Positions 1 through 64,000 of a DNA stretch of 64,000 nucleotides are shown piece by piece (positions within the stretch are counted from its first letter, which is position 1; every line of letters begins with the position of its first letter). This stretch comes from Aeromicrobium flavum. GTDB taxonomy: Bacteria > Actinomycetota > Actinomycetes > Propionibacteriales > Nocardioidaceae. Both the position numbers and the translations under genes were made by a program. The notes below the pieces were generated by a model. That model did not search any database. It was not told the DNA's origin and saw nothing but the letters and a program-made list of their open reading frames with translations. The stretch lies in assembly GCF_007992115.1 (NCBI RefSeq), contig NZ_BJZQ01000001.1:186001-250000 (forward strand). The letters run 5' to 3'.

Positions 1-736
1 CCAGCGCATGGCTCGCGATCGCCTGCGACACGTCGTCGGGGGCGGAGAACGCCGCGCCGGCGTCCGGCTCGCGGGTCTCGACCACGGCGACGATCTTGGC
101 CGGGTCGACCTTCAGGTAGGGCTCGCCGATGCGCTGCATCGGCTCGGTCAGCGTGAGCGGCCGACGGTGCGGCGGCAGCGCCGTGCCGCTGTAGATGTCG
201 TGGAAGCCCTCGAGCTCGCGCGGCTGCCAGTGGTTGACCTCGAGGATCACCTTGTCGGCCTGGTCGAGCCACGTCTTGTTGTTGCCGACGGAGCTGCCCG
301 GGACGAGCAGGCCATCGGGCAGGATCGCGGTCACCTCGATGACGGCGATGTCGAGCGGCCCGTAGAAGCCGAACCACATCTGCTGGGCGGAGTGGCTCAG
401 GTGGGCGTCGATGTAGTCGACCTCGCCCGCGTTGATCTGGCGGCGCAGGGACGGGTCGGAGTTGTACGGCAGTCGGGTGGAGATGGCGTGCGCCTCGGCC
501 AGGACACCGTCGGCCTGCGGAGCGGTGGAGGCACCGGTCCACAGGCCGATGCGGAACTCCTCGCCCGCGTCGTGCGCGGCGCGGGCCTTGGCGGCGAGCG
601 CCGACGGCACGACCTTCGGGTAGCCGGCGCCGGTGAAGCCGCTCATCCCGACGTTGTCACCGGGCCGGATGAACTGGACGGCCTCCTCGGCGGACATGAT
701 CCGCGAGAAGGCCACCGGGCACGTCACACGACTCAT
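1..736 (-). CDS. Acetyl-CoA hydrolase / succinyl-CoA:acetate CoA-transferase, 3'-truncated by window edge
   Basis: The frame read backwards from an ATG at 736 stays open to base 1, so the C-terminal part lies outside the window. The translation starts MSRVTCPVAFSRIMSAEEAV, continues with a GFTGAGYPK loop, and then has the family stretch YIDAHLSHSAQQMWFGFYG and GSSVGNNKTWLDQADKVI. These match the N-terminal domain of the acetyl-CoA hydrolase/transferase family (Cat1/AarC-like), which moves CoA between succinyl-CoA and acetate in the cytoplasm. The catalytic glutamate lies in the missing half, so hydrolase and transferase cannot be separated here. The trxA start lies 424 bases upstream and trxA ends only 13 bases before this start, so the two may be cotranscribed. 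Confidence 0.88.
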   Translation of the reverse strand, partial: MSRVTCPVAFSRIMSAEEAVQFIRPGDNVGMSGFTGAGYPKVVPSALAAKARAAHDAGEEFRIGLWTGASTAPQADGVLAEAHAISTRLPYNSDPSLRRQINAGEVDYIDAHLSHSAQQMWFGFYGPLDIAVIEVTAILPDGLLVPGSSVGNNKTWLDQADKVILEVNHWQPRELEGFHDIYSGTALPPHRRPLTLTEPMQRIGEPYLKVDPAKIVAVVETREPDAGAAFSAPDDVSQAIASHAL

Positions 737-749
737 GCCCCCCAGTGTT

Positions 750-1160
750 TCAGTTCTGGGACGGCTCCGAAACATCGGGCGTCGCGCCCTCGGGGGACTG
801 CGCCTCCTGCTCGGCGATCTCGCGGCGGACCTTGTCCATGTCGATGACGCGGATCTGCTCGATGATCTCGTCGAGCGCCTGGGCCGGGAGGGCGCCGGGC
901 TGGGCGTAGAGCAGCACGCCGTCGCGGAACGCCATCAGCGTCGGGATCGACGAGATCTGGACGGCGGCGGACAGCTCCTGCTCGGCCTCGGTGTCGATCT
1001 TGGCGAAGGTGATGTCGGGGTGGCGCTCGCTGGCGGCCTCGTAGACGGGGGCGAACTGCATGCACGGGCCGCACCAGCCGGCCCACCAGTCCACCAGCGT
1101 GATGCCGTCGCCGGTCACGGTGTCCTGGAACGTGTCGGCGGTCAGGTTGATCGTGGTCAT
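750..1160 (-). CDS. trxA: Thioredoxin
   Basis: A 136-residue thioredoxin-fold protein that reduces protein disulfides in the cytoplasm using electrons from thioredoxin reductase. The redox motif WCGPC is at residues 29-33, preceded by the usual VDWWAGWC strand and followed by the cis-Pro segment ISSIPTLMAF. It is about 25 residues longer than classical thioredoxin; the extra C-terminal tail (IAEQEAQSPEGATPDVSEPSQN region) is acidic and probably disordered. The ATG at 1160 is preceded by a GAGGAAAGG ribosome-binding site. No signal peptide is seen. Confidence 0.95.
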   Translation of the reverse strand: MTTINLTADTFQDTVTGDGITLVDWWAGWCGPCMQFAPVYEAASERHPDITFAKIDTEAEQELSAAVQISSIPTLMAFRDGVLLYAQPGALPAQALDEIIEQIRVIDMDKVRREIAEQEAQSPEGATPDVSEPSQN

Positions 1161-1241
1161 GATGGCCTTTCCTCGGGTACTCCGTGGTCAACGTCCTCCT
1201 CCACTGTGGCATTCCGCTGGTTGCGGCAGCATGATCGGGAC

Positions 1242-2363
1242 ATGGACCGCAGGAGCGTCATCGCCGGGGGAGCGGCGCTCGGCGCGGCGTGGCTCGCCGG
1301 CTGCAGCGGCGACGACGGATCGCCGCGACCTCGCACCTCGGCGACGTCGGCTGCTCCCACGCCATCACCGAGCGCGAGCGAGCCCGCCGGGCCCTCGCCG
1401 ATCGACCCGCGGCTGGACGGGACGATCGCCACGGGCCTGAACGTGCCGTGGGCCATCGTCTTCCTCGCCGACGGCACCGCGCTGGTCACCCAGCGCGACG
1501 ACGCGTCGATCGTCCGGGTGACCGCCGACGGCGACGTCTCGGCGGTCGGGGACGTGCCGGGCGTCGCGCCCGGGGGAGAGGGCGGCCTGCAGGGCCTGGC
1601 CGTGGCCCCGGGCGACGAGTCGGCGCTCTACGCCTACCTGACCGGCCCGGAGGACAACCGCGTGGTGCGCCTGGCGTTCGACGGCGAGCGGCTCGGTGCC
1701 GCCGAGCCGATCCTCACGGGGCTCGACAAGGCCTTCAACCACCAGGGCGGCGCGCTGACGTTCGACCGGCGCGGGCACCTCTTCGTGGCGGTGGGCGACG
1801 CCGCGAACGCCGACACCGCCCAGGACCGCGACACGCTCAACGGCAAGATCCTGCGGATCGACACCCAGGGCCGGCCCGTCGCCGGGAACCCGTTCGGCAA
1901 CGAGGTGTGGTCGTACGGCCACCGCAACGTCGAGGGCCTGGCGTGGGACGAGCAGGGCCGGCTGTGGGCCAGCGAGTTCGGCGCCCAGTCCACCGACGAG
2001 CTGAACGTCATCGTCAAGGGCGGCAACTACGGCTGGCCGACGGTCGAGGGGAACAGCGACGACGACCGGTTCGTGCGGCCCCGTGCCACGTGGTCGACCG
2101 CCGAGGCGTCCCCCGCCGGGGTGGCCGTCAGCGGCGACCGCGCGTTCGTCGCGGCCCTGCGCGGCGAGCGCCTGTGGCAGGTCCCGCTGCGCGGATCGTC
2201 GGCCGGCAGGCCCCGCGCGTTCCTGACCGGCGAGCTCGGTCGGCTGCGGTCCGTGGCGGTCGCTCCGGACGGCTCGTTGTGGGTGGGCACGTCCAACACC
2301 GACGGGCGCGGACGCCCCGACCGGCGCGACGACCGGATCGTGCGGGTCGCGATATTCGCCTGA
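1242..2363 (+). CDS. PQQ-dependent sugar dehydrogenase-type lipoprotein
   Basis: A 373-residue glucose/sorbosone dehydrogenase-family beta-propeller (soluble aldose dehydrogenase type), expected to oxidise sugars outside the cell with PQQ. The N-terminus MDRRSVIAGG carries a twin-arginine-like RR pair and a lipobox LAGC ending at Cys21, so it is probably a membrane-anchored lipoprotein, possibly exported by Tat. Family landmarks are GLNVPWAIVFL, GGLQGLAVAPG, HQGGALTFDRRGHLFVAVGD and GHRNVEGLAWDEQG. The start at 1242 is chosen because it gives the signal sequence; longer in-frame extensions upstream run through the divergent trxA gene. No PQQ biosynthesis gene is in the window, so the cofactor is inferred from the family. 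Confidence 0.88.
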   Translation: MDRRSVIAGGAALGAAWLAGCSGDDGSPRPRTSATSAAPTPSPSASEPAGPSPIDPRLDGTIATGLNVPWAIVFLADGTALVTQRDDASIVRVTADGDVSAVGDVPGVAPGGEGGLQGLAVAPGDESALYAYLTGPEDNRVVRLAFDGERLGAAEPILTGLDKAFNHQGGALTFDRRGHLFVAVGDAANADTAQDRDTLNGKILRIDTQGRPVAGNPFGNEVWSYGHRNVEGLAWDEQGRLWASEFGAQSTDELNVIVKGGNYGWPTVEGNSDDDRFVRPRATWSTAEASPAGVAVSGDRAFVAALRGERLWQVPLRGSSAGRPRAFLTGELGRLRSVAVAPDGSLWVGTSNTDGRGRPDRRDDRIVRVAIFA

Positions 2364-2578
2364 CGGACCACTGGATTTGCAGGCTGTATCGGGTTATCGT
2401 CGCGGTGGGGGACGACTCGGTTCGCCGACGTCATGAGGAATGCAGCGCCTCGGGGACTTGTGCCCGCGTCGCGTTTTCCGGATCGTCCTCGTTCGCCCCT
2501 CGGGTCCGCTTCGGAACCCGAGCGTGGCGGAGGCGGTTCGCCGCCCTGTGAGTCCGGCTCCCTCCCGGCACTGACAGC

Positions 2579-2612
2579 AAGAACCCCACCACCTCGCGGT
2601 GGTGGGGTTCTT
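2579..2612 (-). terminator. Intrinsic terminator after the cold-shock gene
   Basis: A perfect 15-bp inverted repeat (AAGAACCCCACCACC and its complement) around a 4-base loop lies 23 bases beyond the cold-shock stop codon. It could also stop readthrough from the convergent sugar dehydrogenase, which ends at 2363. The 215 bases between 2364 and 2578 hold no other feature I can support. Confidence 0.85.
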
Positions 2613-2635
2613 GGCGTGTCGTCCGGCGACGGTGC

Positions 2636-2839
2636 TCAGAGGGGCCGGATGTTCGCGGCCTGGAGGCCCTTCTGTCCCTGCTCGACGTCGAACTCGACCT
2701 TCTGGTCCTCGTTCAGCGACTTGTAGCCGCCCGACTGGATCGCGCTGTAGTGCGCGAAGACGTCCTCGCCGCCGTCATCGGGGGCGATGAAGCCGAAGCC
2801 CTTGTCGGCGTTGAACCACTTGACGGTACCGGTGGCCAT
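2636..2839 (-). CDS. cspA: Cold-shock protein, CspA family
   Basis: A 67-residue single cold-shock domain that binds single-stranded RNA and DNA and acts as an RNA chaperone. RNP1 (KGFGFI) is at residues 13-18 and RNP2 (VFAHY) at 27-31; [16 protein letters not shown] is the standard opening. The ATG at 2839 has an AGGAGA ribosome-binding site six bases upstream, which rules out the longer in-frame start at 2965. Length matches the family exactly. It is monocistronic, with its own terminator and a long gene-free leader. Confidence 0.96.
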
Positions 2840-3199
2840 GGTCGTTCTCCTCTTCGATCCTTCTGGCGATGGTCGGACGCGCTCTTCACGCCCGACGGTC
2901 GCGACGCACATCCAACCGCGAGAGGAACCACGCCCCGGAGGGTCCTGCATCCTTTTGCTGTCCAACGTCGTGCAACTGCGACCACCCTACGACACGGCAG
3001 GGGGCCCGGGGAGGGTCTGTTTTCCCGTCGCCGGGGCGAATCTCCGGTGAATCCCGCGCGCCGGTGCGTGAACCGGACGAACTACGCCGGTATAGTCACG
3101 AAGAACCACTCCCGCGAGGGAGTGGGGCGACCGGCATGCCGGTGGCCGTGCGGGGGGCGTGCATCCGGGGGGACGGCGCGTCCCCCGCTCCCGTCCCGC
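2840..3199. other. Gene-free stretch: cspA leader region and exonuclease III terminator
   Basis: These 360 bases hold no credible gene. The part next to cspA is probably its promoter and 5' untranslated leader, which are characteristically long for cold-shock genes; I could not place a convincing -35/-10 pair. The part next to the exonuclease gene contains one hairpin, listed separately. Confidence 0.5.
3106..3125 (-). terminator. Hairpin after exonuclease III gene
   Basis: CCACTCCC and GGGAGTGG pair around a GCGA tetraloop 75 bases past the exonuclease stop. On the minus strand the stem is followed by TTCTTC, a weak U-tract, so it probably terminates the minus-strand transcript. Confidence 0.6.
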
Positions 3200-4000
3200 T
3201 CAGGCGAGGTCGTAGTCGATGGTCAGCGGGGCGTGGTCGGACCAGCGCTCGCCCCAGCTGGGGGCGCGATCGACGGTGGCGACGCGTGCCGCGGCGGCCA
3301 GCTCGGGGGTCGCGATCTGGTAGTCGATCCGCCAGCCCGTGTCGTTGTCGAACGCCTGGCCGCGCATGGACCACCACGTGTACGGGCCGTCGACGGGGCC
3401 GGCCAGCCGGCGGTGCACGTCGTACCAGCCGAGGTCGCCGAAGAACTGGTCGAAGTAGGCCCGCTCCTGCGGCAGGAAGCCCGCCTTCTTGACGTTGCCC
3501 TTCCAGTTGCGGATGTCCAGCTCGGTGTGGCCGACGTTGAGGTCGCCGGTGATCAGCGCGTAGCCGTCCATGCCGCCGAGCTCGGCCATCCGCTTGGTCA
3601 TCTGGTCGAGGAAGCGGTACTTCTCCTCCTGGCTCGGGGTGCCGACCCCGCCGGAGTGGACGTAGACGCTGACGACGGTGAGGACGGAGCCGTCGGGCAG
3701 GGCAAGGTCGGACTCGATCCAGCGACCGGAGTCGTCGAAGAACGCGTCTCCGTTGCCGACGCGGTGGCTGACGGGCTCGAGGCGGCTGAGCACGGCCACG
3801 CCCGAACGGCCCTTCGCGGCCGCCTCGGTGTGGACGACGTGGTAGCCGGTGCCCTCGAGGAGCTCGTGCACGAGGTCGTCGGGGCAGCGGACTTCCTGCA
3901 GCGTGACGATGTCGGCGTCGCGGCCCTCGAGCCACTCCTTCATCCCCTTGCGCCACGCGGCGCGGATGCCATTGACGTTGACGGTCGCGATCCTCAGCAC
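3200..4000 (-). CDS. xth: Exodeoxyribonuclease III
   Basis: A 266-residue member of the exonuclease III/AP-endonuclease family, which cuts abasic sites and trims 3' ends in base-excision repair. The metal and catalytic landmarks are present: TVNVNGIR at the N-terminus, Glu36 in LQEVR, a GDLNVGH motif in the middle, and the terminal SDHAPL motif with Asp255 and His256. Length is normal for the family. The ATG at 4000 gives the canonical MLRIATVNVNGIR start. Confidence 0.96.
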   Translation of the reverse strand: MLRIATVNVNGIRAAWRKGMKEWLEGRDADIVTLQEVRCPDDLVHELLEGTGYHVVHTEAAAKGRSGVAVLSRLEPVSHRVGNGDAFFDDSGRWIESDLALPDGSVLTVVSVYVHSGGVGTPSQEEKYRFLDQMTKRMAELGGMDGYALITGDLNVGHTELDIRNWKGNVKKAGFLPQERAYFDQFFGDLGWYDVHRRLAGPVDGPYTWWSMRGQAFDNDTGWRIDYQIATPELAAAARVATVDRAPSWGERWSDHAPLTIDYDLA

Positions 4001-4027
4001 CCGGCCGAGGCTACCGGGCCCCCTCCA

Positions 4028-4090
4028 CCACTTTTGGAACGGGATTCACGTCGACTGGACGATTCGAGGTGAATCCCGTTCCAAAAGTGG
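4028..4090. repeat. Long intergenic palindrome 1
   Basis: Arms of 22 bases at 4028-4049 and 4069-4090 are perfectly complementary (left arm begins CCACTTTTGGAACGGG) around a 19-base loop. It lies between two tandem minus-strand genes and has no U-tract, so it is not a typical terminator. It is one of four long palindromes between core genes in this window. Confidence 0.85.
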
Positions 4091-4105
4091 AAGGGGGCGG
4101 GCGAC

Positions 4106-5347
4106 TCAGTCGGAGAAGGGCGGGCGCTCGTCGAGGCGGATCGAGCGGCGGCCGGCCCAGCGCCAGGCGCGGGCGGTCAGGTCGCGGTCCTCGTCGGTGA
4201 CGAGGTTGCCCATGACCCGCAGCGCGATCGTCATGAGGCGGTGCGACCGCATGCCGACCGGTCCGGCCGTGGGCAGCAGGTGCGGCACCGTGATGAGCCC
4301 GGCCAGGCGGCGGGCGATCGAGAACGCCGGCCCGTAGTGGGCGGTCAGCATCGCGGGCCACGCCTCGGCGGGGGAGTCACCCGTGGCCAGCAGCTCGGCG
4401 CCGATGCGTCCGGTTTCCAGCCCGTAGTCGATGCCCTCGCCGTTGAGCGGGTTGACGCAGCCGGCGGCGTCGCCGATGACGATCCAGTTCGGCCCGGCGA
4501 CGCCCGACACGGCACCGCCCATCGGCAGCAGCGCCGAGGTGGGCATCCGCAGGTCGGACCCGAGGTCCCAGTCCTCGCGGCGCAGCGTGGCGTAGTACTC
4601 CATCAGCGGCCGGATCTGGATCTTGGCGGGGCGCTTGGCCGTGGCCAGGGCGCCGACGCCGAGGTTCACCTCGCCGTCGCCGAGGGGGAAGATCCACCCG
4701 TAGCCGGGCAGCAGCTCGCCGTCCTCGCCGCGCAGCTCGAGGTGCGACGAGATCCAGGGGTCGTCGCCACGGCCCGACTTGACGTAGCTGCGGCCGGCGA
4801 CGCCGTAGGCGGTGTCGCGGTGCCACTCGCGGCCGAGCATCCGGCCCAGCGGCGAGCGCACGCCGTCGGCCACCACGAGGCGGCGGCAGGCGATCGTGTG
4901 GCGCCCCTCCGCGGTCTCGACGACGACGCCCGTGACGGAGCCGTCGGCGTCACGGACGACGTCGACGGCCTTCGCGCCGTCGACGCCGATCGCGCCCGCG
5001 TCGAGCGCTCGCTGGCGGATGCGCGCGTCGAGCTCGGTGCGGGGGACGGCCGAGCCGTGGTCGGGCAGGGACCCGCCGGGCCACGGCAGCAGGAGCTCCT
5101 GGCCGAAGCCCGCCGCGCGCAGCCCGCGGTTCAGGGTGTGCCCACGCACCCAGTCGCCGAGGTCGAGCAGGTCGAGCTCGGCGATGGCGCGCGGGGTGAG
5201 GCCGTCGCCGCAGGTCTTGTCGCGGGGGAAGGTGGCCGCGTCGACCAGCACGGTGTCCATCCCGAGGCGGGAGGTCCAGGCCGCGGCGGACGAGCCCGCG
5301 GGCCCGGCGCCGACGACGAGGACGTCGGTGGTGGTCGGCAGGCTCAT
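4106..5347 (-). CDS. Geranylgeranyl reductase-family FAD oxidoreductase
   Basis: A 413-residue flavoprotein of the GGR/squalene-epoxidase-like family. A Rossmann dinucleotide-binding motif GAGPAGSS is at residues 13-20, followed by the family signature DKTCGDGLTPRAI, and the second FAD motif is WIVIGDAAGCVNPLNGEGI. Relatives reduce the isoprenoid side chains of menaquinone or lipids at the membrane; the substrate cannot be read from sequence. The ATG at 5347 is preferred to upstream in-frame starts because it places the Rossmann strand at the N-terminus and leaves a 52-base divergent intergenic region to the next gene. Confidence 0.88.
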   Translation of the reverse strand: MSLPTTTDVLVVGAGPAGSSAAAWTSRLGMDTVLVDAATFPRDKTCGDGLTPRAIAELDLLDLGDWVRGHTLNRGLRAAGFGQELLLPWPGGSLPDHGSAVPRTELDARIRQRALDAGAIGVDGAKAVDVVRDADGSVTGVVVETAEGRHTIACRRLVVADGVRSPLGRMLGREWHRDTAYGVAGRSYVKSGRGDDPWISSHLELRGEDGELLPGYGWIFPLGDGEVNLGVGALATAKRPAKIQIRPLMEYYATLRREDWDLGSDLRMPTSALLPMGGAVSGVAGPNWIVIGDAAGCVNPLNGEGIDYGLETGRIGAELLATGDSPAEAWPAMLTAHYGPAFSIARRLAGLITVPHLLPTAGPVGMRSHRLMTIALRVMGNLVTDEDRDLTARAWRWAGRRSIRLDERPPFSD

Positions 5348-5399
5348 GGGTCGATTCTCCCACCGGCCCCAGCACGCCCCGGTCAGGGGAGGTGCGAAG

Positions 5400-6131
5400 A
5401 TGGCCGGCATGTCGCGAGCGCCCTCACCGAACCCCGACGTCGTCCGGTTCGCGTCCCGCGGCTCCAGCCACTTCGACGTGCTGCTCGCCCTGTTCTGCGT
5501 CGTGATCGTGGTGTCCAACGTCGTGGCCACCAAGGCCATCGAGTTCGGCTCGGGCAGCCTGACCGTCGGTCCCGTGCAGGTGTGGCCGCTCGTCACCGAC
5601 GGCGGGGTCGTCCTGTTCCCGCTGGCCTACGTGCTCGGCGACGTGATCTCCGAGGTCTACGGCCTGCGCGCCGCCCGCCGCGCCATCCTCACCGGGTTCG
5701 CCGCGGCGGCGCTGGCGGCCTTCGCCTTCTTCGTCGTGCAGCTCATGCCGGCCGCGTCCTGGTACGAGAACCAGCCGGCCTACGAGGCGGTACTGGGGCC
5801 GGTCTCGCAGATCGTGCTCGCCAGCCTGGCGGGGTACCTCGCCGGCCAGTTCCTGAACTCCTGGGTGCTGGTGCGGATGAAGCAGCGCTCCGCCGAGCAC
5901 CGGCTCGTGGCCCGTCTCGTCGGATCGACCGGCGTGGGCGAAGTGGCCGACACGCTGATCTTCTGCGCCATCGCCGCCTCCGCGATCGGGATCACCACGT
6001 TCGGGACGTTCCTGAACTACTTCGTGATGGGCGTCGTGCTGAAGGTCGGGATCGAGCTGGCGCTCATGCCGGTGACGGTGCGGGTCATCGCGTGGCTCAA
6101 GCGACGCGAGCCGGGCTACTTCGACAGGTAG
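5400..6131 (+). CDS. Queuosine precursor transporter, YhhQ (VUT) family
   Basis: A 243-residue integral membrane protein with about six hydrophobic segments. Family signatures include VVSNVVATKAIEFG, PLAYVLGDVISEVYG and GSTGVGEVADTLIFC, matching the YhhQ/VUT family that imports preQ0 and preQ1. The ATG at 5400 is chosen because a GGGGAGG ribosome-binding site lies seven bases upstream; a second ATG at 5409 is possible. Its last 16 bases overlap the 3' end of the convergent tgt gene, whose enzyme uses the imported base. The pair makes functional sense as queuosine salvage. Confidence 0.9.
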   Translation: MAGMSRAPSPNPDVVRFASRGSSHFDVLLALFCVVIVVSNVVATKAIEFGSGSLTVGPVQVWPLVTDGGVVLFPLAYVLGDVISEVYGLRAARRAILTGFAAAALAAFAFFVVQLMPAASWYENQPAYEAVLGPVSQIVLASLAGYLAGQFLNSWVLVRMKQRSAEHRLVARLVGSTGVGEVADTLIFCAIAASAIGITTFGTFLNYFVMGVVLKVGIELALMPVTVRVIAWLKRREPGYFDR

Positions 6132-7318
6132 CGGCCCAGCCACTCGTCGCGCAGCGCCGCGAAGTCCCCGGCCTCGATCGCGTCGCGCATGCGGTCGACG
6201 AGCCGGATGAAGAAGCGCTCGTTGTGGATCGAGCACAGCGTCGCGGCGTTGTACTCGTTGGCCTTGAACAGGTGGTGCAGGTACGCCTTCGTGTAGTGGG
6301 CGCAGGTGTAGCAGTCGCAGCCCTCCTCGATGGGGCCGAAGTCGCGCCGCGAGGCGGCCACCATGAGGTTGGAGCGTCCGTCGGCGGTGTAGATCCGCGA
6401 CGAGCGCGCGACCCGGGTGGGCGTGACGCAGTCGAAGGTGTCGCAGCCGGCCTCGACGCCGGCGAAGAGGTCCTCGGGCTCGCCGATGCCCAGCAGGTGG
6501 CGGGGGCGGTCGTCGGGGAGCTCGTCGGTGACCCACCGGACGATCGTGCCGAGGCTCTCCTTCTCGATCGCGCCGCCGACGCCGTAGCCGTCGAAGTCCA
6601 TCCCGGCCAGGCCGCGTGCGGCCTGCCGGCGCAGGTCCTCGTGCTGGGCACCCTGCACCACGCCGTACAGCGCCTGGCGCGGCTTGTCGGCACGCTCGGC
6701 CGAGAGTCGCTGGTGCTCGGCGAGGCAGCGCTCGGCCCACGCCTGGGTGCGCCGCAGGGAGTCCTCCTGGTACTCGCGGCTGTTCATCAGCGTCGTCAGC
6801 TCGTCGAACGCGAAGATGATGTCGGCGCCGAGCTGGTGCTGGATGCGCATCGACACCTCGGGGGTGAACCGGTGCTTGGACCCGTCGAGGTGGCTCTTGA
6901 ACGTCACGCCGTCGTCATCGACGTGCGCCAGCCGGTCCTTGCCCGGGGCGATCACGTCGTCGGCCTCGGTGCCCACGGCGTCCATCGCGAGGGTCTTCTT
7001 GAAGCCGGCGCCGAGGCTCAGCACCTGGAAGCCGCCGGAATCGGTGAACGTCGGGCCGCGCCAGTTCATGAACGCGCCGAGGCCGCCGGCCTCCTCGACG
7101 ATGTCGGCACCGGGCTGCAGGTACAGGTGGTAGGCGTTCGACAGCACCGCCTGCCCGCCCAGCTGCACGATCGACTCCGGCAGCACCGCCTTGACGGTGG
7201 CCTTGGTGCCGACGGGGATGAACGCCGGCGTGCGGATCGCCCCGTGCGGGGTCTCGATGGTGCCCGATCTTCCCGGGGCGTCCGGCAGGGTGCTTCCGAC
7301 GGTGAACACGGGCCCCAT
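6116..7318 (-). CDS. tgt: tRNA-guanine transglycosylase
   Basis: A 400-residue bacterial Tgt, which exchanges the wobble guanine of GUN-anticodon tRNAs for preQ1 on the way to queuosine. The substrate-binding Asp93 lies in TDSGGFQ, the catalytic region is FDCVTPTRVAR, and the zinc site is complete: Cys334, Cys336, Cys339 in CDCYTC and His365, with the same spacing as the E. coli enzyme. The ATG at 7318 starts MGPVFTVGST; a longer frame upstream overlaps the neighbouring TPR gene. No queA, queG or queE is seen in the window. Confidence 0.96.
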   Translation of the reverse strand: MGPVFTVGSTLPDAPGRSGTIETPHGAIRTPAFIPVGTKATVKAVLPESIVQLGGQAVLSNAYHLYLQPGADIVEEAGGLGAFMNWRGPTFTDSGGFQVLSLGAGFKKTLAMDAVGTEADDVIAPGKDRLAHVDDDGVTFKSHLDGSKHRFTPEVSMRIQHQLGADIIFAFDELTTLMNSREYQEDSLRRTQAWAERCLAEHQRLSAERADKPRQALYGVVQGAQHEDLRRQAARGLAGMDFDGYGVGGAIEKESLGTIVRWVTDELPDDRPRHLLGIGEPEDLFAGVEAGCDTFDCVTPTRVARSSRIYTADGRSNLMVAASRRDFGPIEEGCDCYTCAHYTKAYLHHLFKANEYNAATLCSIHNERFFIRLVDRMRDAIEAGDFAALRDEWLGRYLSK

Positions 7319-7344
7319 CCAAACAGACGGGGCCCGCGTCCCGG

Positions 7345-7749
7345 TCAGGCGTCGGTGCGGTCGACCAGCTCGACGCGCGTGGCGTCGCGCTCGCTGCTGC
7401 CCATGGCGGCGGCGAGACGGTGGTGGACCGTCCCCTCGCGGTGGCGGCTCTGCCGGTCGAGGGACAGGCCGAGGGCGGTGTGCGCCCAGGCGCTGGTGGG
7501 CTCGAGCTCGGTCAGCCGCCGGAACGCCTGCTCCGCCGGGGCCAGGTGGGCCGCGGCGAAGTGGGCGCGTCCCAGCAGCTCCCACACGGCGGCGTTGCGC
7601 GGCTCCAGCTCGGTGACGGGCTGCAGGACCCGGGCCGCCTCGCGCGGGAACCGCGAGTCGAGCAGCTCCTCCGCGTAGCGGAAGGCCGCGAAGGGCTCCA
7701 TCGCCTCGATCGATGCGTCGGTCAGCGTGGGCTTCATCCAGATGGTCAT
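7345..7749 (-). CDS. TPR-like repeat protein
   Basis: A 134-residue soluble protein made of tetratricopeptide-like helical pairs (for example AARVLQPVTELEPRNAAVWELLGRA read as a repeat, then AEQAFRRLTELEPTSAWAHTALG). Such proteins scaffold protein-protein contacts; no partner can be named. The ATG at 7749 has a GAGGAGCGGA ribosome-binding site and is preferred to 7776. It ends 26 bases before tgt starts, so the two are probably one transcript. Confidence 0.78.
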   Translation of the reverse strand: MTIWMKPTLTDASIEAMEPFAAFRYAEELLDSRFPREAARVLQPVTELEPRNAAVWELLGRAHFAAAHLAPAEQAFRRLTELEPTSAWAHTALGLSLDRQSRHREGTVHHRLAAAMGSSERDATRVELVDRTDA

Positions 7750-7804
7750 TCCGCTCCTCTCGTCACCGGTCCTCAACGGCGGGGGAGGCGCGGATGTTCC
7801 CGGC

Positions 7805-8503
7805 TCACTCCTGGACGTCGGGGGCCGGCTCGGCCGGCTGGAGCGGCTTCGGGTCGGGCTTGGGCGTCGGTGACGGAGCGGGGGCCGGGGCGGTGGTGGG
7901 CGGCTCCGTCGGCTCGCCCGTGGTGGGCGGCGCGACGGGCGCCGTCGTCGTCCCCTCCGTGGGACCCTCGGTCGGCTCGGCCGTCGGCGTGGCCTCGGTC
8001 TCGGCGGGTGCCTCCCGCTCCTGCTCGGTGCTGCCGCCCTGCCACGGGCGTCCGATCGACGGGTTGTCGGTGTGGCCGAACGAGGAGTCGGTGACCAGCT
8101 CGTACGCGCCGATCGCCAGCAGCGCGGCGGCGAGGGTCAGGCCGGTCCACGTCAGCACGCGCTTCCAGGAGAAGGCCCGCTCGGACTCCTCGACCGCGAC
8201 GGCCGACTCCTCCTCGGTGACCAGCACCTCGCCCTCGTCACCGGCTCCCGCCTGGGCCGACTCGCCGGCCGGACGCGATCGGGCGACGACGCTGCCGCTC
8301 TCGGTGATGAACGTCGTGCCCTTGTCGAGCCCTCGCACGTAGAACGCGCTCGCGACCGACGCCACGAGGCTGCCGACCGCGGCACCGATGATCGTGCCGG
8401 CCACTCCGAGGTACGACGCGACCCAGGCCGAGGTCATCGCGGCGAGGGCACCGGCGACCAGCTGCAGCCAGGGCAGGCCGGTGAGGGGTCCTTTGTCCGA
8501 CAT
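7805..8503 (-). CDS. Membrane protein with Pro/Thr-rich tail, unknown function
   Basis: A 232-residue protein I do not recognise. It opens with two adjacent hydrophobic segments (residues about 10-55), has an acidic linker rich in Glu and Ala, a third hydrophobic segment near residues 113-132 (VLTWTGLTLAAALLAIGAY), and a low-complexity Pro/Thr/Glu-rich C-terminal third typical of extracytoplasmic linkers. The ATG at 8503 begins MSDKGPLTGLP. Composition suggests a cell-envelope protein; no enzymatic motif is seen. Confidence 0.75.
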   Translation of the reverse strand: MSDKGPLTGLPWLQLVAGALAAMTSAWVASYLGVAGTIIGAAVGSLVASVASAFYVRGLDKGTTFITESGSVVARSRPAGESAQAGAGDEGEVLVTEEESAVAVEESERAFSWKRVLTWTGLTLAAALLAIGAYELVTDSSFGHTDNPSIGRPWQGGSTEQEREAPAETEATPTAEPTEGPTEGTTTAPVAPPTTGEPTEPPTTAPAPAPSPTPKPDPKPLQPAEPAPDVQE

Positions 8504-8543
8504 GATTTCGAGCCTAACGAAGCCGGCCAGCCCGTCCCGGGCT

Positions 8544-8616
8544 CGAGATGTGTAGCGAACGACACCTGATCGAGGCGGATTCGGCCTGATTCAGGTGCGT
8601 TTCGCTACACATCTCG
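8544..8616. repeat. Long intergenic palindrome 2
   Basis: Arms at 8544-8569 and 8591-8616 pair over 22 of 26 positions (16 bp beginning CGAGATGTGTAGCG, a four-base internal mismatch, then six more). The right edge reads GCTACACATCTCGCGCGC, which recurs with one change beside palindrome 4 near 22.66 kb. It lies between two tandem minus-strand genes. Confidence 0.8.
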
Positions 8617-8636
8617 CGCGCCATGGGCGGGTCGGG

Positions 8637-9785
8637 TCAGGACAGTGCCTGCTCCAGATCGGCGAGCAGGTCCTCGACGTCCTCGATGCCGACCGAGAGG
8701 CGCACCAGGTCCTCGGGCACCTCGAGCTGCGACCCGGCGGTCGAGGCGTGCGTCATGGCCCCCGGGTGCTCGATGAGCGACTCGATGCCGCCCAGGCTCT
8801 CGGCGAGCGTGAAGACCCGGGTGCGCGCGCACAGGTCGAGCGCCGCCTGGCGTCCGCCGGCGAGGCGCACCGAGATCATCCCGCCGAACCGGCGCATCTG
8901 CTTCGCCGCGACGTCGTGCCCGGGGTGGTCGATCAGGCCCGGGTAGCGGATCTCGCTGACCGCGGGGTGGTCCTTCAGCATCTCGACGACGGCCTCGGCG
9001 TTGTCGCAGTGCCGCTCCATGCGCACGGCGAGCGTCTTGATGCCGCGCATCACGAGGTAGGCGTCGAACGGTCCGGGCACGCCACCGGCGCCGTTCTGCA
9101 GGAACGCGAAGGCCGCGTCCAGCTCGGCGTCGTTCGTGACGAGCGCGCCGCCGACGACGTCGCTGTGCCCGCCGAGGTACTTCGTCGAGGAGTGCAGGAC
9201 GATGTCCGCCCCGAGCGCCAGCGGCTGCTGGAGGTAGGGCGACGCGAACGTGCTGTCGACCAGCAGTTTCGCGCCCGCCGCGTGCGCGGCCTCGGCGGCC
9301 GCAGCGATGTCGGCGATGTTCAGCAGCGGGTTGGTGGGCGTCTCGAGCCACACCAGCTTCGTGCGGTCGGTGATGGCCGCGGCGATCGCCTCGGGATCGT
9401 TGACCGCCACGGGCGCGTGGTCGATGCCCCACTGCGAGAACACCTTGTCGATGAGCCGGAAGGTGCCGCCGTAGGCGTCGTCGGGGATGACCAGGTGGTC
9501 GCCGGGACGCAGGATCGCGCGCAGCGCCGTGTCGGTGGCGGCCATGCCCGAGGAGAACGCGCGGCCGTACGTGCCGCCGTCGAGCGAGGCGAGGTTCGCC
9601 TCGAGCGCACGCCGGGTGGGGTTGCCCGTGCGGGCGTACTCGAAGCCCTCGCGCATCCCGCCGACACCGTCCTGGGCGAAGGTCGAGCTGGCGTAGATCG
9701 GCACGTTGACCGCGCCGGTGCGCGGGTCGGGCTCCTGGCCGGCGTGGATCGCGCGGGTCGAGAAGCCGTGCTGGCGGTCGGTCAT
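8637..9785 (-). CDS. metB: Cystathionine gamma-synthase
   Basis: A 382-residue Cys/Met metabolism PLP enzyme. The PLP lysine is Lys202 in SSTKYLGGHSD, and the family motifs YARTGNPT and LETPTNP are intact. Such enzymes make cystathionine from an activated homoserine and cysteine, or split it as gamma-lyase; sequence alone does not separate the two. Its ATG overlaps the stop of the preceding cystathionine beta-synthase gene (ATGA), so translation is coupled and a transsulfuration operon is clear. Coupling to beta-synthase makes reverse transsulfuration, and hence lyase activity, a real alternative. Confidence 0.92.
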   Translation of the reverse strand: MTDRQHGFSTRAIHAGQEPDPRTGAVNVPIYASSTFAQDGVGGMREGFEYARTGNPTRRALEANLASLDGGTYGRAFSSGMAATDTALRAILRPGDHLVIPDDAYGGTFRLIDKVFSQWGIDHAPVAVNDPEAIAAAITDRTKLVWLETPTNPLLNIADIAAAAEAAHAAGAKLLVDSTFASPYLQQPLALGADIVLHSSTKYLGGHSDVVGGALVTNDAELDAAFAFLQNGAGGVPGPFDAYLVMRGIKTLAVRMERHCDNAEAVVEMLKDHPAVSEIRYPGLIDHPGHDVAAKQMRRFGGMISVRLAGGRQAALDLCARTRVFTLAESLGGIESLIEHPGAMTHASTAGSQLEVPEDLVRLSVGIEDVEDLLADLEQALS

Positions 9786-11155
9786 ACGTGAACTCCCAAC
9801 AGGTCGTGGCGGGTCAGGACGCCCAGGGGCTTGCCCTCGTCGACGACCATCAGCGCGTCGCTGCCCTTGAACGCCTCCAGGGCCGCCGCGAGGTCCTCGC
9901 CGGAGCCGATGATCGGCAGCGGCGCCTCCATGTGCTGGGCGACGGCGTCGGTCAGCTTGGCGCGGCCCTCGAAGACCGCGCTGACGAGCTCGCGCTCGCT
10001 GACGCTGCCGGCGACCTCGCCGATCACGACCGGCGGCTCGGGGCCGACGACCGGCATCTGCGAGACGTTGTACTCGCGCAGGATCTCGATCGCGTCGCGG
10101 ACGGTCTCGGACGGGTGCGTGTGCACCAGCGCCGGCATCTCGCCGGACTTGCGCCGCAGGATGTCGATGACGTGCAGGTCGGAGCTGTGGCCGTCCAGCG
10201 GGGTGCGCAGGAAGCCGTACGACGCCATCCAGTCGTCGTTGAAGATCTTGGACAGGTAGCCGCGGCCACCGTCGGGCAGCAGGACGACGACCATGTCGTC
10301 CGGTCCCAGCCGCTCGGCCACGCGGATCGCGGCGACGACGGCCATGCCGCACGAGCCGCCGACCAGCAGGCCCTCCTCGCGGGCGAGACGGCGGGTCATG
10401 TCGAACGAGTCGGCGTCCGAGACCGCGATGATCTCGTCGGGGATCGAGGGGTCGTACGCGGAGGGCCAGAAGTCCTCGCCGACGCCCTCGACCAGGTACG
10501 GCCGCCCGGTGCCGCCGGAGTAGACCGATCCCTCGGGATCGGCGCCGATCACCTTGAGGTCGGGGTTCTGCTCCTTGAGGTACTTGCCGGCACCCGAGAT
10601 GGTGCCGCCCGTGCCGACGCCCGCCACGAAGTGGGTGACGCGCCCGTCGGTGCCGTTCCAGATCTCCGGACCGCTGGTCTCGTAGTGGCTGGCGGGCCCG
10701 GCCGGGTTGGAGTACTGGTCGGGCTTCCAGGCGTTCGGGGTCTCACGCACCAGGCGGTCGGAGACGTTGTAGTAGGAGTCGGGGTGCTCCGGCGGCACGG
10801 CCGTGGGGCACACGACGACCTGGGCTCCGTAGGCCTTGAGCGTGTTGCGCTTGTCCTCGCTGACCTTGTCGGGGCAGACGAAGATGCACGAGTAGCCGCG
10901 CTGCTGGGCGACGAGGGCCAGGCCGACGCCGGTGTTGCCGGAGGTCGGCTCGACGATGGTGCCGCCGGGCTTGAGGGCGCCGGACGCTTCGGCCTCGTCG
11001 ACCATCTTCACCGCGATGCGGTCCTTGGAGCTGCCACCGGGGTTGAAGTACTCGAGCTTTGCGACGACGGTCGCCGCGCCTTCGGGTACCACCGAGTTGA
11101 GCCGGACTAGGGGAGTGTCGCCGATGAGGTCGACCACGTGGTTCGCGATGGTCAT
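9782..11155 (-). CDS. cbs: Cystathionine beta-synthase
   Basis: A 457-residue enzyme with an N-terminal fold-type II PLP domain and two C-terminal CBS motifs. Lys44 in GGSSKDR is the PLP lysine, EPTSGNTGVG binds the substrate carboxylate and GTGGTISG the phosphate of PLP. It condenses serine (or O-acetylserine) with homocysteine to give cystathionine. The CBS pair (from about residue 330, including SQMPVVG and LGVLTRHDLLG) suggests nucleotide control. No haem-binding N-terminal extension is present. First gene of the cbs-metB pair; I see no riboswitch ahead of it. Confidence 0.93.
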   Translation of the reverse strand: MTIANHVVDLIGDTPLVRLNSVVPEGAATVVAKLEYFNPGGSSKDRIAVKMVDEAEASGALKPGGTIVEPTSGNTGVGLALVAQQRGYSCIFVCPDKVSEDKRNTLKAYGAQVVVCPTAVPPEHPDSYYNVSDRLVRETPNAWKPDQYSNPAGPASHYETSGPEIWNGTDGRVTHFVAGVGTGGTISGAGKYLKEQNPDLKVIGADPEGSVYSGGTGRPYLVEGVGEDFWPSAYDPSIPDEIIAVSDADSFDMTRRLAREEGLLVGGSCGMAVVAAIRVAERLGPDDMVVVLLPDGGRGYLSKIFNDDWMASYGFLRTPLDGHSSDLHVIDILRRKSGEMPALVHTHPSETVRDAIEILREYNVSQMPVVGPEPPVVIGEVAGSVSERELVSAVFEGRAKLTDAVAQHMEAPLPIIGSGEDLAAALEAFKGSDALMVVDEGKPLGVLTRHDLLGVHV

Positions 11156-11191
11156 GACCCCATCATGTCACCGCGTCCCCGGGCCGCCCGA

Positions 11192-11629
11192 TCAGGACCG
11201 CAGTGGCCGTCCCTGGGCGTCCTTCGGATCGGAGACGAGCGTGATGATGCCGTCGATGAACGGCCAGATGGCGCCGATGCCGCACGTGACGACCGTGACC
11301 ACGAGCTGCGCCACGCCCATGCTGGTGTGCCCGGTGTAGAAGCGCCCGATTCCCAGGGGAATCAGCAGTTGCAGCAGGCCGGCCACGATCTTGGACTTGT
11401 CCGAGAACGGCAGGCCGGTCTTCGGGTCGATCCCGTAGGGCGCCCCCGGCGTCTGCCAGCCGGGGCCCTGCGGCCATCCCGCCGCCCCCGCGCCGGGCGG
11501 CGGCGGGGGCGGAGGAGGAGGCGGCGGAGGCGGCGTCGCGCCGAAGCGCACGGTCGGGTCGTGGTCGCCCGCGCCCGGGTCGGGGTCCGGGCGCGGGTCC
11601 TGCGGGTCCTCCGGCGGCGTGTTCGTCAT
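11192..11629 (-). CDS. TM2-domain membrane protein with polyproline segment
   Basis: A 145-residue protein. Residues 1-30 are acidic and proline-rich, followed by an uninterrupted run of thirteen prolines near residues 33-45, then a TM2 domain with two hydrophobic helices separated by the signature GIGRFYTGHTSMGVAQL and ending GIGAIWPFIDGI. TM2 proteins are small membrane proteins of poorly known role. A polyproline run this long normally needs elongation factor P for efficient translation. It sits between cbs and secDF with no overlap to either. Confidence 0.82.
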   Translation of the reverse strand: MTNTPPEDPQDPRPDPDPGAGDHDPTVRFGATPPPPPPPPPPPPPGAGAAGWPQGPGWQTPGAPYGIDPKTGLPFSDKSKIVAGLLQLLIPLGIGRFYTGHTSMGVAQLVVTVVTCGIGAIWPFIDGIITLVSDPKDAQGRPLRS

Positions 11630-11649
11630 GGCCGCACGCTACCGCGCGA

Positions 11650-13950
11650 TCAGACCACCGCGCCCTCGTCGGGCAGTCCGCGCCCGTCGAGGATGTGGGA
11701 GTAGGGGTCGGCCTTGTGCCGCGGGTCCCGGTCCGGGTTGTACGGCCACTTCTCCTCGAGCAGCAGACCCAGCGTGGCGGCCGTGAAGACGGTCGAGAAG
11801 TGACCGAACAGCAGGCCCAGGAGCACCGCGATCGAGAAGTCGCGCAACGAGTCGCCGCCGAGCACCATCAGCGCGGCGAGGATGAACGTCGCACCCATGG
11901 CCGTGTTCACGGTTCGGGGCAGCGTCGACAGGATCGCCTCGTTGACCATCTCGCGCAGCGGGATGTTGGCGTTCCGTGTCCGTTCTCGGATGCGGTCGAG
12001 GACGACGATCGAGTCGTTCACCGACAGGCCGATGATCGACAAGATGGCGGCCAGGAAGACGCCGTCGATCGGCTTGTCCCACCAGGCGAAGATGCCCACG
12101 ACCGCGAGCACGACCGAGGCCATCGAGACGATGGCGGCGGCGGCCCAGGTCCAGCGGAACCGCCAGGCCAGGTAGGCCATCTGTGCCGCGACCGCGATGA
12201 GGAACGCCAGCAGCGCCTTGTTGCGCAGCTCCTTGCCCAGGGTCGGGTCGATGGTGTCGGAGCGGACCTGGACGGTCTCGCCGCCGACCTCGGCGATCGA
12301 CGCGCGGACCTTCTCGGCCTCGGCCTCGCTGATCTTGGGCAGGCGCACCGAGATGTTCTCGCCGCCGTCGCCGGAGGACGACTGCACGACCGCCTCGGAG
12401 AATCCGGCGCCGGTCACGGCGTCGCGGGCCGCGTCGGGCGTGATGGGCTTGGCCGTGGAGTACTCGAGCTGGCGGCCGCCGGCGAACTCGACGCCGAGGT
12501 CGAGGCCCTTGACCAGGATGCCGCCGATCATGATCGTGGCGACACCGAGCGACGCCACGACCCAGAGGCCGGCGCGGCGCACCAGGTACGGGCCGTGCTC
12601 GTTCAGCCAGTGACGCAGGCTGGAGATGCCGCCGATGCCGCTGGCCTGCGGGTGGGTGCGGACCCACTTGCGCTTGACCAGCCACTCGGTGAGCCAGCGG
12701 GCCACGACCAGTGCCGAGAACATCGAGGCGATGACGCCGATGGTCAAGGTGATGCCGAAGCCCTTGACCGGACCGGCCGAGAGGAAGAAGAGCAGCACGG
12801 CGGCCAGGACGGTCGTGACGTTGGAGTCGATGATCGCCGACCAGGCCTTGGAGAAGCCGGTGCTGAGGGCCGACAGCAGGCCGGCCTTCGGGTTCTCGTG
12901 ATATTCCTCGCGCGCTCGTTCGTAGACCAGGACGTTGGCGTCGATCGCCAGGCCGATCGCCAGCACGAAGCCGGCCAGGCCGGGCAGGGTCAGCGTGGCG
13001 CCCAGCAGGACGAGGGCGCCGTAGGAGATCAGGGCGTACACCGTCAGCGCGATGGTCGCCATCACGCCGGTGAGGCGGTAGATGAAGATGATGAAGAGGC
13101 CGGTCAGCAGCAGGCCGATGATGGACGCGGTCTTGGAGTCCTCGATGGCCGCCTTGCCCAGCGTCGGGCCGACGGTGCGCTGGTCGATGATCTCGACCGG
13201 GACCGGCAGCGCGCCGGCCTTGATCAGCAGCGCCAGGTCCTTGGCCTCGGCCTGCTTGAAGTCACCGGTGATGCTGGTCGAGGCGCCGCCGCCGGAGCGG
13301 CAGAGGTCGTCGACGATGCCCGGGGACGAGATGACCTTGTTGTCGAGCACGATCGCGATCCGGTTGCCGGCGGCCGTGTTCTGGCAGGCGGACGTCACGA
13401 GGTTGCGCCACGGGTCGCGGCCCGTCCCGTTGAACTCCACGTTGACGACCCAGTCGCCGATGCTGTTCTGGGGCATGGCGGCCTCGGCGTCGCTGATGCC
13501 GTTGCCGTCGAACGCGACCGGGGCGAGCAGCAGCGGCTGTCCGCTCTCGTCGGGCAGGACGACCTCGCCCTCGGCGGGCTTGGTCTCCTCGGTGGCCGGG
13601 GCCTTGACCTCACGGAACTCGAGGGAGGCCGTCTGGCCGATGACCTCGGCGGCCTTCGTGGGGTCCTGCACGTTGGGCAGCTCGACGATGATGCGGTTCT
13701 CGCCGGAGCGGGCGAGCGTGGGCTCGGAGACGCCCAGGCCGTCGACGCGGCCGCGCAGGACCTCGACGGCTCGGTCGGTGGCCTCGGCGTCGGCCTTGAC
13801 CCGGTCGGTGGACTTCGCCTCGAGGGTGATCTGGGTGCCGCCGCGCAGGTCGAGGCCCAGGTTGGGACTCATGGTGAGGGCCACGGCGGCGGCGCCGAGG
13901 ATGACGACGAGGCAGACGAGCCCGCGCCAGAGATTGGTCTTGGAGGACAT
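11650..13950 (-). CDS. secDF: Fused protein-export membrane protein SecDF
   Basis: One 766-residue polypeptide carries SecD in its first half and SecF in its second. The SecD part opens with a transmembrane helix and the D1 motif LGLDLRGGTQITL, followed by a large periplasmic domain and a helix bundle including GLAIDANVLVYERAREE. The SecF part starts near residue 450 with GLDLGVEFAGGRQLEY and repeats the bundle with SVNDSIVVLDRIRE. SecDF uses the proton gradient to pull proteins across the membrane after SecYEG. Many actinobacteria keep separate secD and secF next to yajC, so the single-gene form is a useful marker; no stop or frameshift is visible at the junction. Confidence 0.94.
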   Translation of the reverse strand: MSSKTNLWRGLVCLVVILGAAAVALTMSPNLGLDLRGGTQITLEAKSTDRVKADAEATDRAVEVLRGRVDGLGVSEPTLARSGENRIIVELPNVQDPTKAAEVIGQTASLEFREVKAPATEETKPAEGEVVLPDESGQPLLLAPVAFDGNGISDAEAAMPQNSIGDWVVNVEFNGTGRDPWRNLVTSACQNTAAGNRIAIVLDNKVISSPGIVDDLCRSGGGASTSITGDFKQAEAKDLALLIKAGALPVPVEIIDQRTVGPTLGKAAIEDSKTASIIGLLLTGLFIIFIYRLTGVMATIALTVYALISYGALVLLGATLTLPGLAGFVLAIGLAIDANVLVYERAREEYHENPKAGLLSALSTGFSKAWSAIIDSNVTTVLAAVLLFFLSAGPVKGFGITLTIGVIASMFSALVVARWLTEWLVKRKWVRTHPQASGIGGISSLRHWLNEHGPYLVRRAGLWVVASLGVATIMIGGILVKGLDLGVEFAGGRQLEYSTAKPITPDAARDAVTGAGFSEAVVQSSSGDGGENISVRLPKISEAEAEKVRASIAEVGGETVQVRSDTIDPTLGKELRNKALLAFLIAVAAQMAYLAWRFRWTWAAAAIVSMASVVLAVVGIFAWWDKPIDGVFLAAILSIIGLSVNDSIVVLDRIRERTRNANIPLREMVNEAILSTLPRTVNTAMGATFILAALMVLGGDSLRDFSIAVLLGLLFGHFSTVFTAATLGLLLEEKWPYNPDRDPRHKADPYSHILDGRGLPDEGAVV

Positions 13951-14025
13951 GAGGAGCTTTCGGTGGAGCCGCGGACGGCAGAGGTTCGGGGAGCGGGCTG
14001 GAGCGGTCGGTCGGGGGACCGGCCG

Positions 14026-14373
14026 TCAGCGACGCGGCGGGGCGCGCCCGGCGGGGACCGGCACGGCGGTGCCGATCTGCGCGGCGGCGAGCGCCACCGC
14101 GAGGGCCACCAGGGCGGCCGTGACGAGGCTCAGCGCGACGTCGAGCGTGCCGGCGGGCAGGTCGACCGAGACGGCGTGGTCGTCGGTGCTGGCCTTGGCC
14201 ATCGTGACCCGCGGGTGGCTCGAGGTGTCGTGACCGGCGGAGGCGGTGGTGCCGCCCGTGCGACGGTCGGAGCCCGAGAACCCGGCCAGGGCGCCCAGCC
14301 CGATCATGCCGGCGAGCAGCACGGCCGCCAGGGCCGCGACGAGACGCCGCGCGGCATGGGTGGTCCGGATCAC
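14026..14373 (-). CDS. Small two-helix membrane protein, unknown
   Basis: A 115-residue frame starting at GTG 14373. It has an N-terminal hydrophobic segment (AALAAVLLAGMIGLGALAGF), a polar extracytoplasmic-like middle rich in Ser, Thr and His, and a second hydrophobic segment near residues 77-97, ending in basic residues. I recognise no family. The two clean membrane segments and position between secDF and a divergent gene support a real gene, but length and composition leave some doubt. Confidence 0.55.
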   Translation of the reverse strand: MIRTTHAARRLVAALAAVLLAGMIGLGALAGFSGSDRRTGGTTASAGHDTSSHPRVTMAKASTDDHAVSVDLPAGTLDVALSLVTAALVALAVALAAAQIGTAVPVPAGRAPPRR

Positions 14374-14404
14374 CCCGCGAGTGTAACGGTCCTACGGTGG
14401 ATCC

Positions 14405-15373
14405 GTGACGACACGACATGTGCTGGGAACGAGCGGTATCGAGGTCGGCCCCGTGGGCATCGGCTGCAACGCGTTCGGGGCGCGCATCGACGGCGACCAG
14501 GTGGTCGCCATCGTCGACGCGGCCCTCGATCAGGACGTGCGGTTCTTCGACACCGCCGACACGTACGCGCTGGGCGAGAGCGAGACGCTGCTCGGGCGGG
14601 CGCTGCGGGGACGACGCGACGAGGTGGTGATCGCGACGAAGTTCGGCATGGACATGCAGGGACGCAACGGCGACGACGGCGGCCGGCGCGGCAGCGCCGA
14701 CTACGTCCGTCGCGCCGCCGAGGCCAGCCTGCGCCGGCTCGGCACCGACGTGATCGACCTCTACCAGCTGCACACCCCCGACCCGGGTACGCCGGTCGAG
14801 GAGACCCTCGGTGCGATGACGCGCCTGGTCGACGAGGGCAAGGTGCGCGCCATCGGCTGCTCGAACTTCACCGCGTGGCAGCTCGTCGACGCCGACTGGG
14901 TCTCGCGCACGGCCGACCTGTCCCACTTCGCGACCGCCCAGAACGAGTACTCGCTCTACAACCCGGCGGCCGAGGTCGAGCTGGTGCCGGCGTGCCTGGA
15001 GCTGGGTGTCGGGCTGCTCCCGTACTTCCCGCTGGCGTACGGGCTGCTCACCGGCAAGTACTCACGGGAGGCGGAACCGGAGGAGGGCACGCGGTTGGCG
15101 GGCCAGCGCGCACGGTGGGAGGGCGCGGACTGGGACCGGATCGAGGCGCTGCAGGCGTTCGCGCAGGAGCGCGGGATCAGCCTGCTCGAGCTGGCCATGG
15201 GCGGCCTGGCGTCGCGGCCGGCGGTGTCCTCGGTGATCGCGGGCGTCTCCCGGCCCGAGCAGGTCGCGGCCAACGCGGCGGCGGCGCGGTGGGCGCCGAC
15301 GGCGGAGGACACGGCCGCGCTGGACGAGCTGCTGGCCCCGCAGCACTCCTACACGACCTTCGCCCCGCGCTGA
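14405..15373 (+). CDS. Aldo/keto reductase
   Basis: A 322-residue NADPH-dependent oxidoreductase of the aldo/keto reductase superfamily (TIM barrel). The catalytic tetrad region is visible: Asp in FFDTADTYALG with Tyr, Lys in VIATKFG, and His in LYQLHTPDP. The cofactor-binding end reads SVIAGVSRPEQVAAN. Start is GTG at 14405 giving MTTRHVLGTSGIEVG. Substrate unknown; it stands alone between divergent and convergent neighbours. Confidence 0.92.
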   Translation: MTTRHVLGTSGIEVGPVGIGCNAFGARIDGDQVVAIVDAALDQDVRFFDTADTYALGESETLLGRALRGRRDEVVIATKFGMDMQGRNGDDGGRRGSADYVRRAAEASLRRLGTDVIDLYQLHTPDPGTPVEETLGAMTRLVDEGKVRAIGCSNFTAWQLVDADWVSRTADLSHFATAQNEYSLYNPAAEVELVPACLELGVGLLPYFPLAYGLLTGKYSREAEPEEGTRLAGQRARWEGADWDRIEALQAFAQERGISLLELAMGGLASRPAVSSVIAGVSRPEQVAANAAAARWAPTAEDTAALDELLAPQHSYTTFAPR

Positions 15374-15511
15374 GCGGAGACGGTGATCGGGGGAGTGGGT
15401 GCGCCGGGTCGGGAGCGCCTCACGGCGCGTGGCCGCTCGTAGCGGCTGATGTTGGGACCCGGGGCTACCGCGACCCGGCGCACGCACCAGTTTAGACGAC
15501 GCGACCCAAGC

Positions 15512-16102
15512 TCAGTGCAGGTCGCCGCGTCGCTCGGCGTCGGCGGCGGCGCGCAACTGGCGGGCGGTGTCGACCAGCCGCGCGGCACTGGCGGCGTCGC
15601 TGTCGTCGAGCTGGCCGCGGCCGACGCCCACGATGTGCGCGAAGGCCGCGGCACGGTCGAGGGCGATGTCGAAGTCGGTCGCGACGATGCCGCGGACGAC
15701 GGTGTCGACCAGCTCGATGACCTCGGTGGGGCCGGGCGGGTCGACGACGCCGGCGAGCACCTCCTGCACGGGCGCGTAGGCGCGGCCGGCGACGTACTCG
15801 CGCGACGCCTGGATCGGGTTGTGGTGAACCCACGTCCGCAACGCGTACAGGCGCCACAGGGCGCCCGAGAGCGTCTCGGCCGGGGCCTTCGACCAGAGCT
15901 CGGCGATCGCGCCCATGCCCTCGGAGTCGGCGAGGTGGAGCACGCGGTCGATCAGGTCGCGGTCGTCGCGGTCGTGCGCACCCCGGACCAGGAGGTTCGC
16001 GATGCGGTGGCCGGCCGCCGAGCGCTCCGCGGGGTCGTCCTGGTCGGCCAGCGTGTCGAACACGACGGCTCCGGGCAACGACGGCTTGTGGAAGTCGGCC
16101 AT
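15512..16102 (-). CDS. Conserved hypothetical protein
   Basis: A 196-residue soluble, mostly alpha-helical, acidic protein with no motif I can assign. It begins MADFHKPSLPGAVVFDTLAD and includes a tryptophan-rich helix LWRLYALRTWVHHNPIQASREY. The even amino-acid composition and strong third-position GC support a real gene. It lies just downstream of the RNase D gene on the same strand (46-base gap), so it may share that transcript. The 138 bases between 15374 and 15511 hold only short hairpins. Confidence 0.72.
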   Translation of the reverse strand: MADFHKPSLPGAVVFDTLADQDDPAERSAAGHRIANLLVRGAHDRDDRDLIDRVLHLADSEGMGAIAELWSKAPAETLSGALWRLYALRTWVHHNPIQASREYVAGRAYAPVQEVLAGVVDPPGPTEVIELVDTVVRGIVATDFDIALDRAAAFAHIVGVGRGQLDDSDAASAARLVDTARQLRAAADAERRGDLH

Positions 16103-16148
16103 GCGTTCGAGAGTAAACCCGCGCCCTCGACGCTGTCCGCAGGTCGGC

Positions 16149-17396
16149 TCAGGGATCGACGAGCGCGGCGGCGATCGGGCCCGACACCAGCTGGACCTGC
16201 CAGGTGCGGCTGCCGCGCTCGGCGAGGTCGGCGGCGATGGCGTCGGGGCTCAGGTCGGCGGGCGGCTGCCACGCCAGGGCCCGGACGAACGCGGGACTGA
16301 TCAGGTTCTCGGCGGGTAGGTCGTTCTGCTCGGCGACCTGGGTGACGACCTCGCGGACCCGCACGAGCCGGGCGGCGGCGACCGGGTCCTTGTCGGCCCA
16401 GGCGCGCGGCGGCGGCGGGCCGTCGGAGCGCTGGCCCGAGGTGGGGAGCTCGTCGTCTGGCAGGCCCATCGCGTCCTCGATCGCGCTGAACCAGTCCTCG
16501 AGGAAGCGGCGCGGGCCGCGACGGCGCATCGTGGGGTCGTTCTTGAGCGCCGAGAACGAGTCGGGCGCCTGCGTGGCCAGGGACACGATCGCCGCGTCGG
16601 GCAGAATGCGCCCGGGTGTCGTGTCGCGGTCGGCGGCGATGGCGTCGCGGGCGTGCCACAGGGAGCGCACGATGGCGAGCGCCCGGCGGCTGCGGATCTT
16701 GTGGATACTCGAGGTGCGGCGCCACGGGTCCTTGCGCGGCGGCGGACCCGTGAAGGACAGCAGCGCGTCGAACTCCTCGCGGGCCCAGCCGTCCTTGCCG
16801 GCGGCGATGAGGTCGGCCAGCACGGCCTCGCGCAGCTCGAGCAGGACCTCGACGTCGAGGGCCGCGTACTCGAGCCACGGGTCGGGCAGCGGGCGGGTGG
16901 ACCAGTCGGCGGCCGAGAACTCCTTGGCCAGGCTCATGCCGAGGTAGTGCTCGACGAGGGCGGCCAGGCCGACGCGCGGCAGGTTCAGCAGCCGCCCGGC
17001 CAGCTCGGTGTCGAACAGCGACGCGGGCCGCAGGCCGACCTCGGCCAGGCACGGGAGGTCCTGGGTGGCGGCGTGCAGGATCCACTCGGCGTCGCCGAAC
17101 GCCAGGCCGAGCTCACTGAGGTCGGGGAAGGCGATGGGGTCGATCAGCCACGTGCCCGAGCCCTCGCGGCGCACCTGCACGAGGTAGGCGCGCTGGGAGT
17201 AGCGGTAACCGGACGCACGCTCGGCGTCGAGTGCGATCGGGCCCTCACCGAGCGAGATCTCGGCGCAGGCGCGGGCGAGGGCGTCGTCGGTGTCGACGAC
17301 CGGGGTCAGGGGCTCGCGCAGGCCGAGCCGGGGCAGCGCCGGCGCGGGCGTCTCCTCCGGAGCGGCGTCGGGCGTCGCGTCGTGGTCGGTCGTCAA
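16149..17396 (-). CDS. rnd: Ribonuclease D-like 3'-5' exonuclease with HRDC domain
   Basis: A 415-residue DEDD-family exoribonuclease involved in 3' maturation and turnover of stable RNA. Exo I is IALDAERASGYRY (residues about 50-62), Exo II includes LHAATQDLPCL and the FDTELAGRLL strand, and Exo III has WLEYAALDVEVLLEL; a C-terminal HRDC-like helical domain begins near ALAIVRSLWHARD. I choose a TTG start at 17396 because it overlaps the stop of the upstream DUF3000 gene as TTGA; no ATG or GTG lies between that stop and the Exo I domain in a better position. This coupling is common for the pair in actinobacteria. Confidence 0.88.
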   Translation of the reverse strand: MTTDHDATPDAAPEETPAPALPRLGLREPLTPVVDTDDALARACAEISLGEGPIALDAERASGYRYSQRAYLVQVRREGSGTWLIDPIAFPDLSELGLAFGDAEWILHAATQDLPCLAEVGLRPASLFDTELAGRLLNLPRVGLAALVEHYLGMSLAKEFSAADWSTRPLPDPWLEYAALDVEVLLELREAVLADLIAAGKDGWAREEFDALLSFTGPPPRKDPWRRTSSIHKIRSRRALAIVRSLWHARDAIAADRDTTPGRILPDAAIVSLATQAPDSFSALKNDPTMRRRGPRRFLEDWFSAIEDAMGLPDDELPTSGQRSDGPPPPRAWADKDPVAAARLVRVREVVTQVAEQNDLPAENLISPAFVRALAWQPPADLSPDAIAADLAERGSRTWQVQLVSGPIAAALVDP

Positions 17397-17971
17397 CGGG
17401 CCGCACGCCTCCGGGTGAGGGGGACGACGCCGGGGGCCAGTGGGGGGAGGCCGGCCAGCTTGCCGAGCAGCTCCATCCAGGCGGACGCGTGCGCGTCGAG
17501 GGCGCCGTGCGGGGTCCAGGAGGCACGCACCTCGATCTGGGCGTCGGCCTCGTCGTCGGTCATCGCGCCGAAGCCCTCGGAGCGGACGACGGTGATGCTG
17601 CCGGCGGGGTTGGTGTGCTCGGCACCCGCGTCGTCGAGCGCGTCGGTGAGCCAGCTCCAGCCGACCTGGGTGATCAGGGGATCGGTGGCCATCTCCTGCT
17701 CGATCTCGGCGCGAGCGAACGTGACGCACCGGAACGTGCCGTTCCACGCGTCGTTGCCCGCGGGATCGTGCAGCAGGATGAAGCGGCCCGTGCCCAGCTC
17801 GGCGTCGGCGACGACCACGTCGGCGGTCATGGCGTGCGCGAAGGGGGCGATGCGCTGCGGTGCGGGCATCTCACCGAGCTCGAGCTCGGGGCGCGCGACG
17901 GCGCGCTTCACCTCCTCGACAGCGCGGGTGAACGGTGCCGGGATGCCTTCGAGCTTCGTACGGGCGCCCAC
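17393..17971 (-). CDS. DUF3000 family protein
   Basis: A 192-residue protein of the actinobacterial DUF3000 family, function unknown. Recognisable stretches are PAPFTRAVEEVKRA, DPAGNDAWNGTFRCV and WSWLTDALDDAGA. It precedes the RNase D gene and overlaps its TTG start. The divergent hemE starts 67 bases upstream, so a short bidirectional promoter region is expected there. Soluble; no metal or catalytic motif is evident. Confidence 0.85.
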   Translation of the reverse strand: MGARTKLEGIPAPFTRAVEEVKRAVARPELELGEMPAPQRIAPFAHAMTADVVVADAELGTGRFILLHDPAGNDAWNGTFRCVTFARAEIEQEMATDPLITQVGWSWLTDALDDAGAEHTNPAGSITVVRSEGFGAMTDDEADAQIEVRASWTPHGALDAHASAWMELLGKLAGLPPLAPGVVPLTRRRAAR

Positions 17972-18038
17972 ACCGTGATCTTAGGCACGATCGCAGGGGT
18001 TGGAGGGGGCGACACGCAGGGGGTGAGAGACTCGAGGG

Positions 18039-19100
18039 GTGACCAACGACGTTCGCGACCCCGCCCTCGACAGCGCCACGACGAGCCCCTTCCTGCAGGC
18101 CTGCTGGGGGCTGGAGCCCTCCCACACGCCGGTGTGGTTCATGCGTCAGGCCGGCCGCTCGCTGCCGGAGTACCTGGCGATCCGCGAGGGCGTGCCGATG
18201 CTGGAGTCGTGCTTCCGCACCGACATGGTCGTCGAGATCACGATGCAGCCGGTGCGCCGGCACGGCGTGGACGCGGCGATCTTCTTCTCCGACATCGTCG
18301 TGCCGCTGAAGGCGATCGGCATCGACCTCGACATCGTCCCCGGCACCGGACCGGTGGTGGCCGACCCGATCCGCTCGGCCGACCAGCTCGCGACGCTGCG
18401 CGATCTCGAGCCCGACGACGTCACCTCGATCACCGACGCCGTCAAGGGGCTCGTGCAGGAGCTGGGGGGCACGCCGCTCATCGGCTTCGCCGGTGCGCCG
18501 TTCACGCTGGCGTCCTATCTCGTCGAGGGCGGACCCTCGCGCGACCACCGCCGCACCAAGGAGCTGATGTACCGCGATCCCGAGCTCTGGCACGCGCTGC
18601 TCGGCCGCATCGCGGCGATCGCGTCGCAGTTCCTGCGCCTGCAGGTCGAGGCGGGCGCGTCGGCGATCCAGCTATTCGACTCGTGGGCGGGCGCCCTGTC
18701 GCCGGCCGACTACGACACGTACGTGCGACCCCACTCCGCCGCGGTGCTCGACTCCGTCGCCGACCTCGACGTGCCCCGGATCCACTTCGGCGTGGGCACG
18801 GGCGAGCTGCTGTCGCGGATGGGCGAGGCCGGCGCCGACGTGGTGGGCGTCGACTGGCGCGTGCCGCTGGACGAGGCCATCGGCCGCGTCGGACAGCGCG
18901 CCGTGCAGGGCAACCTCGATCCCACGTTGCTGTTCGCGCCCACCGAGGTCGTGCACGCCCGCGCCGCGCAGATCATCGACGCCGGCCGGGCCGCCCACGG
19001 TCACGTGTTCAACCTCGGCCACGGCGTCCTGCCCGCCACCGACGCCGACGCCCTGACCCGGCTGGTGGACTTCGTCCACTCCTACGAGCCGGAGGGCTGA
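18039..19100 (+). CDS. hemE: Uroporphyrinogen decarboxylase
   Basis: A 353-residue UroD, which removes four carboxylates from uroporphyrinogen III to give coproporphyrinogen III. Signature motifs [15 protein letters not shown] near the N-terminus (with the substrate-binding Arg pair), [18 protein letters not shown] in the middle, and [12 protein letters not shown] near the C-terminus are intact. Start is GTG at 18039 ([10 protein letters not shown]). It is the first gene of a hemE-hemY-hemQ run; the next start is two bases after its stop. Confidence 0.96.
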
Positions 19101-19101
19101 C

Positions 19102-20436
19102 GTGCGCGTCGCCGTCATCGGCGGTGGCATCGCGGGGCTGTCCGCCGCGTTCCACCTGGCCGCGGCCGGCGCCGCGCCCGTCGTGCTGGAGGGCTCGCCG
19201 GAGATCGGCGGCAAGGTGCGCCAGTCGCGCCTCGGCGATCTCACGGTCGACGTCGGCGCCGAGGCGATGCTGGCCCGTCGTCCCGAGGCGCTCGACCTCG
19301 TCGAGGCGGTCGGGCTGTCCGGCGAGGTCGTCGCCCCCGAGCCGATCCCGTCGATGGTCTGGAGCCGCGGCGCGCTGCGGCCGCTGCCGCCCACGATCAT
19401 GGGCGTGCCGTCCGACCTGGTCGCGCTCGACGCCTCCGGGATCCTCGAGGGCTCCGTGACGTCCACGTCCGTGCCGGTGCCGACCGAGGACGTGTCGGTC
19501 GCCTCGTTCGTCGCCGAGCGCCTCGGTCGCGAGGTCGTCGACCGACTGGTCGAGCCGCTCCTCGGCGGCGTCTACGCCGGCCACGCCGACCGGCTGTCGC
19601 TGCAGGCCGCCGCGCCCGTCATCGGGCAGCTCGGTCCGGACCTGCTGGCCGGTGCCGCCGAGCGCGCCGCGGCGCCCAAGGCACCGGGCCCGGCGCTGGT
19701 CGGACTGCGCGCGGGAGTGGGACGGCTGCCGCAGGCCGTCGTCGACGCCGGTGGCTTCGAGGTGCGCACGCGCGCCACGGTGCGCTCGGTGCGTCGTGAC
19801 GGGGCCGGCTGGGAGCTCGTCGTGGGACCCACCACCGCGCCCGTCCGCGAGCGGTTCGACGCCGTGGTCATGGCCGCGCCCGCGCCGGCAGCCGCCCGAC
19901 TGCTGGCGGAGGCGGCGCCGCGTGCGGCCTTCGCGCTGGCAGGCCTCGACTACGCCTCGATGGCGGTCGTCGCGATGGTGCTGGAGGGCGCGGACCTGCC
20001 CGCCGGCACCGGGTTCCTGGTGCCACCGGTCGAGCCGACGACCATCAAGGCCGCGACCTTCTCGTCGCGCAAGTGGGCGTGGCTGGCCGAGGCCGCCGGC
20101 GACGCGACCATCGTTCGCGCGTCGATCGGCCGCGCCGGCGACACGGCGATGCTGCAGCGCGACGACGCGACCCTCGTCGACGTGGCCGCGGCGGACCTGA
20201 GGTCGATCGTCGAGCCCGCGGGTGCCATCGGCACGGTGACGGCCTCGGTCGTCCAGCGCTGGGGCGGCGGGCTGCCGCAGTACGAGGTCGGGCACCGCGA
20301 CCTCGTGCGCACGGTGCTGGACGACGTCGCGGCCGTGCCCGGACTCGAGGTCTGCGGCGCCGCGTACGAGGGGGTCGGGATCGCCGCGGTCGTCGCGACC
20401 GGGAGGGCCGCGGCCGAGCGAACCATGGCCGGGTGA
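19102..20436 (+). CDS. hemY: Coproporphyrinogen III / protoporphyrinogen oxidase (CgoX/HemY type)
   Basis: A 444-residue FAD-dependent oxidase with the N-terminal motif [25 protein letters not shown], and a C-terminal FAD clamp around [20 protein letters not shown]. Being followed by hemQ, the enzyme most likely oxidises coproporphyrinogen III in the coproporphyrin-dependent haem branch; the older name is protoporphyrinogen oxidase. The GTG start at 19102 follows hemE with a GGAGGG ribosome-binding site inside the end of hemE. Confidence 0.93.
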
Positions 20437-20446
20437 GAATGGGGTC

Positions 20447-21139
20447 ATGAGTTCGCACGAGGTCGATGCCGAGAAGATCAACGCCACCATCCGGTACGCC
20501 ATGTACTCGGTGTTCCGGGTCGAGCGCCCGCTGGCGGGCGGCGACCGCGCGGCGATGGCCGCCGAGGTCGACAGCCTGTTCGCGAAGTTCGACGACGTCG
20601 TCGTGCGCGGCACCTACGACATCAGCGGCATGCGCGCCGAGGCCGATCTCATGATCTGGTGGCACGCCGAGGAGATCGACGCGCTGCAGGACGCCTACAA
20701 CGCGTTCCGCCGCACCGAGCTCGGCTCGCACCTGGCCCCGGTCTGGTCGAACGTCGGCCTGCACCGCCCCGCCGAGTTCAACCGCTCGCACGTGCCGAAC
20801 TTCCTCGCCGACGAGACGACGAAGCGCTACATCTGCGTGTACCCGTTCGTGCGGTCGTACGAGTGGTACCTGCTGGAGGACGAGGAGCGCCGCCGCCTGC
20901 TGCGCGAGCACGGCGAGGCCGCCCGCGACTACGCCGACGTGCGCGCCAACACGATCGCGTCGTTCGCGCTGGGCGACTACGAGTGGCTGCTCGCCTTCGA
21001 GGCCGATGAGCTGCACCGCATCGTCGACCTGATGCGCGACCTGCGCGCGACGGACGCCCGTCTGCACGTGCGTGAGGAGCTGCCGTTCTACACCGGCCGC
21101 CTCATGTCGCCGGCCGAGCTGACCGACCTCTGGCCCTGA
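20447..21139 (+). CDS. hemQ: Coproheme decarboxylase HemQ
   Basis: A 230-residue chlorite-dismutase-superfamily protein of the HemQ clade, which converts coproheme to haem b with hydrogen peroxide. Motifs include [19 protein letters not shown], the catalytic-tyrosine region YVYPFV-like segment [18 protein letters not shown], and RLMSPAEL at the end. It starts ten bases after hemY and completes the terminal part of the coproporphyrin pathway except for the ferrochelatase, which is not in this window. Confidence 0.94.
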
Positions 21140-21160
21140 GGTCTCTCGCCACCCCCTCCG

Positions 21161-21217
21161 CGAGTGGCGCAAAACCGCCCGCCACTCGCCGAGTGGCGGG
21201 CGTTTCTGCGCCACTCG
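21161..21217. repeat. Long intergenic palindrome 3
   Basis: Two 28-base arms at 21161-21188 and 21190-21217 pair with a single base between them and only a few mismatches. Each arm is itself flanked by CGAGTGGCG and CGCCACTCG, so the sequence can fold as one long hairpin or as two smaller ones. It sits between two convergent genes (hemQ and the 240-residue exported protein), where it could serve as a bidirectional terminator. Confidence 0.8.
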
Positions 21218-21232
21218 GCGCCCTGGAGTGCG

Positions 21233-21955
21233 TCAGTCGGTGAGGACGGGTCGTGCCTCGCGGACGCGGAGTGTGGTGGCGGGTCCGGCGGCGGTGATGG
21301 TGGCGCCGAGGTCCTGCCACGCGCCGCCGTCGATCCGGTAGGTGACGCGGTAGGTGACGTCCACGCGTGCGGCGACGCGACCGGGCTCGCGGTAGCGGTG
21401 CACGACGTCCAGCGCGGGGTACGGGCGCCCGGGACGGGAGGTGGCCTGCGTCGTGCCGTCGCCGTGATGCCATGTGTACGTGGCCGGCGCGGCGCGCAGG
21501 TCGACGGTGGAGCCCAGGATGGGCACCGTCCGCTCGATCGGCGCGGCCGTGGTGTGGAAGATCGTCTCGAGGTTCACCAGGGTCGAGCCGGCCGGTTGCA
21601 CCGCGACCTTCAGTCGCGGGAGCCCGATGCGTCGCACCTCCTCGGCCACGTCGCCCGGAGTGACCGCCGGGGCTTCGGGTTCGGCCGGGTCAGCAGGGTC
21701 GGCGGGTTCCGGCGGAGGGATGCAATCGTCCTGGGGGAACGGTGCCTCGGCGCGGCAGAAGAATGGATCCGTCTCCTCGACGGGTATCGGCTCTGCCGGC
21801 CCGATGGGGTTACCCGGATCCTTGATCCGAATGGGCCCGGGGACTTTCGGCTTCCACTTGCGGTCTCGCACGATCACGTCGGGCGTGTCAGCGACCGGGT
21901 CGACACTCGGTGATGCGGGGAGGAAGAACCCGAGAAAGAGCGCCGTCGCGATCAT
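21233..21955 (-). CDS. Exported protein, unknown function (PKD-like segment)
   Basis: A 240-residue protein of unknown function. The ATG at 21955 is chosen because it overlaps the stop of the upstream lipoprotein gene as ATGA and yields a signal-peptide-like start MIATALFLGFFLPASPS; the in-frame start at 21991 would bury this. A proline-rich acidic region precedes a beta-rich C-terminal half with ATYTWHHGDGTTQATS and VVHRYREPGRVAARVDVTY, which resembles the PKD/polycystic-repeat pattern (W-D/H-x-G-DG then H-x-Y). Probably surface-exposed. Confidence 0.72.
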   Translation of the reverse strand: MIATALFLGFFLPASPSVDPVADTPDVIVRDRKWKPKVPGPIRIKDPGNPIGPAEPIPVEETDPFFCRAEAPFPQDDCIPPPEPADPADPAEPEAPAVTPGDVAEEVRRIGLPRLKVAVQPAGSTLVNLETIFHTTAAPIERTVPILGSTVDLRAAPATYTWHHGDGTTQATSRPGRPYPALDVVHRYREPGRVAARVDVTYRVTYRIDGGAWQDLGATITAAGPATTLRVREARPVLTD

Positions 21956-22503
21956 GACGGATCCCCAGACACCAATTGCGTCATCGTCCAATTGCCATCG
22001 AACGTAAGTCCGAATGTGACCTTATGGGCTGAAGCCGGTGCGTTCGTTGGGTTGCTCTCGGAATCAGGTTTGAGCGTCCCAGCCGCGATACGCACGGACG
22101 TCGTCGCTCGAGTCTCGCCATCTTGCGAGCTGTCGAACCAGAGTTGCGTGTCTCCATTGACCCAGGTTCTGCCGCGGATCCAACCGCCGCCGGCGTAGGT
22201 CTCGCGAAAAAAGCGGATGTAGTCGCTGCACCCTCCGCAATTCGAATCGGAGAGGCGGGTCAACTCGTCGACGTCTCCCGTCTGCCCCGCGTAGCTGAGA
22301 ACGCCGACGTAGTACCTGACGAACGTCGAGGCGCCGTTCGGCGTGAACTCGCTTGCCACCTCCGGCATGGGCGGGAGCGTGGCGTCCGGGTTAGCGGGGG
22401 CGGTGGCCGCGGAGGTGGGGTCCGGCGGGGGAGGGTCGTCCTCGGAGCATGCGCTCAATGTCAGCGCGAGTGCTGCCACGACGGCAATCATCGGTGCCCG
22501 CAT
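21952..22503 (-). CDS. Lipoprotein, DUF6318-like
   Basis: A 183-residue lipoprotein with an N-terminal signal and lipobox LSAC ending at Cys19, then a Pro/Thr-rich linker and a globular domain beginning NGASTFVRYYVGVLSYAGQTGD. The CGGC pair in SDSNCGGCSDYIRFF followed by GGGWIRG is what I associate with actinobacterial DUF6318 lipoproteins; the assignment is from memory of the pattern. It is coupled by ATGA overlap to the next exported protein. Confidence 0.75.
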   Translation of the reverse strand: MRAPMIAVVAALALTLSACSEDDPPPPDPTSAATAPANPDATLPPMPEVASEFTPNGASTFVRYYVGVLSYAGQTGDVDELTRLSDSNCGGCSDYIRFFRETYAGGGWIRGRTWVNGDTQLWFDSSQDGETRATTSVRIAAGTLKPDSESNPTNAPASAHKVTFGLTFDGNWTMTQLVSGDPS

Positions 22504-22591
22504 CGTCCCCCCAGACTCGTCGGCGTCAACCCGAGTTGCAGGAACCCTAGCGAGGGCGGACCCGCCGGGGGAGTCCCCGTCTCAACGCTGT

Positions 22592-22605
22592 GGACAACGT
22601 TGTCC
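22592..22605. promoter_or_regulatory. Perfect 14-bp palindrome upstream of lipoprotein gene
   Basis: GGACAACGTTGTCC is a perfect inverted repeat 89 bases ahead of the lipoprotein start. It could be an operator for a dimeric regulator. No second copy is recognised. Confidence 0.35.
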
Positions 22606-22614
22606 GGGACATGC

Positions 22615-22661
22615 GTAGCGGTGCGCACCCTTTCCCGCTCGGAAAGGGTGCGCACCGCTAC
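22615..22661. repeat. Long intergenic palindrome 4
   Basis: A perfect 21-bp stem (left arm begins GTAGCGGTGCGCACCC) with a five-base CGCTC loop lies between the msrB stop and the lipoprotein start. It has no U-tract. Its right flank GCTACAGATCTCGCGCGC is nearly the same as the right flank of palindrome 2, which suggests a related family. Confidence 0.85.
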
Positions 22662-22693
22662 AGATCTCGCGCGCGGAGGCGCGGAACCGGGTG

Positions 22694-23113
22694 TCAGTCG
22701 GCCTGCAGGTCCAGCGAGATGCCGTTGATGCAGTAGCGCAGGTCGGTGGGGGTGTCGAAGCCCTCGCCGGCGAACACGTGGCCCAGGTGCGAGCCGCAGT
22801 TCGCGCAGCGCACCTCGGTGCGCTTCATGCCGAGGGTGGTGTCCTCGATGTACTCGACCCGGTCCTCGGCCAGCGGGGTGTAGAACGACGGCCAGCCGCA
22901 CTGGGCGTCGAACTTGGTGTCGCTGCGGAACAGCTCGGCGCCGCAGCCACGGCAGCGGTAGACGCCGGGCGTGGGGTCGTGCTCGTAGTCACTGCTGAAG
23001 GGCCGCTCGGTGCCGGCCTGGCGCAGCACGTGGTACTCGGAGGCGCTGAGCTGCTCGCGCCATTCCTCGTCGGGACGGTCGACCGCGTAGGTCTTGTCAG
23101 TCTGGTCGCTCAC
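22694..23113 (-). CDS. msrB: Peptide-methionine (R)-S-oxide reductase
   Basis: A 139-residue MsrB that repairs oxidised methionine in proteins. Zinc cysteines are Cys54/Cys57 (CRGC) and Cys103/Cys106 (CANC); catalytic Cys128 is in RYCING. The GTG start at 23113 overlaps the stop of the upstream gene as GTGA and fits the family length; the longer in-frame start at 23197 would run back into that gene. Located in the cytoplasm, with thioredoxin as the usual reductant. Confidence 0.94.
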   Translation of the reverse strand: MSDQTDKTYAVDRPDEEWREQLSASEYHVLRQAGTERPFSSDYEHDPTPGVYRCRGCGAELFRSDTKFDAQCGWPSFYTPLAEDRVEYIEDTTLGMKRTEVRCANCGSHLGHVFAGEGFDTPTDLRYCINGISLDLQAD

Positions 23114-23607
23114 ATTTCCGCCTGTTCGTCGAAAGTCAGGTGTTCCAACAGGTGCAACGTCGGAACGTCCAGTTTTCTTCTCGCTCGCGACGTCCAATCG
23201 AGGTGAAGGAACTCACGGACGATGTGCGGCTCGGTCAAGATGATGACCTCGTCGCAGGATTTCTCCTTCACGAGGTCGACGAGGGCGTCGATCGGGTCGT
23301 AGTCGACCAGCTTCGTCGTGACCTGCTGCCCGCGCTCGGTGAGCAGCGCGGCCGAGGCGTCGAGCTCCTGCTGGGCCTCGACGCGCAGCTCGTCCTCGAT
23401 GCGCGAGTAGGCGGTCGGCTCCTCGAGGGGCACGAACTGGGCGCCGCCGAAGGCCGTCATCGAGGCGCTCAGCGCCGCCGGGGACGCGTCGACGGGCAGC
23501 AGCATGTGATAGGCGACCTGGTCGTCCACCCCCTCGTGCAGGGCGAGGATCTGGTCGGCGTCGAGGTCGATGAGCTGTCGTTCCACCAGCAGGGCCACGT
23601 TGTACAT
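23110..23607 (-). CDS. Universal-stress-like conserved protein
   Basis: A 165-residue soluble protein whose layout resembles the UspA/nucleotide-binding alpha-beta fold: strand MYNVALLVERQLI, a helix, YHMLLPVDASPAAL, then KLVDYDPIDALVDLVKEKSCDEVIILTEPHIVREF. The typical GxxGxxG ATP loop is not obvious, so the family call is tentative. ATG 23607 is preferred to the GTG six bases upstream. Its stop overlaps the msrB start, so the two genes are translationally coupled. Confidence 0.68.
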   Translation of the reverse strand: MYNVALLVERQLIDLDADQILALHEGVDDQVAYHMLLPVDASPAALSASMTAFGGAQFVPLEEPTAYSRIEDELRVEAQQELDASAALLTERGQQVTTKLVDYDPIDALVDLVKEKSCDEVIILTEPHIVREFLHLDWTSRARRKLDVPTLHLLEHLTFDEQAEM

Positions 23608-23616
23608 GACCACAGA

Positions 23617-24315
23617 CTAGGCGGCCCGGCGGTCGCGGACCCACCGCGTGAACAGGACCCCGTCGTCGTCGAAGCTGTGACCGAGCCGCATCGGCAGCTC
23701 GACGGCCCGCGCGCCCACGGTCATCCGCTTGGCCGGCCCACCCAGGAGGTGGGGCGAGATGGTCAGGCACGCCTCGTCCACGAGGTCCAGGTCGACCAGC
23801 GTGCCGTGCAGGTCGGGCCCGCCCTCGCACAGGATCCGGTTGAGGCCCCGAGCCGCGAACGCGTCCAGCACGGCGGGCCAGTCGACCTCGTTCTCGCCGG
23901 CCACCACGACCTCGACCGTCTGCGACAGCTGCTGCCGCTTCTCAACCGGCGAGCTGGCCGGGATGATCACCATCAGTCCGGGGGCCAGCAGCTGCTCGGG
24001 CAGGTCGAGGCTGCGGCTGACGACGGCCAGCTGCGGCACGCGCGACCGGCCCTCGCGCAGCTTCTCGTGCACGGAGTCGGCGGAGATGGGGTGGTATCCC
24101 TCGGCGCGCACCGTGCCGGCCCCGACCACCACGACGTCGGACAGGCTGCGCAGGACCTTGAAGACCTTGGCGTCCGGCTCGCCGCCGAGACTGCCCGAGA
24201 GTCCTTGCGGGTCCTGGACCGCACCGTCGACGGAGGCGACGAAGTTGGTCCGCAGCCACGGCTTGTGGGAGTCGGGGTAGGCGTACAGGTCGGCGAGTTG
24301 TTTCAGATCCGGCAT
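23617..24315 (-). CDS. RibD C-terminal-like reductase
   Basis: A 232-residue protein of the RibD reductase/dihydrofolate reductase-like family. NFVASVDGAVQDP, VVVGAGTVRAEGY, and RILCEGGPDLHGTLVDLDLVDE are the canonical signatures for the pyrimidine reductase fold using NADPH. The deaminase half of RibD is absent, so it may act on another substrate or serve as a stand-alone reductase. The ATG at 24315 is 37 bases from the divergent PPK2 start. Confidence 0.87.
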   Translation of the reverse strand: MPDLKQLADLYAYPDSHKPWLRTNFVASVDGAVQDPQGLSGSLGGEPDAKVFKVLRSLSDVVVVGAGTVRAEGYHPISADSVHEKLREGRSRVPQLAVVSRSLDLPEQLLAPGLMVIIPASSPVEKRQQLSQTVEVVVAGENEVDWPAVLDAFAARGLNRILCEGGPDLHGTLVDLDLVDEACLTISPHLLGGPAKRMTVGARAVELPMRLGHSFDDDGVLFTRWVRDRRAA

Positions 24316-24352
24316 AAGACCACGGTAGGGCGAGCTGGGGCATACTGCCGGA

Positions 24353-25189
24353 ATGACGGACCTTCGCTCGACGCTCGCGACCTCAGGACCGATCGACCTC
24401 GCCTCGCGGCCCTCGGACGACACCCCGGCATTCGAGGGGAAGAAGAAGGACGCCCAGCTCCAGCTGCCCCAGATCGGCGAGCAGCTGATGCAGACCCAGG
24501 AGCTGCTCTTCGCCAACGGCCGCGCGGGCACCACCGACCGCAAGGTGCTGATCCTGCTCCAGGGCATGGACACGTCGGGGAAGGGCGGCACGCTGCGGCA
24601 CGTCGCCGGACTCGTCGACCCGCAGGGCCTGAAGATCACGGCGTTCAAGGCGCCCACCGAGGAGGAGCGCGCCCAGGACTTCCTCTGGCGGATCGAGCGC
24701 CAGCTGCCCGAGCCGGGGATGATCGGGGTCTTCGACCGGTCGCACTACGAGGACGTCCTCATCGGTCGGGTCCGCGAGCTCGCCCCCGCCGACGAGATCG
24801 AGCGCCGGTACGACGCGATCAACGACTTCGAGAAGCGCTTCGTCGACGACGGGGGAGTGCTGCTGAAGTGCTTCCTGCACATCAGCGCGAACGACCAGAA
24901 GGAGCGCCTCGCCGAGCGGCTCGACGACCCGACGAAGTACTGGAAGTACAACCCCGGCGACCTCGACGAGCGGGCGCTGTGGCCGCGGTACCAGGAGGCC
25001 TACGAGGTCGTCCTCGAGCGGTGCTCCACCGAGCACGCCCCGTGGCACGTCGTCCCCGCCGGCCGCAAGTGGTACCGCAACTGGGCCATCGCCACGATGC
25101 TCGGCGAGACCCTGGCCGAGCTCGGACTGGACTGGCCCGCGGCCGACTTCGACGTGGAGGCAGAGAAGAAGCGCCTGGCCACGATGTGA
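24353..25189 (+). CDS. ppk2: Polyphosphate kinase 2 family protein
   Basis: A 278-residue PPK2-type enzyme, which transfers phosphate between polyphosphate and nucleotides. Walker A is GMDTSGKGG (residues 71-79); the lid and Walker B regions read GVFDRSHYEDVLIGRV and KCFLHISANDQKERL, and WYRNWAI closes the fold. Length and motifs fit the single-domain class; whether it prefers NMP or NDP is not readable. It is monocistronic and convergent with the sulfite operon. Confidence 0.93.
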   Translation: MTDLRSTLATSGPIDLASRPSDDTPAFEGKKKDAQLQLPQIGEQLMQTQELLFANGRAGTTDRKVLILLQGMDTSGKGGTLRHVAGLVDPQGLKITAFKAPTEEERAQDFLWRIERQLPEPGMIGVFDRSHYEDVLIGRVRELAPADEIERRYDAINDFEKRFVDDGGVLLKCFLHISANDQKERLAERLDDPTKYWKYNPGDLDERALWPRYQEAYEVVLERCSTEHAPWHVVPAGRKWYRNWAIATMLGETLAELGLDWPAADFDVEAEKKRLATM

Positions 25190-25210
25190 CCAGGCGCTTC
25201 CCGTGACGAC

Positions 25211-25972
25211 TCAGACGTCGGCGAAGAGCGCGTCCATCGGGACCAGGTCCACCGCGCCGACGGCGTAGCGGGCCAGGATCACCTCGGCGACCTCGTCGGC
25301 GACGCCCAGCGGCTCGGCGACCGCCACGGCGCCGGCCTCGAGAGCAAGCTCCGTGACCCGGTCGGGCAGGACGCCCGGCGCCAGGAAGAGCATGCCCACG
25401 GCAATGTGACGACGCCCGTCGGCACGGTGCGTGCGCACCGCCTCGCTGGCGGCCGGCGGTGCGGCCGAGGCGAAGGCCGCGATCGTCGGCAGCTTGTGGT
25501 GCGCGCCCCACGCCCGGGCGGCACGGGCGATCATCGCGTTGGCCATGGAGTCCGACGAGCCGGCACCGGCCAGCACGAGGGCGTCCAGCTCACGGACGCG
25601 GTGCTTGCTCAGCACCTCGCGCAGCCGGCGGTCGAGGACGTTGAGGAACGTGCCCTCGATGCCCAGGATCTTGGTGACCTCGATGCGGACGTCGTGCTTG
25701 GCGGCCGCCGCCTTCGCGGCCTGCGGCACGTCGACCTTCGCGTGGTACGCGTCGGTCAGCAGCAGCGGCACGACGACGATCTCGCCGAAGCCCTCGGCGG
25801 CCAGGCGCTCGACGACCTCGTCGAAGCTCGGTCCGCACAGGTCGAGGAAGGCGGCCTCGACCCGCAGGTCGGGGCGCATGCACGCCACCACCTCCGTGAG
25901 GGCGTTGATGGTGTCGGCCGATCGCGGATCGCGGCTGCCATGGGCCAGGGCGATCAGTGCGGGTGCGGTCAT
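25211..25972 (-). CDS. Sirohydrochlorin chelatase (CbiX/SirB-like)
   Basis: A 253-residue CbiX-type chelatase that inserts iron into sirohydrochlorin to make sirohaem, the cofactor of the sulfite reductase encoded two genes upstream. His11 in LAHGSRDP is the metal-binding histidine; the second half repeats the fold with HIAVGMLFLAPG. The ATG at 25972 overlaps the stop of the Cys4 gene as ATGA. Operon context decides iron rather than cobalt. Confidence 0.87.
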   Translation of the reverse strand: MTAPALIALAHGSRDPRSADTINALTEVVACMRPDLRVEAAFLDLCGPSFDEVVERLAAEGFGEIVVVPLLLTDAYHAKVDVPQAAKAAAAKHDVRIEVTKILGIEGTFLNVLDRRLREVLSKHRVRELDALVLAGAGSSDSMANAMIARAARAWGAHHKLPTIAAFASAAPPAASEAVRTHRADGRRHIAVGMLFLAPGVLPDRVTELALEAGAVAVAEPLGVADEVAEVILARYAVGAVDLVPMDALFADV

Positions 25973-26157
25973 CGTGCGTTCCTCCCTTCCTGCGGTGCTG
26001 TGGTGGTGGTGTCGTGGCGGGCCAGGTGGCCCAGGAACTTCAGTCGGAAGGCGCGCAGACAGCTGCGGCACTCCCACTCGCCGTGCGTCTCGCCGTGCGG
26101 ACGCAGGTCCTCGTCGGCGCAGTACGGGCACGAATAGGGCACGAGGCGCTCGCTCAT
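25969..26157 (-). CDS. Small Cys4 zinc-ribbon-like protein in sulfite reductase operon
   Basis: A 62-residue protein with two CxxC knuckles, Cys10/Cys13 and Cys30/Cys33, and a basic C-terminal helix ending before a His/Thr-rich tail. It is overlapped at both ends by ATGA junctions, with the sulfite reductase upstream and the chelatase downstream, so its expression is locked to that pathway. It occupies the position of the small CysX protein in corynebacterial sulfate-assimilation operons; homology to CysX is my inference from place and size. It could hold zinc or an iron-sulfur centre. Confidence 0.8.
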   Translation of the reverse strand: MSERLVPYSCPYCADEDLRPHGETHGEWECRSCLRAFRLKFLGHLARHDTTTTAPQEGRNAR

Positions 26158-27830
26158 CGGAGCACCTCCTCGTCCGCCCGGGAGACCCACGAGGCGAACG
26201 ACTCGCCGCTCTCGCGGTGGGCGAGGTACGTGCGCGACAGTTTCTCGACGTAGTCGGGCAGCTGGTCGCCGGTGACCTTGTGCGCGCGCAGCTTGCGGCC
26301 GAAGCCGGCGTCCATGCCGAGCGCGCCGCCCAGGTGGACCTGGAAGCCCTCGACCTGGTTGCCGTGCTCGTCCATGACCAGCTGGCCCTTCAGGCCGATG
26401 TCGGCCGTCTGGATGCGGGCGCACGAGTTGGGGCAGCCGTTGACGTTGACCGTGATCGGCGTGTCCAGCTCGGGCACGCGCTGCTCGAGCTCGTCGATCA
26501 GGTGCGCGGCGCGGTCCTTGGTGTTGACGATCGCGAGCTTGCAGTACTCGATGCCGGTGCAGGCCATCGTGTGCTGGCGCCACTGCGAGGGCCGGGCGTG
26601 CAGCCCGAGCTCGGTCAGGGCAGCGACGAGCGACTCGACCCGGTCCTCGGCGACGTCGAGCACGACGACCTTCTGCATCGGGGTGAGCGCCACGCGGTCG
26701 GATCCGTGCGCCTCGACGACATCGGCGAGCCGCTGCAGCAACGGGCCGGAGATGCGGCCGACCGTGGTGGCGGCGCCGATGTAGTAGCGGCCGTCGACCT
26801 GGCGATGGATGCCGACATGGTCGACCGGGGTGTCCGGGATCGGGGGAGCGTCGAGGTCGATCAACGAGCGCTCGAGGTACTTCGTCTCGAGCACCTCGCG
26901 GAACTTCTCGATGCCCCAGTCCTGCACGAGGTACTTCAGGCGGGCGCGCGAGCGCAGCCGCCGATAGCCGTAGTCGCGGAAGATGCTGACGACGCCTTCC
27001 CAGACCGCAGGGACCTCGTCCAGGGGCACCCAGGCCCCGAGGCGCAGGGCCAGGTGCGGGTTGGTGGAGAGTCCGCCGCCGACCCAGACGTCGAAGCCGG
27101 GACCGTGCTCGGGGTGGACGGCGCCGACGAAGGCGACGTCGTTGATCTGCGGGACGACGTCGTGGCCGGGGTGTCCGCTGATGGCGGTCTTGAACTTGCG
27201 CGGCAGGTTCGAGAAGGCCTGGTCGCCGATGTAGCGGCTCTCGATCGCCTCGATCGCGGGCCGGCCGTCGATGATCTCGTCGGCCGAGACACCGGCGACG
27301 GGGCTGCCCATGATGACGCGGGGGCAGTCGCCGCACGCCTCCTGCGTGGACAGTCCGACCGACTCGAGGCGCTGCCAGATCGTGGGGACGTCGCGCACGT
27401 CGATCCAGTGGTACTGGATGTTCTGGCGATCGGTGATGTCGGCGGTGCCGCGGCCGAACTCGACCGAGACGTCGGCGATCGCGCGCAGCTGCTCGAGCGA
27501 GAGCTGGCCGCCGTCGACGCGCACGCGCATCATGAAGCGGTCGTCGTCGAGCTCCTCGGGCTCCAGCGTGGCGGTCTTGCCGCCGTCGATGCCGGCCTTG
27601 CGCTGCGTGTAGAGGCCCCACCAGCGGAAGCGGCCGCGCAGGTCGCCACCGTCGATGCTCTCGAAGCCGCGGTGCGCGTAGATGTTCTCGATCCGGGCGC
27701 GGACGTTGAGCGGGTTGTCGTCCTTCTTGGCCTGCTCGTTCGCGTTCAGGGGCTCGCGGTAGCCCAGGGCCCACTGGCCCTCGCCCTTACGGCGGCGGGT
27801 GCGGACGGGTGCGGCGGGGGTGGTGGTCAT
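26154..27830 (-). CDS. sir: Ferredoxin-dependent assimilatory sulfite reductase (SirA-like)
   Basis: A 558-residue sirohaem/[4Fe-4S] enzyme reducing sulfite to sulfide with six electrons from ferredoxin. The cluster cysteines are Cys424 and Cys430 (CTGIEYC) and Cys466 and Cys470 (CPNSC). Tyr74 (GLYTQR) and Cys166 (EACGDC) stand 92 residues apart, the same spacing as the Tyr-Cys pair of the M. tuberculosis sulfite reductase, which favours sulfite over nitrite. First gene of a three-gene operon with the Cys4 protein and chelatase, preceded by a leader peptide. Confidence 0.92.
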   Translation of the reverse strand: MTTTPAAPVRTRRRKGEGQWALGYREPLNANEQAKKDDNPLNVRARIENIYAHRGFESIDGGDLRGRFRWWGLYTQRKAGIDGGKTATLEPEELDDDRFMMRVRVDGGQLSLEQLRAIADVSVEFGRGTADITDRQNIQYHWIDVRDVPTIWQRLESVGLSTQEACGDCPRVIMGSPVAGVSADEIIDGRPAIEAIESRYIGDQAFSNLPRKFKTAISGHPGHDVVPQINDVAFVGAVHPEHGPGFDVWVGGGLSTNPHLALRLGAWVPLDEVPAVWEGVVSIFRDYGYRRLRSRARLKYLVQDWGIEKFREVLETKYLERSLIDLDAPPIPDTPVDHVGIHRQVDGRYYIGAATTVGRISGPLLQRLADVVEAHGSDRVALTPMQKVVVLDVAEDRVESLVAALTELGLHARPSQWRQHTMACTGIEYCKLAIVNTKDRAAHLIDELEQRVPELDTPITVNVNGCPNSCARIQTADIGLKGQLVMDEHGNQVEGFQVHLGGALGMDAGFGRKLRAHKVTGDQLPDYVEKLSRTYLAHRESGESFASWVSRADEEVLR

Positions 27831-27899
27831 GGTGCTCTCTGTCGCGTGGCTGGTGCGCGGGCGTCAAGGCCTCGGCGCGGGGACTGCAGGCGGGCAGGA

Positions 27900-27980
27900 T
27901 CAACGACACATCATGGAGCGCGCACGGCCGAGGTCGACGTGGAGTCGTTCCACGAGCCATACGGTCTGTGCGGCGAGCAT
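27900..27980 (-). CDS. Putative cysteine-type leader peptide (RxHVDL family)
   Basis: A 26-codon frame 69 bases ahead of sir reads MLAAQTVWLVERLHVDLGRA then RSMMCR and stop. The R-L/H-H-V-D-L core and a Cys-Arg end match the small 'putative leader peptide' family that actinobacteria place before sulfur-assimilation genes. Its single late cysteine codon (residue 25) would let ribosome stalling sense Cys-tRNA. The ribosome-binding site is weak and the exact start could be an upstream in-frame codon. Confidence 0.65.
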   Translation of the reverse strand: MLAAQTVWLVERLHVDLGRARSMMCR

Positions 27981-28094
27981 GGAGACAGTCTGTCCACTGA
28001 GACGGGTGTCCAACAAACGGAGGTCTCGAATGATGGGACACTCGTCCGTATAGCGAGACGCTGAGCGGGCGTCGCGCGGCATCGCAGGCAAAAT

Positions 28095-29738
28095 TCACAC
28101 GGCCGGTTGAGCCCTCTCGACGATGGCCGCAAGGTCGAGGCCGGACGGGAGGGTGCCGAAGGTGCCCGCCCAGTCGCCGCCGAGACGCGAGGCGCAGAAC
28201 GCGTCGGCCGCCGCGGGGCTGGAGTGACGGATCATCAGCGAGCCCTGCAGGATCGCCGCCATGCGCGACGCCAGCCAGCGTGCGGAGGCCTCGGCGTCAG
28301 CGGTGTCGGCGAGCCGCCGCATCACCTCGTCGACGGCGGCGTCGAGCCGGGCGTCCTCGCCCCGCACGGTGCCGACCTCGGTGCGCCAGGCGTCGAGCGT
28401 GCCGTCCTCGCGGGACAGGGCGCGCAGCACGTCGAGCGCGTTGACGTTGCCGCTGCCCTCCCAGATCGAGTTGAGCGGCGACTCGCGGAACAGCAGCGGC
28501 ATGCCCGACTCCTCGGCGTAGCCGTTGCCGCCGAGGCACTCCAGCGCCTCGCCGACCATCATCGGGGTGCGCTTGCAGACCCAGTACTTCTCCAGCGCCA
28601 GGCCGATGCGTCGCAGCCGCCGCTCGTGCTCGTCGTCGGGGCGGTCCATCGCGGCCGCGAGGCGCAGGCCGGCCAGCATGCCCGCCTCGGACTCCAGGGC
28701 CAGGTCGGCCAGGACGCCGACCATCGCCGGCTGGTCGATCAGCCGCGCGCCGAACGCCGAGCGGTGCCGGGTGTGCCAGGCCGCCTCGGCGAACGCCTTG
28801 CGCATGATCGAGGCGGAGCCGAGGATGCAGTCCATCCGGGTGGCCGAGACCATCTCGATGATGGTCCGGATGCCGCGCCCTTCCTCGCCGAGTCGGACGG
28901 CCCACGTGTCGTCGAACTCGAGCTCGCTCGACGCGTTCGACCGGTTGCCCAGCTTGTCCTTGAGCCGGACGATCGTGAGCGGGTTGCGGGTGCCGTCGGG
29001 CAGGACGCGGGGCACGACGAAGCACGTGGAGCCGGCGTCGGTCTGGGCGAGCACGAGGAAGACGTCGTTCATCGCGGCCGAGGTGAACCACTTGTGGCCG
29101 GTGAGGCGGTACTCGCCGCGGACGTCGGTGGCCTTGGCGATGGTGCTGTTGACCCGCAGGTCGGAGCCGCCCTGCTTCTCGGTCATGCCCATGCCGGCCA
29201 GGAGGCCCGCCTTCTCCTGCGGAGCGCGCAGGCCGAAGTCGTACGTCGTGGACGCCAGGCCCGGTGTCCACTGCGCGGCGAGCTCGGGATCGGTGCGCAG
29301 TGCCGGCACGACGGCGTACGACATGGTGATCGGGCACATGTGCCCCTGCTCGACCTGGCCCCAGGTGTAGAACCCGGCGGCGCGGCGCAGGTGGGCCGAC
29401 GGGTGATCGGACGTCCATGGGGCCGCGGTGAGCCCGAAGCCGACGCCACGCTCCATCAGCCAGTGCCACGAGGGATGGAAGCGGATCTCGTCGATGCGTC
29501 GGCCGAACCGGTCGACGGGCTCGTGCACCGGGGGACAGGTGTTGGCCAGGTGCCAGTGCTCACGGGCCTCGGCGGTGCCGGCGAGCGCCCCGACCGGCTC
29601 GAGGTACGAGTGGATCTCCGCGGCCAGGTCGCCCGCGAACGCGTCGACGGCACCCCTCAGCGGCAGGTCGGCGGTGGCGATGTTCACGTCGTCGAACGGG
29701 ACGGCCTGGTTCTCGGGGATGCGCTGCACGGGATCCAT
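28095..29738 (-). CDS. aidB: AidB-like acyl-CoA dehydrogenase
   Basis: A 547-residue flavoprotein of the acyl-CoA dehydrogenase superfamily, AidB branch. Landmarks are MTEKQGGSDLRVN, GHKWFTSAAMNDVFLVLAQT, ATRMDCILGSASIMRKAF and CLGGNGYAEESGMPLLFRE with the terminal IWEGSGNVNALDVLR. AidB is tied to the alkylation-damage response; isovaleryl-CoA dehydrogenase-like activity is possible. The ATG at 29738 is chosen over 29786 because the family starts close to PENQAVPFDDVN. A regulator gene and a palindrome lie directly upstream on the other strand. Confidence 0.85.
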   Translation of the reverse strand: MDPVQRIPENQAVPFDDVNIATADLPLRGAVDAFAGDLAAEIHSYLEPVGALAGTAEAREHWHLANTCPPVHEPVDRFGRRIDEIRFHPSWHWLMERGVGFGLTAAPWTSDHPSAHLRRAAGFYTWGQVEQGHMCPITMSYAVVPALRTDPELAAQWTPGLASTTYDFGLRAPQEKAGLLAGMGMTEKQGGSDLRVNSTIAKATDVRGEYRLTGHKWFTSAAMNDVFLVLAQTDAGSTCFVVPRVLPDGTRNPLTIVRLKDKLGNRSNASSELEFDDTWAVRLGEEGRGIRTIIEMVSATRMDCILGSASIMRKAFAEAAWHTRHRSAFGARLIDQPAMVGVLADLALESEAGMLAGLRLAAAMDRPDDEHERRLRRIGLALEKYWVCKRTPMMVGEALECLGGNGYAEESGMPLLFRESPLNSIWEGSGNVNALDVLRALSREDGTLDAWRTEVGTVRGEDARLDAAVDEVMRRLADTADAEASARWLASRMAAILQGSLMIRHSSPAAADAFCASRLGGDWAGTFGTLPSGLDLAAIVERAQPAV

Positions 29739-29786
29739 GAGGACACCGTAGATCGCGTCGCGGACACCCGGTCGGACATTGCACAC

Positions 29787-29808
29787 GTGCTATGGACAGA
29801 CATAGCAC
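29787..29808. promoter_or_regulatory. Operator-like palindrome between aidB and HTH regulator
   Basis: Perfect 8-bp arms GTGCTATG and CATAGCAC are separated by six bases, 48 bases before the aidB start and 21 bases before the HTH start. A direct echo of ATAGCAC follows as GATGCGATAC. Position between divergent genes suggests the binding site of the small HTH protein. Confidence 0.6.
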
Positions 29809-29829
29809 AGATGCGATACGGTCCCGGTC

Positions 29830-30081
29830 ATGCGAGGACCGATCGAGCATGACGACTTCTACGAGGGCATCGCCCGGCAGGTGGTCGACCAGCGCACGCT
29901 CCGACGTCTCTCGCAGCGCGAGCTGGCCGACCTGTGCGGCACGACCCAGTCGGCGATCGCCCGCTTCGAGACCGGTTCCCGGCCTCCCAAGCTCGACACC
30001 CTGTTGAGGATCGCGGCAGCGCTCGACTGCGAGCTCGAGGTCACGTTCCGCCCGCGCACCCGCCCCGTGAAGGAGTCCTGA
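29830..30081 (+). CDS. XRE-family HTH regulator
   Basis: An 83-residue Cro/C1-type DNA-binding protein. The HTH covers residues about 28-55 (LSQRELADLCGTTQSAIARFETG) and is followed by the standard LLRIAAALDCELEVTF strand. There is no sensor domain. It is divergent from aidB across the palindrome at 29787-29808, and its TGA overlaps the ATG of the downstream membrane protein gene, so it probably represses itself, that gene and perhaps aidB. Confidence 0.88.
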   Translation: MRGPIEHDDFYEGIARQVVDQRTLRRLSQRELADLCGTTQSAIARFETGSRPPKLDTLLRIAAALDCELEVTFRPRTRPVKES

Positions 30082-30989
30082 TGAGCACCCGTGTCGACGT
30101 CGAGGAGATCGAGGCCACCCGCAGCGAGCGGCTGCTGGTGGTGCTGCTGGCCCTGTTCCTGCTGGTCGGAACCGTCTGGTTCTACGTCCAGGTGCCGCAG
30201 TGGGTCAGCGACGTCCTGCCGCGGACGAATGACGCAGCGGTCGTCCAGGCCCAGCGCGAGGAGTCCGAGGCGGACCAACAGCTGGAGCAAGCCGCGGGCG
30301 CGCGACGCGAGGTGCGAGCCGAGCTCGACCTCGCGCGCGAGGAGTACAAGGTCGCCCTGGCCGAGGGCGAGGCGGTCGCGCCGGCACGCCAGCGTTATGC
30401 CGAGGCGCAGCGCTCCGACGACCGCGTCTCCGCCGAGCTGAGGTCGGCCAGGGCGACCGCCACGGATGCGGCGGAGGCGGCTCGGGACGCGGAGGAGGAG
30501 TTCGAACGCGAGAACCGGTCGGGTCTGAAGGGCTGGCTGGTCGCCGGCATCCGGCTGGCGTTCGTGGTCGGGTGGACCGTCGGCGCCTACCAGCTGATCG
30601 CGCGCCTGCGCCGGCGTGAGTCGCGGTACGTGGCCTTGGCCTTCGCGACCGCGGTGGTCGGCGCGATCATGGCGCTCGTCTTCGCCGTGGACTACGTCAC
30701 GGACTACGTCGACCCGCTGGACCTGGGCCCGTTCGTGCTCTCCGCGCTGGGCGTCGTCGCGACCGTTGTGGCGTTCCGGGTGCTGCAGCGGTACCTCGCC
30801 GCACGGCTTCCCGGCCGCCGGGTGCGCAAGGGGGAGTGCCCGTTCTGCGGGTTCCCGCTGCACGACTCAGGGCTGCAGGGCGGCCCGCACTGCGCGGGCT
30901 GCGGGCGTGACGTGGTCGGGAGCTGCTCGTCGTGCGACGCCCCGCGTCGCGTGGGGTCGCCCCACTGCGTGACGTGCGGGTCGGCGTGA
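30081..30989 (+). CDS. Membrane protein with coiled coil and C-terminal zinc ribbons
   Basis: A 302-residue protein with one N-terminal membrane helix (RLLVVLLALFLLVGTVWFYV), a charged coiled coil over residues about 45-145 rich in Glu, Arg and Ala, three further hydrophobic segments, and a cytoplasmic-looking C-terminus holding several CxxC knuckles (CPFCG, CAGCG, CSSCD, CVTCG). The last part resembles double zinc ribbons. Function unknown. It starts at the overlapping TGATG with the HTH gene, so it is cotranscribed with the regulator. Confidence 0.8.
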   Translation: MSTRVDVEEIEATRSERLLVVLLALFLLVGTVWFYVQVPQWVSDVLPRTNDAAVVQAQREESEADQQLEQAAGARREVRAELDLAREEYKVALAEGEAVAPARQRYAEAQRSDDRVSAELRSARATATDAAEAARDAEEEFERENRSGLKGWLVAGIRLAFVVGWTVGAYQLIARLRRRESRYVALAFATAVVGAIMALVFAVDYVTDYVDPLDLGPFVLSALGVVATVVAFRVLQRYLAARLPGRRVRKGECPFCGFPLHDSGLQGGPHCAGCGRDVVGSCSSCDAPRRVGSPHCVTCGSA

Positions 30990-30992
30990 GGG

Positions 30993-31386
30993 TCAGGCGA
31001 GCCGGCTGACGCTGACCCAACCGACGGCGCCCGAGAGTGCCTCGAGCTCGTGCGACGGTCGCGGACGCGGGGTTGGCGAAGGGGCAGACACCGCCGACCG
31101 GGTGGCCGGTCAGCGGCTCGACCTCGTCGGCCTTCAGCATCGATGTCTTGCGCCCGAAGGTCGCCTTGAAGGCCGCGTTGTCGGTGCGGGCGTCGCCGGC
31201 CATCACCACGAGGACGCAGGAGCCGGGTGAGTCGCCCCGGAACGAGAGCGTCTTGGCGATGCGCGCCGGCTCGACGCCGAAGGCGGCCGCGGCCTCGGCG
31301 ACGGTGGCGCTGGAGCCGGGGGTGCGCAGGACGTCGGCCGCGCGGCCGTGCTGGGCCAGGAAGGCGTGGACGGTGTCGACGGACAC
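30993..31386 (-). pseudogene. YbaK/prolyl-tRNA deacylase-like gene with internal deletion and frameshift
   Basis: From the GTG at 31386 the frame matches the YbaK/EbsC family: VHAFLAQHG, KTLSFRGDS, MAGDARTDNAAFKATFG and HPVGGVCPFANP. After ASATVA (about base 31055) the in-frame residues become arginine-rich nonsense, while the adjacent frame gives the expected C-terminus HELEALSGAVGWVSVSRLA ending at a stop at 30993-30995. About 30 residues that normally lie between these parts are missing. This is a deletion that also shifts the frame. It starts 13 bases after the SGNH hydrolase stop. A base-calling error cannot explain the missing residues. Confidence 0.75.
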
Positions 31387-31399
31387 GGTGGTGCGGCCC

Positions 31400-32158
31400 T
31401 CAGGCGCGCTGGAAGCGCTGGGACAGGTCGGAGTTCTGCAGGACCTGCTCGTGCAGGAACCGGCTGCCCTCGTTGTTGGGGTGGATCCCGTCGGGTGCCT
31501 GCTCCAGCGACAGCGGGCGCGTCTCGACCCACGAGAAGCCGTGCCGCTGGGCGGCCTCGCGCACGATCGGACGGATGATCCGGCCCTTGCGTGCCTTGGT
31601 GGTGCCCCAGGGGCTGAGGACGTAGACGTCGGCACGCGGGCGGTTGAGCTCGTCCCAGAGGCCGGCCAGCTCGGCGAAGAACGCGTCGGTCGCCTGCTCG
31701 ATCTCGGTGCGGGTGGACTCCACGACGCGACCGTCGGCGGTGCAGCGGCGCCAGTCGTTGCGGCCGCCCTCGATCATCAGGATCTCGGGGTCGGTGGCGC
31801 GGACGGTGTCGAGTCGGGCCCGGAAGCGCGTGGACGCGCAGCTGTCGGCACGTGCCAGGAACCCGGTGCCCGCGGCCGCCTCGAGTCGCGGCTCGAGGCC
31901 GAGTTCGGCGCCGAGCAGCGCCCACCAGCCGGGGTAGCGGCTGTGGCGGTTGCCGTAGTAGGAGGAGTAGGAGTCGCCGACGACGAGCATCGTGCCCGGC
32001 TCGGCCGACGGCGTGCTCGTGGGGGTGGCCGCGGCGGACGTGGGGGACGCAGCCGGGGCGGCCGCTCCTGCGCTGGTGACCAGTGCGGCCAAGGTCGAGG
32101 CGATGGTGAGGACGGCGAAGCCCACACGCCTGCGAGACCAGTGGGCAGGGGTCGTCAC
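31400..32158 (-). CDS. Exported SGNH/GDSL hydrolase
   Basis: A 252-residue serine hydrolase with a signal sequence (RVGFAVLTIASTLAALVTSAGA) and an Ala/Pro/Thr-rich linker. Block I holds the nucleophile Ser63 in VVGDSYSS; block III carries GGRNDW; block V has Asp223 and His226 in DGIHPNN. Such enzymes cleave esters on lipids or polysaccharides outside the cell; the substrate is unknown. Its stop is followed closely by the decayed deacylase gene. Confidence 0.88.
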   Translation of the reverse strand: MTTPAHWSRRRVGFAVLTIASTLAALVTSAGAAAPAASPTSAAATPTSTPSAEPGTMLVVGDSYSSYYGNRHSRYPGWWALLGAELGLEPRLEAAAGTGFLARADSCASTRFRARLDTVRATDPEILMIEGGRNDWRRCTADGRVVESTRTEIEQATDAFFAELAGLWDELNRPRADVYVLSPWGTTKARKGRIIRPIVREAAQRHGFSWVETRPLSLEQAPDGIHPNNEGSRFLHEQVLQNSDLSQRFQRA

Positions 32159-32469
32159 GCCGGTTCCTCCAGGTGATGTCGTACCGCTGAGTAGGACGAC
32201 GGTAGCGCCCCGAGTTGCCGTATCCGTCGACCGACGATATTACGCGTCCGGGTGTCGTCCGGGTCCAGCAGCCTTGTTCTGGGAACGGGGCGCCCCAGCC
32301 TGACCCCCGAGATGGTGGCACCTCGGACGCCCCGCCGGTGATGTGACGGGTGGGGCTGGTGAGTATGACGTGACTTCGGCGTCCCGAATGGTAACGGGGT
32401 GGGACAGCACATGACAGCGGGGCGCCCGAGGATCTCGGACGCCCCGCTGCAGCGGTACGGGTGGTGGTG
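32159..32469. other. Gene-free stretch with two related hairpins
   Basis: No gene is supported in these 311 bases. Two hairpins share the same building blocks: an outer GGGGCG/CGCCCC pair enclosing an inner CCGAG/CTCGG pair. One spans 32287-32333 with long loops, the other is the compact terminator listed below. The promoter of the SGNH hydrolase gene should also lie here. Confidence 0.5.
32415..32449 (-). terminator. Nested hairpin terminator after GlsB-like gene
   Basis: CAGCGGGGCG pairs with CGCCCCGCTG, and inside it CCGAG pairs with CTCGG around GAT. It begins 21 bases after the stop of the GlsB/YeaQ-like gene. Confidence 0.75.
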
Positions 32470-32736
32470 TCAGACGCGGTTCGTGTGACCGCGCTTGCCG
32501 GCCAGGCCCTCGGCGACGCCGATGAGCAGGACGGCCGCGATGACGGCGAGGACGAAGCCCAGGACGTTCAGCTCCCAGATGCCGCCCGTGCCGAAGGCCT
32601 GCGCGATGAGGCCGCCGATGAGGGAGCCCACGAGGCCCAACGCCAACGTGGCGAGGATGCCGAGGTTCTGCTTGCCGGGCTTGATGAGTCGGGCCAGAAC
32701 TCCGATGATGAGGCCTGCTACAAGAAATCCGATCAT
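32470..32736 (-). CDS. GlsB/YeaQ/YmgE family stress membrane protein
   Basis: An 88-residue protein with three glycine-rich hydrophobic helices and the family pattern LIKPGKQNLGILATLALGLVGSLIGG. Members are small, stress-induced inner-membrane proteins (transglycosylase-associated), exact role unknown. It lies 20 bases after the gamma-glutamyl hydrolase stop and could be read from the catabolic operon. Confidence 0.88.
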   Translation of the reverse strand: MIGFLVAGLIIGVLARLIKPGKQNLGILATLALGLVGSLIGGLIAQAFGTGGIWELNVLGFVLAVIAAVLLIGVAEGLAGKRGHTNRV

Positions 32737-32756
32737 GCGTCATTTCTATCGAATTC

Positions 32757-33482
32757 TCAGGAAACCGCACCCTGAGCGCTCTGCCTGAGCAGCCGGTCGA
32801 AGAGTGGCGCCAGCTGCTCGTCGGCCGTGTCCGGGTGCTCCGGGTGCCACTGGATGCCGGTGATCGGCGCGCTCTCGTGCACGAGCGCCTCGACCACGCC
32901 GTCGTCGGCGCGCGCGGCGACGAGGAGTCCCCGGCCGAGCCGTTCGACGGCCTGGTGGTGCGAGCAGCGGACCTCTCGGCTCGCCTCGACCGCGGGGTGC
33001 AGGTGGGTGCCGACGAGGGTCACGCGGTGACGGGCGTAGTCGTCGTCACCCTCCTTGCGATGCAGGTGCGTGGTGGGCAGGTGGGGCACGAGGGTGCCGC
33101 CGAGTGCGACGTTGATCACCTGCAGGCCGCGGCACAGGCCCAGCAGGGGAGTGCCCGCCACGAGGCACGCACGGACGGCCGAGATGTGGGCCACGTCGGC
33201 CAGCGGCTCGTGATGACCTCCGTCGGGGTAGTCCGTCGGTCCGCCCCAGAACTCGGGGTCCACGTCCTCGCCGCCCATGAGGACCACGGCGTCCGCTCGG
33301 TCGACGGCCGTCGCGGTGGCCTCGGGAGGCAGATCGGACGAGGGCACCACGTCGACGACCCATCCCTGCCGGCGGGCGACGCGCAGGGCGGCGTCGTTGA
33401 GCCGGTCCAGCGAGTCCTGGTAGTCGGTGGCGTGGGGACGCTCGGTGCGCAGGTGCAGCACGGCGAGGCGGCGCTGGTTCAT
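32757..33482 (-). CDS. Gamma-glutamyl-amine hydrolase, PuuD-like (copy A)
   Basis: A 241-residue class I glutamine-amidotransferase-like hydrolase (peptidase C26). The nucleophile is Cys117 in LGLCRGLQVINV, the oxyanion GG is in VVLMGGEDVDP, and the His/Glu pair is in GIQWHPEHPD. PuuD relatives split the gamma-glutamyl amide of an oxidised amine. Copy A lies beyond the terminator that follows the aldehyde dehydrogenase and may be expressed less. Three such paralogues occur within 4 kb. Confidence 0.88.
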   Translation of the reverse strand: MNQRRLAVLHLRTERPHATDYQDSLDRLNDAALRVARRQGWVVDVVPSSDLPPEATATAVDRADAVVLMGGEDVDPEFWGGPTDYPDGGHHEPLADVAHISAVRACLVAGTPLLGLCRGLQVINVALGGTLVPHLPTTHLHRKEGDDDYARHRVTLVGTHLHPAVEASREVRCSHHQAVERLGRGLLVAARADDGVVEALVHESAPITGIQWHPEHPDTADEQLAPLFDRLLRQSAQGAVS

Positions 33483-33503
33483 CTGTTCTCCTCGGAGGGG
33501 AAG

Positions 33504-33533
33504 GAGGCCGGGGCTCCCCGCAGCCCCGGCCTC
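33504..33533 (-). terminator. Terminator after aldehyde dehydrogenase gene
   Basis: GAGGCCGGGGCT and AGCCCCGGCCTC form a 12-bp stem around a six-base loop in the 63-base gap between the aldehyde dehydrogenase and PuuD-like copy A. Confidence 0.7.
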
Positions 33534-33545
33534 ATACGACGACGA

Positions 33546-34889
33546 TCAGACGATCGTGCGGATCAGCTTCTTGTTGACGAACTCGTCCATGCCGTAGCGG
33601 CCCAGCTCGCGGCCGAAGCCGGAGCGCTTCACGCCGCCGAACGGCAGCTCGACACCGTCGGCGTCGACGCCGTTGACGAACACCATGCCCACGTCGAGCC
33701 GCTCGGCGACGCGGCGCGCCTGCTCGGCGTCGGGCGTGAACACGTAGGAGCCCAGGCCGTACGGCGTGTCGTTCGCCAGCTCGACGGCCTCGTCCTCCGA
33801 GCCGACCCTGAACACCGTCGCCACGGGACCGAAGAGCTCCTCGCGGAAGGCGGGGTTCTCCGGCGTGACGCCCGTCAGCAGGCCGACGGGGAAGAACGCG
33901 CCCTCGCGCTCTCCGGTCGTGTGCAGCTCCGCACCGGCGGCCACCGCCGCGTCGACCTGCTCGGCCAAGCGCTCCGCCGCAGTCACCGAGGACAGCGGGG
34001 AAGCGGGAGCGAGCTCGGTGAGCTTGTCCTTGAACGCGGCGACGAAGTCGTCGAAGAGCTCGTCGGTGACGATGAAGCGCTTGCCCGCGTTGCACGCCTG
34101 GCCGGTGTTGCCCAGGCGGGCCTGCGCCGCGGCGGTCACGGTGGCGTCGAGGTCGTCGGTGCCGAGCACGATGAACGGGTCGGACCCGCCGAGCTCGAGG
34201 ACGACCTTTTTGAGGTTGCGTCCGGCGATCTCGGCGACGGCGGCGCCGGCACGCTCCGAGCCGGTGAGGGAGACGCCCTGGACGATCGGCGAGGCGATCA
34301 TGTCGGCCACCTGGTCGTTCGTGGCGTAGACGTTGACGTAGGCGCCGTCGGGGAAGCCGGCCTCGGCGAAGATCGCCTCGATCGCGGCGGCCGACTCCGG
34401 GCACTGAGGCGCGTGCTTGAGCACGATGGTGTTGCCGACCGCAAGGTTCGGTCCGGCGAAGCGGGCGACCTGGTAGTACGGGAAGTTCCACGGCATGATG
34501 CCCAGCAGCACGCCCACGGGGCGGCGCCGGATCAGCGCGTCGCCGGTGCCGTCGAGCAGGTCGATGGGCTCGTCGGCGAGGAAGCTCTCGGCGTTGTCGG
34601 CGTAGTAGCGGTAGATCGCGGCGCTGAACTCCACCTCGCCCTTGGCCTCGTCGTGGGGCTTGCCCATCTCGCGGACGATGATGTCGGCCAGCTCGTCCGC
34701 CCGCTCCTCGTGGAGCTCGGCGACACGGGTGATGAGCGCGGCGCGCTCCTTCGGCTCGGTGGTCCTGCCCCAGGTCCGGTAGGCGGACGAGGCGCGCTCC
34801 AGCGCCGAGCTGATGTCGGCGTCGGTCGCGGTCGGGTAGGACTGCACCAGCTCGCCGGTGCTGGGGTCGTGGACGGCGTAGTCGGTCAT
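33546..34889 (-). CDS. Aldehyde dehydrogenase (succinate-semialdehyde / aminoaldehyde type)
   Basis: A 447-residue NAD(P)-dependent aldehyde dehydrogenase. Glu232 ([10 protein letters not shown]) and catalytic Cys266 ([11 protein letters not shown]) are present, with the Rossmann segment [16 protein letters not shown]. It resembles the SSADH subgroup whose relatives oxidise succinate semialdehyde or omega-aminoaldehydes. An AGGAAGG ribosome-binding site precedes the ATG at 34889. Between PuuD-like copies, it probably oxidises the aldehyde released by the P450 step or the gamma-glutamyl aldehyde. Confidence 0.9.
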
Positions 34890-34919
34890 GGGGGTGGGCC
34901 TTCCTTCGGTGGGTTGAGT

Positions 34920-35720
34920 TCAGTCTCTGACGGATTCACCGTGGCGCGCAGCAGCACACGCCTCGACGAAGCTGCCGAACAGCTGGAGGCGGGCGTCGGC
35001 CGGGCCGTCGTCGTCCTCGGGGTGCCACTGGACGCCGAGCGTCCAGCGCTCCGGATCCTCGACGCCCTCGACGGTGCCGTCGAGCGCGCGCGCGGCGGCG
35101 ACGAGCCCCGTGCCGACGACGTCGACCGCCTGGTGGTGGCCGGAGCGGCCGACGGTCGAGTCGGCGCCGAGGATCGCCCGCAGGCGGGTGCCGGGCTCGA
35201 TCTCGATCTTCTCGTCGAGGAACATCGGCTCGCCCGGGCCGCCGCGGTGGAGCCCGTAGTCCTCGATGTCGGGGATGATCGTGCCGCCGCGGTGCACGTT
35301 GATCAGCTGCGAGCCGCGACAGATGCCGAAGACGGGTCGATCGGCGGCCTCGGCGGCCTCGATGGCCGCGAAGGCGTCGTGATCGGCGCGGGCGTCGATG
35401 CCGTAGGAGTGGGGGACCGGCCCGTCGGTGGGTCCTCCGTAGCAGGAGGCGTCGATGTCGCCCCCACCCAGCAGCAGCAACCCGTCGAACCGGGCGGCCA
35501 CCGACGGATCGGGCAGCGGCGTGGACGTGTCGAGCAGCTCGAACGAGGCGCCGACCTCCACCAGCGTCCGCAGCGAGACCCGCGTGAAGCGGCGGACCAG
35601 GTCGGCCGTCTCCTCGGTCATGTCGGGGAAGTTCAGCGACACGAGGACGCCGATGTGCGCGATCGGCGACGCGGCGGATCGCTCGGGCATGACCTCCTCG
35701 ACGCGTACCTCGATGCTCAT
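34920..35720 (-). CDS. Gamma-glutamyl-amine hydrolase, PuuD-like (copy B)
   Basis: A 266-residue paralogue of copies A and C with nucleophile Cys134 in [24 protein letters not shown] and [11 protein letters not shown]. It is longer at the N-terminus (about 20 residues before the first strand). The ATG at 35720 overlaps the stop of copy C as ATGA, so B and C are translationally coupled and may form a heteromer or act on different amides. Confidence 0.88.
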
Positions 35721-36427
35721 CGCGACACCGCCTTCTTGTGCGCCCGCTCGACGAGGTCGGCGAACAGCGCCGCGTCCGTCGCGGAGGTGGCATGCCGGTC
35801 CTCCGGGTGCCACTGCACCGCGAGCACGTCGGCCGTGCGGTGCTCGACGGCCTCGATGACGCCGTCGGCGGCGGTCGCCGTGACGACGAGGTCCTCGGCG
35901 AGCCGGTCGAGCCCCTGGTGGTGGTAGGAGGACACGTCGATCCGCGTGGAGCCGACGGCCTGGCGCAGCCGCGAGTCCTCGAGGACGTCGACGTCGTGGA
36001 CCGCGTCGTGGTGACGCACGGAGGTCTCGGTGAGGTGCTGGTGCAGGGTGCCGCCGAGGGCGACGTTCAACACCTGCATCCCGCGACAGATCGCGAGCGC
36101 CGGGACGTCCGACGCCACGACCGCGCGTGCGGTCGCCAGGTCCAGGTCGTCCTGGAAGGCGACGACGCCGGCGATCTCCGCGACCGGCTCCTGTCCGTAG
36201 TGCTGCGGGTCCAGGTCGGCGCCGCCGGGCAGCAGCACGCCGTCGAACCGGTCCAGGCGCAGCGCGAGGCCGTCGCCGGGGTCGGCCGCGGGGCCGTGCA
36301 CGATCGCCGGCTCTCCGCCGGCGGCGTACACGGCCTCGCAGATCGCCTCGGACGCCAGGGTGGCGCTGAAGCGCAGGATCGGGACGGTGATGCACCGCTG
36401 CCCGATCACGGCCACGAGCGGCCGCAC
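35717..36427 (-). CDS. Gamma-glutamyl-amine hydrolase, PuuD-like (copy C)
   Basis: A 236-residue member of the same family with nucleophile Cys114 in LAICRGMQVLNVALGG, LLPGGADLDPQHYG and LAVQWHPEDRH. It starts with GTG at 36427, one base after the stop of the solute-binding-like gene, and its own stop overlaps copy B. Residues around the active cysteine match copy A better than copy B. Confidence 0.88.
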   Translation of the reverse strand: MRPLVAVIGQRCITVPILRFSATLASEAICEAVYAAGGEPAIVHGPAADPGDGLALRLDRFDGVLLPGGADLDPQHYGQEPVAEIAGVVAFQDDLDLATARAVVASDVPALAICRGMQVLNVALGGTLHQHLTETSVRHHDAVHDVDVLEDSRLRQAVGSTRIDVSSYHHQGLDRLAEDLVVTATAADGVIEAVEHRTADVLAVQWHPEDRHATSATDAALFADLVERAHKKAVSR

Positions 36428-36428
36428 G

Positions 36429-37151
36429 TCAGACCTCCACGTCGTCGTCGAACGGGTACTCCAGGGTCGGCAGCTCGGCCTGCCACACCTTCCGGTGGCG
36501 ACCGTCCGCGATGACGCGCGCCAGGGCGCCGTCGATCTCCTCGCGCACGTCGCCGCGCTCCTTCGACACGCCGATGCCCCAGCGGTTGCCGGTCTTGACG
36601 GTGAAGGCCAGCTCGAAGCGCGGGTCGGACTCGCCGAGCGGGACGAAGACGACGTCGTCGTCGATGACGGCGTCGACCTCCTCGCTCTCCAGCGCCGCGA
36701 GCATGTCGGCGTACACGTCGCCGGAGCCCCCGGAGCCGAACGGCACCGGGATGGCGCCCGTGAAGGTCTGGGCCAGTGCCATGTTGGTGCTGTTCTCGAT
36801 GGCCGCGACCTTGCGCCCGACGAGGTCCTCCGGGCTGCTGATCCCCGAGCCGCGCCGGATCAGGACGCCCTCGTGGAAGACCGCGTACGGACGGGTGAAG
36901 TCGACCTGCTCGAGGCGGCTGGGGATGATGCCCTGGCCGCACAGGACCGCGTCGGCGGCACCGGACTGCGCGGCGGGGATCATCTCCGTCCAGGGGACGC
37001 AGACCCACTCGATCGGGCGGCCGAGCTCGGCGCCGATCAGCTCGGCGACGGCCGGCTCGAAGCCGGTGCGGCGACCGGTCGAGGGGTCGAGCAGGCCGAA
37101 GAGCGGGGGCGCGTCGGCGTCGAGGCAGGCGAGGCGAAGGGGCGTGGTCAC
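36429..37151 (-). CDS. Family 3 solute-binding-like protein without signal peptide
   Basis: A 240-residue periplasmic-binding-protein fold (SBP family 3: TGFEPAVAELIGAELG, DAVLCGQGIIPSRLEQVDFTRPY, DLVGRKVAAIENSTN, DAVIDDDVVFV). It starts directly at the domain with GTG 37151 overlapping the GS stop as GTGA, so no signal peptide or lipobox can be encoded. No ABC permease or ATPase gene is nearby. It may therefore bind a pathway compound in the cytoplasm as a sensor or carrier, or act as an enzyme of the cyclohexadienyl-dehydratase type. Confidence 0.82.
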   Translation of the reverse strand: MTTPLRLACLDADAPPLFGLLDPSTGRRTGFEPAVAELIGAELGRPIEWVCVPWTEMIPAAQSGAADAVLCGQGIIPSRLEQVDFTRPYAVFHEGVLIRRGSGISSPEDLVGRKVAAIENSTNMALAQTFTGAIPVPFGSGGSGDVYADMLAALESEEVDAVIDDDVVFVPLGESDPRFELAFTVKTGNRWGIGVSKERGDVREEIDGALARVIADGRHRKVWQAELPTLEYPFDDDVEV

Positions 37152-38533
37152 GGGCAGTCCTCCCAGTAGGTTGCGTGCTCCCAGTCGGTGACGGCGCCGC
37201 AGAAGCGGGCCCACTCGTCGGTGTGGAAGTCGATCAGCAGTCGCGACAGCTCGTCGCCGAACGTGTTCTTGACGACGGGGTCGGCGTCGAACGCGGTGAT
37301 CGCGTCGCCGAGGGTCAGCGGCAGCTTGCCGAAGCGGCTCTCGTCGACGGAGTCGTAGGACGAGCCGACGGTCGGAGCGCCGGGGTCGGTCTCGTTCTTC
37401 AGGCCGTCCTCGCAGGCGGCGATCATCGCGGCGTGCGACAGGAACGGGTTGACCGCCGAGTCGGGCAGCTTGTACTCGAGCCGGCCGACCGTGGACAGCC
37501 GCACGGTGCAGGTCTTGTTGTCCAGGCCCCAGTCGATCTTCGAGGGCGCGAACTGACCGGAGTCCCAGTAGCGCTTGTAGGAGTTGACGGTCGAGCCGTT
37601 GATCAGCATCAGGCCGGCCGAGTGGCTCAGCAGGCCGCCGAGGGCGTGCTTGCCGAGGTCGGTCAGGTGGAGGTCCTCGCGGCCCGGCTCGGCCAGGACG
37701 TTCTCCTCGCCGCGCCACAGGCTGAAGTTGTGGTGGCAGCCGTTGCCCATCATGCCGCTGGCGGGCTTGGGCATGAAGCTGGCCTCGATGTCCAGCTCGC
37801 GGGCGACCTGCTTGCAGATCTGGCGGTAGGTCACGAGCCGGTCGGCGGTCAGGTCGGCCTTGTCGTACATGAAGTTCAGCTCGACCTGGTACTCGTCCTC
37901 GTAGTCGCCCTCGACCATGTCCAGGCCCATCGCCTGGGCGTAGTCGATGACCTTCGTGACGATCGCGCGGTTCCGCTCGAGGTGCTCGATGTGATAGGCC
38001 GGGCTGGATCCGGGACGGAAGCTGGCGCGGAGGTCCTTGCCCTTCCAGGTCATCTCCGGCTCGCAGCCGGTGCGCATCTCCAGGCCGGTGCGGGCCGTGA
38101 ACTCCTCGTGCGTGCGGCGCAGCAGGCCGCGGACGTCGGAGGCGTACGGATCGCCCGCGCGCTCGGGGAGGTGGTCGGGCTCGTAGAGGCGGCAGAACAC
38201 CCGGGCGAACGTGGTGTCCCACGGCAACACCGAGAAGGTCTCGAGGTCGGGGATCGCGGTGTACTCCGCGGCGTTGACGCCACCGCCGAGCAGGACGCCC
38301 TCACGGGTGGACTGCAGGTTCGCGATGGCGGTGCGGTGCTGCTGCACCCCCTTGACGGCGACGCGCTCGAAGTGGCGGGCCGGCATGACCTTGCCGATGA
38401 CGCGACCGGTGATGGTCACCGTCTGCAGGTAGACGTACTTGACGCCGTGGTCCGTGATGGTCTCCAGCGCCGCCGTGAGGTCGGGACTGGAGGCGTTGAG
38501 TTGACGATGCTCGTCGAGGGCGGTCGTGCTCAT
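37148..38533 (-). CDS. Glutamine synthetase-like gamma-glutamyl-amine ligase
   Basis: A 461-residue GS-superfamily protein (GlnA3/PuuA-like). The metal and ATP sites are recognisable in GCEPEMTWKGK, MVEGDYEDEYQVELNF, NGCHHNFSLW and the NSYKRYW segment, with a C-terminal VGRLEYKLPDSAVNPFL. The usual adenylylation loop tyrosine is not evident. Members ligate glutamate to amines such as putrescine, ethanolamine or isopropylamine. The P450-ferredoxin-reductase genes directly upstream are what link it to amine breakdown. GGAGGA precedes the ATG at 38533. Confidence 0.9.
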   Translation of the reverse strand: MSTTALDEHRQLNASSPDLTAALETITDHGVKYVYLQTVTITGRVIGKVMPARHFERVAVKGVQQHRTAIANLQSTREGVLLGGGVNAAEYTAIPDLETFSVLPWDTTFARVFCRLYEPDHLPERAGDPYASDVRGLLRRTHEEFTARTGLEMRTGCEPEMTWKGKDLRASFRPGSSPAYHIEHLERNRAIVTKVIDYAQAMGLDMVEGDYEDEYQVELNFMYDKADLTADRLVTYRQICKQVARELDIEASFMPKPASGMMGNGCHHNFSLWRGEENVLAEPGREDLHLTDLGKHALGGLLSHSAGLMLINGSTVNSYKRYWDSGQFAPSKIDWGLDNKTCTVRLSTVGRLEYKLPDSAVNPFLSHAAMIAACEDGLKNETDPGAPTVGSSYDSVDESRFGKLPLTLGDAITAFDADPVVKNTFGDELSRLLIDFHTDEWARFCGAVTDWEHATYWEDCP

Positions 38534-38547
38534 GGTGTTCCTCCGGG

Positions 38548-39771
38548 TCAGGCGGTCGGGACGAGGGTCGAGAACTGCTCGCGCAGCTCCCGTTGACGGG
38601 CAGGGGGAAGATTGACGGCGACGTTGCCGACGAGGTGTCCGTCGCGCCGGTAGGCGATCAGGGCACCGGCCGGGAGACCGCTCAGGTCTCCCTCCTCGAC
38701 GGAGTGCTCGTCGGCCAGCGCGGGGGAGCCGTAGCTCTGCAGGCGCAGGTCGAACTGGTCGCTCCAGAACGAGGGGATCGGGGCGAACGAGGTGTCGGCC
38801 GGCTCCTCGCCGCGCAGCTGCGCGACGAGGGTGGCGGCGGCACGCTTGGCCGTGTCCGTGGGGATCGACCAGTGCTCGACGCGCCGCGGCACGTCGTCGA
38901 AGAGCGGGTTGGGGAAGCGCGCGATGTCGCCGACGGCGACGACGCGCTCGGCGCCGACGACGGCGAGGTGGTTGTCGGTGAGGACGCCGTCCGTCAGGTC
39001 GAGACCGTTGCCGTCCAGCCACTCGGTGTTGGCGACGGAGCCCGCGGCCTCGATCACGACGTCGGCCGGGAGCTCCTCGCCGGTGCCGAGCAGGACACCG
39101 TCGACCCGGTCCTCGCCGGTGCAGCCGATGATCCAGGTGCCGAGGCGGAACTCGATGCCGCGCGCCTCGTGGTGGCGCTGGATCGCGCCGGCGAGGTCTG
39201 CGCCGAGGACGCGCTCCATCGGGCGTCCCGCGGGTTCGACGACGGTGACCCGGTGCCCGAGCTTGGTGAGGGTGGCCGCGGCCTCGCACCCGATGAATCC
39301 GGCGCCGACGACCACGACGCGGCGGGGCGTCGCCAGCTCGGACCTCAGGCCGAAGCAGTCGTCGACCGTGCGCAGCACGTGGCGTCCCGCGGCGGGACCG
39401 GGGAGCGACAGTCGGCGCGGGCGCAGTCCGGTGGCGACGACCAGACCGTCCCACGCGAACGTCGATCCGCTCTCCGTGGTGACCGTGCGGCCCGCGAGGT
39501 CGGCGCTCACGACCGCGTCGCCGAGGACGAACTCGACGTCCGCGGTGCTCGCGCGGCGCCGGAACGCCAGCTTCTCCGCGAGCTCGATCGCCGTGGCCGG
39601 GTCGGCGCCGGCCAGGACGTCCTTGGACAACGGCGGCCGGTTGTAGGGGAGGTGGTCCTCCGCGCCGATCACGGTGATCGGACCGGCGTGGCCGGCGGAG
39701 CGCAACTGCTCCGCGGCACGCAGGCCGGCCATCGAGGCGCCCACGACGACGACGCGCTGGTCGGAGGTCAT
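38548..39771 (-). CDS. NADH:ferredoxin reductase (P450 electron donor)
   Basis: A 407-residue FAD/NAD oxidoreductase of the ferredoxin/rubredoxin reductase family. The FAD motif VVVGASMAGLRAAEQL is at the N-terminus, the NAD motif VVVGAGFIGCEAAATL in the middle, and VVAVGDIARFPNPLF closes the FAD site. It starts one base after the ferredoxin stop and would pass electrons from NADH to that ferredoxin and on to the P450. Same arrangement as morC in mycobacterial morpholine clusters. Confidence 0.92.
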   Translation of the reverse strand: MTSDQRVVVVGASMAGLRAAEQLRSAGHAGPITVIGAEDHLPYNRPPLSKDVLAGADPATAIELAEKLAFRRRASTADVEFVLGDAVVSADLAGRTVTTESGSTFAWDGLVVATGLRPRRLSLPGPAAGRHVLRTVDDCFGLRSELATPRRVVVVGAGFIGCEAAATLTKLGHRVTVVEPAGRPMERVLGADLAGAIQRHHEARGIEFRLGTWIIGCTGEDRVDGVLLGTGEELPADVVIEAAGSVANTEWLDGNGLDLTDGVLTDNHLAVVGAERVVAVGDIARFPNPLFDDVPRRVEHWSIPTDTAKRAAATLVAQLRGEEPADTSFAPIPSFWSDQFDLRLQSYGSPALADEHSVEEGDLSGLPAGALIAYRRDGHLVGNVAVNLPPARQRELREQFSTLVPTA

Positions 39772-39772
39772 G

Positions 39773-39961
39773 TCAGGCCCCGAGCAGGATCGCCTGGACG
39801 GGGCAGACGTCGGCGGCCTCTTCGACGTACTCCTCGAGCTCGTCCGAGGGCTCGCCCTCGTACTCGAGGTGGCCGTCGTCGTTGATGCGGAAGACCTCGG
39901 GCGCGGCGATCGCGCACTGGCCGTGGTCCTCGCAGAGGGTCATGTCGACCGTGACCTTCAT
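39773..39961 (-). CDS. [3Fe-4S] ferredoxin
   Basis: A 62-residue monocluster ferredoxin with Cys10, Cys16 and Cys53-Pro. Residue 13, where a [4Fe-4S] ferredoxin would have a second cysteine, is His (CEDHGQC), so a [3Fe-4S] cluster is expected. This type serves as redox partner of bacterial P450s. Located between the P450 and its reductase, it matches MorB in size and cluster type. Confidence 0.93.
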   Translation of the reverse strand: MKVTVDMTLCEDHGQCAIAAPEVFRINDDGHLEYEGEPSDELEEYVEEAADVCPVQAILLGA

Positions 39962-39997
39962 GGTGACTCCTGGGGTGGTGGGGGATGGACGGGAGGG

Positions 39998-41200
39998 TCA
40001 GTTGCCGGGGGTGAAGGCGATGGGCAGGCGCATCGGGCCGGTGTTGCCCGAGTCGGGCAGCCACTCCGAGCCCGGCAGCAGCTGCAGGTCACGCATCTTG
40101 CGAGCGAGGAGGGGAAGCGCCTCGCTCATGTCCGACCGGGCGACGAAGTGCCCGAGGCAGTGGTGCGCACCGCCACCGAAGCCGTAGTGCGGCTTGCGCT
40201 CGGCGGCGATGTCGAAGCCGCCCTCGAAGACGCGCGGGTCGGTGCCGGCGGACTCGGTGTAGAGGTGCAGGGTCGTGCCGGCCTTCAGCTCGACGCCCTC
40301 GTACTCGAAGTCCTCGAGCACCTCGCGCGTCACCCAGCGGACGGTCGGGTTGACGCGCATGACCTCCTCGACCGCGGCGCGGCCGAGCTCGGGCTGCTCG
40401 GCGAGCAGCGCCCACTGGTCGGGGTTCTGCGCGAAGGTCTGCATCGCGAGCCCGAGCTGGTTGCGGGTGGTGTCGAAGCCGCCGAAGATCAGCAGCACCA
40501 TCGCGTCGCGCAGCTCGGTGTCGGAGAGCCGGGCGTCGTCGCCGTGGGCGGCGTTGACCAGCGCGGTGACGAAATCCTCGCGCGGGTTCGCCCGGCGATC
40601 GGCGATCAGGTCGTCGCAGTAGGCGTAGAGGTTCTTCAGGGCCGCCTCGATCTCGGGGAGGTCCTCGCGGATCGTGACGCCGAGCGCCAGGCCGATGGTC
40701 ACCGACTCGCGGGCGATGATCGGCCACTCCTCCTCGGGGATGCCGAGCATGATCGCGATGACGCGGGCGGCGTAGGGCTCGGCGAACTCCGAGACGAATT
40801 CGCACTGGCCGGGCTGCTCGAAGTTGTCGATCAGCTCGGTGGCGAGGGCCTGGAACCGCGGGACGAGTCCGCCGATCAGCTTGGGGGAGAAGGCCGGGTT
40901 CATCAGCCGGCGCAGGCGGTGGTGCTCGTCGCCCTCCTTGTTGAGGATCCAGCTCGCGAACCACTCGGCGAACGGGCCCTCGGTGACGCCGTGGTGCGCC
41001 GGCCACGAGACGCTGCCCTGCCGCAGCTTGGGGTGCTTCAGCAGGCGGCTGACCTGCTCGTACCGCAGGACGGCGATGCCGTACGGCGTGGTGGCGTACC
41101 AGCTCTCCTCCCGCGCCGCGTGGACCTCGGGACTCGTGATCGAGAAGTCCGGGGCGTTGACGTCAAGGGCCGGGATCGTGGTCGAACCGGGAGCCTGCAT
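39998..41200 (-). CDS. Cytochrome P450 (putative amine monooxygenase)
   Basis: A 400-residue soluble bacterial P450. The haem-thiolate Cys348 is in FGGGAHHCLG, the I-helix reads FGGFDTTRNQLG with the acid-threonine pair, and the K-helix ExxR is in AAVEEVMRVNP. The ATG at 41200 has a GGAGGT ribosome-binding site four bases upstream; the longer GTG start at 41212 would overlap it. Followed by ferredoxin, reductase and GS-like genes in the mor/pip order; CYP151-type oxidation of a cyclic secondary amine is inferred from that order, not from a sequence search. Confidence 0.92.
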   Translation of the reverse strand: MQAPGSTTIPALDVNAPDFSITSPEVHAAREESWYATTPYGIAVLRYEQVSRLLKHPKLRQGSVSWPAHHGVTEGPFAEWFASWILNKEGDEHHRLRRLMNPAFSPKLIGGLVPRFQALATELIDNFEQPGQCEFVSEFAEPYAARVIAIMLGIPEEEWPIIARESVTIGLALGVTIREDLPEIEAALKNLYAYCDDLIADRRANPREDFVTALVNAAHGDDARLSDTELRDAMVLLIFGGFDTTRNQLGLAMQTFAQNPDQWALLAEQPELGRAAVEEVMRVNPTVRWVTREVLEDFEYEGVELKAGTTLHLYTESAGTDPRVFEGGFDIAAERKPHYGFGGGAHHCLGHFVARSDMSEALPLLARKMRDLQLLPGSEWLPDSGNTGPMRLPIAFTPGN

Positions 41201-41241
41201 GGGTACCTCCACCAGAAGAGCGGGCTGTCAGTGGAGCCAAC

Positions 41242-41269
41242 ACTCTAATAATGGAGGTATTCATGTCAA
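41242..41269 (-). promoter_or_regulatory. Promoter of the P450 catabolic operon
   Basis: On the minus strand TTGACA (41269-41264) is followed after 16 bases by TAGAGT (41247-41242), 42 bases before the P450 start. The surrounding 60 bases are much richer in A and T than the neighbourhood. It is the best sigma-70-like promoter in the window. Confidence 0.65.
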
Positions 41270-41283
41270 GGGTTTTTTGTGAT

Positions 41284-42021
41284 CTAGATCCCATTCCTTG
41301 GAACGTCGGTCAGAATCAGCACCCACCCGTTGCCCAGCGGGAGCTCGGCGGAGCTCAGTACGGTGCCGCCTTCGACCGCCGACCCGTCGGCGGGGATCGC
41401 GGGCAGCCGCGACCCCTGGACCCAGCGCCCGCTGTTGGCGGCCACGACCCGGCGATCCGCGGTGACGACGACAGCCTCCCGGGCGCTGTGGCGCAGCACG
41501 GCAAGGATCCGGCGCTCGACCTCCTCGAACAGGACGTCCGCACCGACGATGCCCACGAACTCGCCGTCGATCGTCACCGGCACGGACACCGTGACGATGT
41601 AGAGCTCGGAGCCGGAGTAGTCGACGTACGGGCCGTAGGTGGCGCGCGTGCGTCCGCCGGCGGGGAACTCGAACCACTCCATCTCGACGTAGTCGTAGAC
41701 GTCGATGCTGGTGCGGTCGAAGTTCAGCCGCAGCCGCGAGGTGCGGCCGTCGTGCTGCTGCCACCAGAGCATGTAGCGATCGAGGCCGTCGACGAGGCCG
41801 GGGGCGCTCACGAAGCCGATGCCGACCTGCATCGGGTCGGCCGTGAGCTGCTCGAGGATCGACGACTGGGCCTCCATCAGGTCCGACTCGGACCAGGCGC
41901 CGGGGCGATGGGTCGCGCGGATGCGCTCGGCGAGCAGCTCGAGGCGGGCGAAGACCGGTTCCAGGGCGGCGGACGTGTCACGGGCGAGATCGTCGCCGGT
42001 GGCGGGGATCGCTGCGGTCAT
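41284..42021 (-). CDS. Soluble Cache-domain sensor protein
   Basis: A 245-residue protein with helical N-terminus (SAALEPVFARLELLAERIR) and a PDC/Cache-like domain: VGIGFVSAPGLVDGLDRYMLWWQQ, YGPYVDYSGSELYIVTVSVPV, GEFVGIVGADVLFEEVERRIL. Such domains normally sense small molecules outside the cell, but there is no signal peptide or membrane helix and no output domain. Its ATG overlaps the GntR stop (ATGA), so it is made with the regulator. It may bind the inducer or act as a partner of the regulator. Confidence 0.78.
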   Translation of the reverse strand: MTAAIPATGDDLARDTSAALEPVFARLELLAERIRATHRPGAWSESDLMEAQSSILEQLTADPMQVGIGFVSAPGLVDGLDRYMLWWQQHDGRTSRLRLNFDRTSIDVYDYVEMEWFEFPAGGRTRATYGPYVDYSGSELYIVTVSVPVTIDGEFVGIVGADVLFEEVERRILAVLRHSAREAVVVTADRRVVAANSGRWVQGSRLPAIPADGSAVEGGTVLSSAELPLGNGWVLILTDVPRNGI

Positions 42022-42779
42022 GCGCGGTCCTCCTTCGAGGTGAGGTGGAGGTGGAGATCGGTGAGTCGGCGGAGGTTCCTGGCGACATGGGCCTCGGCGA
42101 GCCGGCGGGCTCGCTCGGCGTCCTCGGCCACGACGGCGGTGGCGATCTCGTGGTGCTCCGCGACGACGCCCTCGAGGTCGGCCCGCGGGCCGGGGGTGCC
42201 GTCCGCCCCGTCGGACGGCAGCCACAGCATCCCCGACACCTCGGCCTGCAGGCTGACCTCGTGCCGCGTCAGCCGCTGGGACTGTGACGCGACGGCCAGT
42301 TCGATGTGGAACCGGCAGTCGGCGCGGATGCGGTCGCCGGTGTTCGTCGCCGACCCGAGCTGCTCGGTGAGCGTGAACAGGCGGCGGACGTTCGGGGCGG
42401 CTGCACGCTCGGCGGCCAGCTTCGCGGTGTGGCCCGCGACGGCGGCGTGCTCGTCGACGAGGTCGCGGATGGCGGTGGGGGTCATGGCGACGAGCCGCTG
42501 GCGCAGCCGGTCCAGGGGAGGGGACTGGGGGCGCTGGACGAAGGAGCCGCCGTGGCGGCCTCGCTTGGTCACGAGGAGACCCTCGTCGCGCAGGATCGCC
42601 AGCGCGTCGCGCATCGTCATGGGCGCCACGCCGAACTGCGCGGCCAGCTCGGTCTCGGCCGGCAGTCGCTCGCCGTCGGCCAGCAGGCCGAGGTGGATGG
42701 CCTCGGTGATCCTGCGGACGACTTCGTCCGCCCGACCGCCCGAGGCGGAGGGGGAGAGCAGTGGCGTGAGGCCCGACAT
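42018..42779 (-). CDS. GntR/FadR-family (FCD) transcriptional regulator
   Basis: A 253-residue regulator with an N-terminal winged helix (residues about 15-75: VVRRITEAIHLGLLADGERLP, AAQFGVAPMTMRDALAILRDEGLL) and a C-terminal all-helical FCD ligand domain. GGAG precedes the ATG at 42779. Placed between the P450 operon and the divergent permease, it is the obvious local regulator of both. The ligand is probably a substrate or intermediate of the amine pathway. Confidence 0.9.
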   Translation of the reverse strand: MSGLTPLLSPSASGGRADEVVRRITEAIHLGLLADGERLPAETELAAQFGVAPMTMRDALAILRDEGLLVTKRGRHGGSFVQRPQSPPLDRLRQRLVAMTPTAIRDLVDEHAAVAGHTAKLAAERAAAPNVRRLFTLTEQLGSATNTGDRIRADCRFHIELAVASQSQRLTRHEVSLQAEVSGMLWLPSDGADGTPGPRADLEGVVAEHHEIATAVVAEDAERARRLAEAHVARNLRRLTDLHLHLTSKEDRA

Positions 42780-42860
42780 GGGAGCTCCTGGCGGATCGGC
42801 GGGAGGGACGACGCCATGTTAGGGCCCTGTTAACTCTGACGAGGAGTTTTGTTTCAGCCC

Positions 42861-42890
42861 TTGACCCTCAATCCAACATAATTGTAGGTT
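42861..42890 (+). promoter_or_regulatory. Putative promoter of the APC permease
   Basis: TTGACC at 42861-42866 and TAGGTT at 42885-42890 are 18 bases apart, 55 bases upstream of the permease ATG, in a locally AT-rich stretch. The region between the GntR and permease starts (165 bases) is the likely control region for both. Confidence 0.45.
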
Positions 42891-42944
42891 TTGTCCGTTC
42901 GGTGACTCAGATCACACCGCGTCCCCCAAGAACAGGACCAGGGA

Positions 42945-44450
42945 ATGGCGACAGAAACCCCCACGTCGGGCTCAGCCGACGGCTACTACGACTTCCACGA
43001 CCACGACGACGCGGCCCACCTCCACGCACTGGGCTACCAGTCGGAGTTCAAGCGGGACATGAGCCCGTGGGCTAACTTCTCGCTCGGGTTCACGTACCTC
43101 TCGCCCGTCGTGGGCGTCTACACGGTCTTCGCGTTCGCCCTCGCCACCGGCGGCCCGCCGATGATCTGGGCCTTCGTGCTCGCGGGTCTCGGCCAGCTGA
43201 TGGTCGCCCTGATCTTCAGCGAGGTCGTCGCCCAGTTCCCCGTGGCGGGCGGCGTCTACCCCTGGGCGAGGCGCCTGTGGGGCCGCAAGTACGCCTGGAT
43301 GACCGGCTGGGTCTACATCATCGCGCTGCTCGTGACGATCTCCTCGGTCGTCTACGGCGCCGGACCCTTCATCGCCTCCGTCTTCGGCTTCACGCCGTCG
43401 GTCGACACGACGATCGCGTGCGCCCTGGGCCTGCTCGTCCTGGCCACGATCATCAACTTCATGGGCACCTCGGTGCTCGCGAAGGCCGCGATCATCGGCT
43501 TCACGGCCGAGCTCGTCGGCGCCCTGGTCGTCGGCGCCTGGCTGCTCATCGCGCACCGCGAGCAGAGCATCACCGTCCTGTTCGACACGTTCGGCACCGA
43601 GGGCGACAGCGGCAGCTACCTGCCGGCGTTCGCCGCGGCCGCCCTCATCGGCGTCTACCAGTACTACGGCTTCGAGGCGTGCGGTGACGTCGCCGAGGAG
43701 GTCAAGGACCCGGGTCGACTCATCCCGAAGGCCATGCGCCAGACCATCTACATCGGCGGAGCCGCGGCCACGTTCGTCTGCCTCGCCCTGGTGCTCTCGG
43801 TCACCGACATCGGCGCCGTCGTCTCCGGCGAGGTCACCGACCCGGTCAGCGCCGTCCTCGAGGAGGCGTTCGGCACCGTCGGCGCCCGTGCGGTGCTGGT
43901 CATCGTGCTCCTGTCGTTCCTGTCCTGCGCGATGAGCCTGCAGGCCGCCGCGTCCCGCCTGCTCTACTCGTACGGTCGCGACGACATGATCATGGGCAGC
44001 TCGCTGCTGAAGAAGTTCTCGCCCACGCGCCACATCCCGCCGTACGCGCTGGTCGTGTCGGCGATCGTCCCGGCCATCATCGTGATCGGCTCCCGCGTCT
44101 CGGAGAACGCGATCACCAAGATCATCAGCTTCGCGACCCTGGGCATGTACCTGGGCTTCCAGATGGTGATCCTGGCCGCCCTGCGGGCGCGTCTGAAGGG
44201 CTGGGTGCCCAGCGGCAAGTACACGCTCGGAGCGTGGGGCCTGCCGGTGAACATCATCGCCCTGGTCTACGGCGTCATCGCGATGGTGAACATGGCGTGG
44301 CCGCGGACCCCGGACGCCGCCTGGTACGACAACTGGATCGTCGCACTGTCCGGTGTGATCGTGGTGGCCGTCGGCCTGGTCTACATGGCCATTCACCCGC
44401 TGCACGACCGCAGCACCGCCCCCTACGACGACGCCATCCCCAAGAAGTGA
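42945..44450 (+). CDS. APC-family amino acid/amine permease
   Basis: A 501-residue transporter with about twelve membrane segments. MSPWANFSLGFTYLSPVVGVYT is the opening of the amino-acid-polyamine-organocation family, and YYGFEACGDVAEEVKDPGR is its conserved central motif. Closest recognisable group is the GABA/choline-type (BAT1/Uga4-like) branch. It is divergent from the regulator and probably imports the substrate or product (an amine or omega-amino acid) of the adjacent operon. A strong hairpin follows its stop. Confidence 0.9.
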   Translation: MATETPTSGSADGYYDFHDHDDAAHLHALGYQSEFKRDMSPWANFSLGFTYLSPVVGVYTVFAFALATGGPPMIWAFVLAGLGQLMVALIFSEVVAQFPVAGGVYPWARRLWGRKYAWMTGWVYIIALLVTISSVVYGAGPFIASVFGFTPSVDTTIACALGLLVLATIINFMGTSVLAKAAIIGFTAELVGALVVGAWLLIAHREQSITVLFDTFGTEGDSGSYLPAFAAAALIGVYQYYGFEACGDVAEEVKDPGRLIPKAMRQTIYIGGAAATFVCLALVLSVTDIGAVVSGEVTDPVSAVLEEAFGTVGARAVLVIVLLSFLSCAMSLQAAASRLLYSYGRDDMIMGSSLLKKFSPTRHIPPYALVVSAIVPAIIVIGSRVSENAITKIISFATLGMYLGFQMVILAALRARLKGWVPSGKYTLGAWGLPVNIIALVYGVIAMVNMAWPRTPDAAWYDNWIVALSGVIVVAVGLVYMAIHPLHDRSTAPYDDAIPKK

Positions 44451-44471
44451 CGTCAGTCTGATCCAACGGCG

Positions 44472-44502
44472 ACGGCCGGTGTCCTCCACGGACACCGGCC
44501 GT
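44472..44502 (+). terminator. Terminator of the permease gene
   Basis: ACGGCCGGTGTC and GACACCGGCCGT form a perfect 12-bp stem with a seven-base loop, 22 bases after the permease stop. Confidence 0.8.
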
Positions 44503-44530
44503 TGACGTGTGGGGGAGCGGCGGGATGCGA

Positions 44531-44561
44531 AGAGCCCCGGATCACAGGGATCCGGGGCTCT
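44531..44561 (-). terminator. Terminator of the former tRNA-Val gene
   Basis: AGAGCCCCGGA and TCCGGGGCTCT form an 11-bp stem with a nine-base loop. On the minus strand it directly follows the tRNA 3' remnant at 44567-44591, the usual place for a tRNA terminator. Confidence 0.75.
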
Positions 44562-44566
44562 CATCT

Positions 44567-44591
44567 GTGGGCGATACTGGGTTTGAACCAG
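44567..44591 (-). other. tRNA-Val 3' end remnant = attachment site at island boundary
   Basis: Read on the minus strand, this segment is CTGGTTCAAACCCAGT followed by ATCGCCC and A, i.e. T-arm, acceptor 3' strand and discriminator of an actinobacterial tRNA-Val whose 5' strand would be GGGCGAT. The next base inward breaks the T-stem (T where A is needed), and no anticodon or D arm follows. So only the 3' end remains, as expected of an att site left by integration into a tRNA gene. The integrase starts 179 bases away. Confidence 0.75.
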
Positions 44592-44593
44592 AA

Positions 44594-44622
44594 ATCCAGC
44601 GGTTCGGAGGTCGCCGCTGGAT
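44594..44622. repeat. Inverted repeat beside the attachment site
   Basis: ATCCAGCGG and CCGCTGGAT, perfect 9-bp arms separated by 11 bases, begin three bases inside the tRNA remnant. Position suggests an integrase core or excisionase site. Confidence 0.5.
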
Positions 44623-44709
44623 CTATTCAGATTCCGTGATTATCCTTGTAATCGCAGTGAAATTCTGGATGGACGATGCCGGACACGAACGCCCAGATGT
44701 CGACTTTCC

Positions 44710-44750
44710 TGCCCCACGTCTGCCCCACGCTGCCCCACGTGTGCCCCACG
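44710..44750. repeat. Four phased TGCCCCACG direct repeats upstream of integrase
   Basis: TGCCCCACG occurs at 44710, 44721, 44731 and 44742, at 10-11 base steps, so all copies face the same side of the helix. The last copy ends 19 bases before the integrase start. These are likely arm-type integrase sites or an operator. Confidence 0.7.
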
Positions 44751-44769
44751 AAACCGAGGTGAGGATCGG

Positions 44770-45999
44770 ATGACCCGACGGGACGAGCGCCGCCAATTCG
44801 GCGAGATCTCCAGACTGCCCAGTGGCCGGTTCCGGGCGCGGTACGCGGACCCCGAAGGGCGGACGCATGCCAACGGTGTTCGCGTTCGTCATACGGCGCC
44901 AATCACGTTTGAAAGTCGGGCTGATGCCGAGGCTTGGCTCGTTGATGAGCGGCGCATCGTCTCGAGTGGTGAGTGGTCGTCTCCCGGGGTTCGTGCAGCG
45001 GTGCGGCGTACGCCCGGATTGACGTTGGGGGAGTACGCGCCGCGCTGGCTGGCCAACAGGCGGGTCAAGGGGCAGCCTCTGGCGGACCGCACGCGAGACC
45101 ACTACCAGGACCTTATGGACCGCTTCATTCTGCCGTTCTTCGGGCGGACGCCCCTTCGAGAGATCACTCCGGAGATGGTGAGCCACTGGTACGACACCGC
45201 AACTCCGGATCGCCCTACGTACCGGGCTCATTCCTACTCGTTGCTGCGCGCGATCTTGCGCACGGCGGCAGATCCAGCGAAGAACAACGGCCGTCCGCTG
45301 ATCCCCTTCAACCCGTGCGGCATCTCCGGTGGCGGCTCATCTGGAGCGAAGCGGCGGGTGAGTCCGGCGACGGCCGAGGAGATCGCGGTCATCGTTGCGA
45401 ACATGCCCGATCGCCATCGCTTGATGATCCTCTTGGCCGACGGGTGCGCCCTCCGTTTCGGCGAGCTGGCGGAACTGCGTCGTCACGACATCGACGTGAA
45501 GAACGCGGTGATCAGGGTCCGTCGAGGCGTCGTTCGCTCACGCTCGGCCGGAGTGGTGGCGAAGGCCCCGAAGAGCGACGCCGGCATCCGTGACGTCCCG
45601 ATCCCACCCGACATCGTTGACGCTGTAGCGGAGCATCTACGTGAGTTCGCCGCGCCCGGCCGTGATGGGCTGGTCTTCCCAGGCGCGAACGGCAATCATC
45701 TGTCGCCAAGTGCGTTCTACGGCAAGGTCTCTAGGAAGCGCCGCGGCAAGCCTGACACCACCGGATACGGCTGGTATGAAGCACGAAGAATCGCTGGCCG
45801 GCAGGACCTCAGGTTCCACGATTTGCGCCATGGCGCTCTGACCGAAGCTGCACGCCACGGCGCAACGCTCGCCGAACTCATGGCTCTTGGCGGCCACTCT
45901 ACGAGCCAAGCTGCCATGCGCTACCAACAAGCGGCGTCAGATCGACTCGCGCAACTCGCTCGCATGCGCGCGGAAGCTCGAGGATGGAGCGCGAGCTGA
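44770..45999 (+). CDS. int: Tyrosine-type site-specific integrase
   Basis: A 409-residue phage/ICE-type integrase. An arm-binding N-terminal domain (RFRARYADPEGR) and a SAM-like core-binding domain (residues about 84-190) precede the catalytic domain, which carries Arg229 (CALRFGELAEL), His350 and Arg353 (HDLRHG), His376 (GGHST) and nucleophile Tyr385 (MRYQ). All five catalytic residues are present. Adjacent to the tRNA-Val remnant, it is the enzyme that integrated this element. The ATG at 44770 follows GAGGTGAGG. Confidence 0.95.
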   Translation: MTRRDERRQFGEISRLPSGRFRARYADPEGRTHANGVRVRHTAPITFESRADAEAWLVDERRIVSSGEWSSPGVRAAVRRTPGLTLGEYAPRWLANRRVKGQPLADRTRDHYQDLMDRFILPFFGRTPLREITPEMVSHWYDTATPDRPTYRAHSYSLLRAILRTAADPAKNNGRPLIPFNPCGISGGGSSGAKRRVSPATAEEIAVIVANMPDRHRLMILLADGCALRFGELAELRRHDIDVKNAVIRVRRGVVRSRSAGVVAKAPKSDAGIRDVPIPPDIVDAVAEHLREFAAPGRDGLVFPGANGNHLSPSAFYGKVSRKRRGKPDTTGYGWYEARRIAGRQDLRFHDLRHGALTEAARHGATLAELMALGGHSTSQAAMRYQQAASDRLAQLARMRAEARGWSAS

Positions 46000-46484
46000 C
46001 GGCATGTGTGTCAATCAAATGTGCGCATGCACTCGAGGCTTCCTCGTCCGATCGATGACGAACGAACGCGTCCTCTCTCGATGAGTCCAAGTGCTTCCCA
46101 TCATTCGAAAGTGGTCCGGCCGGCCACAGGGCTCGTCGCTTCGGTGAGACTGCTCAGGTTGTGGGTGCCCCTTGGATTCCTGTTGAGCCGCTCATGGTTT
46201 GTTCGCGTGCTGGCAGACCAAGAGTGCCCGAGCTCGAAGACAGCTGTTACTAGATATCAGGTGTCAGGGTCCGCGCTACCGTCCAAGGATCATTCGAAAG
46301 ATGTTGCGAGCGTCGTGGGACCTGCGTGACGCAGGATCGGGAGTTCTCGCCGGGGAGCCGCGTTAGGCGTACTAACTCTTCTAGGGATCCGATCCCGTCG
46401 ATTCGCAGGCCGGAATTCGCATCCGCTCTGTGCGTTTGTTCCCGAAAGGGCACGCATCACACTCCGAAACGCCACACTTTGGGG
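46000..46484. other. 485-base stretch without a supported gene
   Basis: Base composition drops to a little over half GC. Short open frames on both strands have poor codon use and no family resemblance. I see no repeat or RNA structure; promoter for the next gene may lie near its end. Confidence 0.4.
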
Positions 46485-46913
46485 ATGAAGTGGAAAGAGT
46501 TGCGAATACAACTCCAAGAGCAGATCTGGTCATTGCCACAGGGCTCAGCCCTGATCCTCGAAGCGCTGTTCATCACGGGCCGGTACGTTCAATTCCTCAA
46601 CGTGGGCAGTTGTCTGCTCGGGGAAGTCAGTGGACCGCTGGCGGACGGGGAAGGCTCTGGACTGACTTTCGATCAGCTCGTTGAAGTGCAGGAGCTTGGT
46701 TGGATGCCCCCGCCGAACGGGTTCACGCGCGAAACCCCGAACTTCCGCCTCTTCTGGGATAGCAGTGGAGAGATGGAGCCAGATGACGCGTATCTTTCCC
46801 GGGACGACGCGAAGCACGCGGCCAAACTGGCTGTTGCCACTATGCGAGGGCCGTTCGGCGCGGGTACTCCTTCGGCCGTGCGGGTGCGGAAGATCAGTGA
46901 TGCCTACGGATGA
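46485..46913 (+). CDS. TY-Chap-like (YbjN/CesT-type chaperone fold) small protein
   Basis: A 142-residue protein starting MKWKELRIQLQEQIWSLPQG. Its second half, ELGWMPPPNGF, NFRLFWDSSGE, then AAKLAVATMRGPFGAGTPSAVRV, follows the layout of TY-Chap domains (T3SS chaperone/YbjN-related) that occur in actinobacterial islands next to polymorphic or defence proteins. The ATG at 46485 is chosen because upstream residues of the longer frame are not protein-like; its ribosome-binding site is poor. Function unknown; no partner gene is adjacent on the same strand. Confidence 0.5.
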   Translation: MKWKELRIQLQEQIWSLPQGSALILEALFITGRYVQFLNVGSCLLGEVSGPLADGEGSGLTFDQLVEVQELGWMPPPNGFTRETPNFRLFWDSSGEMEPDDAYLSRDDAKHAAKLAVATMRGPFGAGTPSAVRVRKISDAYG

Positions 46914-47145
46914 TCCTTAGGTCGCTGCCTGCCTTCTTGCGACACTCTTGATGGTCCGCACTATCGCGCTTGGTCAAGCCCGGGGAACGGAGTAACGCTT
47001 GGCAATTGTTCGTCCGATATAGAGGCAGCTTCGGACCATTCGTCGGTCTGCTCGGCCAAGATGGCTCGCCAGACGGCGGAGGTGAGCGGCGTCGACAGTA
47101 TGCATCTGGACGGTGTTCGGGCGGACGGGCGCGGTTGCAGCGACG

Positions 47146-48867
47146 TCACGTGAGCGATAGAGACACCCGCCCGCGCTCCAAGTCCACCTCCAGCACCCGA
47201 ACTGTGACGGCTTCGCCGATCTCCACGACGTCGGATGGATGCTCGACGCGACGGTTGGCAAGCTGGGAGATGTGGATCAGGCCGTCGACCTCGCCAAGGT
47301 CGACGAATGCGCCAAAGTTGGTGATCGTCTTCACCGTGCCAGTAACGACCGACCCGACGCCGAGTGCCTCGAGGGCGGCCCTTCGTCGCTCGGCTCGGGA
47401 GGGCTGACTCGGGGCGTCGGCAGCCTCGGGGGCCGGAGTGTGCGTTGCAGGTGCAACATGAGCCGCTGACGCGTGGACGGCAGCCCGGTACTTCGAGGGC
47501 AGGTTGCCGACTACTTCGAGCGCAAATCCGCAGTTCTCGTGCATGTAACGGTCATATGCCAGGTCGGCGAGGACCTGGTCGTTGACGAGATCGCCCTCTT
47601 CCTGTCGGAACTTCCTGCTCTTGTCGCCGCGGAACGAGAGCCAGTTGAAGCTTGTCTTCACGTAGTAGCCATCGCTCACGAGGATCTTTGCGTGAGTGTC
47701 GTCGACTCGGACCACTGCAAGGCGCTGCGATCGACCGGCGGCTTCATGGAGCATCCGTAGCGCACCTTGGTCGGACTTCGAGTTGTCGCCGAATCCCCAG
47801 AAGATGGTGACGTCCGCGTTGCGGGCAAGCTGCTCGAGACGCCCCACGAACTGACGGCTTACGACGGACCCGGTGATCCATGGGCTGATGATGAGGAGTC
47901 GCCGCTTGGGTGCGGTCATCGCGTCGTCCAGCCAGCCGGGATGGTCCGCCATTGAGAGCCAGCGGATCGCGGCGCGGTCGAGCTGGTCCGAATCGCCGAG
48001 CGCGTTCGTGCCTTCGTCGTCGGTGATCGCCGATTGGATGGCGATCACCTCGTCGCGGGAAAGGCGCGGACCCGGCTCATCGGCCGCTTCATAGCTGACT
48101 TCGCTGGCCGACGTGATCCCAAGCTTCTTGACGGCGTCCACGTCCTCGAGCGCCGCCAGGTGAGGCTCGCTCCACTGGCCGTCAACTTCCACCCCAAGGC
48201 GGACAGTGCTGGAGTCCAGGTCGCGGTAGACGAGCAGGATTGCATCTCTGAAGAAGTTCCTGCTCTCGGTCACTCCAGTGACGCCGAGAACTCTGAAGTC
48301 AGAGCTTGAGTAGCCCTCAATCGCAGCAGTGATGGCCGGGACGGTCAGCTCTGCCTTCTCGACATCGACCCCGCTTCGCTGCGGCAGGAGGATCGCGGTG
48401 GATGCCTTCGCGGCTCCAGCCCTGGCAAGCGAGTTGCGGCGCCACTCCGTCACGGTTCGCGTCAGCCGGTCGTAGACGACTTGGATCGTCGTTGACTTTG
48501 GTCGTCGCACTTGTGCATCGCGGGCCGCCTCGAGCCCATTCGGGAGCAGGCTCAGGATCCGAGGTTGTCCCGGGCCGGGCGGGCGGTAGTCGACGAACTC
48601 GGAGCGCAGGAGGGCTGCCACCGTGCTCGCGGTGTCTTCCGGGGTCAGGCCCATGAAGAGTTCAAGGTCCTCGACTGAGTCGATGCCGTTGAGCAGCGCG
48701 GCGAGGGCGTACTTCTGTGCGGCGTCGATGTCCTCGATCTCCTCGGCCAGCACGTCGACCGTGAGGACGGAGGTCGGGATGTAGCAGGGCTCCGCTGCCA
48801 GCAGCGTGTGCCCCGGAAGTGCGTGGGCGTGACGCCTGGCAGCGTCGGCGAAGATATCGCGGCTCAC
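47146..48867 (-). CDS. PLD-family nuclease fused to S1 domain (Mokosh MkoB-like)
   Basis: A 573-residue protein. A long N-terminal region of unknown fold is followed by a phospholipase-D-superfamily domain (about residues 300-450) with one H-x-K motif, His392 and Lys394 in THAKILVSDGYYVKTSFNW, and a C-terminal S1 RNA-binding domain (505-573: GSVVTGTVKTITNFGAFVDLG). One HKD copy implies a dimeric nuclease. The GTG at 48867 overlaps the stop of the kinase-helicase gene (GTGA). Kinase-helicase plus PLD protein is the composition of type I Mokosh anti-phage systems; the S1 fusion is unusual to me. Confidence 0.8.
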   Translation of the reverse strand: MSRDIFADAARRHAHALPGHTLLAAEPCYIPTSVLTVDVLAEEIEDIDAAQKYALAALLNGIDSVEDLELFMGLTPEDTASTVAALLRSEFVDYRPPGPGQPRILSLLPNGLEAARDAQVRRPKSTTIQVVYDRLTRTVTEWRRNSLARAGAAKASTAILLPQRSGVDVEKAELTVPAITAAIEGYSSSDFRVLGVTGVTESRNFFRDAILLVYRDLDSSTVRLGVEVDGQWSEPHLAALEDVDAVKKLGITSASEVSYEAADEPGPRLSRDEVIAIQSAITDDEGTNALGDSDQLDRAAIRWLSMADHPGWLDDAMTAPKRRLLIISPWITGSVVSRQFVGRLEQLARNADVTIFWGFGDNSKSDQGALRMLHEAAGRSQRLAVVRVDDTHAKILVSDGYYVKTSFNWLSFRGDKSRKFRQEEGDLVNDQVLADLAYDRYMHENCGFALEVVGNLPSKYRAAVHASAAHVAPATHTPAPEAADAPSQPSRAERRRAALEALGVGSVVTGTVKTITNFGAFVDLGEVDGLIHISQLANRRVEHPSDVVEIGEAVTVRVLEVDLERGRVSLSLT

Positions 48868-51800
48868 AGGAACTCGATCCTTCCGATGCCCGATCGTTCG
48901 ATGTGGCCCAATGCGCGTCTCAGGGGGCCGTCCTTGCTGGCTGCGAACTCTGAGTCGCCGACGATCCACAGGATCTCTCGAGCGCGCGACAGTGCGACGT
49001 TGATGCGCCCGGCATAGCGCTCGTCGAGGAACCCGAAGTCGCCCGTCAGGTTGCTCCGCGTAACCGAGAAGATCACCACGTCGGCTTCCCTGCCTTGAAC
49101 GGCGTCAACTGTGTTCACGGTGACCGCCACTCCATTGAGGTCGAGCCGTCGAAGAGCTCGCTCGATCTCAACGCATTGAGCGCGATAGCCGGTGAGGACC
49201 AGGACCGACACCGGGCCACCCTTCCTGCGGCGAAGGGACCCACCCTGAGTCATCGTCTCGAGGCGCTGGACCAGTCTCGCGACCTCGAGCGCCTCAAACT
49301 TGTTGGAGGAACTTTCGCCGCGGCTGTGCTTTGGCTCCTCACTGCGGTCGCTTCGCCGGCTCGTCGAGAACCACACCAGCCTCTGGGCATCGTCGACCGA
49401 TTCGGGTGCGAATACGGGGAACGGCTCGTGAGTCAGCTCGCCGTCGTAGAAGGTCTCGGAGATGAGACGCCCGATGGGCTCGGCCATTCGGTGCTGGGTC
49501 GTTAGCCGAATGCGACAGCCGTCGGGCGCCTCCGCCAGGAGGATGTCGAAGAGGGACGAACTGTGAAACAACTTGTCGAGTTCGAATTCTTCAACCAGGT
49601 CCTTGTGCTCGAAGACGTCCTCGGCCATTGGTGGGAGCTGCTTCGGATCTCCGACCATGACCCATCGCTTGGACCGCGTCATGGGAACCAGCAGTTCGGC
49701 AGCGGTTGCCCGGGAGGCCTCGTCGATGATGCAAAGGTCGAACTGCATCTCCTGGACCTTCGAGTTGGACAGGAATCCCATGCACGTGCCTGCCACGACA
49801 CTCTGGGTGGGCAGAAACAGAGGTTCGCTGGCAGACGGGTCGCCGAGGCTGTTCAGCCAGTCTCCTTGGATTTGCAGGAGCTCACGAAGTCGCTGGTGGC
49901 CCGGCTTGTCTCCCACGAGCCGGGCGATCAACGATTCCAGCGCGGAGTCGCTTGGGTCGGTGCCGAGACACTCTCCAAGCTCGTCGGCAAGGGCAGACAC
50001 AGCGGAGGCAGTTTCCTCAGCTCGTTCTGAGGCACGGTAGTAGTCAGCGAGCATCGCGGCTCGCTCGTCAGGAAGATCCTCGTTGTCGAGCCGGTCTGAG
50101 GGATCGAGAACGCCGAGAGCCTCTCGACGTTCGGCAAGGTCGCGGAGTGCGGCTCGGGCTTCACCAGCCCGAAGGGCCAGTGCGATGTCCTCGACTCGAA
50201 TGCCCTCTCGCTCCGCGATCACTGACAGTCCATCTTGCGCCCGACGTCCGATATCGGCTGTCCAAGCCGCGAGCTTGTTGGCAAGGAGCAGGTGGGCAGC
50301 ATCCGGATCAACCTTGTCGTCACGGTTAGAGAGCCTGACGACGTCGGTGACGCCTGAGTCGAAGAGCCGGGTCACCGCATTGTCGATCGCGACGTGCATC
50401 TGGCTCACCAGGAGGATCTTGTCGCCCGGACGCGCCGCCAGGTACTGATTCACCAACTCGCAGATGAAGGAGGTCTTGCCGGTTCCAGGCGGCCCCTCAA
50501 CGAGGTAGACGTCCTCGGAGCCGAGGGCATTCGCCACTGCGATGACCTTGTCCTGGTCCAGATCTGGCGTGATCGGTTGGAACGCGACCGGCTCGGGGAC
50601 CTTGGCCACCTCCGGTTCCAGAACGAGCTCTCGAAGGTGTGGGCGGGCAGAGCTGCCCTCGCGAAGGGCTGCGAGGGCTGTCTTCTGACGCTTGATGGCC
50701 GCTTGGGACGGTCGGCGGTCCCGTACAAGAACTCCGGTGCGCGGAACCTCACGGCCGGATTGAAAGGCTCGGACGACCAGGTCGGTCCCCTCAACGTCTA
50801 CGACGCTGACTTGGACTCCGCGGGCGGCAGGGTCCGTTTCCGCGCGAGCGAACCGCTCTTGGTCGAGCACTGCAGACGGAACTGGCACCGGAGACTCGAG
50901 CTCGAACTCGGCGCCCTTCCGGCCAACAAGCTCGTAGGTGATGGGTTCCTCGAGTCGACGTTCGAGCTGTTCCTTGGCGTCGATGAGTTGGGACCAGCTG
51001 TTGAGGCGTACCTGCTTGAACCGTTCGCTGAACCGGTCGCCGAAGTCCTGTACCGCCTTGCTGAGCAGGTTCCGAATCTCCATTGCGGCGAGCGCAGCCT
51101 GCTTGGGATTGGCTGGCCGCTCGGCTGACCAGGCGAAGTCCCGCCCATCGATCGCGACCGCATCTTCGTTCGCACGGAATCGCTCAAGGGCTTCGAATTC
51201 GGTGACTTTGGCCCACTTGGCGAGCAGGCGGTATTGGTCGGTAAACACCATTCCGAGTTCGAGCTGATCGCCGATCAGTCGGAACTCAGTCTCGCTGTAC
51301 TGAGCCCTCCCGTCAGGCCCTGACTCGAGGCGTGGGAGGGCGACCGTGGCGTCACCGAGGAGGCCAGCAACCACGAACTCAGGCCGCTTGCCAGGCTCAG
51401 CCTCCTCAAGAGCCCGCCGGGCGGTGTTCGACAATTCGAAGGACACGGCCTTCTGCTTGCGCCAGCGGCTGTTGCGCGCGTCCTGGATTGCCTGGAGCTC
51501 GACGAGCAAGACCTGCCCATCCGCTTGACGGTGCTTCGGGTCGGGAGCCAAGGCCCGCGCAAGCACGTCCCGAACGTCGGGCGGGATGTCGGCGTCATCG
51601 AGCGCCTTCGCGATGTCCGGGAAGTCGCGGATCGGCCAACTTGTCACACACTGGAGCAGTGTTGCGGCCAGCCCGTAGACGTCGAATCTCGCCGACCCGC
51701 GGGACGCTTGGTCAGGCGGGGCCCAGGGTGCGCTGGTGCTGCCGACGACCGTTGCATCCTGAGCAGCGGCGACATGGTCCTTGATCTTGCTCAACGCGAA

Positions 51801-52253
51801 GTCAGTGAGGATGGGACCGGCGCCATCCCACAGCACGTTGGCGGGCTTCACGTCGCGGTGCAGCACGGCGAGCGAGTGAGAGTGAGCCAGTGCTGAGGCC
51901 AATGGAAGCGCGACCGAGTCAGCGAGGTCGTCCCATCCCGGCGGTTCGTCGAAATCGCTGAGCCAGGTAGTGAGTGTTTCCGGGACCCAATCCATGACGA
52001 GGTAGTAGCTGCCGATCGCCGGGTCGATACCGCTATCAAGAAGCGCTGCAACGTTCGGGTGATTCAGCTTTCGGTTCGCCGCTGTGGAGCGCTCGAAGTA
52101 GATCCGGTAGATGTCGTCGGACGTCGCCGGAAGGAGCTTGACGGCAACCATCCGGCCGCCTTGGTGCAGATCCGTGGCTTGGAAAACCTCGCCCTGACCA
52201 CCGACGCGCCGTGTGTTCGCGATCTCGGCGTACCGGCCGGCAATCATCCGCAT
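48864..52253 (-). CDS. Ser/Thr kinase-SF1 helicase fusion (Mokosh MkoA-like)
   Basis: An 1129-residue protein. Residues 1 to about 260 are a Hanks-type kinase: Lys39 in MVAVKLL, HRDVKPANVL at 132-141, and DFA (151-153) in place of DFG. A middle region of about 300 residues leads to an SF1 helicase of the COG1112/Upf1-like type: Walker A GPPGTGKT (587-594), DEAS (844-847), GDPKQLPP (868-875), QHRM, VDAVQGREADVVI and NVALSRAR. Such proteins act on RNA or DNA in the cytoplasm. It is coupled to the PLD-S1 gene, and the pair corresponds to a Mokosh type I defence locus. Confidence 0.88.
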   Translation of the reverse strand: MRMIAGRYAEIANTRRVGGQGEVFQATDLHQGGRMVAVKLLPATSDDIYRIYFERSTAANRKLNHPNVAALLDSGIDPAIGSYYLVMDWVPETLTTWLSDFDEPPGWDDLADSVALPLASALAHSHSLAVLHRDVKPANVLWDGAGPILTDFALSKIKDHVAAAQDATVVGSTSAPWAPPDQASRGSARFDVYGLAATLLQCVTSWPIRDFPDIAKALDDADIPPDVRDVLARALAPDPKHRQADGQVLLVELQAIQDARNSRWRKQKAVSFELSNTARRALEEAEPGKRPEFVVAGLLGDATVALPRLESGPDGRAQYSETEFRLIGDQLELGMVFTDQYRLLAKWAKVTEFEALERFRANEDAVAIDGRDFAWSAERPANPKQAALAAMEIRNLLSKAVQDFGDRFSERFKQVRLNSWSQLIDAKEQLERRLEEPITYELVGRKGAEFELESPVPVPSAVLDQERFARAETDPAARGVQVSVVDVEGTDLVVRAFQSGREVPRTGVLVRDRRPSQAAIKRQKTALAALREGSSARPHLRELVLEPEVAKVPEPVAFQPITPDLDQDKVIAVANALGSEDVYLVEGPPGTGKTSFICELVNQYLAARPGDKILLVSQMHVAIDNAVTRLFDSGVTDVVRLSNRDDKVDPDAAHLLLANKLAAWTADIGRRAQDGLSVIAEREGIRVEDIALALRAGEARAALRDLAERREALGVLDPSDRLDNEDLPDERAAMLADYYRASERAEETASAVSALADELGECLGTDPSDSALESLIARLVGDKPGHQRLRELLQIQGDWLNSLGDPSASEPLFLPTQSVVAGTCMGFLSNSKVQEMQFDLCIIDEASRATAAELLVPMTRSKRWVMVGDPKQLPPMAEDVFEHKDLVEEFELDKLFHSSSLFDILLAEAPDGCRIRLTTQHRMAEPIGRLISETFYDGELTHEPFPVFAPESVDDAQRLVWFSTSRRSDRSEEPKHSRGESSSNKFEALEVARLVQRLETMTQGGSLRRRKGGPVSVLVLTGYRAQCVEIERALRRLDLNGVAVTVNTVDAVQGREADVVIFSVTRSNLTGDFGFLDERYAGRINVALSRAREILWIVGDSEFAASKDGPLRRALGHIERSGIGRIEFL

Positions 52254-52324
52254 GTGTGTCTCCCAGCCCTTGAATCGTGCGTGCCGAGCCTAGTGATCAG
52301 GCTCGACGGAAATGGCCGCAATGG

Positions 52325-53323
52325 CTAAACATCGAAGTCGTCATGAGTGGCGACGCGCGCTAGTTCGAACTGGCCGTTCGGAAGGGCCCAATAGTGGATG
52401 CGGCGTGCCGACGGCGTGTTCACCTGGAGGCTCGCTCGCCACGCGACCGCGCCGTCATCACGGACCCGCACGGGGTCGTCGCCGCCCGTTCCCTTCCTGA
52501 GATGGTGGACCTCCCGGCCTGGAATCTGCGGGGCGAGGCCGGTGACGATCTCGAACACGACGTCTGCCACCTTCTCCTCCTTGATGCCCTCCAGGCGCGC
52601 GAGGGACTCGAGGAACCGCTCGCCCACGACGAAGTCGGGAAGTGGACGCTCACTTTGCTCGCTCGGCAGGGTGCGCCGGGCCCATTGCGTCAGAACCAGA
52701 TAGCGGAATCCACGCTCCGGGTCCGCGAACTGAGGCGGTGCCTCAACTGCCGGTCCCGACTTCACGCTGCCGGCTTTGCGAAGACGCGCACGAGCAGCCT
52801 TGAGGTCGTTTTCCGCGCGGTTCGCGCGCCGTTCCGCCTGATCGAGGAGATACCGGAGTTGGGCGCGTTCATCACTGGCAGCCAGTAGCTGGTTGCGTAC
52901 ATCCTCGCGCTCGACCTTGAGTTGGCCGATCTCTGCAACGAGTCCGTCGATCTTCAGCAAGAGACCCCGAGTCGACCCTGGCGCCTGGGCGGCTGCAGGC
53001 AGAGCATTGCCCGGAGGTGGGCCCGGTCGCGGATGGTTTCGGTCGAGGAAGGAGGGACTCGGCGTGACGCGGACGGGCGTCGGCGCCGTAGGCGTCTCGT
53101 CGGTCAGATCGGCGGGCTCCGTGAGTTGAAGCGTCGGAGGCGCCAGGGGTTCCGGCTCCTCGACTCGCAGCTCCTCGGATTCCTCGGTCAGCCAAGGTGG
53201 ACCGCCCGGAAGAAGTGACGGGGGCTCGACGATTGGCTCGTCATCGTCGATGTCGCTCAGTACGAGGCCCCAATGTGGTCCGGTAGCGGACACCCGGGCC
53301 GGGATGACTTCCCCGACGGTCAT
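52325..53323 (-). CDS. Coiled-coil protein of the Mokosh-like locus, unknown
   Basis: A 332-residue protein I cannot assign. It opens with an S1/OB-like strand (VGEVIPARVSATGPHWGLVLSD), then an acidic Pro-rich linker, a coiled coil over about residues 118-185 (LLKIDGLVAEIGQLKVERED onward), and a C-terminal globular domain of about 140 residues with FRYLVLTQWARRTL and HYWALPNGQFELARVATHDD. The end resembles small RNase-toxin folds in strand pattern only. Its ATG overlaps the stop of the preceding gene by one base and it ends 71 bases before the kinase-helicase start, so it belongs to that operon. Confidence 0.75.
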   Translation of the reverse strand: MTVGEVIPARVSATGPHWGLVLSDIDDDEPIVEPPSLLPGGPPWLTEESEELRVEEPEPLAPPTLQLTEPADLTDETPTAPTPVRVTPSPSFLDRNHPRPGPPPGNALPAAAQAPGSTRGLLLKIDGLVAEIGQLKVEREDVRNQLLAASDERAQLRYLLDQAERRANRAENDLKAARARLRKAGSVKSGPAVEAPPQFADPERGFRYLVLTQWARRTLPSEQSERPLPDFVVGERFLESLARLEGIKEEKVADVVFEIVTGLAPQIPGREVHHLRKGTGGDDPVRVRDDGAVAWRASLQVNTPSARRIHYWALPNGQFELARVATHDDFDV

Positions 53324-54123
53324 CAGGGTCGCAGATCGTCGGCCGGGTTGTCCGTGACGTCTCGGCGAAGGACCGTCACAGTGACCGCGGGGCTCGTGGT
53401 CTTCGGATAGAGCAGGAACTCGGCCCTGCCGGTTCGTACGGCGGCCACCTTCGTGAGGACCACGTCGCCTACCGCGTACGAAGCCAGGGCGTCGCTGCTT
53501 GGGCGAAGACTCTTCGTAACGTCGATCCGGTTGCTCTCGCGATCGTACGAACCTTCGATCAGTTGGCCCGCGGTCACGATTCGATCGATGGGCACATCCT
53601 CGACCGTTAGCTCTTCAGCGATGGACGCGGGGAACAGATTTCCCACGTCGACCAGTGCTCGACCCGCGACGGTCATCTTCACGGCACCGCTGACGTCACG
53701 AAGTTCGCGCGAGGGAAGCGCTTGTAGGAGCCCTGCGGAGGCGGCCATGCGCAAGGTGTCGGAGATGAGTTGCTGCGTAGCGCGCTCACCGTCCTTTGCA
53801 TCGAAGGCAAAGCGCAGCGGTGACTTGGTCAGGTCCGAGGCCCACGCATGCCCGATGGGGTAGACGCGCCCAGCCCCGCCGTATACTTGGGTGCCGTCAG
53901 CCATGTATTTCGAGAACTCCCAGGTGAAGGGTCCTGTCGGCATCAGATAGACCTCGGCGAGGTTCCCGGCCTCCCGGGCGATCTCCTCGACGTCGATCCA
54001 CGGCTCCGTGCGCCCGGCAGGGATGGTGACAACAACGACGGGTCGCCGCCGCGAGTCGCCGTTGAGGAGTTCCGAGAGCGCAGCCGCCGAGCGCGCGTCG
54101 CTGATGTGCTGGATGCCGGCCAC
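53323..54123 (-). CDS. First gene of the Mokosh-like operon, unknown
   Basis: A 266-residue soluble protein. Residues 1-100 look like a compact alpha-beta domain ([35 protein letters not shown]), residues 110-140 are helical, and the C-terminal part ([26 protein letters not shown]) has the strand pattern of an OB/S1-type domain. No catalytic motif is visible. It leads a four-gene minus-strand run with 1-4 base overlaps or short gaps, so it is probably part of the defence function. Start ATG 54123. Confidence 0.72.
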
Positions 54124-54335
54124 GATCGCAGCATATGGACTTGCGGCGACGGAAATGGGCTGAACGTTCAGACAGGGCGGCTACGCGGAATGTCGCACTC
54201 GGGGCCGGGCATGGCCAACGGCCAGATTTCGAGGATGGTGAAGCGAAAAGTGCTGAATGCGGTAAGTGGTGCACTCACGACAGTCGTGACGCTACGCTCG
54301 AAAATCGAGCCAAGAGTTGCGACAGGGTGGTGCGT

Positions 54336-54557
54336 GTGACAACGGTCTATACGACCAACGAATGGTCAGGATACGGCAAGCAGAACTACTACTGGAACGA
54401 ATACCGGCTGGAAGGCAGCGAAGTCGTCAAGTATAGGTGTCACCGGCAGAAGTTCTTCGACGGCAACGAGAACAGTTGGTCGGAAGACGAGCGTATTGAG
54501 GACTCCTGGGCCACCGATGACCCCAACATGCCCGACTGGTTGAGGCAGTACATCTGA
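54336..54557 (+). CDS. Small acidic, aromatic-rich protein, unknown
   Basis: A 73-residue frame starting at GTG 54336 ([20 protein letters not shown]) with many Tyr, Trp, Asp and Glu, ending [12 protein letters not shown] codons at 54327 and 54330 are alternative starts, and a GGGTGG sequence lies nearby. Composition is that of a real, possibly beta-rich domain rather than a shadow, but there is no family resemblance. It faces away from the Mokosh-like operon across about 210 bases. Confidence 0.45.
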
Positions 54558-55010
54558 GTTCTGAGTTGGTCAGACACCCCCGCCGGGAGATCGGCGACGT
54601 CTGAGTTTCATGTTGAGAGTCGCAGTTCCTCGAGAAGCTGCAGACCGGGAGCATGGATTCGCCCGAATGGAACCGAAAACCGTCCTATGGGGCATGGACG
54701 ACCGGACCGTCCTTCACTGACGCATCCGGGTGCTTCCAGACCCACGTTACCGCAGGTCAGAAGCTATGTGGGACCCCGCTACGACCGCGATGCCACATTG
54801 CGCCACACCCCGGTTCGTGGCGGTTCGCGAGGGATAGCCGCAGCGATAGCCGCATGCTCCGCGTGCTCCAGCGGATCGGATCTCGAGTCGAAAAACTGCT
54901 AGATCATCCGTCCTGACGGTTGACGATCGCCGGCGACGCTAAGGCGGTTTAGACCCCCGCACTTTTCCGATGCTGGGCGGGCCCGGCGGTTTAGGCGCTA
55001 TCGTTCCAGC
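54558..55010. other. 453-base stretch without a supported gene
   Basis: Short frames on both strands have unconvincing composition and no starts with ribosome-binding sites. No repeat, tRNA or clear terminator was found. Confidence 0.4.
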
Positions 55011-55511
55011 GTGGGACTCGAGGAAGAAATTGAAAGAGCCAAGGCTGAGCGGGCGGAAGCGGAAGCCCAGAAGAAGGCGTGGAACGAGTCGGGCTTCTGG
55101 GAAAGCTCTCCCAAGGTGGGGCCCCCTCCAGGGGAATGGCACGGACTCATCGCGGACTCACTGCACCTCCTCCGATTCAACGAGCCTGCAGTGGTCGCGA
55201 GAGCCCCTGATGGAACTCTGCGCGCGAAGACCCCAGGCAAGCGCACCGTCACCGCGAGGACGTTCCTGGGCGGCGAGCGCCGACGGACCATTGCGGATAA
55301 AGCAAACAGCACGTTTGCGAAGGTGCTCATCGGGAGTCAAGGGAAGGACTCCGATAACTACAGCATCTGGATCTTCCAGAACGGTCACGTAGCGATAGTC
55401 AAAGACTCGAACGACGTCGGGCATTCTTCGTTCGATAGAGACCGGTTCTTTCAGCAGTACTCGGTAGGCGACGTTCGTGCCGCGATCATCGAAACGGTCT
55501 CCCGTTACTAG
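55011..55511 (+). CDS. Hypothetical protein with N-terminal charged helix
   Basis: A 166-residue protein starting GTG 55011. The first 30 residues form a highly charged helix (LEEEIERAKAERAEAEAQKK), then comes a probable globular domain with FLGGERRRTIADKAN, IGSQGKDSDNYSIWIFQNGHVAIVKDSN and FFQQYSVGDVRAAI. I do not recognise it. Convergent with queC, whose stop lies 40 bases beyond. Confidence 0.55.
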   Translation: MGLEEEIERAKAERAEAEAQKKAWNESGFWESSPKVGPPPGEWHGLIADSLHLLRFNEPAVVARAPDGTLRAKTPGKRTVTARTFLGGERRRTIADKANSTFAKVLIGSQGKDSDNYSIWIFQNGHVAIVKDSNDVGHSSFDRDRFFQQYSVGDVRAAIIETVSRY

Positions 55512-55551
55512 TACCCGACAAACGGCCGGCCGCGGTCGTCGGCAATTACGC

Positions 55552-56562
55552 CTATACCTGCTGAAGCAATAGCTCCAGGACTGCATCGACCTCAGGAGTC
55601 TCCGGCGTCGTAGCAACCGAACCGTCTTCGCAGACAAGTACCTCCCATGGAGTGCCCTGCGGCAAGATGCCGGAAGCTCGGACGTGCCTGACCTGACTGG
55701 CCTGTCTCGAGCCAAACTCAAATCGCGGTCGTCGCACGATGAGTGGCGTCAGACGCGCTCTCCCGTCAGGCCCGTGGTATCGCCACGCGCGACGGCCAGC
55801 GTCCACACCGCCAGCCGACGCAAACGCTCGCGCCGCTGATGCGAGGTCCTCACTGGCTTGATCAAAAGAAGGGTGGAAGGGCGATCCGTAAACGCGCTGC
55901 CACTCGCTTACCGCGAGAGGGTCAAGCCCGCGGCTTTCCAGATCCTCGCAAATGTGAGACCTCGAGGCGCATGATGCACATGCTCCACAAGGTTTCTTGG
56001 ATGCTGAACCTCTGCAGGACCAACTCAGATTCCATGGAGCACCCAATTGGAATCCAAGTGCAGCAACCGAGGCCTTCGATCCGACCGAATGCAATGGAGT
56101 GATGACGCGCGTGGCGCCAGTATCGAACGGACCTTTGAATCCTGCACCAAGCTGTTGGAGGTACGCCTGCGTCGAATCGGGGTAGGGATCGGTTTGCAGT
56201 GACCCGACAACGATGTCCGCCCCGCCCGGCCCGGCCCCGATGGCGCCGAGCGACGCCATAAGGGCGCCGTGGCCACGAATGAAAGGTCCTGGGCCGGGTT
56301 GATGCGCGACCGGCAAGTCGATCTTGACCTGAACGTGCTCGGCCGGGGTCAATGCAGCGATGGAACGTGCCGCTCGCAGTTCCGCGCGATGCACCTGACC
56401 GTAGTCAACTGTGACGGCCCGGACCCGGGGGTAGTGCGCTAGCGCCCACCACAGCGCCACTGTCGAGTCGAGTCCACCGGAAAATAGAACTATCGCTTGT
56501 CGGTCAACGGGGACGTTGCCATGGGCCGCAGGCGACGGGTGTGCGATTGACATGCGTCTCAC
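55552..56562 (-). CDS. queC: QueC-like 7-cyano-7-deazaguanine synthase with C-terminal extension
   Basis: A 336-residue PP-loop ATPase. SGGLDST (28-34) is the pyrophosphate loop, VTVDYGQVHRAEL follows as in QueC, and the zinc site is Cys183, Cys192, Cys195, Cys198 (PCGACASC). QueC turns 7-carboxy-7-deazaguanine into preQ0. Two things differ: the usual VPGRN loop is replaced by FIRGHGAL, and about 120 residues follow the zinc site where QueC normally ends soon after. The GTG start overlaps the queD stop (GTGA). A role in DNA or protein modification instead of queuosine is possible. Confidence 0.82.
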   Translation of the reverse strand: MRRMSIAHPSPAAHGNVPVDRQAIVLFSGGLDSTVALWWALAHYPRVRAVTVDYGQVHRAELRAARSIAALTPAEHVQVKIDLPVAHQPGPGPFIRGHGALMASLGAIGAGPGGADIVVGSLQTDPYPDSTQAYLQQLGAGFKGPFDTGATRVITPLHSVGSKASVAALGFQLGAPWNLSWSCRGSASKKPCGACASCASRSHICEDLESRGLDPLAVSEWQRVYGSPFHPSFDQASEDLASAARAFASAGGVDAGRRAWRYHGPDGRARLTPLIVRRPRFEFGSRQASQVRHVRASGILPQGTPWEVLVCEDGSVATTPETPEVDAVLELLLQQV

Positions 56563-56915
56563 CCGGGCCGGTACGTAGAGCTCGAAGTGGCGGTTTCAGA
56601 GACCTTGACCCATGCCAAGCGCGGGACGTTTGGGCGCATCGACTCGAAGATCCACTGGGACATGATCTCGCTTGTGGGGTTCTCAAGTCCCGCAACGTCG
56701 TTCAACAAGCGATGATCCAGCAGTGTGCGTATGGGTTCGAAGACAGAGCCGATCTCCGCAAAGTCCATGACCCATCCGTACTCGTCGAGTTCGCCCGCGA
56801 CGCTCACTTCGACGACATAGGAGTGCCCGTGCATGTTCGCGCAAGGGTGCTGGTCCGGCACCAGCGGTAGGAAATGGGCCGCCTCGATCGTGAAGCGCTT
56901 CGTGATCTCGAACAT
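56559..56915 (-). CDS. queD: 6-carboxytetrahydropterin synthase, QueD
   Basis: A 118-residue PTPS-family enzyme making 6-carboxy-5,6,7,8-tetrahydropterin, the second step to preQ0. Zinc ligands His14, His29 and His31, nucleophile Cys25 (CANMHGH), His68 in LLDHRLLND and Glu107 in KVSETATSS are all present, so it looks active. ATG 56915 with AGAAGGACG ahead is preferred to 57119. It is first in a coupled queD-queC pair; queE and folE are not in the window. Confidence 0.9.
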   Translation of the reverse strand: MFEITKRFTIEAAHFLPLVPDQHPCANMHGHSYVVEVSVAGELDEYGWVMDFAEIGSVFEPIRTLLDHRLLNDVAGLENPTSEIMSQWIFESMRPNVPRLAWVKVSETATSSSTYRPG

Positions 56916-56989
56916 CGCGACGTCCTTCTCTGGAACGTATGGCTTGACTCTTTTGGGACTGTGATCCGTCTCGGGGTTCGTGGCGGCTG

Positions 56990-57280
56990 ATTTACTGGGT
57001 CCGGCCTCGATGAGGACGAGTCTCAGGGTAGTGCTCGAGCGCGTGGGCGACCCAGTGTTTGGCTTCGAGCAAGGCGCGGGACGAGCCCGATCTCGCCGTG
57101 GAGGCGGTGGTGGTTGCACCAGTCGACGTTCTTGGAGACGGCAATCTCGACGTTGGTCACCTTCTTCCAGCCGCCCATACGCCGCATCTCAGGGTTGCGG
57201 AAATGCTTGGCCTTGAACAATGAGCTCGGTGCCTCGACCATCGCATTCTCATACGAGTCCCCCTTCGCCCCCCGATACGC
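56990..57280 (-). pseudogene. IS3-family transposase OrfB C-terminal remnant
   Basis: About 57280-57076 encodes RGAKGDSYENAMVEA, FKAKHFRNPEMRRMGGWKKV and VDWCNHHRLHGEIGLVP, the C-terminal integrase-core end of IS3-family transposases. The expected continuation LLEAKHWVAHALEHYPETRP then LVLIEAGPSKS follows in two other frames, so at least two frameshifts have occurred. The N-terminal part and OrfA are missing. It is a dead fragment next to queD. Confidence 0.8.
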
Positions 57281-57305
57281 GTGATGCCCCGGCCGGCCGG
57301 ACGTA

Positions 57306-57340
57306 AGCGGGTCCCGAGTGTTTGGCACTCGGGACCCGCT
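57306..57340 (-). terminator. Terminator of the CHAP protein gene
   Basis: AGCGGGTCCCGAGTG and its exact complement form a 15-bp stem around TTTGG, starting 12 bases after the CHAP gene stop. Confidence 0.85.
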
Positions 57341-57352
57341 GGGTGGAACTGA

Positions 57353-58198
57353 TCAGGACTTGGGTCGGAGGTAACCCAGCAGGCCGCTCTTGCTGAGGTT
57401 GGCGACCTTGGTCGCACCTGGGTTCTGGGTGAGGACCTTGACGTTGTTGCCCGCGTTGGCGAGGACGATTGCGATGTGGCCGTACTGCCCGTTGCCCCAG
57501 ACGGCGAGATCTCCCTTGCGTGGGGCGCTGCCCGCGGAGACCTTGGTGTAACGCGACGAGTCGTACGTACGCCACGCGTCCTTGGCGCCACCGGTGTAGG
57601 GCGTCGAGATGAAGCGTGCCTTCACGACGTCCCGGTTGTAGAACTGCGCCAAGTCATGGCACTGGGCGCCGTAGGCTCCGTCGAAGTCGACGTAGCGGCC
57701 GTTGTGCTTCTTGACGAATGCGTCCACCTTCGCGCTCAGCGACGCGGGCGCCGGCGCCGGACTGTTGGTCTTGCTCGTCCAGGTGCAGGTGGTCGCACAG
57801 ACGGCCGTCGTCGTGGTCGGACCGATCTTGACCTCGGCGGTGAGCTTCGTCGTGCCCGGGGCGTAGGACTGCATCGAGTAGCTCCAGGGCAGGTTGTCCG
57901 TCTCGGTGCGCGTCCACTTGTTCGTCTTGTGGTCCTTCGTGCGCTTGCTGACGCTCTGCTTCTTGCCGGAGTACTCGACCCAGTTCGTCCCGCACGACCG
58001 GGACACCTTGATGTAGGCCGTCCCGCCGGAGACCCCGCGGGTCGAGAGCGTGTAGGCGGTCTTCGAGCAGCCGGTCTTGTAGGGGTCGGTGTTGTAGTGC
58101 GACGCGGCAGCCTCGGCGGGCGAGGACAGGGCGACGACACTGGCGGTCGCGGCGAAGAGCGAGGCCGCCGCGGCGGCGGTGTGGCGGATCGGGGACAT
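57353..58198 (-). CDS. Secreted CHAP-domain amidase-like protein
   Basis: A 281-residue exported protein. A signal peptide ends near AEAA (residues 28-31); residues 35-80 resemble DUF2690 (DPYKTGCS, VSRSCGTNWVEY); residues about 155-281 form a CHAP domain with Cys180 (AYGAQCHDLA) and His241 (GQYGHIAIVLA), the catalytic pair of NlpC/P60-like peptidoglycan hydrolases. ATG 58198 is preceded by GAGGAGAAC. Its promoter region contains the same palindrome as the kinase gene of the neighbouring two-component system. It may remodel cell wall during conjugative transfer or be an immunity/lysis factor. Confidence 0.85.
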   Translation of the reverse strand: MSPIRHTAAAAASLFAATASVVALSSPAEAAASHYNTDPYKTGCSKTAYTLSTRGVSGGTAYIKVSRSCGTNWVEYSGKKQSVSKRTKDHKTNKWTRTETDNLPWSYSMQSYAPGTTKLTAEVKIGPTTTTAVCATTCTWTSKTNSPAPAPASLSAKVDAFVKKHNGRYVDFDGAYGAQCHDLAQFYNRDVVKARFISTPYTGGAKDAWRTYDSSRYTKVSAGSAPRKGDLAVWGNGQYGHIAIVLANAGNNVKVLTQNPGATKVANLSKSGLLGYLRPKS

Positions 58199-58260
58199 GG
58201 TGTTCTCCTCACATGGGGACGAGCTGATGTCGATCATCGTGAGGGATTGCCCCGCCGTCC

Positions 58261-58282
58261 GGTTGACGCAAATGCGTCAACC
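58261..58282. promoter_or_regulatory. Palindromic operator copy 1 (CHAP gene)
   Basis: GGTTGACGCA and TGCGTCAACC are perfect 10-bp arms around AA, 63 bases before the CHAP start and just after the 182-residue membrane protein gene's coding end region. Copy 2 is at 60977-60998. Confidence 0.75.
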
Positions 58283-58293
58283 TTGTGCCCGCG

Positions 58294-58842
58294 TCAGGTG
58301 CAGGCCAAGCTGCGCCAGTCGTAGGAGCAATGGGGCGACTTGGGATGCGTCTGGTCCCACAGCAGACACGCCATCCAGCCGAAGACGAGAGCGAGAACCA
58401 CGAGCGTCCGTCCCTTGTGCCGCCACGCGCGAGACGTCGATGAAAGCAGCAGCATGCTCAGCACGGGGTAGACGACGAACTGGTGCCAGAGCTTCGATGG
58501 CGACAGCGCCTCACTGATCGAGTAGACCCCTGCCTGAACCTCGTTCCACATCTGCCAAGCGCCGAAGGCGATCGCCGTGAACGACGCGCCGACGAAGGCC
58601 CAGCGCGGTACGCGTGTCGATCCGGGAGCACTGGCACCTACCCCAACCGCGATGGCCAGCAGGATGTCCCCGATGATGAATCCTGCGTACTGGTCGCTCA
58701 CCACAAACGGTCGTCGCTCCACCACAATGGTGATCAGCACCATGGCTGCAGGTGTCACCGCGGCCGAGACCAGCGCCCATGTCACACCGCGCGCCCAGCT
58801 CGGTGCCGCGCCGTCGGTGTGCGCAGGGTGGACAGTGCTCAC
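58294..58842 (-). CDS. Membrane protein of the two-component locus
   Basis: A 182-residue protein with about five hydrophobic segments (VTWALVSAAVTPAAMVLITIV, GFIIGDILLAIAVGVGAS, WAFVGASFTAIAFGAW, VVYPVLSMLLL, TLVVLALVFGWMACLLW) and a short Cys-containing tail. Unknown family. The GTG at 58842 overlaps the response regulator stop as GTGA; an ATG at 58854 is the alternative. Made together with the kinase and regulator, it may sense or transmit the signal. Confidence 0.7.
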   Translation of the reverse strand: MSTVHPAHTDGAAPSWARGVTWALVSAAVTPAAMVLITIVVERRPFVVSDQYAGFIIGDILLAIAVGVGASAPGSTRVPRWAFVGASFTAIAFGAWQMWNEVQAGVYSISEALSPSKLWHQFVVYPVLSMLLLSSTSRAWRHKGRTLVVLALVFGWMACLLWDQTHPKSPHCSYDWRSLACT

Positions 58843-59666
58843 CTGGTCGCCCATGGGCCCCACCTGCGGAGGATGTCCTCTAGCGCGGGATCGCCAAAGA
58901 ACGAGTGATTGTTCGCGAGGAAATCCGCGAGTCTGTCCTTCACGCGTTTGGCAGCACGTCCTCGATCGTCGGTATCGGTAACCAACCCGACATCGAAGAC
59001 GTCGCTGAAGGATTGCGCGGCGACCGCAAGGCTCTTCTTGCAGCGCGTGATGGTGGGACGGGACGCGTGAAGCCGGTCCTCCAGTGCCTTGTCGATACCG
59101 CTGGTCTCGTGCCAGTTCTGGAGGACAGCGAGATGAAGCTCGTTCTGGAAGAACGCGTCGATTCGACGAGCGTGGTCGTGCAGGCGCACTGCCAAGGCAT
59201 GCGGGGTCGTGTGCTTCCCGGAGAGAAGATCGGTCATGTCGCGGGCGGTGCCGCCCTTCGAGAGCGAGTCCCTCACGTCGAACCAATGGTACGCGGCCGC
59301 GTGGAAGAGGGAACGGCCCTGACGCGTGGCGTGACCGGAAAAGATGACCTTCTTCGTCTCGGGCGAGTGTGAGTGCAGGGCATGGAGGACAGATAGACCT
59401 GTCATGCGATCGCTCGCGCTGTCTGAGCGTTCGAAGTGGTAGTCGACCAACGCGATGTCGGGCCGCCACCCGCCAGGTGCAGCGGCCTGCTGCCTGAGGA
59501 AGTCGACTGCCACGGAGGGGGACTTGACCCACTTGAAGGAACCCCGCGGGACGATCGGCGATTCCGGGTACTGGTCTGAGCCGTCTTCGCGCAGGATGGT
59601 CATGATCGAGTGCGCCACGAGCCCCTGGTCCTCGATGAGGAACACGCGGGGCTGCTGCTGGGTCAT
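58839..59666 (-). CDS. Response regulator with atypical output domain
   Basis: A 275-residue protein with an N-terminal receiver domain: acidic pair Glu12/Asp13 (FLIEDQG), phospho-acceptor Asp75 (IALVDYHF), Ser110 (IFSGHAT) and Lys137 (SLSKGG). The receiver is somewhat longer than usual. The C-terminal 120 residues are helical, with LHASRPTITRCKKSLAVAAQ as a possible DNA-binding helix pair, not a standard LuxR or OmpR domain. The ATG at 59666 overlaps the kinase stop (ATGA). It is the best candidate to bind the shared palindrome. Confidence 0.8.
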   Translation of the reverse strand: MTQQQPRVFLIEDQGLVAHSIMTILREDGSDQYPESPIVPRGSFKWVKSPSVAVDFLRQQAAAPGGWRPDIALVDYHFERSDSASDRMTGLSVLHALHSHSPETKKVIFSGHATRQGRSLFHAAAYHWFDVRDSLSKGGTARDMTDLLSGKHTTPHALAVRLHDHARRIDAFFQNELHLAVLQNWHETSGIDKALEDRLHASRPTITRCKKSLAVAAQSFSDVFDVGLVTDTDDRGRAAKRVKDRLADFLANNHSFFGDPALEDILRRWGPWATR

Positions 59667-60937
59667 CGGGTTTGCTCCTGGCTGGTGGCTCGCCATGAGG
59701 CGGTGACGGTCTTGGGTGACTCGATGTCCAACCTTCCGGAATGCTGCTTCAGCATGCGAAGTAGTCGGCTGAGACCGCCATGGGGGCGAAGCCAAGTCTC
59801 AGGATCGATGGGGCGGCCGTCGTCGGAGACGGTGATGGTCCACTGGCCGTCGTGGAGTCCCACGTAGCCCCTCGCTTCGGACGCGCCGGCCTTGACGGCG
59901 TTGGTGAGGAACTCGTCCATCACCAACCGGGCGATCCTGCGGTCCATATCGCTGATGGACCCGGGTCCGACCTCAAGCTCGGTGCGCATACCTGTCTCGC
60001 CCATGATTTCCTCCGCGCGGCCCAGGAGTACCCCGGGCCAGTCCAGGCCCTTCTCGGGCTCGCGATCGAGTGCCAGCACCTCGCGGATGGCGCCATTCAG
60101 GTTCCGGACGTCGTCGAAGAACTCCCGGTCGAGGTCGGGTCGCTGCTCCAAGGTTCGGAACAGGTGGCCGACCGGTTGCATGAGGTGGTCGTGGACCGCG
60201 GCATTGATGTCGGCTCGCCCGTCCCGGCGTGCCGATAGCACGAGGTCCGTGGCGCTGGCGAAGGACGCGTCGGTCTCGTGAATGCGAGGGCCGACCCCAA
60301 GAAGCGCGAGGCACAACGCCAGCGCGGTGAGCCGGTGCTCATCGTCGAAGGCCGGCAGCGCCACGGCGCAGGCGACAAGAAGTGCCACCGGGCCCGCGCA
60401 CGCCCGCAGAATGGAGAATGCGCAGTTATCCTTCGTGCCGGGGAAATAGAGCGAGGGATCGAGGTACATCCCTAGGTTGATCGATACCAAGTAGGCGATC
60501 GTTCCAGCCAGCGAGAGCAAGGCCATGTACGGGTCGGTGAACCAGTATAGGAGCCCTCCGAGGCAGGCTGCTCCGAGGAACTCCAAGACGCCGGAGATGT
60601 TGGGCGCCATACGGTGGGCGCTGACGAGGTCGTGGCGAACGAGGAGACGTGTCAGCGGATCACGAGCCCAACTCGAGATCGCGCCCTTTCGAATCGCATC
60701 GCGGTCGAACACATCGACGTCGACCACGCTTGTCCTGCTGGCCATGAGCGCCAGGTAGGTGCCGATGACTGGCACGCTCAGGAGCACGAACGGAATCCAG
60801 CCAGGATGGTGCTCCTCTGTACGTACCTCAAGGAGGACGGCAACTACGGACAGGCCCGTCATCGCCAAGCGAAAGAGGGCCGAGCGAAACCATCTTTCGG
60901 ATGATGTTGCCATCGCGAAGGCGGTCGCTGTTCTCAT
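59663..60937 (-). CDS. Sensor histidine kinase, membrane-bound
   Basis: A 424-residue protein: six or so membrane helices in the first 240 residues, a dimerisation helix with HDHLMQPVGHLFRTLEQ carrying a candidate phospho-His, and an HATPase domain with N-box LVMDEFLTNAVKAG and G-box TVSDDGRPID plus HGGLSRLLRML. The short H-box resembles NarL/DesK-type kinases. Start is ATG 60937; GTG 60946 or further starts are possible, and the ribosome-binding site is weak. The shared palindrome lies 40 bases upstream, suggesting autoregulation. Confidence 0.78.
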   Translation of the reverse strand: MRTATAFAMATSSERWFRSALFRLAMTGLSVVAVLLEVRTEEHHPGWIPFVLLSVPVIGTYLALMASRTSVVDVDVFDRDAIRKGAISSWARDPLTRLLVRHDLVSAHRMAPNISGVLEFLGAACLGGLLYWFTDPYMALLSLAGTIAYLVSINLGMYLDPSLYFPGTKDNCAFSILRACAGPVALLVACAVALPAFDDEHRLTALALCLALLGVGPRIHETDASFASATDLVLSARRDGRADINAAVHDHLMQPVGHLFRTLEQRPDLDREFFDDVRNLNGAIREVLALDREPEKGLDWPGVLLGRAEEIMGETGMRTELEVGPGSISDMDRRIARLVMDEFLTNAVKAGASEARGYVGLHDGQWTITVSDDGRPIDPETWLRPHGGLSRLLRMLKQHSGRLDIESPKTVTASWRATSQEQTR

Positions 60938-60976
60938 CTTGCTCACGGTGCCATTATTGAGGCGGGCGGCGCTGTC

Positions 60977-60998
60977 ACTTGACGCAAATGCGTTAAGT
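60977..60998. promoter_or_regulatory. Palindromic operator copy 2 (kinase gene)
   Basis: ACTTGACGCA and TGCGTTAAGT pair with one mismatch around AA, sharing the 13-base core TTGACGCAAATGC with copy 1 at 58261-58282. It lies 40 bases before the kinase ATG. Confidence 0.75.
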
Positions 60999-61103
60999 AA
61001 AGCTGGATCACTTAGCTTGGAAGACCTCAGCTCCATCTGCTTCGGGTGCGCGACCTACTGAACTTGAGAGCCTCTCCATGTCAGGTGTTCACCGCTCGTC
61101 GGT

Positions 61104-61712
61104 TCATTTCAGCTGTTGGTTGAAAGCATCAGCTAGTTGCTCCTCGACCTGGACGAAGTGGCTGCCGTAGGTGGAGCCGATCTGACCGTCAGGAGTGAAC
61201 CTCAAGTACCAATGGCTCGGGTCATAGGTGACGCCCAACTCGGGAAGGCCCAAGGTTGTTGTCAGTTCGCCTCGGCCATTCAATCTGAATTCAGCGGAAA
61301 CTGGGCCGGAATCAATCAGAAAGTTCACGCGAGGTGCTGCGCCAATGCCCAGCGTTTCCGCCGGAGCTAGGTCGGTCACCTGGCGGACCTCCCTCCACTC
61401 GCCCTGGTCAGTCAACATGACGGGCCAAGGCGGAAGCAACGCGTACATCTGATGTGAACTCCCTGTCAGACTTGCTGCCCATTCACCTCGCTTGGAGAAC
61501 AGGGCAGTTTTAGTGAATGTCCATTTCACACGTGGCGGGGGCCGCCACACGGTGGTCGGCTTCCGGAGGTCGTGCTCAGACATGAACTCCAATGCCTCGC
61601 GCCCGATCACGAGAAGTCGTGCTTCCAACTGGGAGCGGAGTCCTGCTTCGATTGTCTCTGTTCGCTTCTTCTCTTCACGATTTCGCGAGATTCGGGCTTC
61701 GAATTCGTTCAT
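61104..61712 (-). CDS. Hypothetical protein, unknown
   Basis: A 202-residue soluble protein. A charged helical N-terminus (FEARISRNREEKKRTETIEAG) precedes a beta-rich part with TTVWRPPPRVKWTFTKTALF, RVNFLIDSGPVSAEFRLNG and WYLRFTPDGQIGS. No family is recognised. Start ATG 61712, weak ribosome-binding site. It lies upstream of the kinase gene on the same strand with a 166-base gap holding the kinase operator. Confidence 0.62.
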   Translation of the reverse strand: MNEFEARISRNREEKKRTETIEAGLRSQLEARLLVIGREALEFMSEHDLRKPTTVWRPPPRVKWTFTKTALFSKRGEWAASLTGSSHQMYALLPPWPVMLTDQGEWREVRQVTDLAPAETLGIGAAPRVNFLIDSGPVSAEFRLNGRGELTTTLGLPELGVTYDPSHWYLRFTPDGQIGSTYGSHFVQVEEQLADAFNQQLK

Positions 61713-62083
61713 CGTCGGAGTCTAAAGCTCCATGAAGGCCAAGATCGCGCAGCGCTGCATAGGCTCCTTGGTTGTGCTCGACGAAGAGGCGTTCGTTCTC
61801 CGCATCCGTCCCGGGATCGGCGTCGACTTGGGCGGACCGACGCGGGTACGTTCAGGCGCTCGATGGTTGCGTTCTCGTGGTAGCGGTTGGCTCTGATGCC
61901 TGCCATGCGGAGGTCGAGGTACCTGTCAGCGCGATCGCGTCCCCATGTCCATCGGACATGCATGCCCTTGCGGTAGGAATGCGCGATGTCCACGGCAGTC
62001 ATGACTTGGGCAGTGACCGTCAAATATTCACGTGGCTCGGTGCGCAAGGCCGCCTCCGCGCACCTCAGCTTCTGCTTGTCCAC
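61675..62083 (-). pseudogene. Candidate frameshifted gene, unknown
   Basis: From GTG 62083 (with AAGGTGA ahead) the frame reads VDKQKLRCAEAALRTEPREY, then MHVRWTWGRDRADRYLDLRM and RYHENATIERLN. Near base 61848 it turns into Arg/Ser-rich residues, while the adjacent frame continues in protein-like sequence (VDADPGTDAENERLFVEHNQ then GAYAALRDLGLHGALD) to a stop at 61675-61677. A one-base shift joins the two. It overlaps the next gene by 38 bases, so it may be decayed or a sequence error. Confidence 0.35.
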
Positions 62084-62130
62084 CGGATCACCTTGGGAGC
62101 GATGGCGACAGCAATTCCTCGCCGCCGTGA

Positions 62131-62445
62131 TCACGCACTCGCCTTCGCGCGGAGTGACGCCCACGCCTGCATGCCGGTGCCGGTCGTGCCGCTAATGCCG
62201 AGTTTGATGGCGTTCCAGCCGAAGAGGAGAACGAGGAGATTCATCCAGCCCGGTCCACCCGACTCGACGATGGCGACGCAGGTTCTCGTCGCGCAGAAGT
62301 ATCCGACTCCAACGAGCAAGGTTGCGACGGGCAGCCACGGTGATCCCGTTCGTGCTCGGACTGCGCGCAGGAGTGTGTTTGTCGGCGCATGGCGCTGGAG
62401 CAGACCGTGGAGGCCGAAGGCAACTTGGAAGTAGAGACCGATCAT
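62131..62445 (-). CDS. Small membrane protein, unknown
   Basis: A 104-residue protein starting at ATG 62445 with AGAGGAGC ahead; the longer frame from 62502 lacks one. Hydrophobic segments are MIGLYFQVAFGLHGLL, WLPVATLLVGVGYFCA and WMNLLVLLFGWNAIKLGI. Located between the relaxase end and the candidate pseudogene, it may be a transfer-region accessory protein; nothing in sequence proves this. Confidence 0.6.
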   Translation of the reverse strand: MIGLYFQVAFGLHGLLQRHAPTNTLLRAVRARTGSPWLPVATLLVGVGYFCATRTCVAIVESGGPGWMNLLVLLFGWNAIKLGISGTTGTGMQAWASLRAKASA

Positions 62446-62523
62446 GACGGCTCCTCTCATTGGTCCACACGTAGCGTCCGGTGCCCACAAGGCGACAGGC
62501 ATGCCAGAAGATCTGTGGACAAC

Positions 62524-64000
62524 TCAGGGCGAGGCGCTATTGATCGGCGCGGTGCCGACGCTTGTTACCGGTCCGGAAGCACGCGCGGGTGACGACCGCG
62601 CGTATTCGGCGATGGCTCGTGCGTGCCGGATTGCCGAACTGGCGTGGATGGCTTCGAGTCGCTGGAGGTCGCTTCGGGCGTGACCGAGGATGCTGAGTCC
62701 TTCGATGCTCCAGCGCTCTCGGTAGGCGGCGACCGTGCTGGCGGCCTTGAGCCATTGCGCGCCCTGGGTGGGGTCGTTCGGTCTGTCGCCGAGTTTCGCC
62801 AGCCACGGTTCATTGCGGCCGACTGCTGTTTCGGCCAGCGATCGAGAGCGGGATTCGATGAGACGCTCACGTTCCGTTAGGGCGGTGTTCATATCCTCGT
62901 CCATCGGTCCGCGTGCGGCAGGCAGGAGGCCGGCGATCAGGTCGGGCGCAGAACCGCGACGGGGACGTTGTGCAGTGGCGTGGCGGGAACGGCTGACCAG
63001 GACGGCGCCGACATCCTCGGCATCATCGAGTGAACGGCGGCGGACGAGGCGGGGGAGCAGGACGTCGACGTCGAATCGATCGGCTTCGGCCCGTCGGAGT
63101 TCGGCGATCAGGGGGCCGAAGGAGTCGGATTCGATCACTTTGACGACCTGTTCGTAGGAGAGCCCGCTCCTGCGGATGAGGTCGACCCACCGGTCATGCT
63201 GGGCGACGGCGGCGATGGTCTCGTATTCGGCAGCGAGTTGGGCGATCGAGGTCCACCGATCCTGTTCGGCCTCGACCATCTGGTGCGCCGACAGTTCGGC
63301 GCCGGAGTGCTGGAGCACGCCGAACAGCACGGTTCGCGCCGACACGTCGTCGGGGTCTGGCGGGATGTGGGTGTCGTCGGGCTGGTCGAGGGCTACGTAA
63401 GCGGTGTTCGTGTGCCGGCCCCGGGTCATCGAGACGTAGAGATTTTCGCGGGTGGTCGATGAGCCGACCACCACATGCGCGGAATCGACGGTGAGCCCTT
63501 GGGCGCGATGGGCTGTGACGGCGTACCCGAGGTTGACGTGCTCGGACACGTAGGCAGCCGGCAAGGTGACTCGACTGCGTCGCGGCTGGTCGATTCGCTC
63601 GACCCTGAGCGAGCCGTCATGGCCGACGGCAAGGACCCGCCATCGATCGCCGTTACGGACCCAACCGCCGTCCGCGGCCAGGCGTCGGTCATTGGCGCGT
63701 GTGATGACCAGGTCTCCTGCCGACGCATCGGTGCCATCCGAAAGCCGAACCTCCGCTCCCGCCTCCGTGTCCCCGTCAAGGATGCGCTCAACCCGAGCAC
63801 GGGTGTTGAGTTCGACGACGGCCTGGTTCGCGTCCGTGACCAACACGCTCGAGCGGCCGGCGGCGATGTCGCGTCGCCATGCCGCGTACGCGGCTTCGAG
63901 CATTCCCGCAGTCGACCCTTCATGGACGCGTCCGTGGCGGATGTAGGTGGCGATCGCGGGCGCGTGTCCACGCCGGAGCTCGAGGCTCGCGATCTTTTCC
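62524..64000 (-). CDS. MobF-type relaxase/helicase (TraA/TrwC-like), C-terminal part
   Basis: The frame is open to the window edge, so the N-terminal relaxase domain is outside. The visible 491 residues start inside an SF1B helicase: RHGRVHEGSTAGMLEAAYAAW, SSVLVTDANQAVVELN, LVITRANDRRL, the conserved NLGYAVTAHRAQGLTVDSAHVVV and YVSMTRGRHTNTAYVA. A helical C-terminal region of about 290 residues follows, as in actinobacterial TraA proteins. These nick DNA at oriT and unwind the transferred strand during conjugation. It marks the island as mobilisable or conjugative. Confidence 0.88.
   Translation of the reverse strand, partial: EKIASLELRRGHAPAIATYIRHGRVHEGSTAGMLEAAYAAWRRDIAAGRSSVLVTDANQAVVELNTRARVERILDGDTEAGAEVRLSDGTDASAGDLVITRANDRRLAADGGWVRNGDRWRVLAVGHDGSLRVERIDQPRRSRVTLPAAYVSEHVNLGYAVTAHRAQGLTVDSAHVVVGSSTTRENLYVSMTRGRHTNTAYVALDQPDDTHIPPDPDDVSARTVLFGVLQHSGAELSAHQMVEAEQDRWTSIAQLAAEYETIAAVAQHDRWVDLIRRSGLSYEQVVKVIESDSFGPLIAELRRAEADRFDVDVLLPRLVRRRSLDDAEDVGAVLVSRSRHATAQRPRRGSAPDLIAGLLPAARGPMDEDMNTALTERERLIESRSRSLAETAVGRNEPWLAKLGDRPNDPTQGAQWLKAASTVAAYRERWSIEGLSILGHARSDLQRLEAIHASSAIRHARAIAEYARSSPARASGPVTSVGTAPINSASP

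Follow-up and report, generated by a model that had tools for sequence, protein, structure and literature searches.

A probable set of genes, partly of a known kind, for the use of cyclic or alkyl amines in Aeromicrobium flavum, with a sensor-like Cache protein and a solute-binding protein, both without a recognisable export signal

The window analysed, a stretch of 64,000 nucleotides from contig NZ_BJZQ01000001.1 of Aeromicrobium flavum, contains a set of genes, partly of a known kind, that probably allows cyclic or alkyl amines to be used as food. Its main part is a minus-strand row running from 42779 down to 32757 in the order GntR regulator, Cache-domain protein, P450, ferredoxin, reductase, GS-like enzyme, solute-binding protein (SBP), two PuuD-like hydrolases, aldehyde dehydrogenase (ALDH) and a third PuuD-like hydrolase, with the gene of an APC permease diverging from it on the plus strand. 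The P450, [3Fe-4S] ferredoxin, reductase and GS-like ligase placed in a row by the original prediction were all recovered by Pfam searches and reading frames, as were, by Pfam, its three PuuD-like hydrolases, ALDH, GntR regulator and APC permease; the reading frames of all these genes were present and open. Its gene content therefore held, with the order corrected for the ALDH gene, which sits between the second and third PuuD-like genes, and the list extended by the Cache and SBP_bac_3 genes. These two overlooked parts, both usually present across about 80 relatives, resemble amine or amino-acid sensors that ordinarily work outside the cell, yet neither has a recognisable export signal. The features, from right to left, are:

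42945-44450, plus strand: APC-family permease (PF13520, 166.6 bits)
42865-42896, minus strand: imperfect palindrome, candidate operator between the GntR and APC genes (conserved; matrix match)
42018-42779, minus strand: GntR/FCD transcription regulator (PF00392 and PF07729)
41284-42021, minus strand: Cache-domain protein without recognisable signal peptide (PF22673, 36.9 bits, cut-off 27; PF02743, 39.8 bits, below its cut-off of 45)
41238-41261, minus strand: palindromic candidate operator before the P450 gene, just downstream of TTGACA (consensus tAA.acTCTA.TTcTAGAGTATTT)
39998-41212, minus strand: cytochrome P450, CYP151-like (PF00067; DTT and FGGGAHHC present)
39773-39961, minus strand: ferredoxin of 62 aa with three cysteines, [3Fe-4S]-type by cysteine count
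38548-39771, minus strand: FAD ferredoxin reductase (PF07992, 203.7 bits; PF14759)
37148-38533, minus strand: GS-like enzyme, probable gamma-glutamylamide synthetase (PF00120, 226.8 bits)
36429-37151, minus strand: SBP_bac_3 protein without recognisable signal peptide (PF00497, 77.7 bits)
35717-36427, minus strand: PuuD-like C26 hydrolase 1 (PF07722, 182.9 bits)
34920-35720, minus strand: PuuD-like C26 hydrolase 2 (PF07722, 120.1 bits)
33546-34889, minus strand: aldehyde dehydrogenase, nearest to succinic-semialdehyde types (PF00171, 421 bits)
32757-33482, minus strand: PuuD-like C26 hydrolase 3, an extra copy (PF07722, 141.1 bits)

The neighbourhood survey covered the surroundings of the best 80 of 393 P450 relatives. 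Within these 80 loci a GS relative was present in 76, an SBP in 69, a GntR in 67, a Cache protein in 65 and an APC permease in 63, with a ferredoxin near the P450 in 65 and relatives of PuuD 1 and PuuD 2 in 62 and 53, respectively, a linkage that indicates gene association beyond chance. The ALDH was inconstant (a relative in 48 of the same 80 loci, at least 50% identical in 20), PuuD 3 was the best match of no ORF within them, and any PuuD relative was missing from 12 of 64 long loci. Much the same gene row occurred in Mycolicibacterium, Nocardioides, Streptomyces, Actinomadura and others.

Identity of the P450 reached 84% with counterparts in Mycolicibacterium and Nocardioides loci that have most of the row in common, among them those of M. 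vaccae (83%), M. chlorophenolicum (82%) and M. austroafricanum (81%). In a tree of 92 sequences, all of them relatives of the window P450, it belonged to a three-row Nocardioidaceae group (97/91) nested in a 23-row group (100/98), the other 22 rows of which all have GS, SBP and Cache genes nearby. The mor/pip clusters of mycobacteria are made up of a P450, a ferredoxin, a reductase, a GS-like gene and a GntR regulator, PipA and PipR reportedly being the subject of Poupin et al.; the window likewise has the P450, the ferredoxin and reductase, a GS-like gene downstream and a linked GntR. The mor/pip likeness put forward in the original prediction is thus supported by the gene row and the P450 relatives, and the corresponding reading of the locus appears the best supported, as judged indirectly through the P450s of Mycolicibacterium loci and pGKT2 and the nearest solved structure, 3p3l. 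As an account of the whole, we consider it likely that the minus-strand row and the APC permease form a mor/pip-type amine catabolic operon. Against this account stand the inconstant ALDH, the long loci lacking any PuuD relative, the low NCBIfam scores given below and, in the GS, the Lys residues at 340 and 355 and the retained E353. Compared to the nearest mycobacterial loci (L021-L027), in which no same-strand ALDH was found, the window adds such a gene, followed by the third PuuD. The Cache and SBP genes are also present in mycobacterial loci, while no description of them was found in the literature searched. The bioI and pipA loci of Gulosibacter molinativorax likewise bring together a P450, a ferredoxin, a reductase and a GS; PMC9477822 proposes these loci for azepane and gives their P450s as 52-53% identical to PipA (AAD28344.1) and MorA (AAV54064.1). 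The term 'morpholine monooxygenase' occurs in PMC4048220 and PMC6351609. The window adds one more genome for mor/pip-type amine degradation, and with the wider gene row charted over many species, work on the pathway can take in the regulator, the sensor-like genes and the hydrolases.

The Cache gene overlaps the GntR gene by 4 bp and directly followed it in all 65 loci holding both; two natural GntR-Cache fusions were also found, which argues for a role in regulation. Its AF2 model (pLDDT 94.8) had CqsR, TlpQ, MkcA, McpU and PctD as first Foldseek matches. This order, with amine binders on top, is merely suggestive, since the first fifteen VIA-align matches fell within a narrow Z range (18.9-17.9; 190-232 residues, rmsd 3.5-4.2 A) and included the amino-acid sensor CtaA (17.9), while the sequence-profile search placed PctA first and McpX lower; the likeness to the dCache_1AM amine sensors CqsR, TlpQ, McpU and PctD is by fold only. 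The dCache_1AA motif of amino-acid sensors, given as [YFWL]x4[RK]xW[YFW]..[YFW]..D in PMC11237719, is incomplete in the window protein, which has M at the [RK] position (114). In the orthologues, [RK] was found at this position in 3 of 52, and the remaining motif positions were all kept in 49 of 52. Because the amino-group half of the motif is thus retained and the carboxylate Arg/Lys is absent (49/52), the protein probably senses amines in the cytosol as a partner of GntR. Its fold and the greater part of its pocket motif are those of the dCache_1 sensors CqsR, TlpQ, McpU, PctD and PctA, which, however, belong to membrane receptors and lie outside the cytoplasm. PMC12889525 describes Cache domains as extracytoplasmic sensor modules, while the window Cache is soluble and encoded beside GntR (fused to it elsewhere). 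A limited literature search gave nothing relevant on cytosolic Cache proteins or on GntR regulators with Cache. If the Cache protein does prove to be the sensor of GntR, this would extend Cache domains to a function in the cytosol and provide a ready-made amine biosensor.

The SBP gene overlaps the GS gene by 4 bp, its start overlapping the GS stop codon, and directly followed GS in 66 of 68 loci. A hydrophobic N-terminus was found in none of 48 orthologues, as judged by hydropathy only. The AF2 model (pLDDT 93.1) has the fold of glutamine-type binders, the nearest solved relatives are amino-acid-binding proteins, and R79 and D165, which align to ligand-type residues of AncQR, were invariant in all 48 orthologues; the protein probably binds an amino acid or a gamma-glutamylamide in the cytosol. 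It is rather unlikely, but still worth weighing, that neither the Cache protein nor the SBP is a sensor, both being ligand buffers or carriers, or the SBP being an enzyme derived from a binding protein, like cyclohexadienyl dehydratase. AncCDT-1, described as a precursor of that dehydratase, is among the SBP relatives, the SBP gene is tied to that of GS and not to the regulator's, and the likewise invariant C71-G72-Q73, E94 and N123 could be catalytic; however, the ligand-type R79 and D165 are equally invariant, and the two fusions of Cache with GntR speak for regulation. The more far-reaching sensory proposal, which we hold tentatively and with slightly more doubt than conviction, is that GntR/FCD and Cache form an amine-sensing unit that works in the cytosol and is widespread. 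In it, a sensor domain of periplasmic type would have turned soluble and become a detachable ligand-binding subunit of the regulator; the unit would control P450-glutamylation here and polyamine/GABA-type catabolism elsewhere, with the glutamine-binding-protein fold of the same operon acting in the cytosol on a gamma-glutamylamide intermediate.

Two operator-like sites accompany the row. The palindrome at 42865-42896 scored 23.1 by an intergenic matrix built from the same regions and was the only window site above 8; scores above 9 were reached in 46 of 68 GntR, 38 of 60 APC and 20 of 81 P450 upstreams, and in 2 of 1360 shuffles. Upstream of P450 genes, TCTA-N4-TAGA occurred in 28 of 81 regions against 0 of 240 coding fragments, and a second matrix, again built from the regions it was applied to, matched 38 of 81 upstreams against 6 of 1620 shuffles, with 41238-41261 as the best site of the window (22.4). 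The two sites were rejected as a single motif: the P450 matrix gave just 9.8 at 42865-42896, and two regulators may therefore serve the two candidate operators. The best NCBIfam match of the divergent APC permease was 'permease, urea carboxylase system' (228.6 bits, cut-off 740); the protein would be a probable amine importer.

The best solved relative of the GS-like enzyme was the glutamate-methylamine ligase 9qur (209.9 bits), followed by a true GS (177.3) and the GMAS-type 7cql (166.5). Residues E158, E160, E212, E218, H267, R321, R345 and E353 were invariant in 26 of 26 aligned sequences. The same 26 all had F328, at what we take to be the flap glutamate position of ammonium GS, the residue there being E (GYEAP) in the true GS 8ool and W in two methylamine ligases; positions 340 and 355 were Lys in 20 of 26 and Arg in the methylamine ligases. 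Loss of 'Glu357' in amine ligases is stated in PMC11335346, and the window enzyme keeps E353, a position equated with 'Glu357' only tentatively, as the two numberings do not reconcile. By its Pfam domain and its best solved relative, the enzyme is a probable gamma-glutamylamide synthetase. The GS, the ALDH and the three PuuD-like proteins scored below every curated NCBIfam cut-off: the PuuD-like proteins, all three with CRG and QWHPE signatures, reached 79, 50.5 and 51.7 bits with the PuuD equivalog NF008471 (cut-off 266 bits), and the best listed model for the ALDH was the GabD equivalog NF006915 (444.7 bits, cut-off 730).

In the mor/pip-type reading, the amine would be taken in by the APC permease, and the P450 with its ferredoxin and reductase would oxidise the carbon adjoining the nitrogen of a cyclic secondary amine. 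The carbinolamine would open to an amino-aldehyde, by inference from the activity of MorA and PipA on morpholine and piperidine reported in PMC9477822. The GS-like enzyme would glutamylate the amino group released by ring opening, which would keep the amino-aldehyde from closing to a cyclic imine, after which the ALDH would turn the glutamylated aldehyde into an acid and the PuuD enzymes, by analogy with Puu, would free glutamate and an omega-amino acid. GntR would govern the P450 promoter through the palindrome found there, presumably as a bound repressor, with Cache as its cytosolic amine sensor, and the cytosolic SBP would hold a glutamate-type ligand, perhaps the gamma-glutamylamide. As a first guess, the route would lead from pyrrolidine to GABA, which could pass to succinate via an SSADH-type ALDH and a GabT encoded in the same genome (597.8 bits, cut-off 506.65). 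The logic of gamma-glutamyl protection, aldehyde oxidation and PuuD hydrolysis is shared with the Puu pathway of E. coli; in contrast to it, the aldehyde would be made by a P450 system, and the PuuD-like, ALDH and GS proteins of the window stay under the curated cut-offs.

The Puu and isopropylamine (Ipu) routes glutamylate a primary amine first, and by the same logic the GS-like enzyme could make a gamma-glutamyl-N-alkylamide that the P450 then oxidises, ring amines not being substrates. This order would fit the glutamine-type fold of the SBP, the ligand of which may be a gamma-glutamylamide, and some Cache relatives lie near a YdcS-like transporter gene (L142). We nevertheless regard it as unlikely: GS accepts a secondary ring amine poorly until the ring has been opened, which would account for the P450 being needed first, and the tested relatives of the P450 act on free cyclic amines according to PMC9477822.

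The nearest solved structures to the P450 were 3p3l and 3p3o (252 and 250 bits; next 178). Two Streptomyces relatives lie in ectoine-like gene clusters and, on a long branch of 1.28, join the GS-linked Arthrobacter group in the tree, which suggests that this kind of P450 was reused in biosynthesis. That the locus belongs to natural-product formation or detoxification, with a terpene, fatty-acid or polyketide P450, and merely resembles an amine operon is highly improbable, even with these Streptomyces clusters and with 3p3l and 3p3o, which we take to be the polyketide enzyme AurH, since relatives of GS, PuuD, APC and GntR are linked in most of the 80 loci surveyed and the amine row of the window has no biosynthetic gene. 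AurH is classed as CYP151A in PMC7369989. Terpene P450 models scored far lower (pentalenolactone synthase, 103 bits against 700 required). Placement among terpene or fatty-acid hydroxylases, which the original prediction had named, together with a lack of induction by any amine, as evidence against itself, was rejected on these search scores and the gene linkage, not on the tree, which holds only relatives of the window P450.

A mobile origin of the operon, considered from the G+C content (71% left of 44600 against 63% right of it), was rejected; no tRNA gene was found in the window. A related row is present in the xpl region of the RDX plasmid pGKT2 of Gordonia sp. KTR9, with an equal order of FCD-GntR (47% identity), cache (37%), P450 (67.8%) and GS (69%). 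This second P450 of the plasmid is presumably the one named Cyp151C; Indest et al. are said to have treated Cyp151C, XplR and a GS-XplB fusion on pGKT2. The plasmid differs from the window in that the native ferredoxin and reductase were not found between P450 and GS, and in that its GS is cut after residue 397 and continues in frame into another reductase (an 814-aa ORF), followed by a flavodoxin-P450. The comparison suggests a row of the mor/pip kind as the source of the pGKT2 genes for regulator, Cache protein, second P450 and GS.

The genome carrying the window (3.09 Mb, the window being part of its contig C1) encodes a putative amine catabolic row and a divergent transporter:

42779 to 32757, minus strand: eleven genes in the order GntR/FCD regulator, Cache protein, P450, ferredoxin, ferredoxin reductase, glutamine synthetase-like ligase (GS), solute-binding protein of the SBP_bac_3 type (SBP), PuuD1, PuuD2, aldehyde dehydrogenase (ALDH), PuuD3
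42945-44450, divergent from the row: APC permease

The intergenic gaps from GntR to PuuD3 are -4, 71, 36, 1, 14, -4, 1, -4, 30 and 63 bp, and the signatures of the P450, the ALDH and all three C26 hydrolases (PuuD1-3), typed by Pfam and NCBIfam, are intact. The genes named in the original prediction (P450, ferredoxin, reductase, GS, PuuDs, ALDH, GntR and APC) were correctly recognized, but the Cache and SBP genes had been overlooked, and the ALDH, placed there after all three PuuDs, actually lies between PuuD2 and PuuD3. The proposed joining of a P450 to glutamylation, as in the mycobacterial morpholine/piperidine clusters, was supported by the gene row and by P450 relatives with linked row genes, and the locus can be assigned to this already known kind of amine operon.

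Among 98 genomes (the own one and those of its genus, family and order), five had a P450 match at E 1e-60 or better. Besides the own genome these were L009, which has the genes from P450 to PuuD, with Cache and GntR on the opposite strand, and L010-L012 (P450 identity 52–56%), where GS and other row genes sought within 20 kb gave no match. Fourteen plasmid records matched at 1e-50, and 34 of the 297 genomes of the Mycolicibacterium genus group at 1e-90. A pattern-based scan of one genome per species (84,980 species) yielded 393 P450 relatives; near the best 80, which were examined, partners scoring at least 45 bits were GS (76), SBP (69), GntR (67), Cache (65), APC (63), PuuD1 (62), PuuD2 (53), reductase (52) and ALDH (48), with ferredoxin in 65. 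These counts are lower bounds, since less than 19 kb of sequence was available around 16 of the 80. Many mycobacterial loci have no reductase and some also no ferredoxin, the GS there following the P450 after 14–244 bp. The ALDH is the variable part of the row (at least 50% identity in 20 of the 80 loci), and no ORF in them had PuuD3 as its best match, so the third PuuD is regarded as a local addition. In Mycolicibacterium chlorophenolicum (L025) the main operon is preceded, on a single 21-kb stretch, by another set of GS, SBP and PuuD relatives around 2499-3215. Alphaproteobacterial P450 relatives (L015 9925-18965, L085, L089, L094, L095, L096, L098, L099; also L017 2055-10176) have two GS-like genes in tandem; relatives of the window's Cache and SBP were absent from the tandem-GS stretches searched, those of L095 and L099 being short.

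In a tree of 92 rows, all relatives of the window P450, the latter grouped with Nocardioides daeguensis and a Nocardioidaceae MAG (support 97/91). This trio adjoined 20 rows, 19 of them Mycobacteriaceae, the 23 together (100/98) lying inside a larger GS-linked group. The closest solved structures were 3p3l (252 bits), which we take to be AurH, and 3p3o (250 bits), followed by the next at 178 bits. AurH is listed as CYP151A in PMC7369989; PMC9477822 describes oxidation of morpholine by recombinant MorA with partner proteins and induction of pipA during growth on piperidine. On such indirect evidence the window P450 is putatively assigned to CYP151. Two Streptomyces plasmid clusters (L018 2860-12128 and L019 1-9120) hold ectA, ectB, ectoine synthase, an adenylation enzyme, a carrier protein and diaminopimelate decarboxylase, together with a P450 related to the window's (about 50% identity), ferredoxin and reductase; they look like clusters for an oxidised-ectoine natural product. 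Their P450s joined a GS-linked Arthrobacter group with a branch length of 1.28.

The same order of FCD-GntR, Cache, P450 (67.8% identity) and GS (69.3%) recurs on the Gordonia sp. KTR9 plasmid pGKT2:

12491-19502 of the pGKT2 stretch (L013): GntR, Cache, P450 and truncated GS-reductase

Unlike the window's, the pGKT2 GS breaks off after about 397 residues, its reading frame running on into a reductase (PF00120 at 133-394, PF07992 at 401-556); the GS part is without its own listed CDS in the PLSDB table, which is incomplete. Next comes a flavodoxin-P450. In the RDX pathway the two ORFs would correspond to the GS-XplB fusion and to XplA. The pGKT2 P450 fell into a nine-row group (100/94) with Nocardioides, Millisia and Mycolicibacterium, as a flagged long row of unsure placement. 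From the shared order and the tree, an amine-operon row of this type may have been the site into which the RDX genes were inserted.

The SBP appears to be dedicated to the row. Its gene directly followed GS in 66 of 68 loci (-7 to +44 bp, overlapping in 41), the exceptions being L090 and L093 (4.2 kb apart). Over 293 genomes of the order, its profile gave four matches of 375–394 bits, all carrying the P450 row (own genome and L134-L136), the next reaching only 108 bits. None of 48 aligned sequences (the window and 47 of 63 non-redundant orthologues) had a hydrophobic N-terminus, and inspected listings showed the frame upstream of the start reading into the GS gene; judged from sequence, the protein is apparently cytosolic. 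It shares its fold with proteins that bind glutamine, arginine, glutamate or opines (Z 24–27). R79 and D165, which align with ligand-type residues of AncQR, were invariant in the 48, as were C71, G72, Q73, E94 and N123. Our guess for the ligand is a gamma-glutamylamide, since this is an N-substituted glutamine.

The Cache gene followed GntR in all 65 loci with both (spacing -13 to +114 bp; the two genes overlap in 26), even where the pair sits on the strand opposite the P450. A profile search of 293 genomes of the order found relatives in 45; in 19 of 20 regions inspected (three, L134-L136, being P450 rows, two of these three from the genomes of L028 and L020) a GntR preceded a Cache domain by at most 150 bp. 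L147, one of the 19, has an extra tandem Cache copy 743 bp away. The remaining region, L145, encodes GntR and Cache as single chains of 548 and 515 aa:

L145 6636-8282, plus strand: natural GntR-Cache fusion
L145 10563-12110, minus strand: natural GntR-Cache fusion

Their Cache halves scored 163.5 and 145.0 bits against the A4 profile and were also recognized by BLAST, with no Pfam match at 1e-5. Among some neighbours typed in five regions outside P450 rows were SBP_bac_8 transport proteins (L138, L142, L143, L150) and a class-III aminotransferase (L147). Hydropathy exceeded 1.6 within the first 45 residues in one of 52 aligned Cache sequences (1.66; the window and 51 of 63 non-redundant orthologues) and anywhere in 14, 12 of these in the conserved strand region around 140–160; the protein is likewise predicted to be cytosolic. 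In the amino-acid-sensing motif, as given in PMC11237719, Arg/Lys, the first Tyr and Trp contact the carboxyl group, and the second Tyr and Asp the amino group. Y109, F/Y117, Y/F/W132 and D162 occurred in 52 of 52 and W116 in 49, with position 114 being R/K in only three and M in 39. Across the 20 regions, all 23 Cache sequences had D134 and D162; position 109 varied and both fusions had K114 and Y116, so the ligand may differ in some relatives. The top Foldseek rows were amine-binding, namely CqsR (serinol, ethanolamine), TlpQ (histamine), McpU (putrescine) and PctD, but in VIA-align their scores differ from that of an amino-acid sensor by no more than one unit. A literature search, with most subscription journals outside its coverage, found no description of a Cache with GntR or of a dedicated SBP; both merit experiments.

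GS came nearest to a glutamate-methylamine ligase, at 209.9 bits; a true GS followed at 177.3 and a further amine ligase, presumably GMAS, at 166.5. In 26 sequences (the window and 25 of 56 non-redundant orthologues) E158, E160, E212, E218, H267, R321, R345 and E353 were invariant, position 328 was always F (E in true GS 8ool, W in two methylamine ligases), and positions 340 and 355 were Lys in 20 and Arg in six. According to PMC11335346, amine ligases have lost the flap Glu357 and Asp50', yet E353, which would correspond to Glu357, is kept: either a misfit or a difference in numbering. The P450 would supply an amino-aldehyde whose cyclising would be prevented by glutamylation. A C4 compound such as pyrrolidine is a first guess at the substrate because the genome encodes GabT, consistent with a C4 amino acid, the best ALDH model is succinic-semialdehyde dehydrogenase (below cut-off), and ALDHs 70–71% identical to the window's have genes for binding proteins of ABC transporters next to them in L142, L143 and L150 (the binding protein of L142 is nearest to YdcS, below cut-off).

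Two candidate elements were located in the control DNA:

41238-41261: palindromic element before the P450 gene, best matrix site in the window, just after TTGACA
42865-42896: second element

The palindrome TCTA-N4-TAGA occurred in 28 of 81 P450 upstreams and in none of 68 GntR upstreams, 60 APC upstreams or 240 coding fragments. The P450-site matrix, trained on the same regions it scored, exceeded 9 in 38/81 P450, 33/60 APC and 14/68 GntR upstreams and 6/1620 shuffles; that of the second element matched 46/68 GntR, 38/60 APC and 20/81 P450 upstreams and 2/1360 shuffles. These counts show both candidates to be conserved and speak to conservation, not to binding, because neighbouring upstreams overlap, the shuffles preserve nothing beyond base composition and the loci share ancestry.

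An integrated mobile element probably adjoins the operon (44770-45999 and rightwards). A 607-aa protein (47146-48969, minus strand) in the low-G+C stretch has a C-terminal S1 RNA-binding domain and, apart from it, no Pfam match at 1e-5. A phage-type integrase gene (PF00589, 44770-45999) stands immediately right of the APC permease, and the G+C content is 63% from 44600 to the window end against 71% before.
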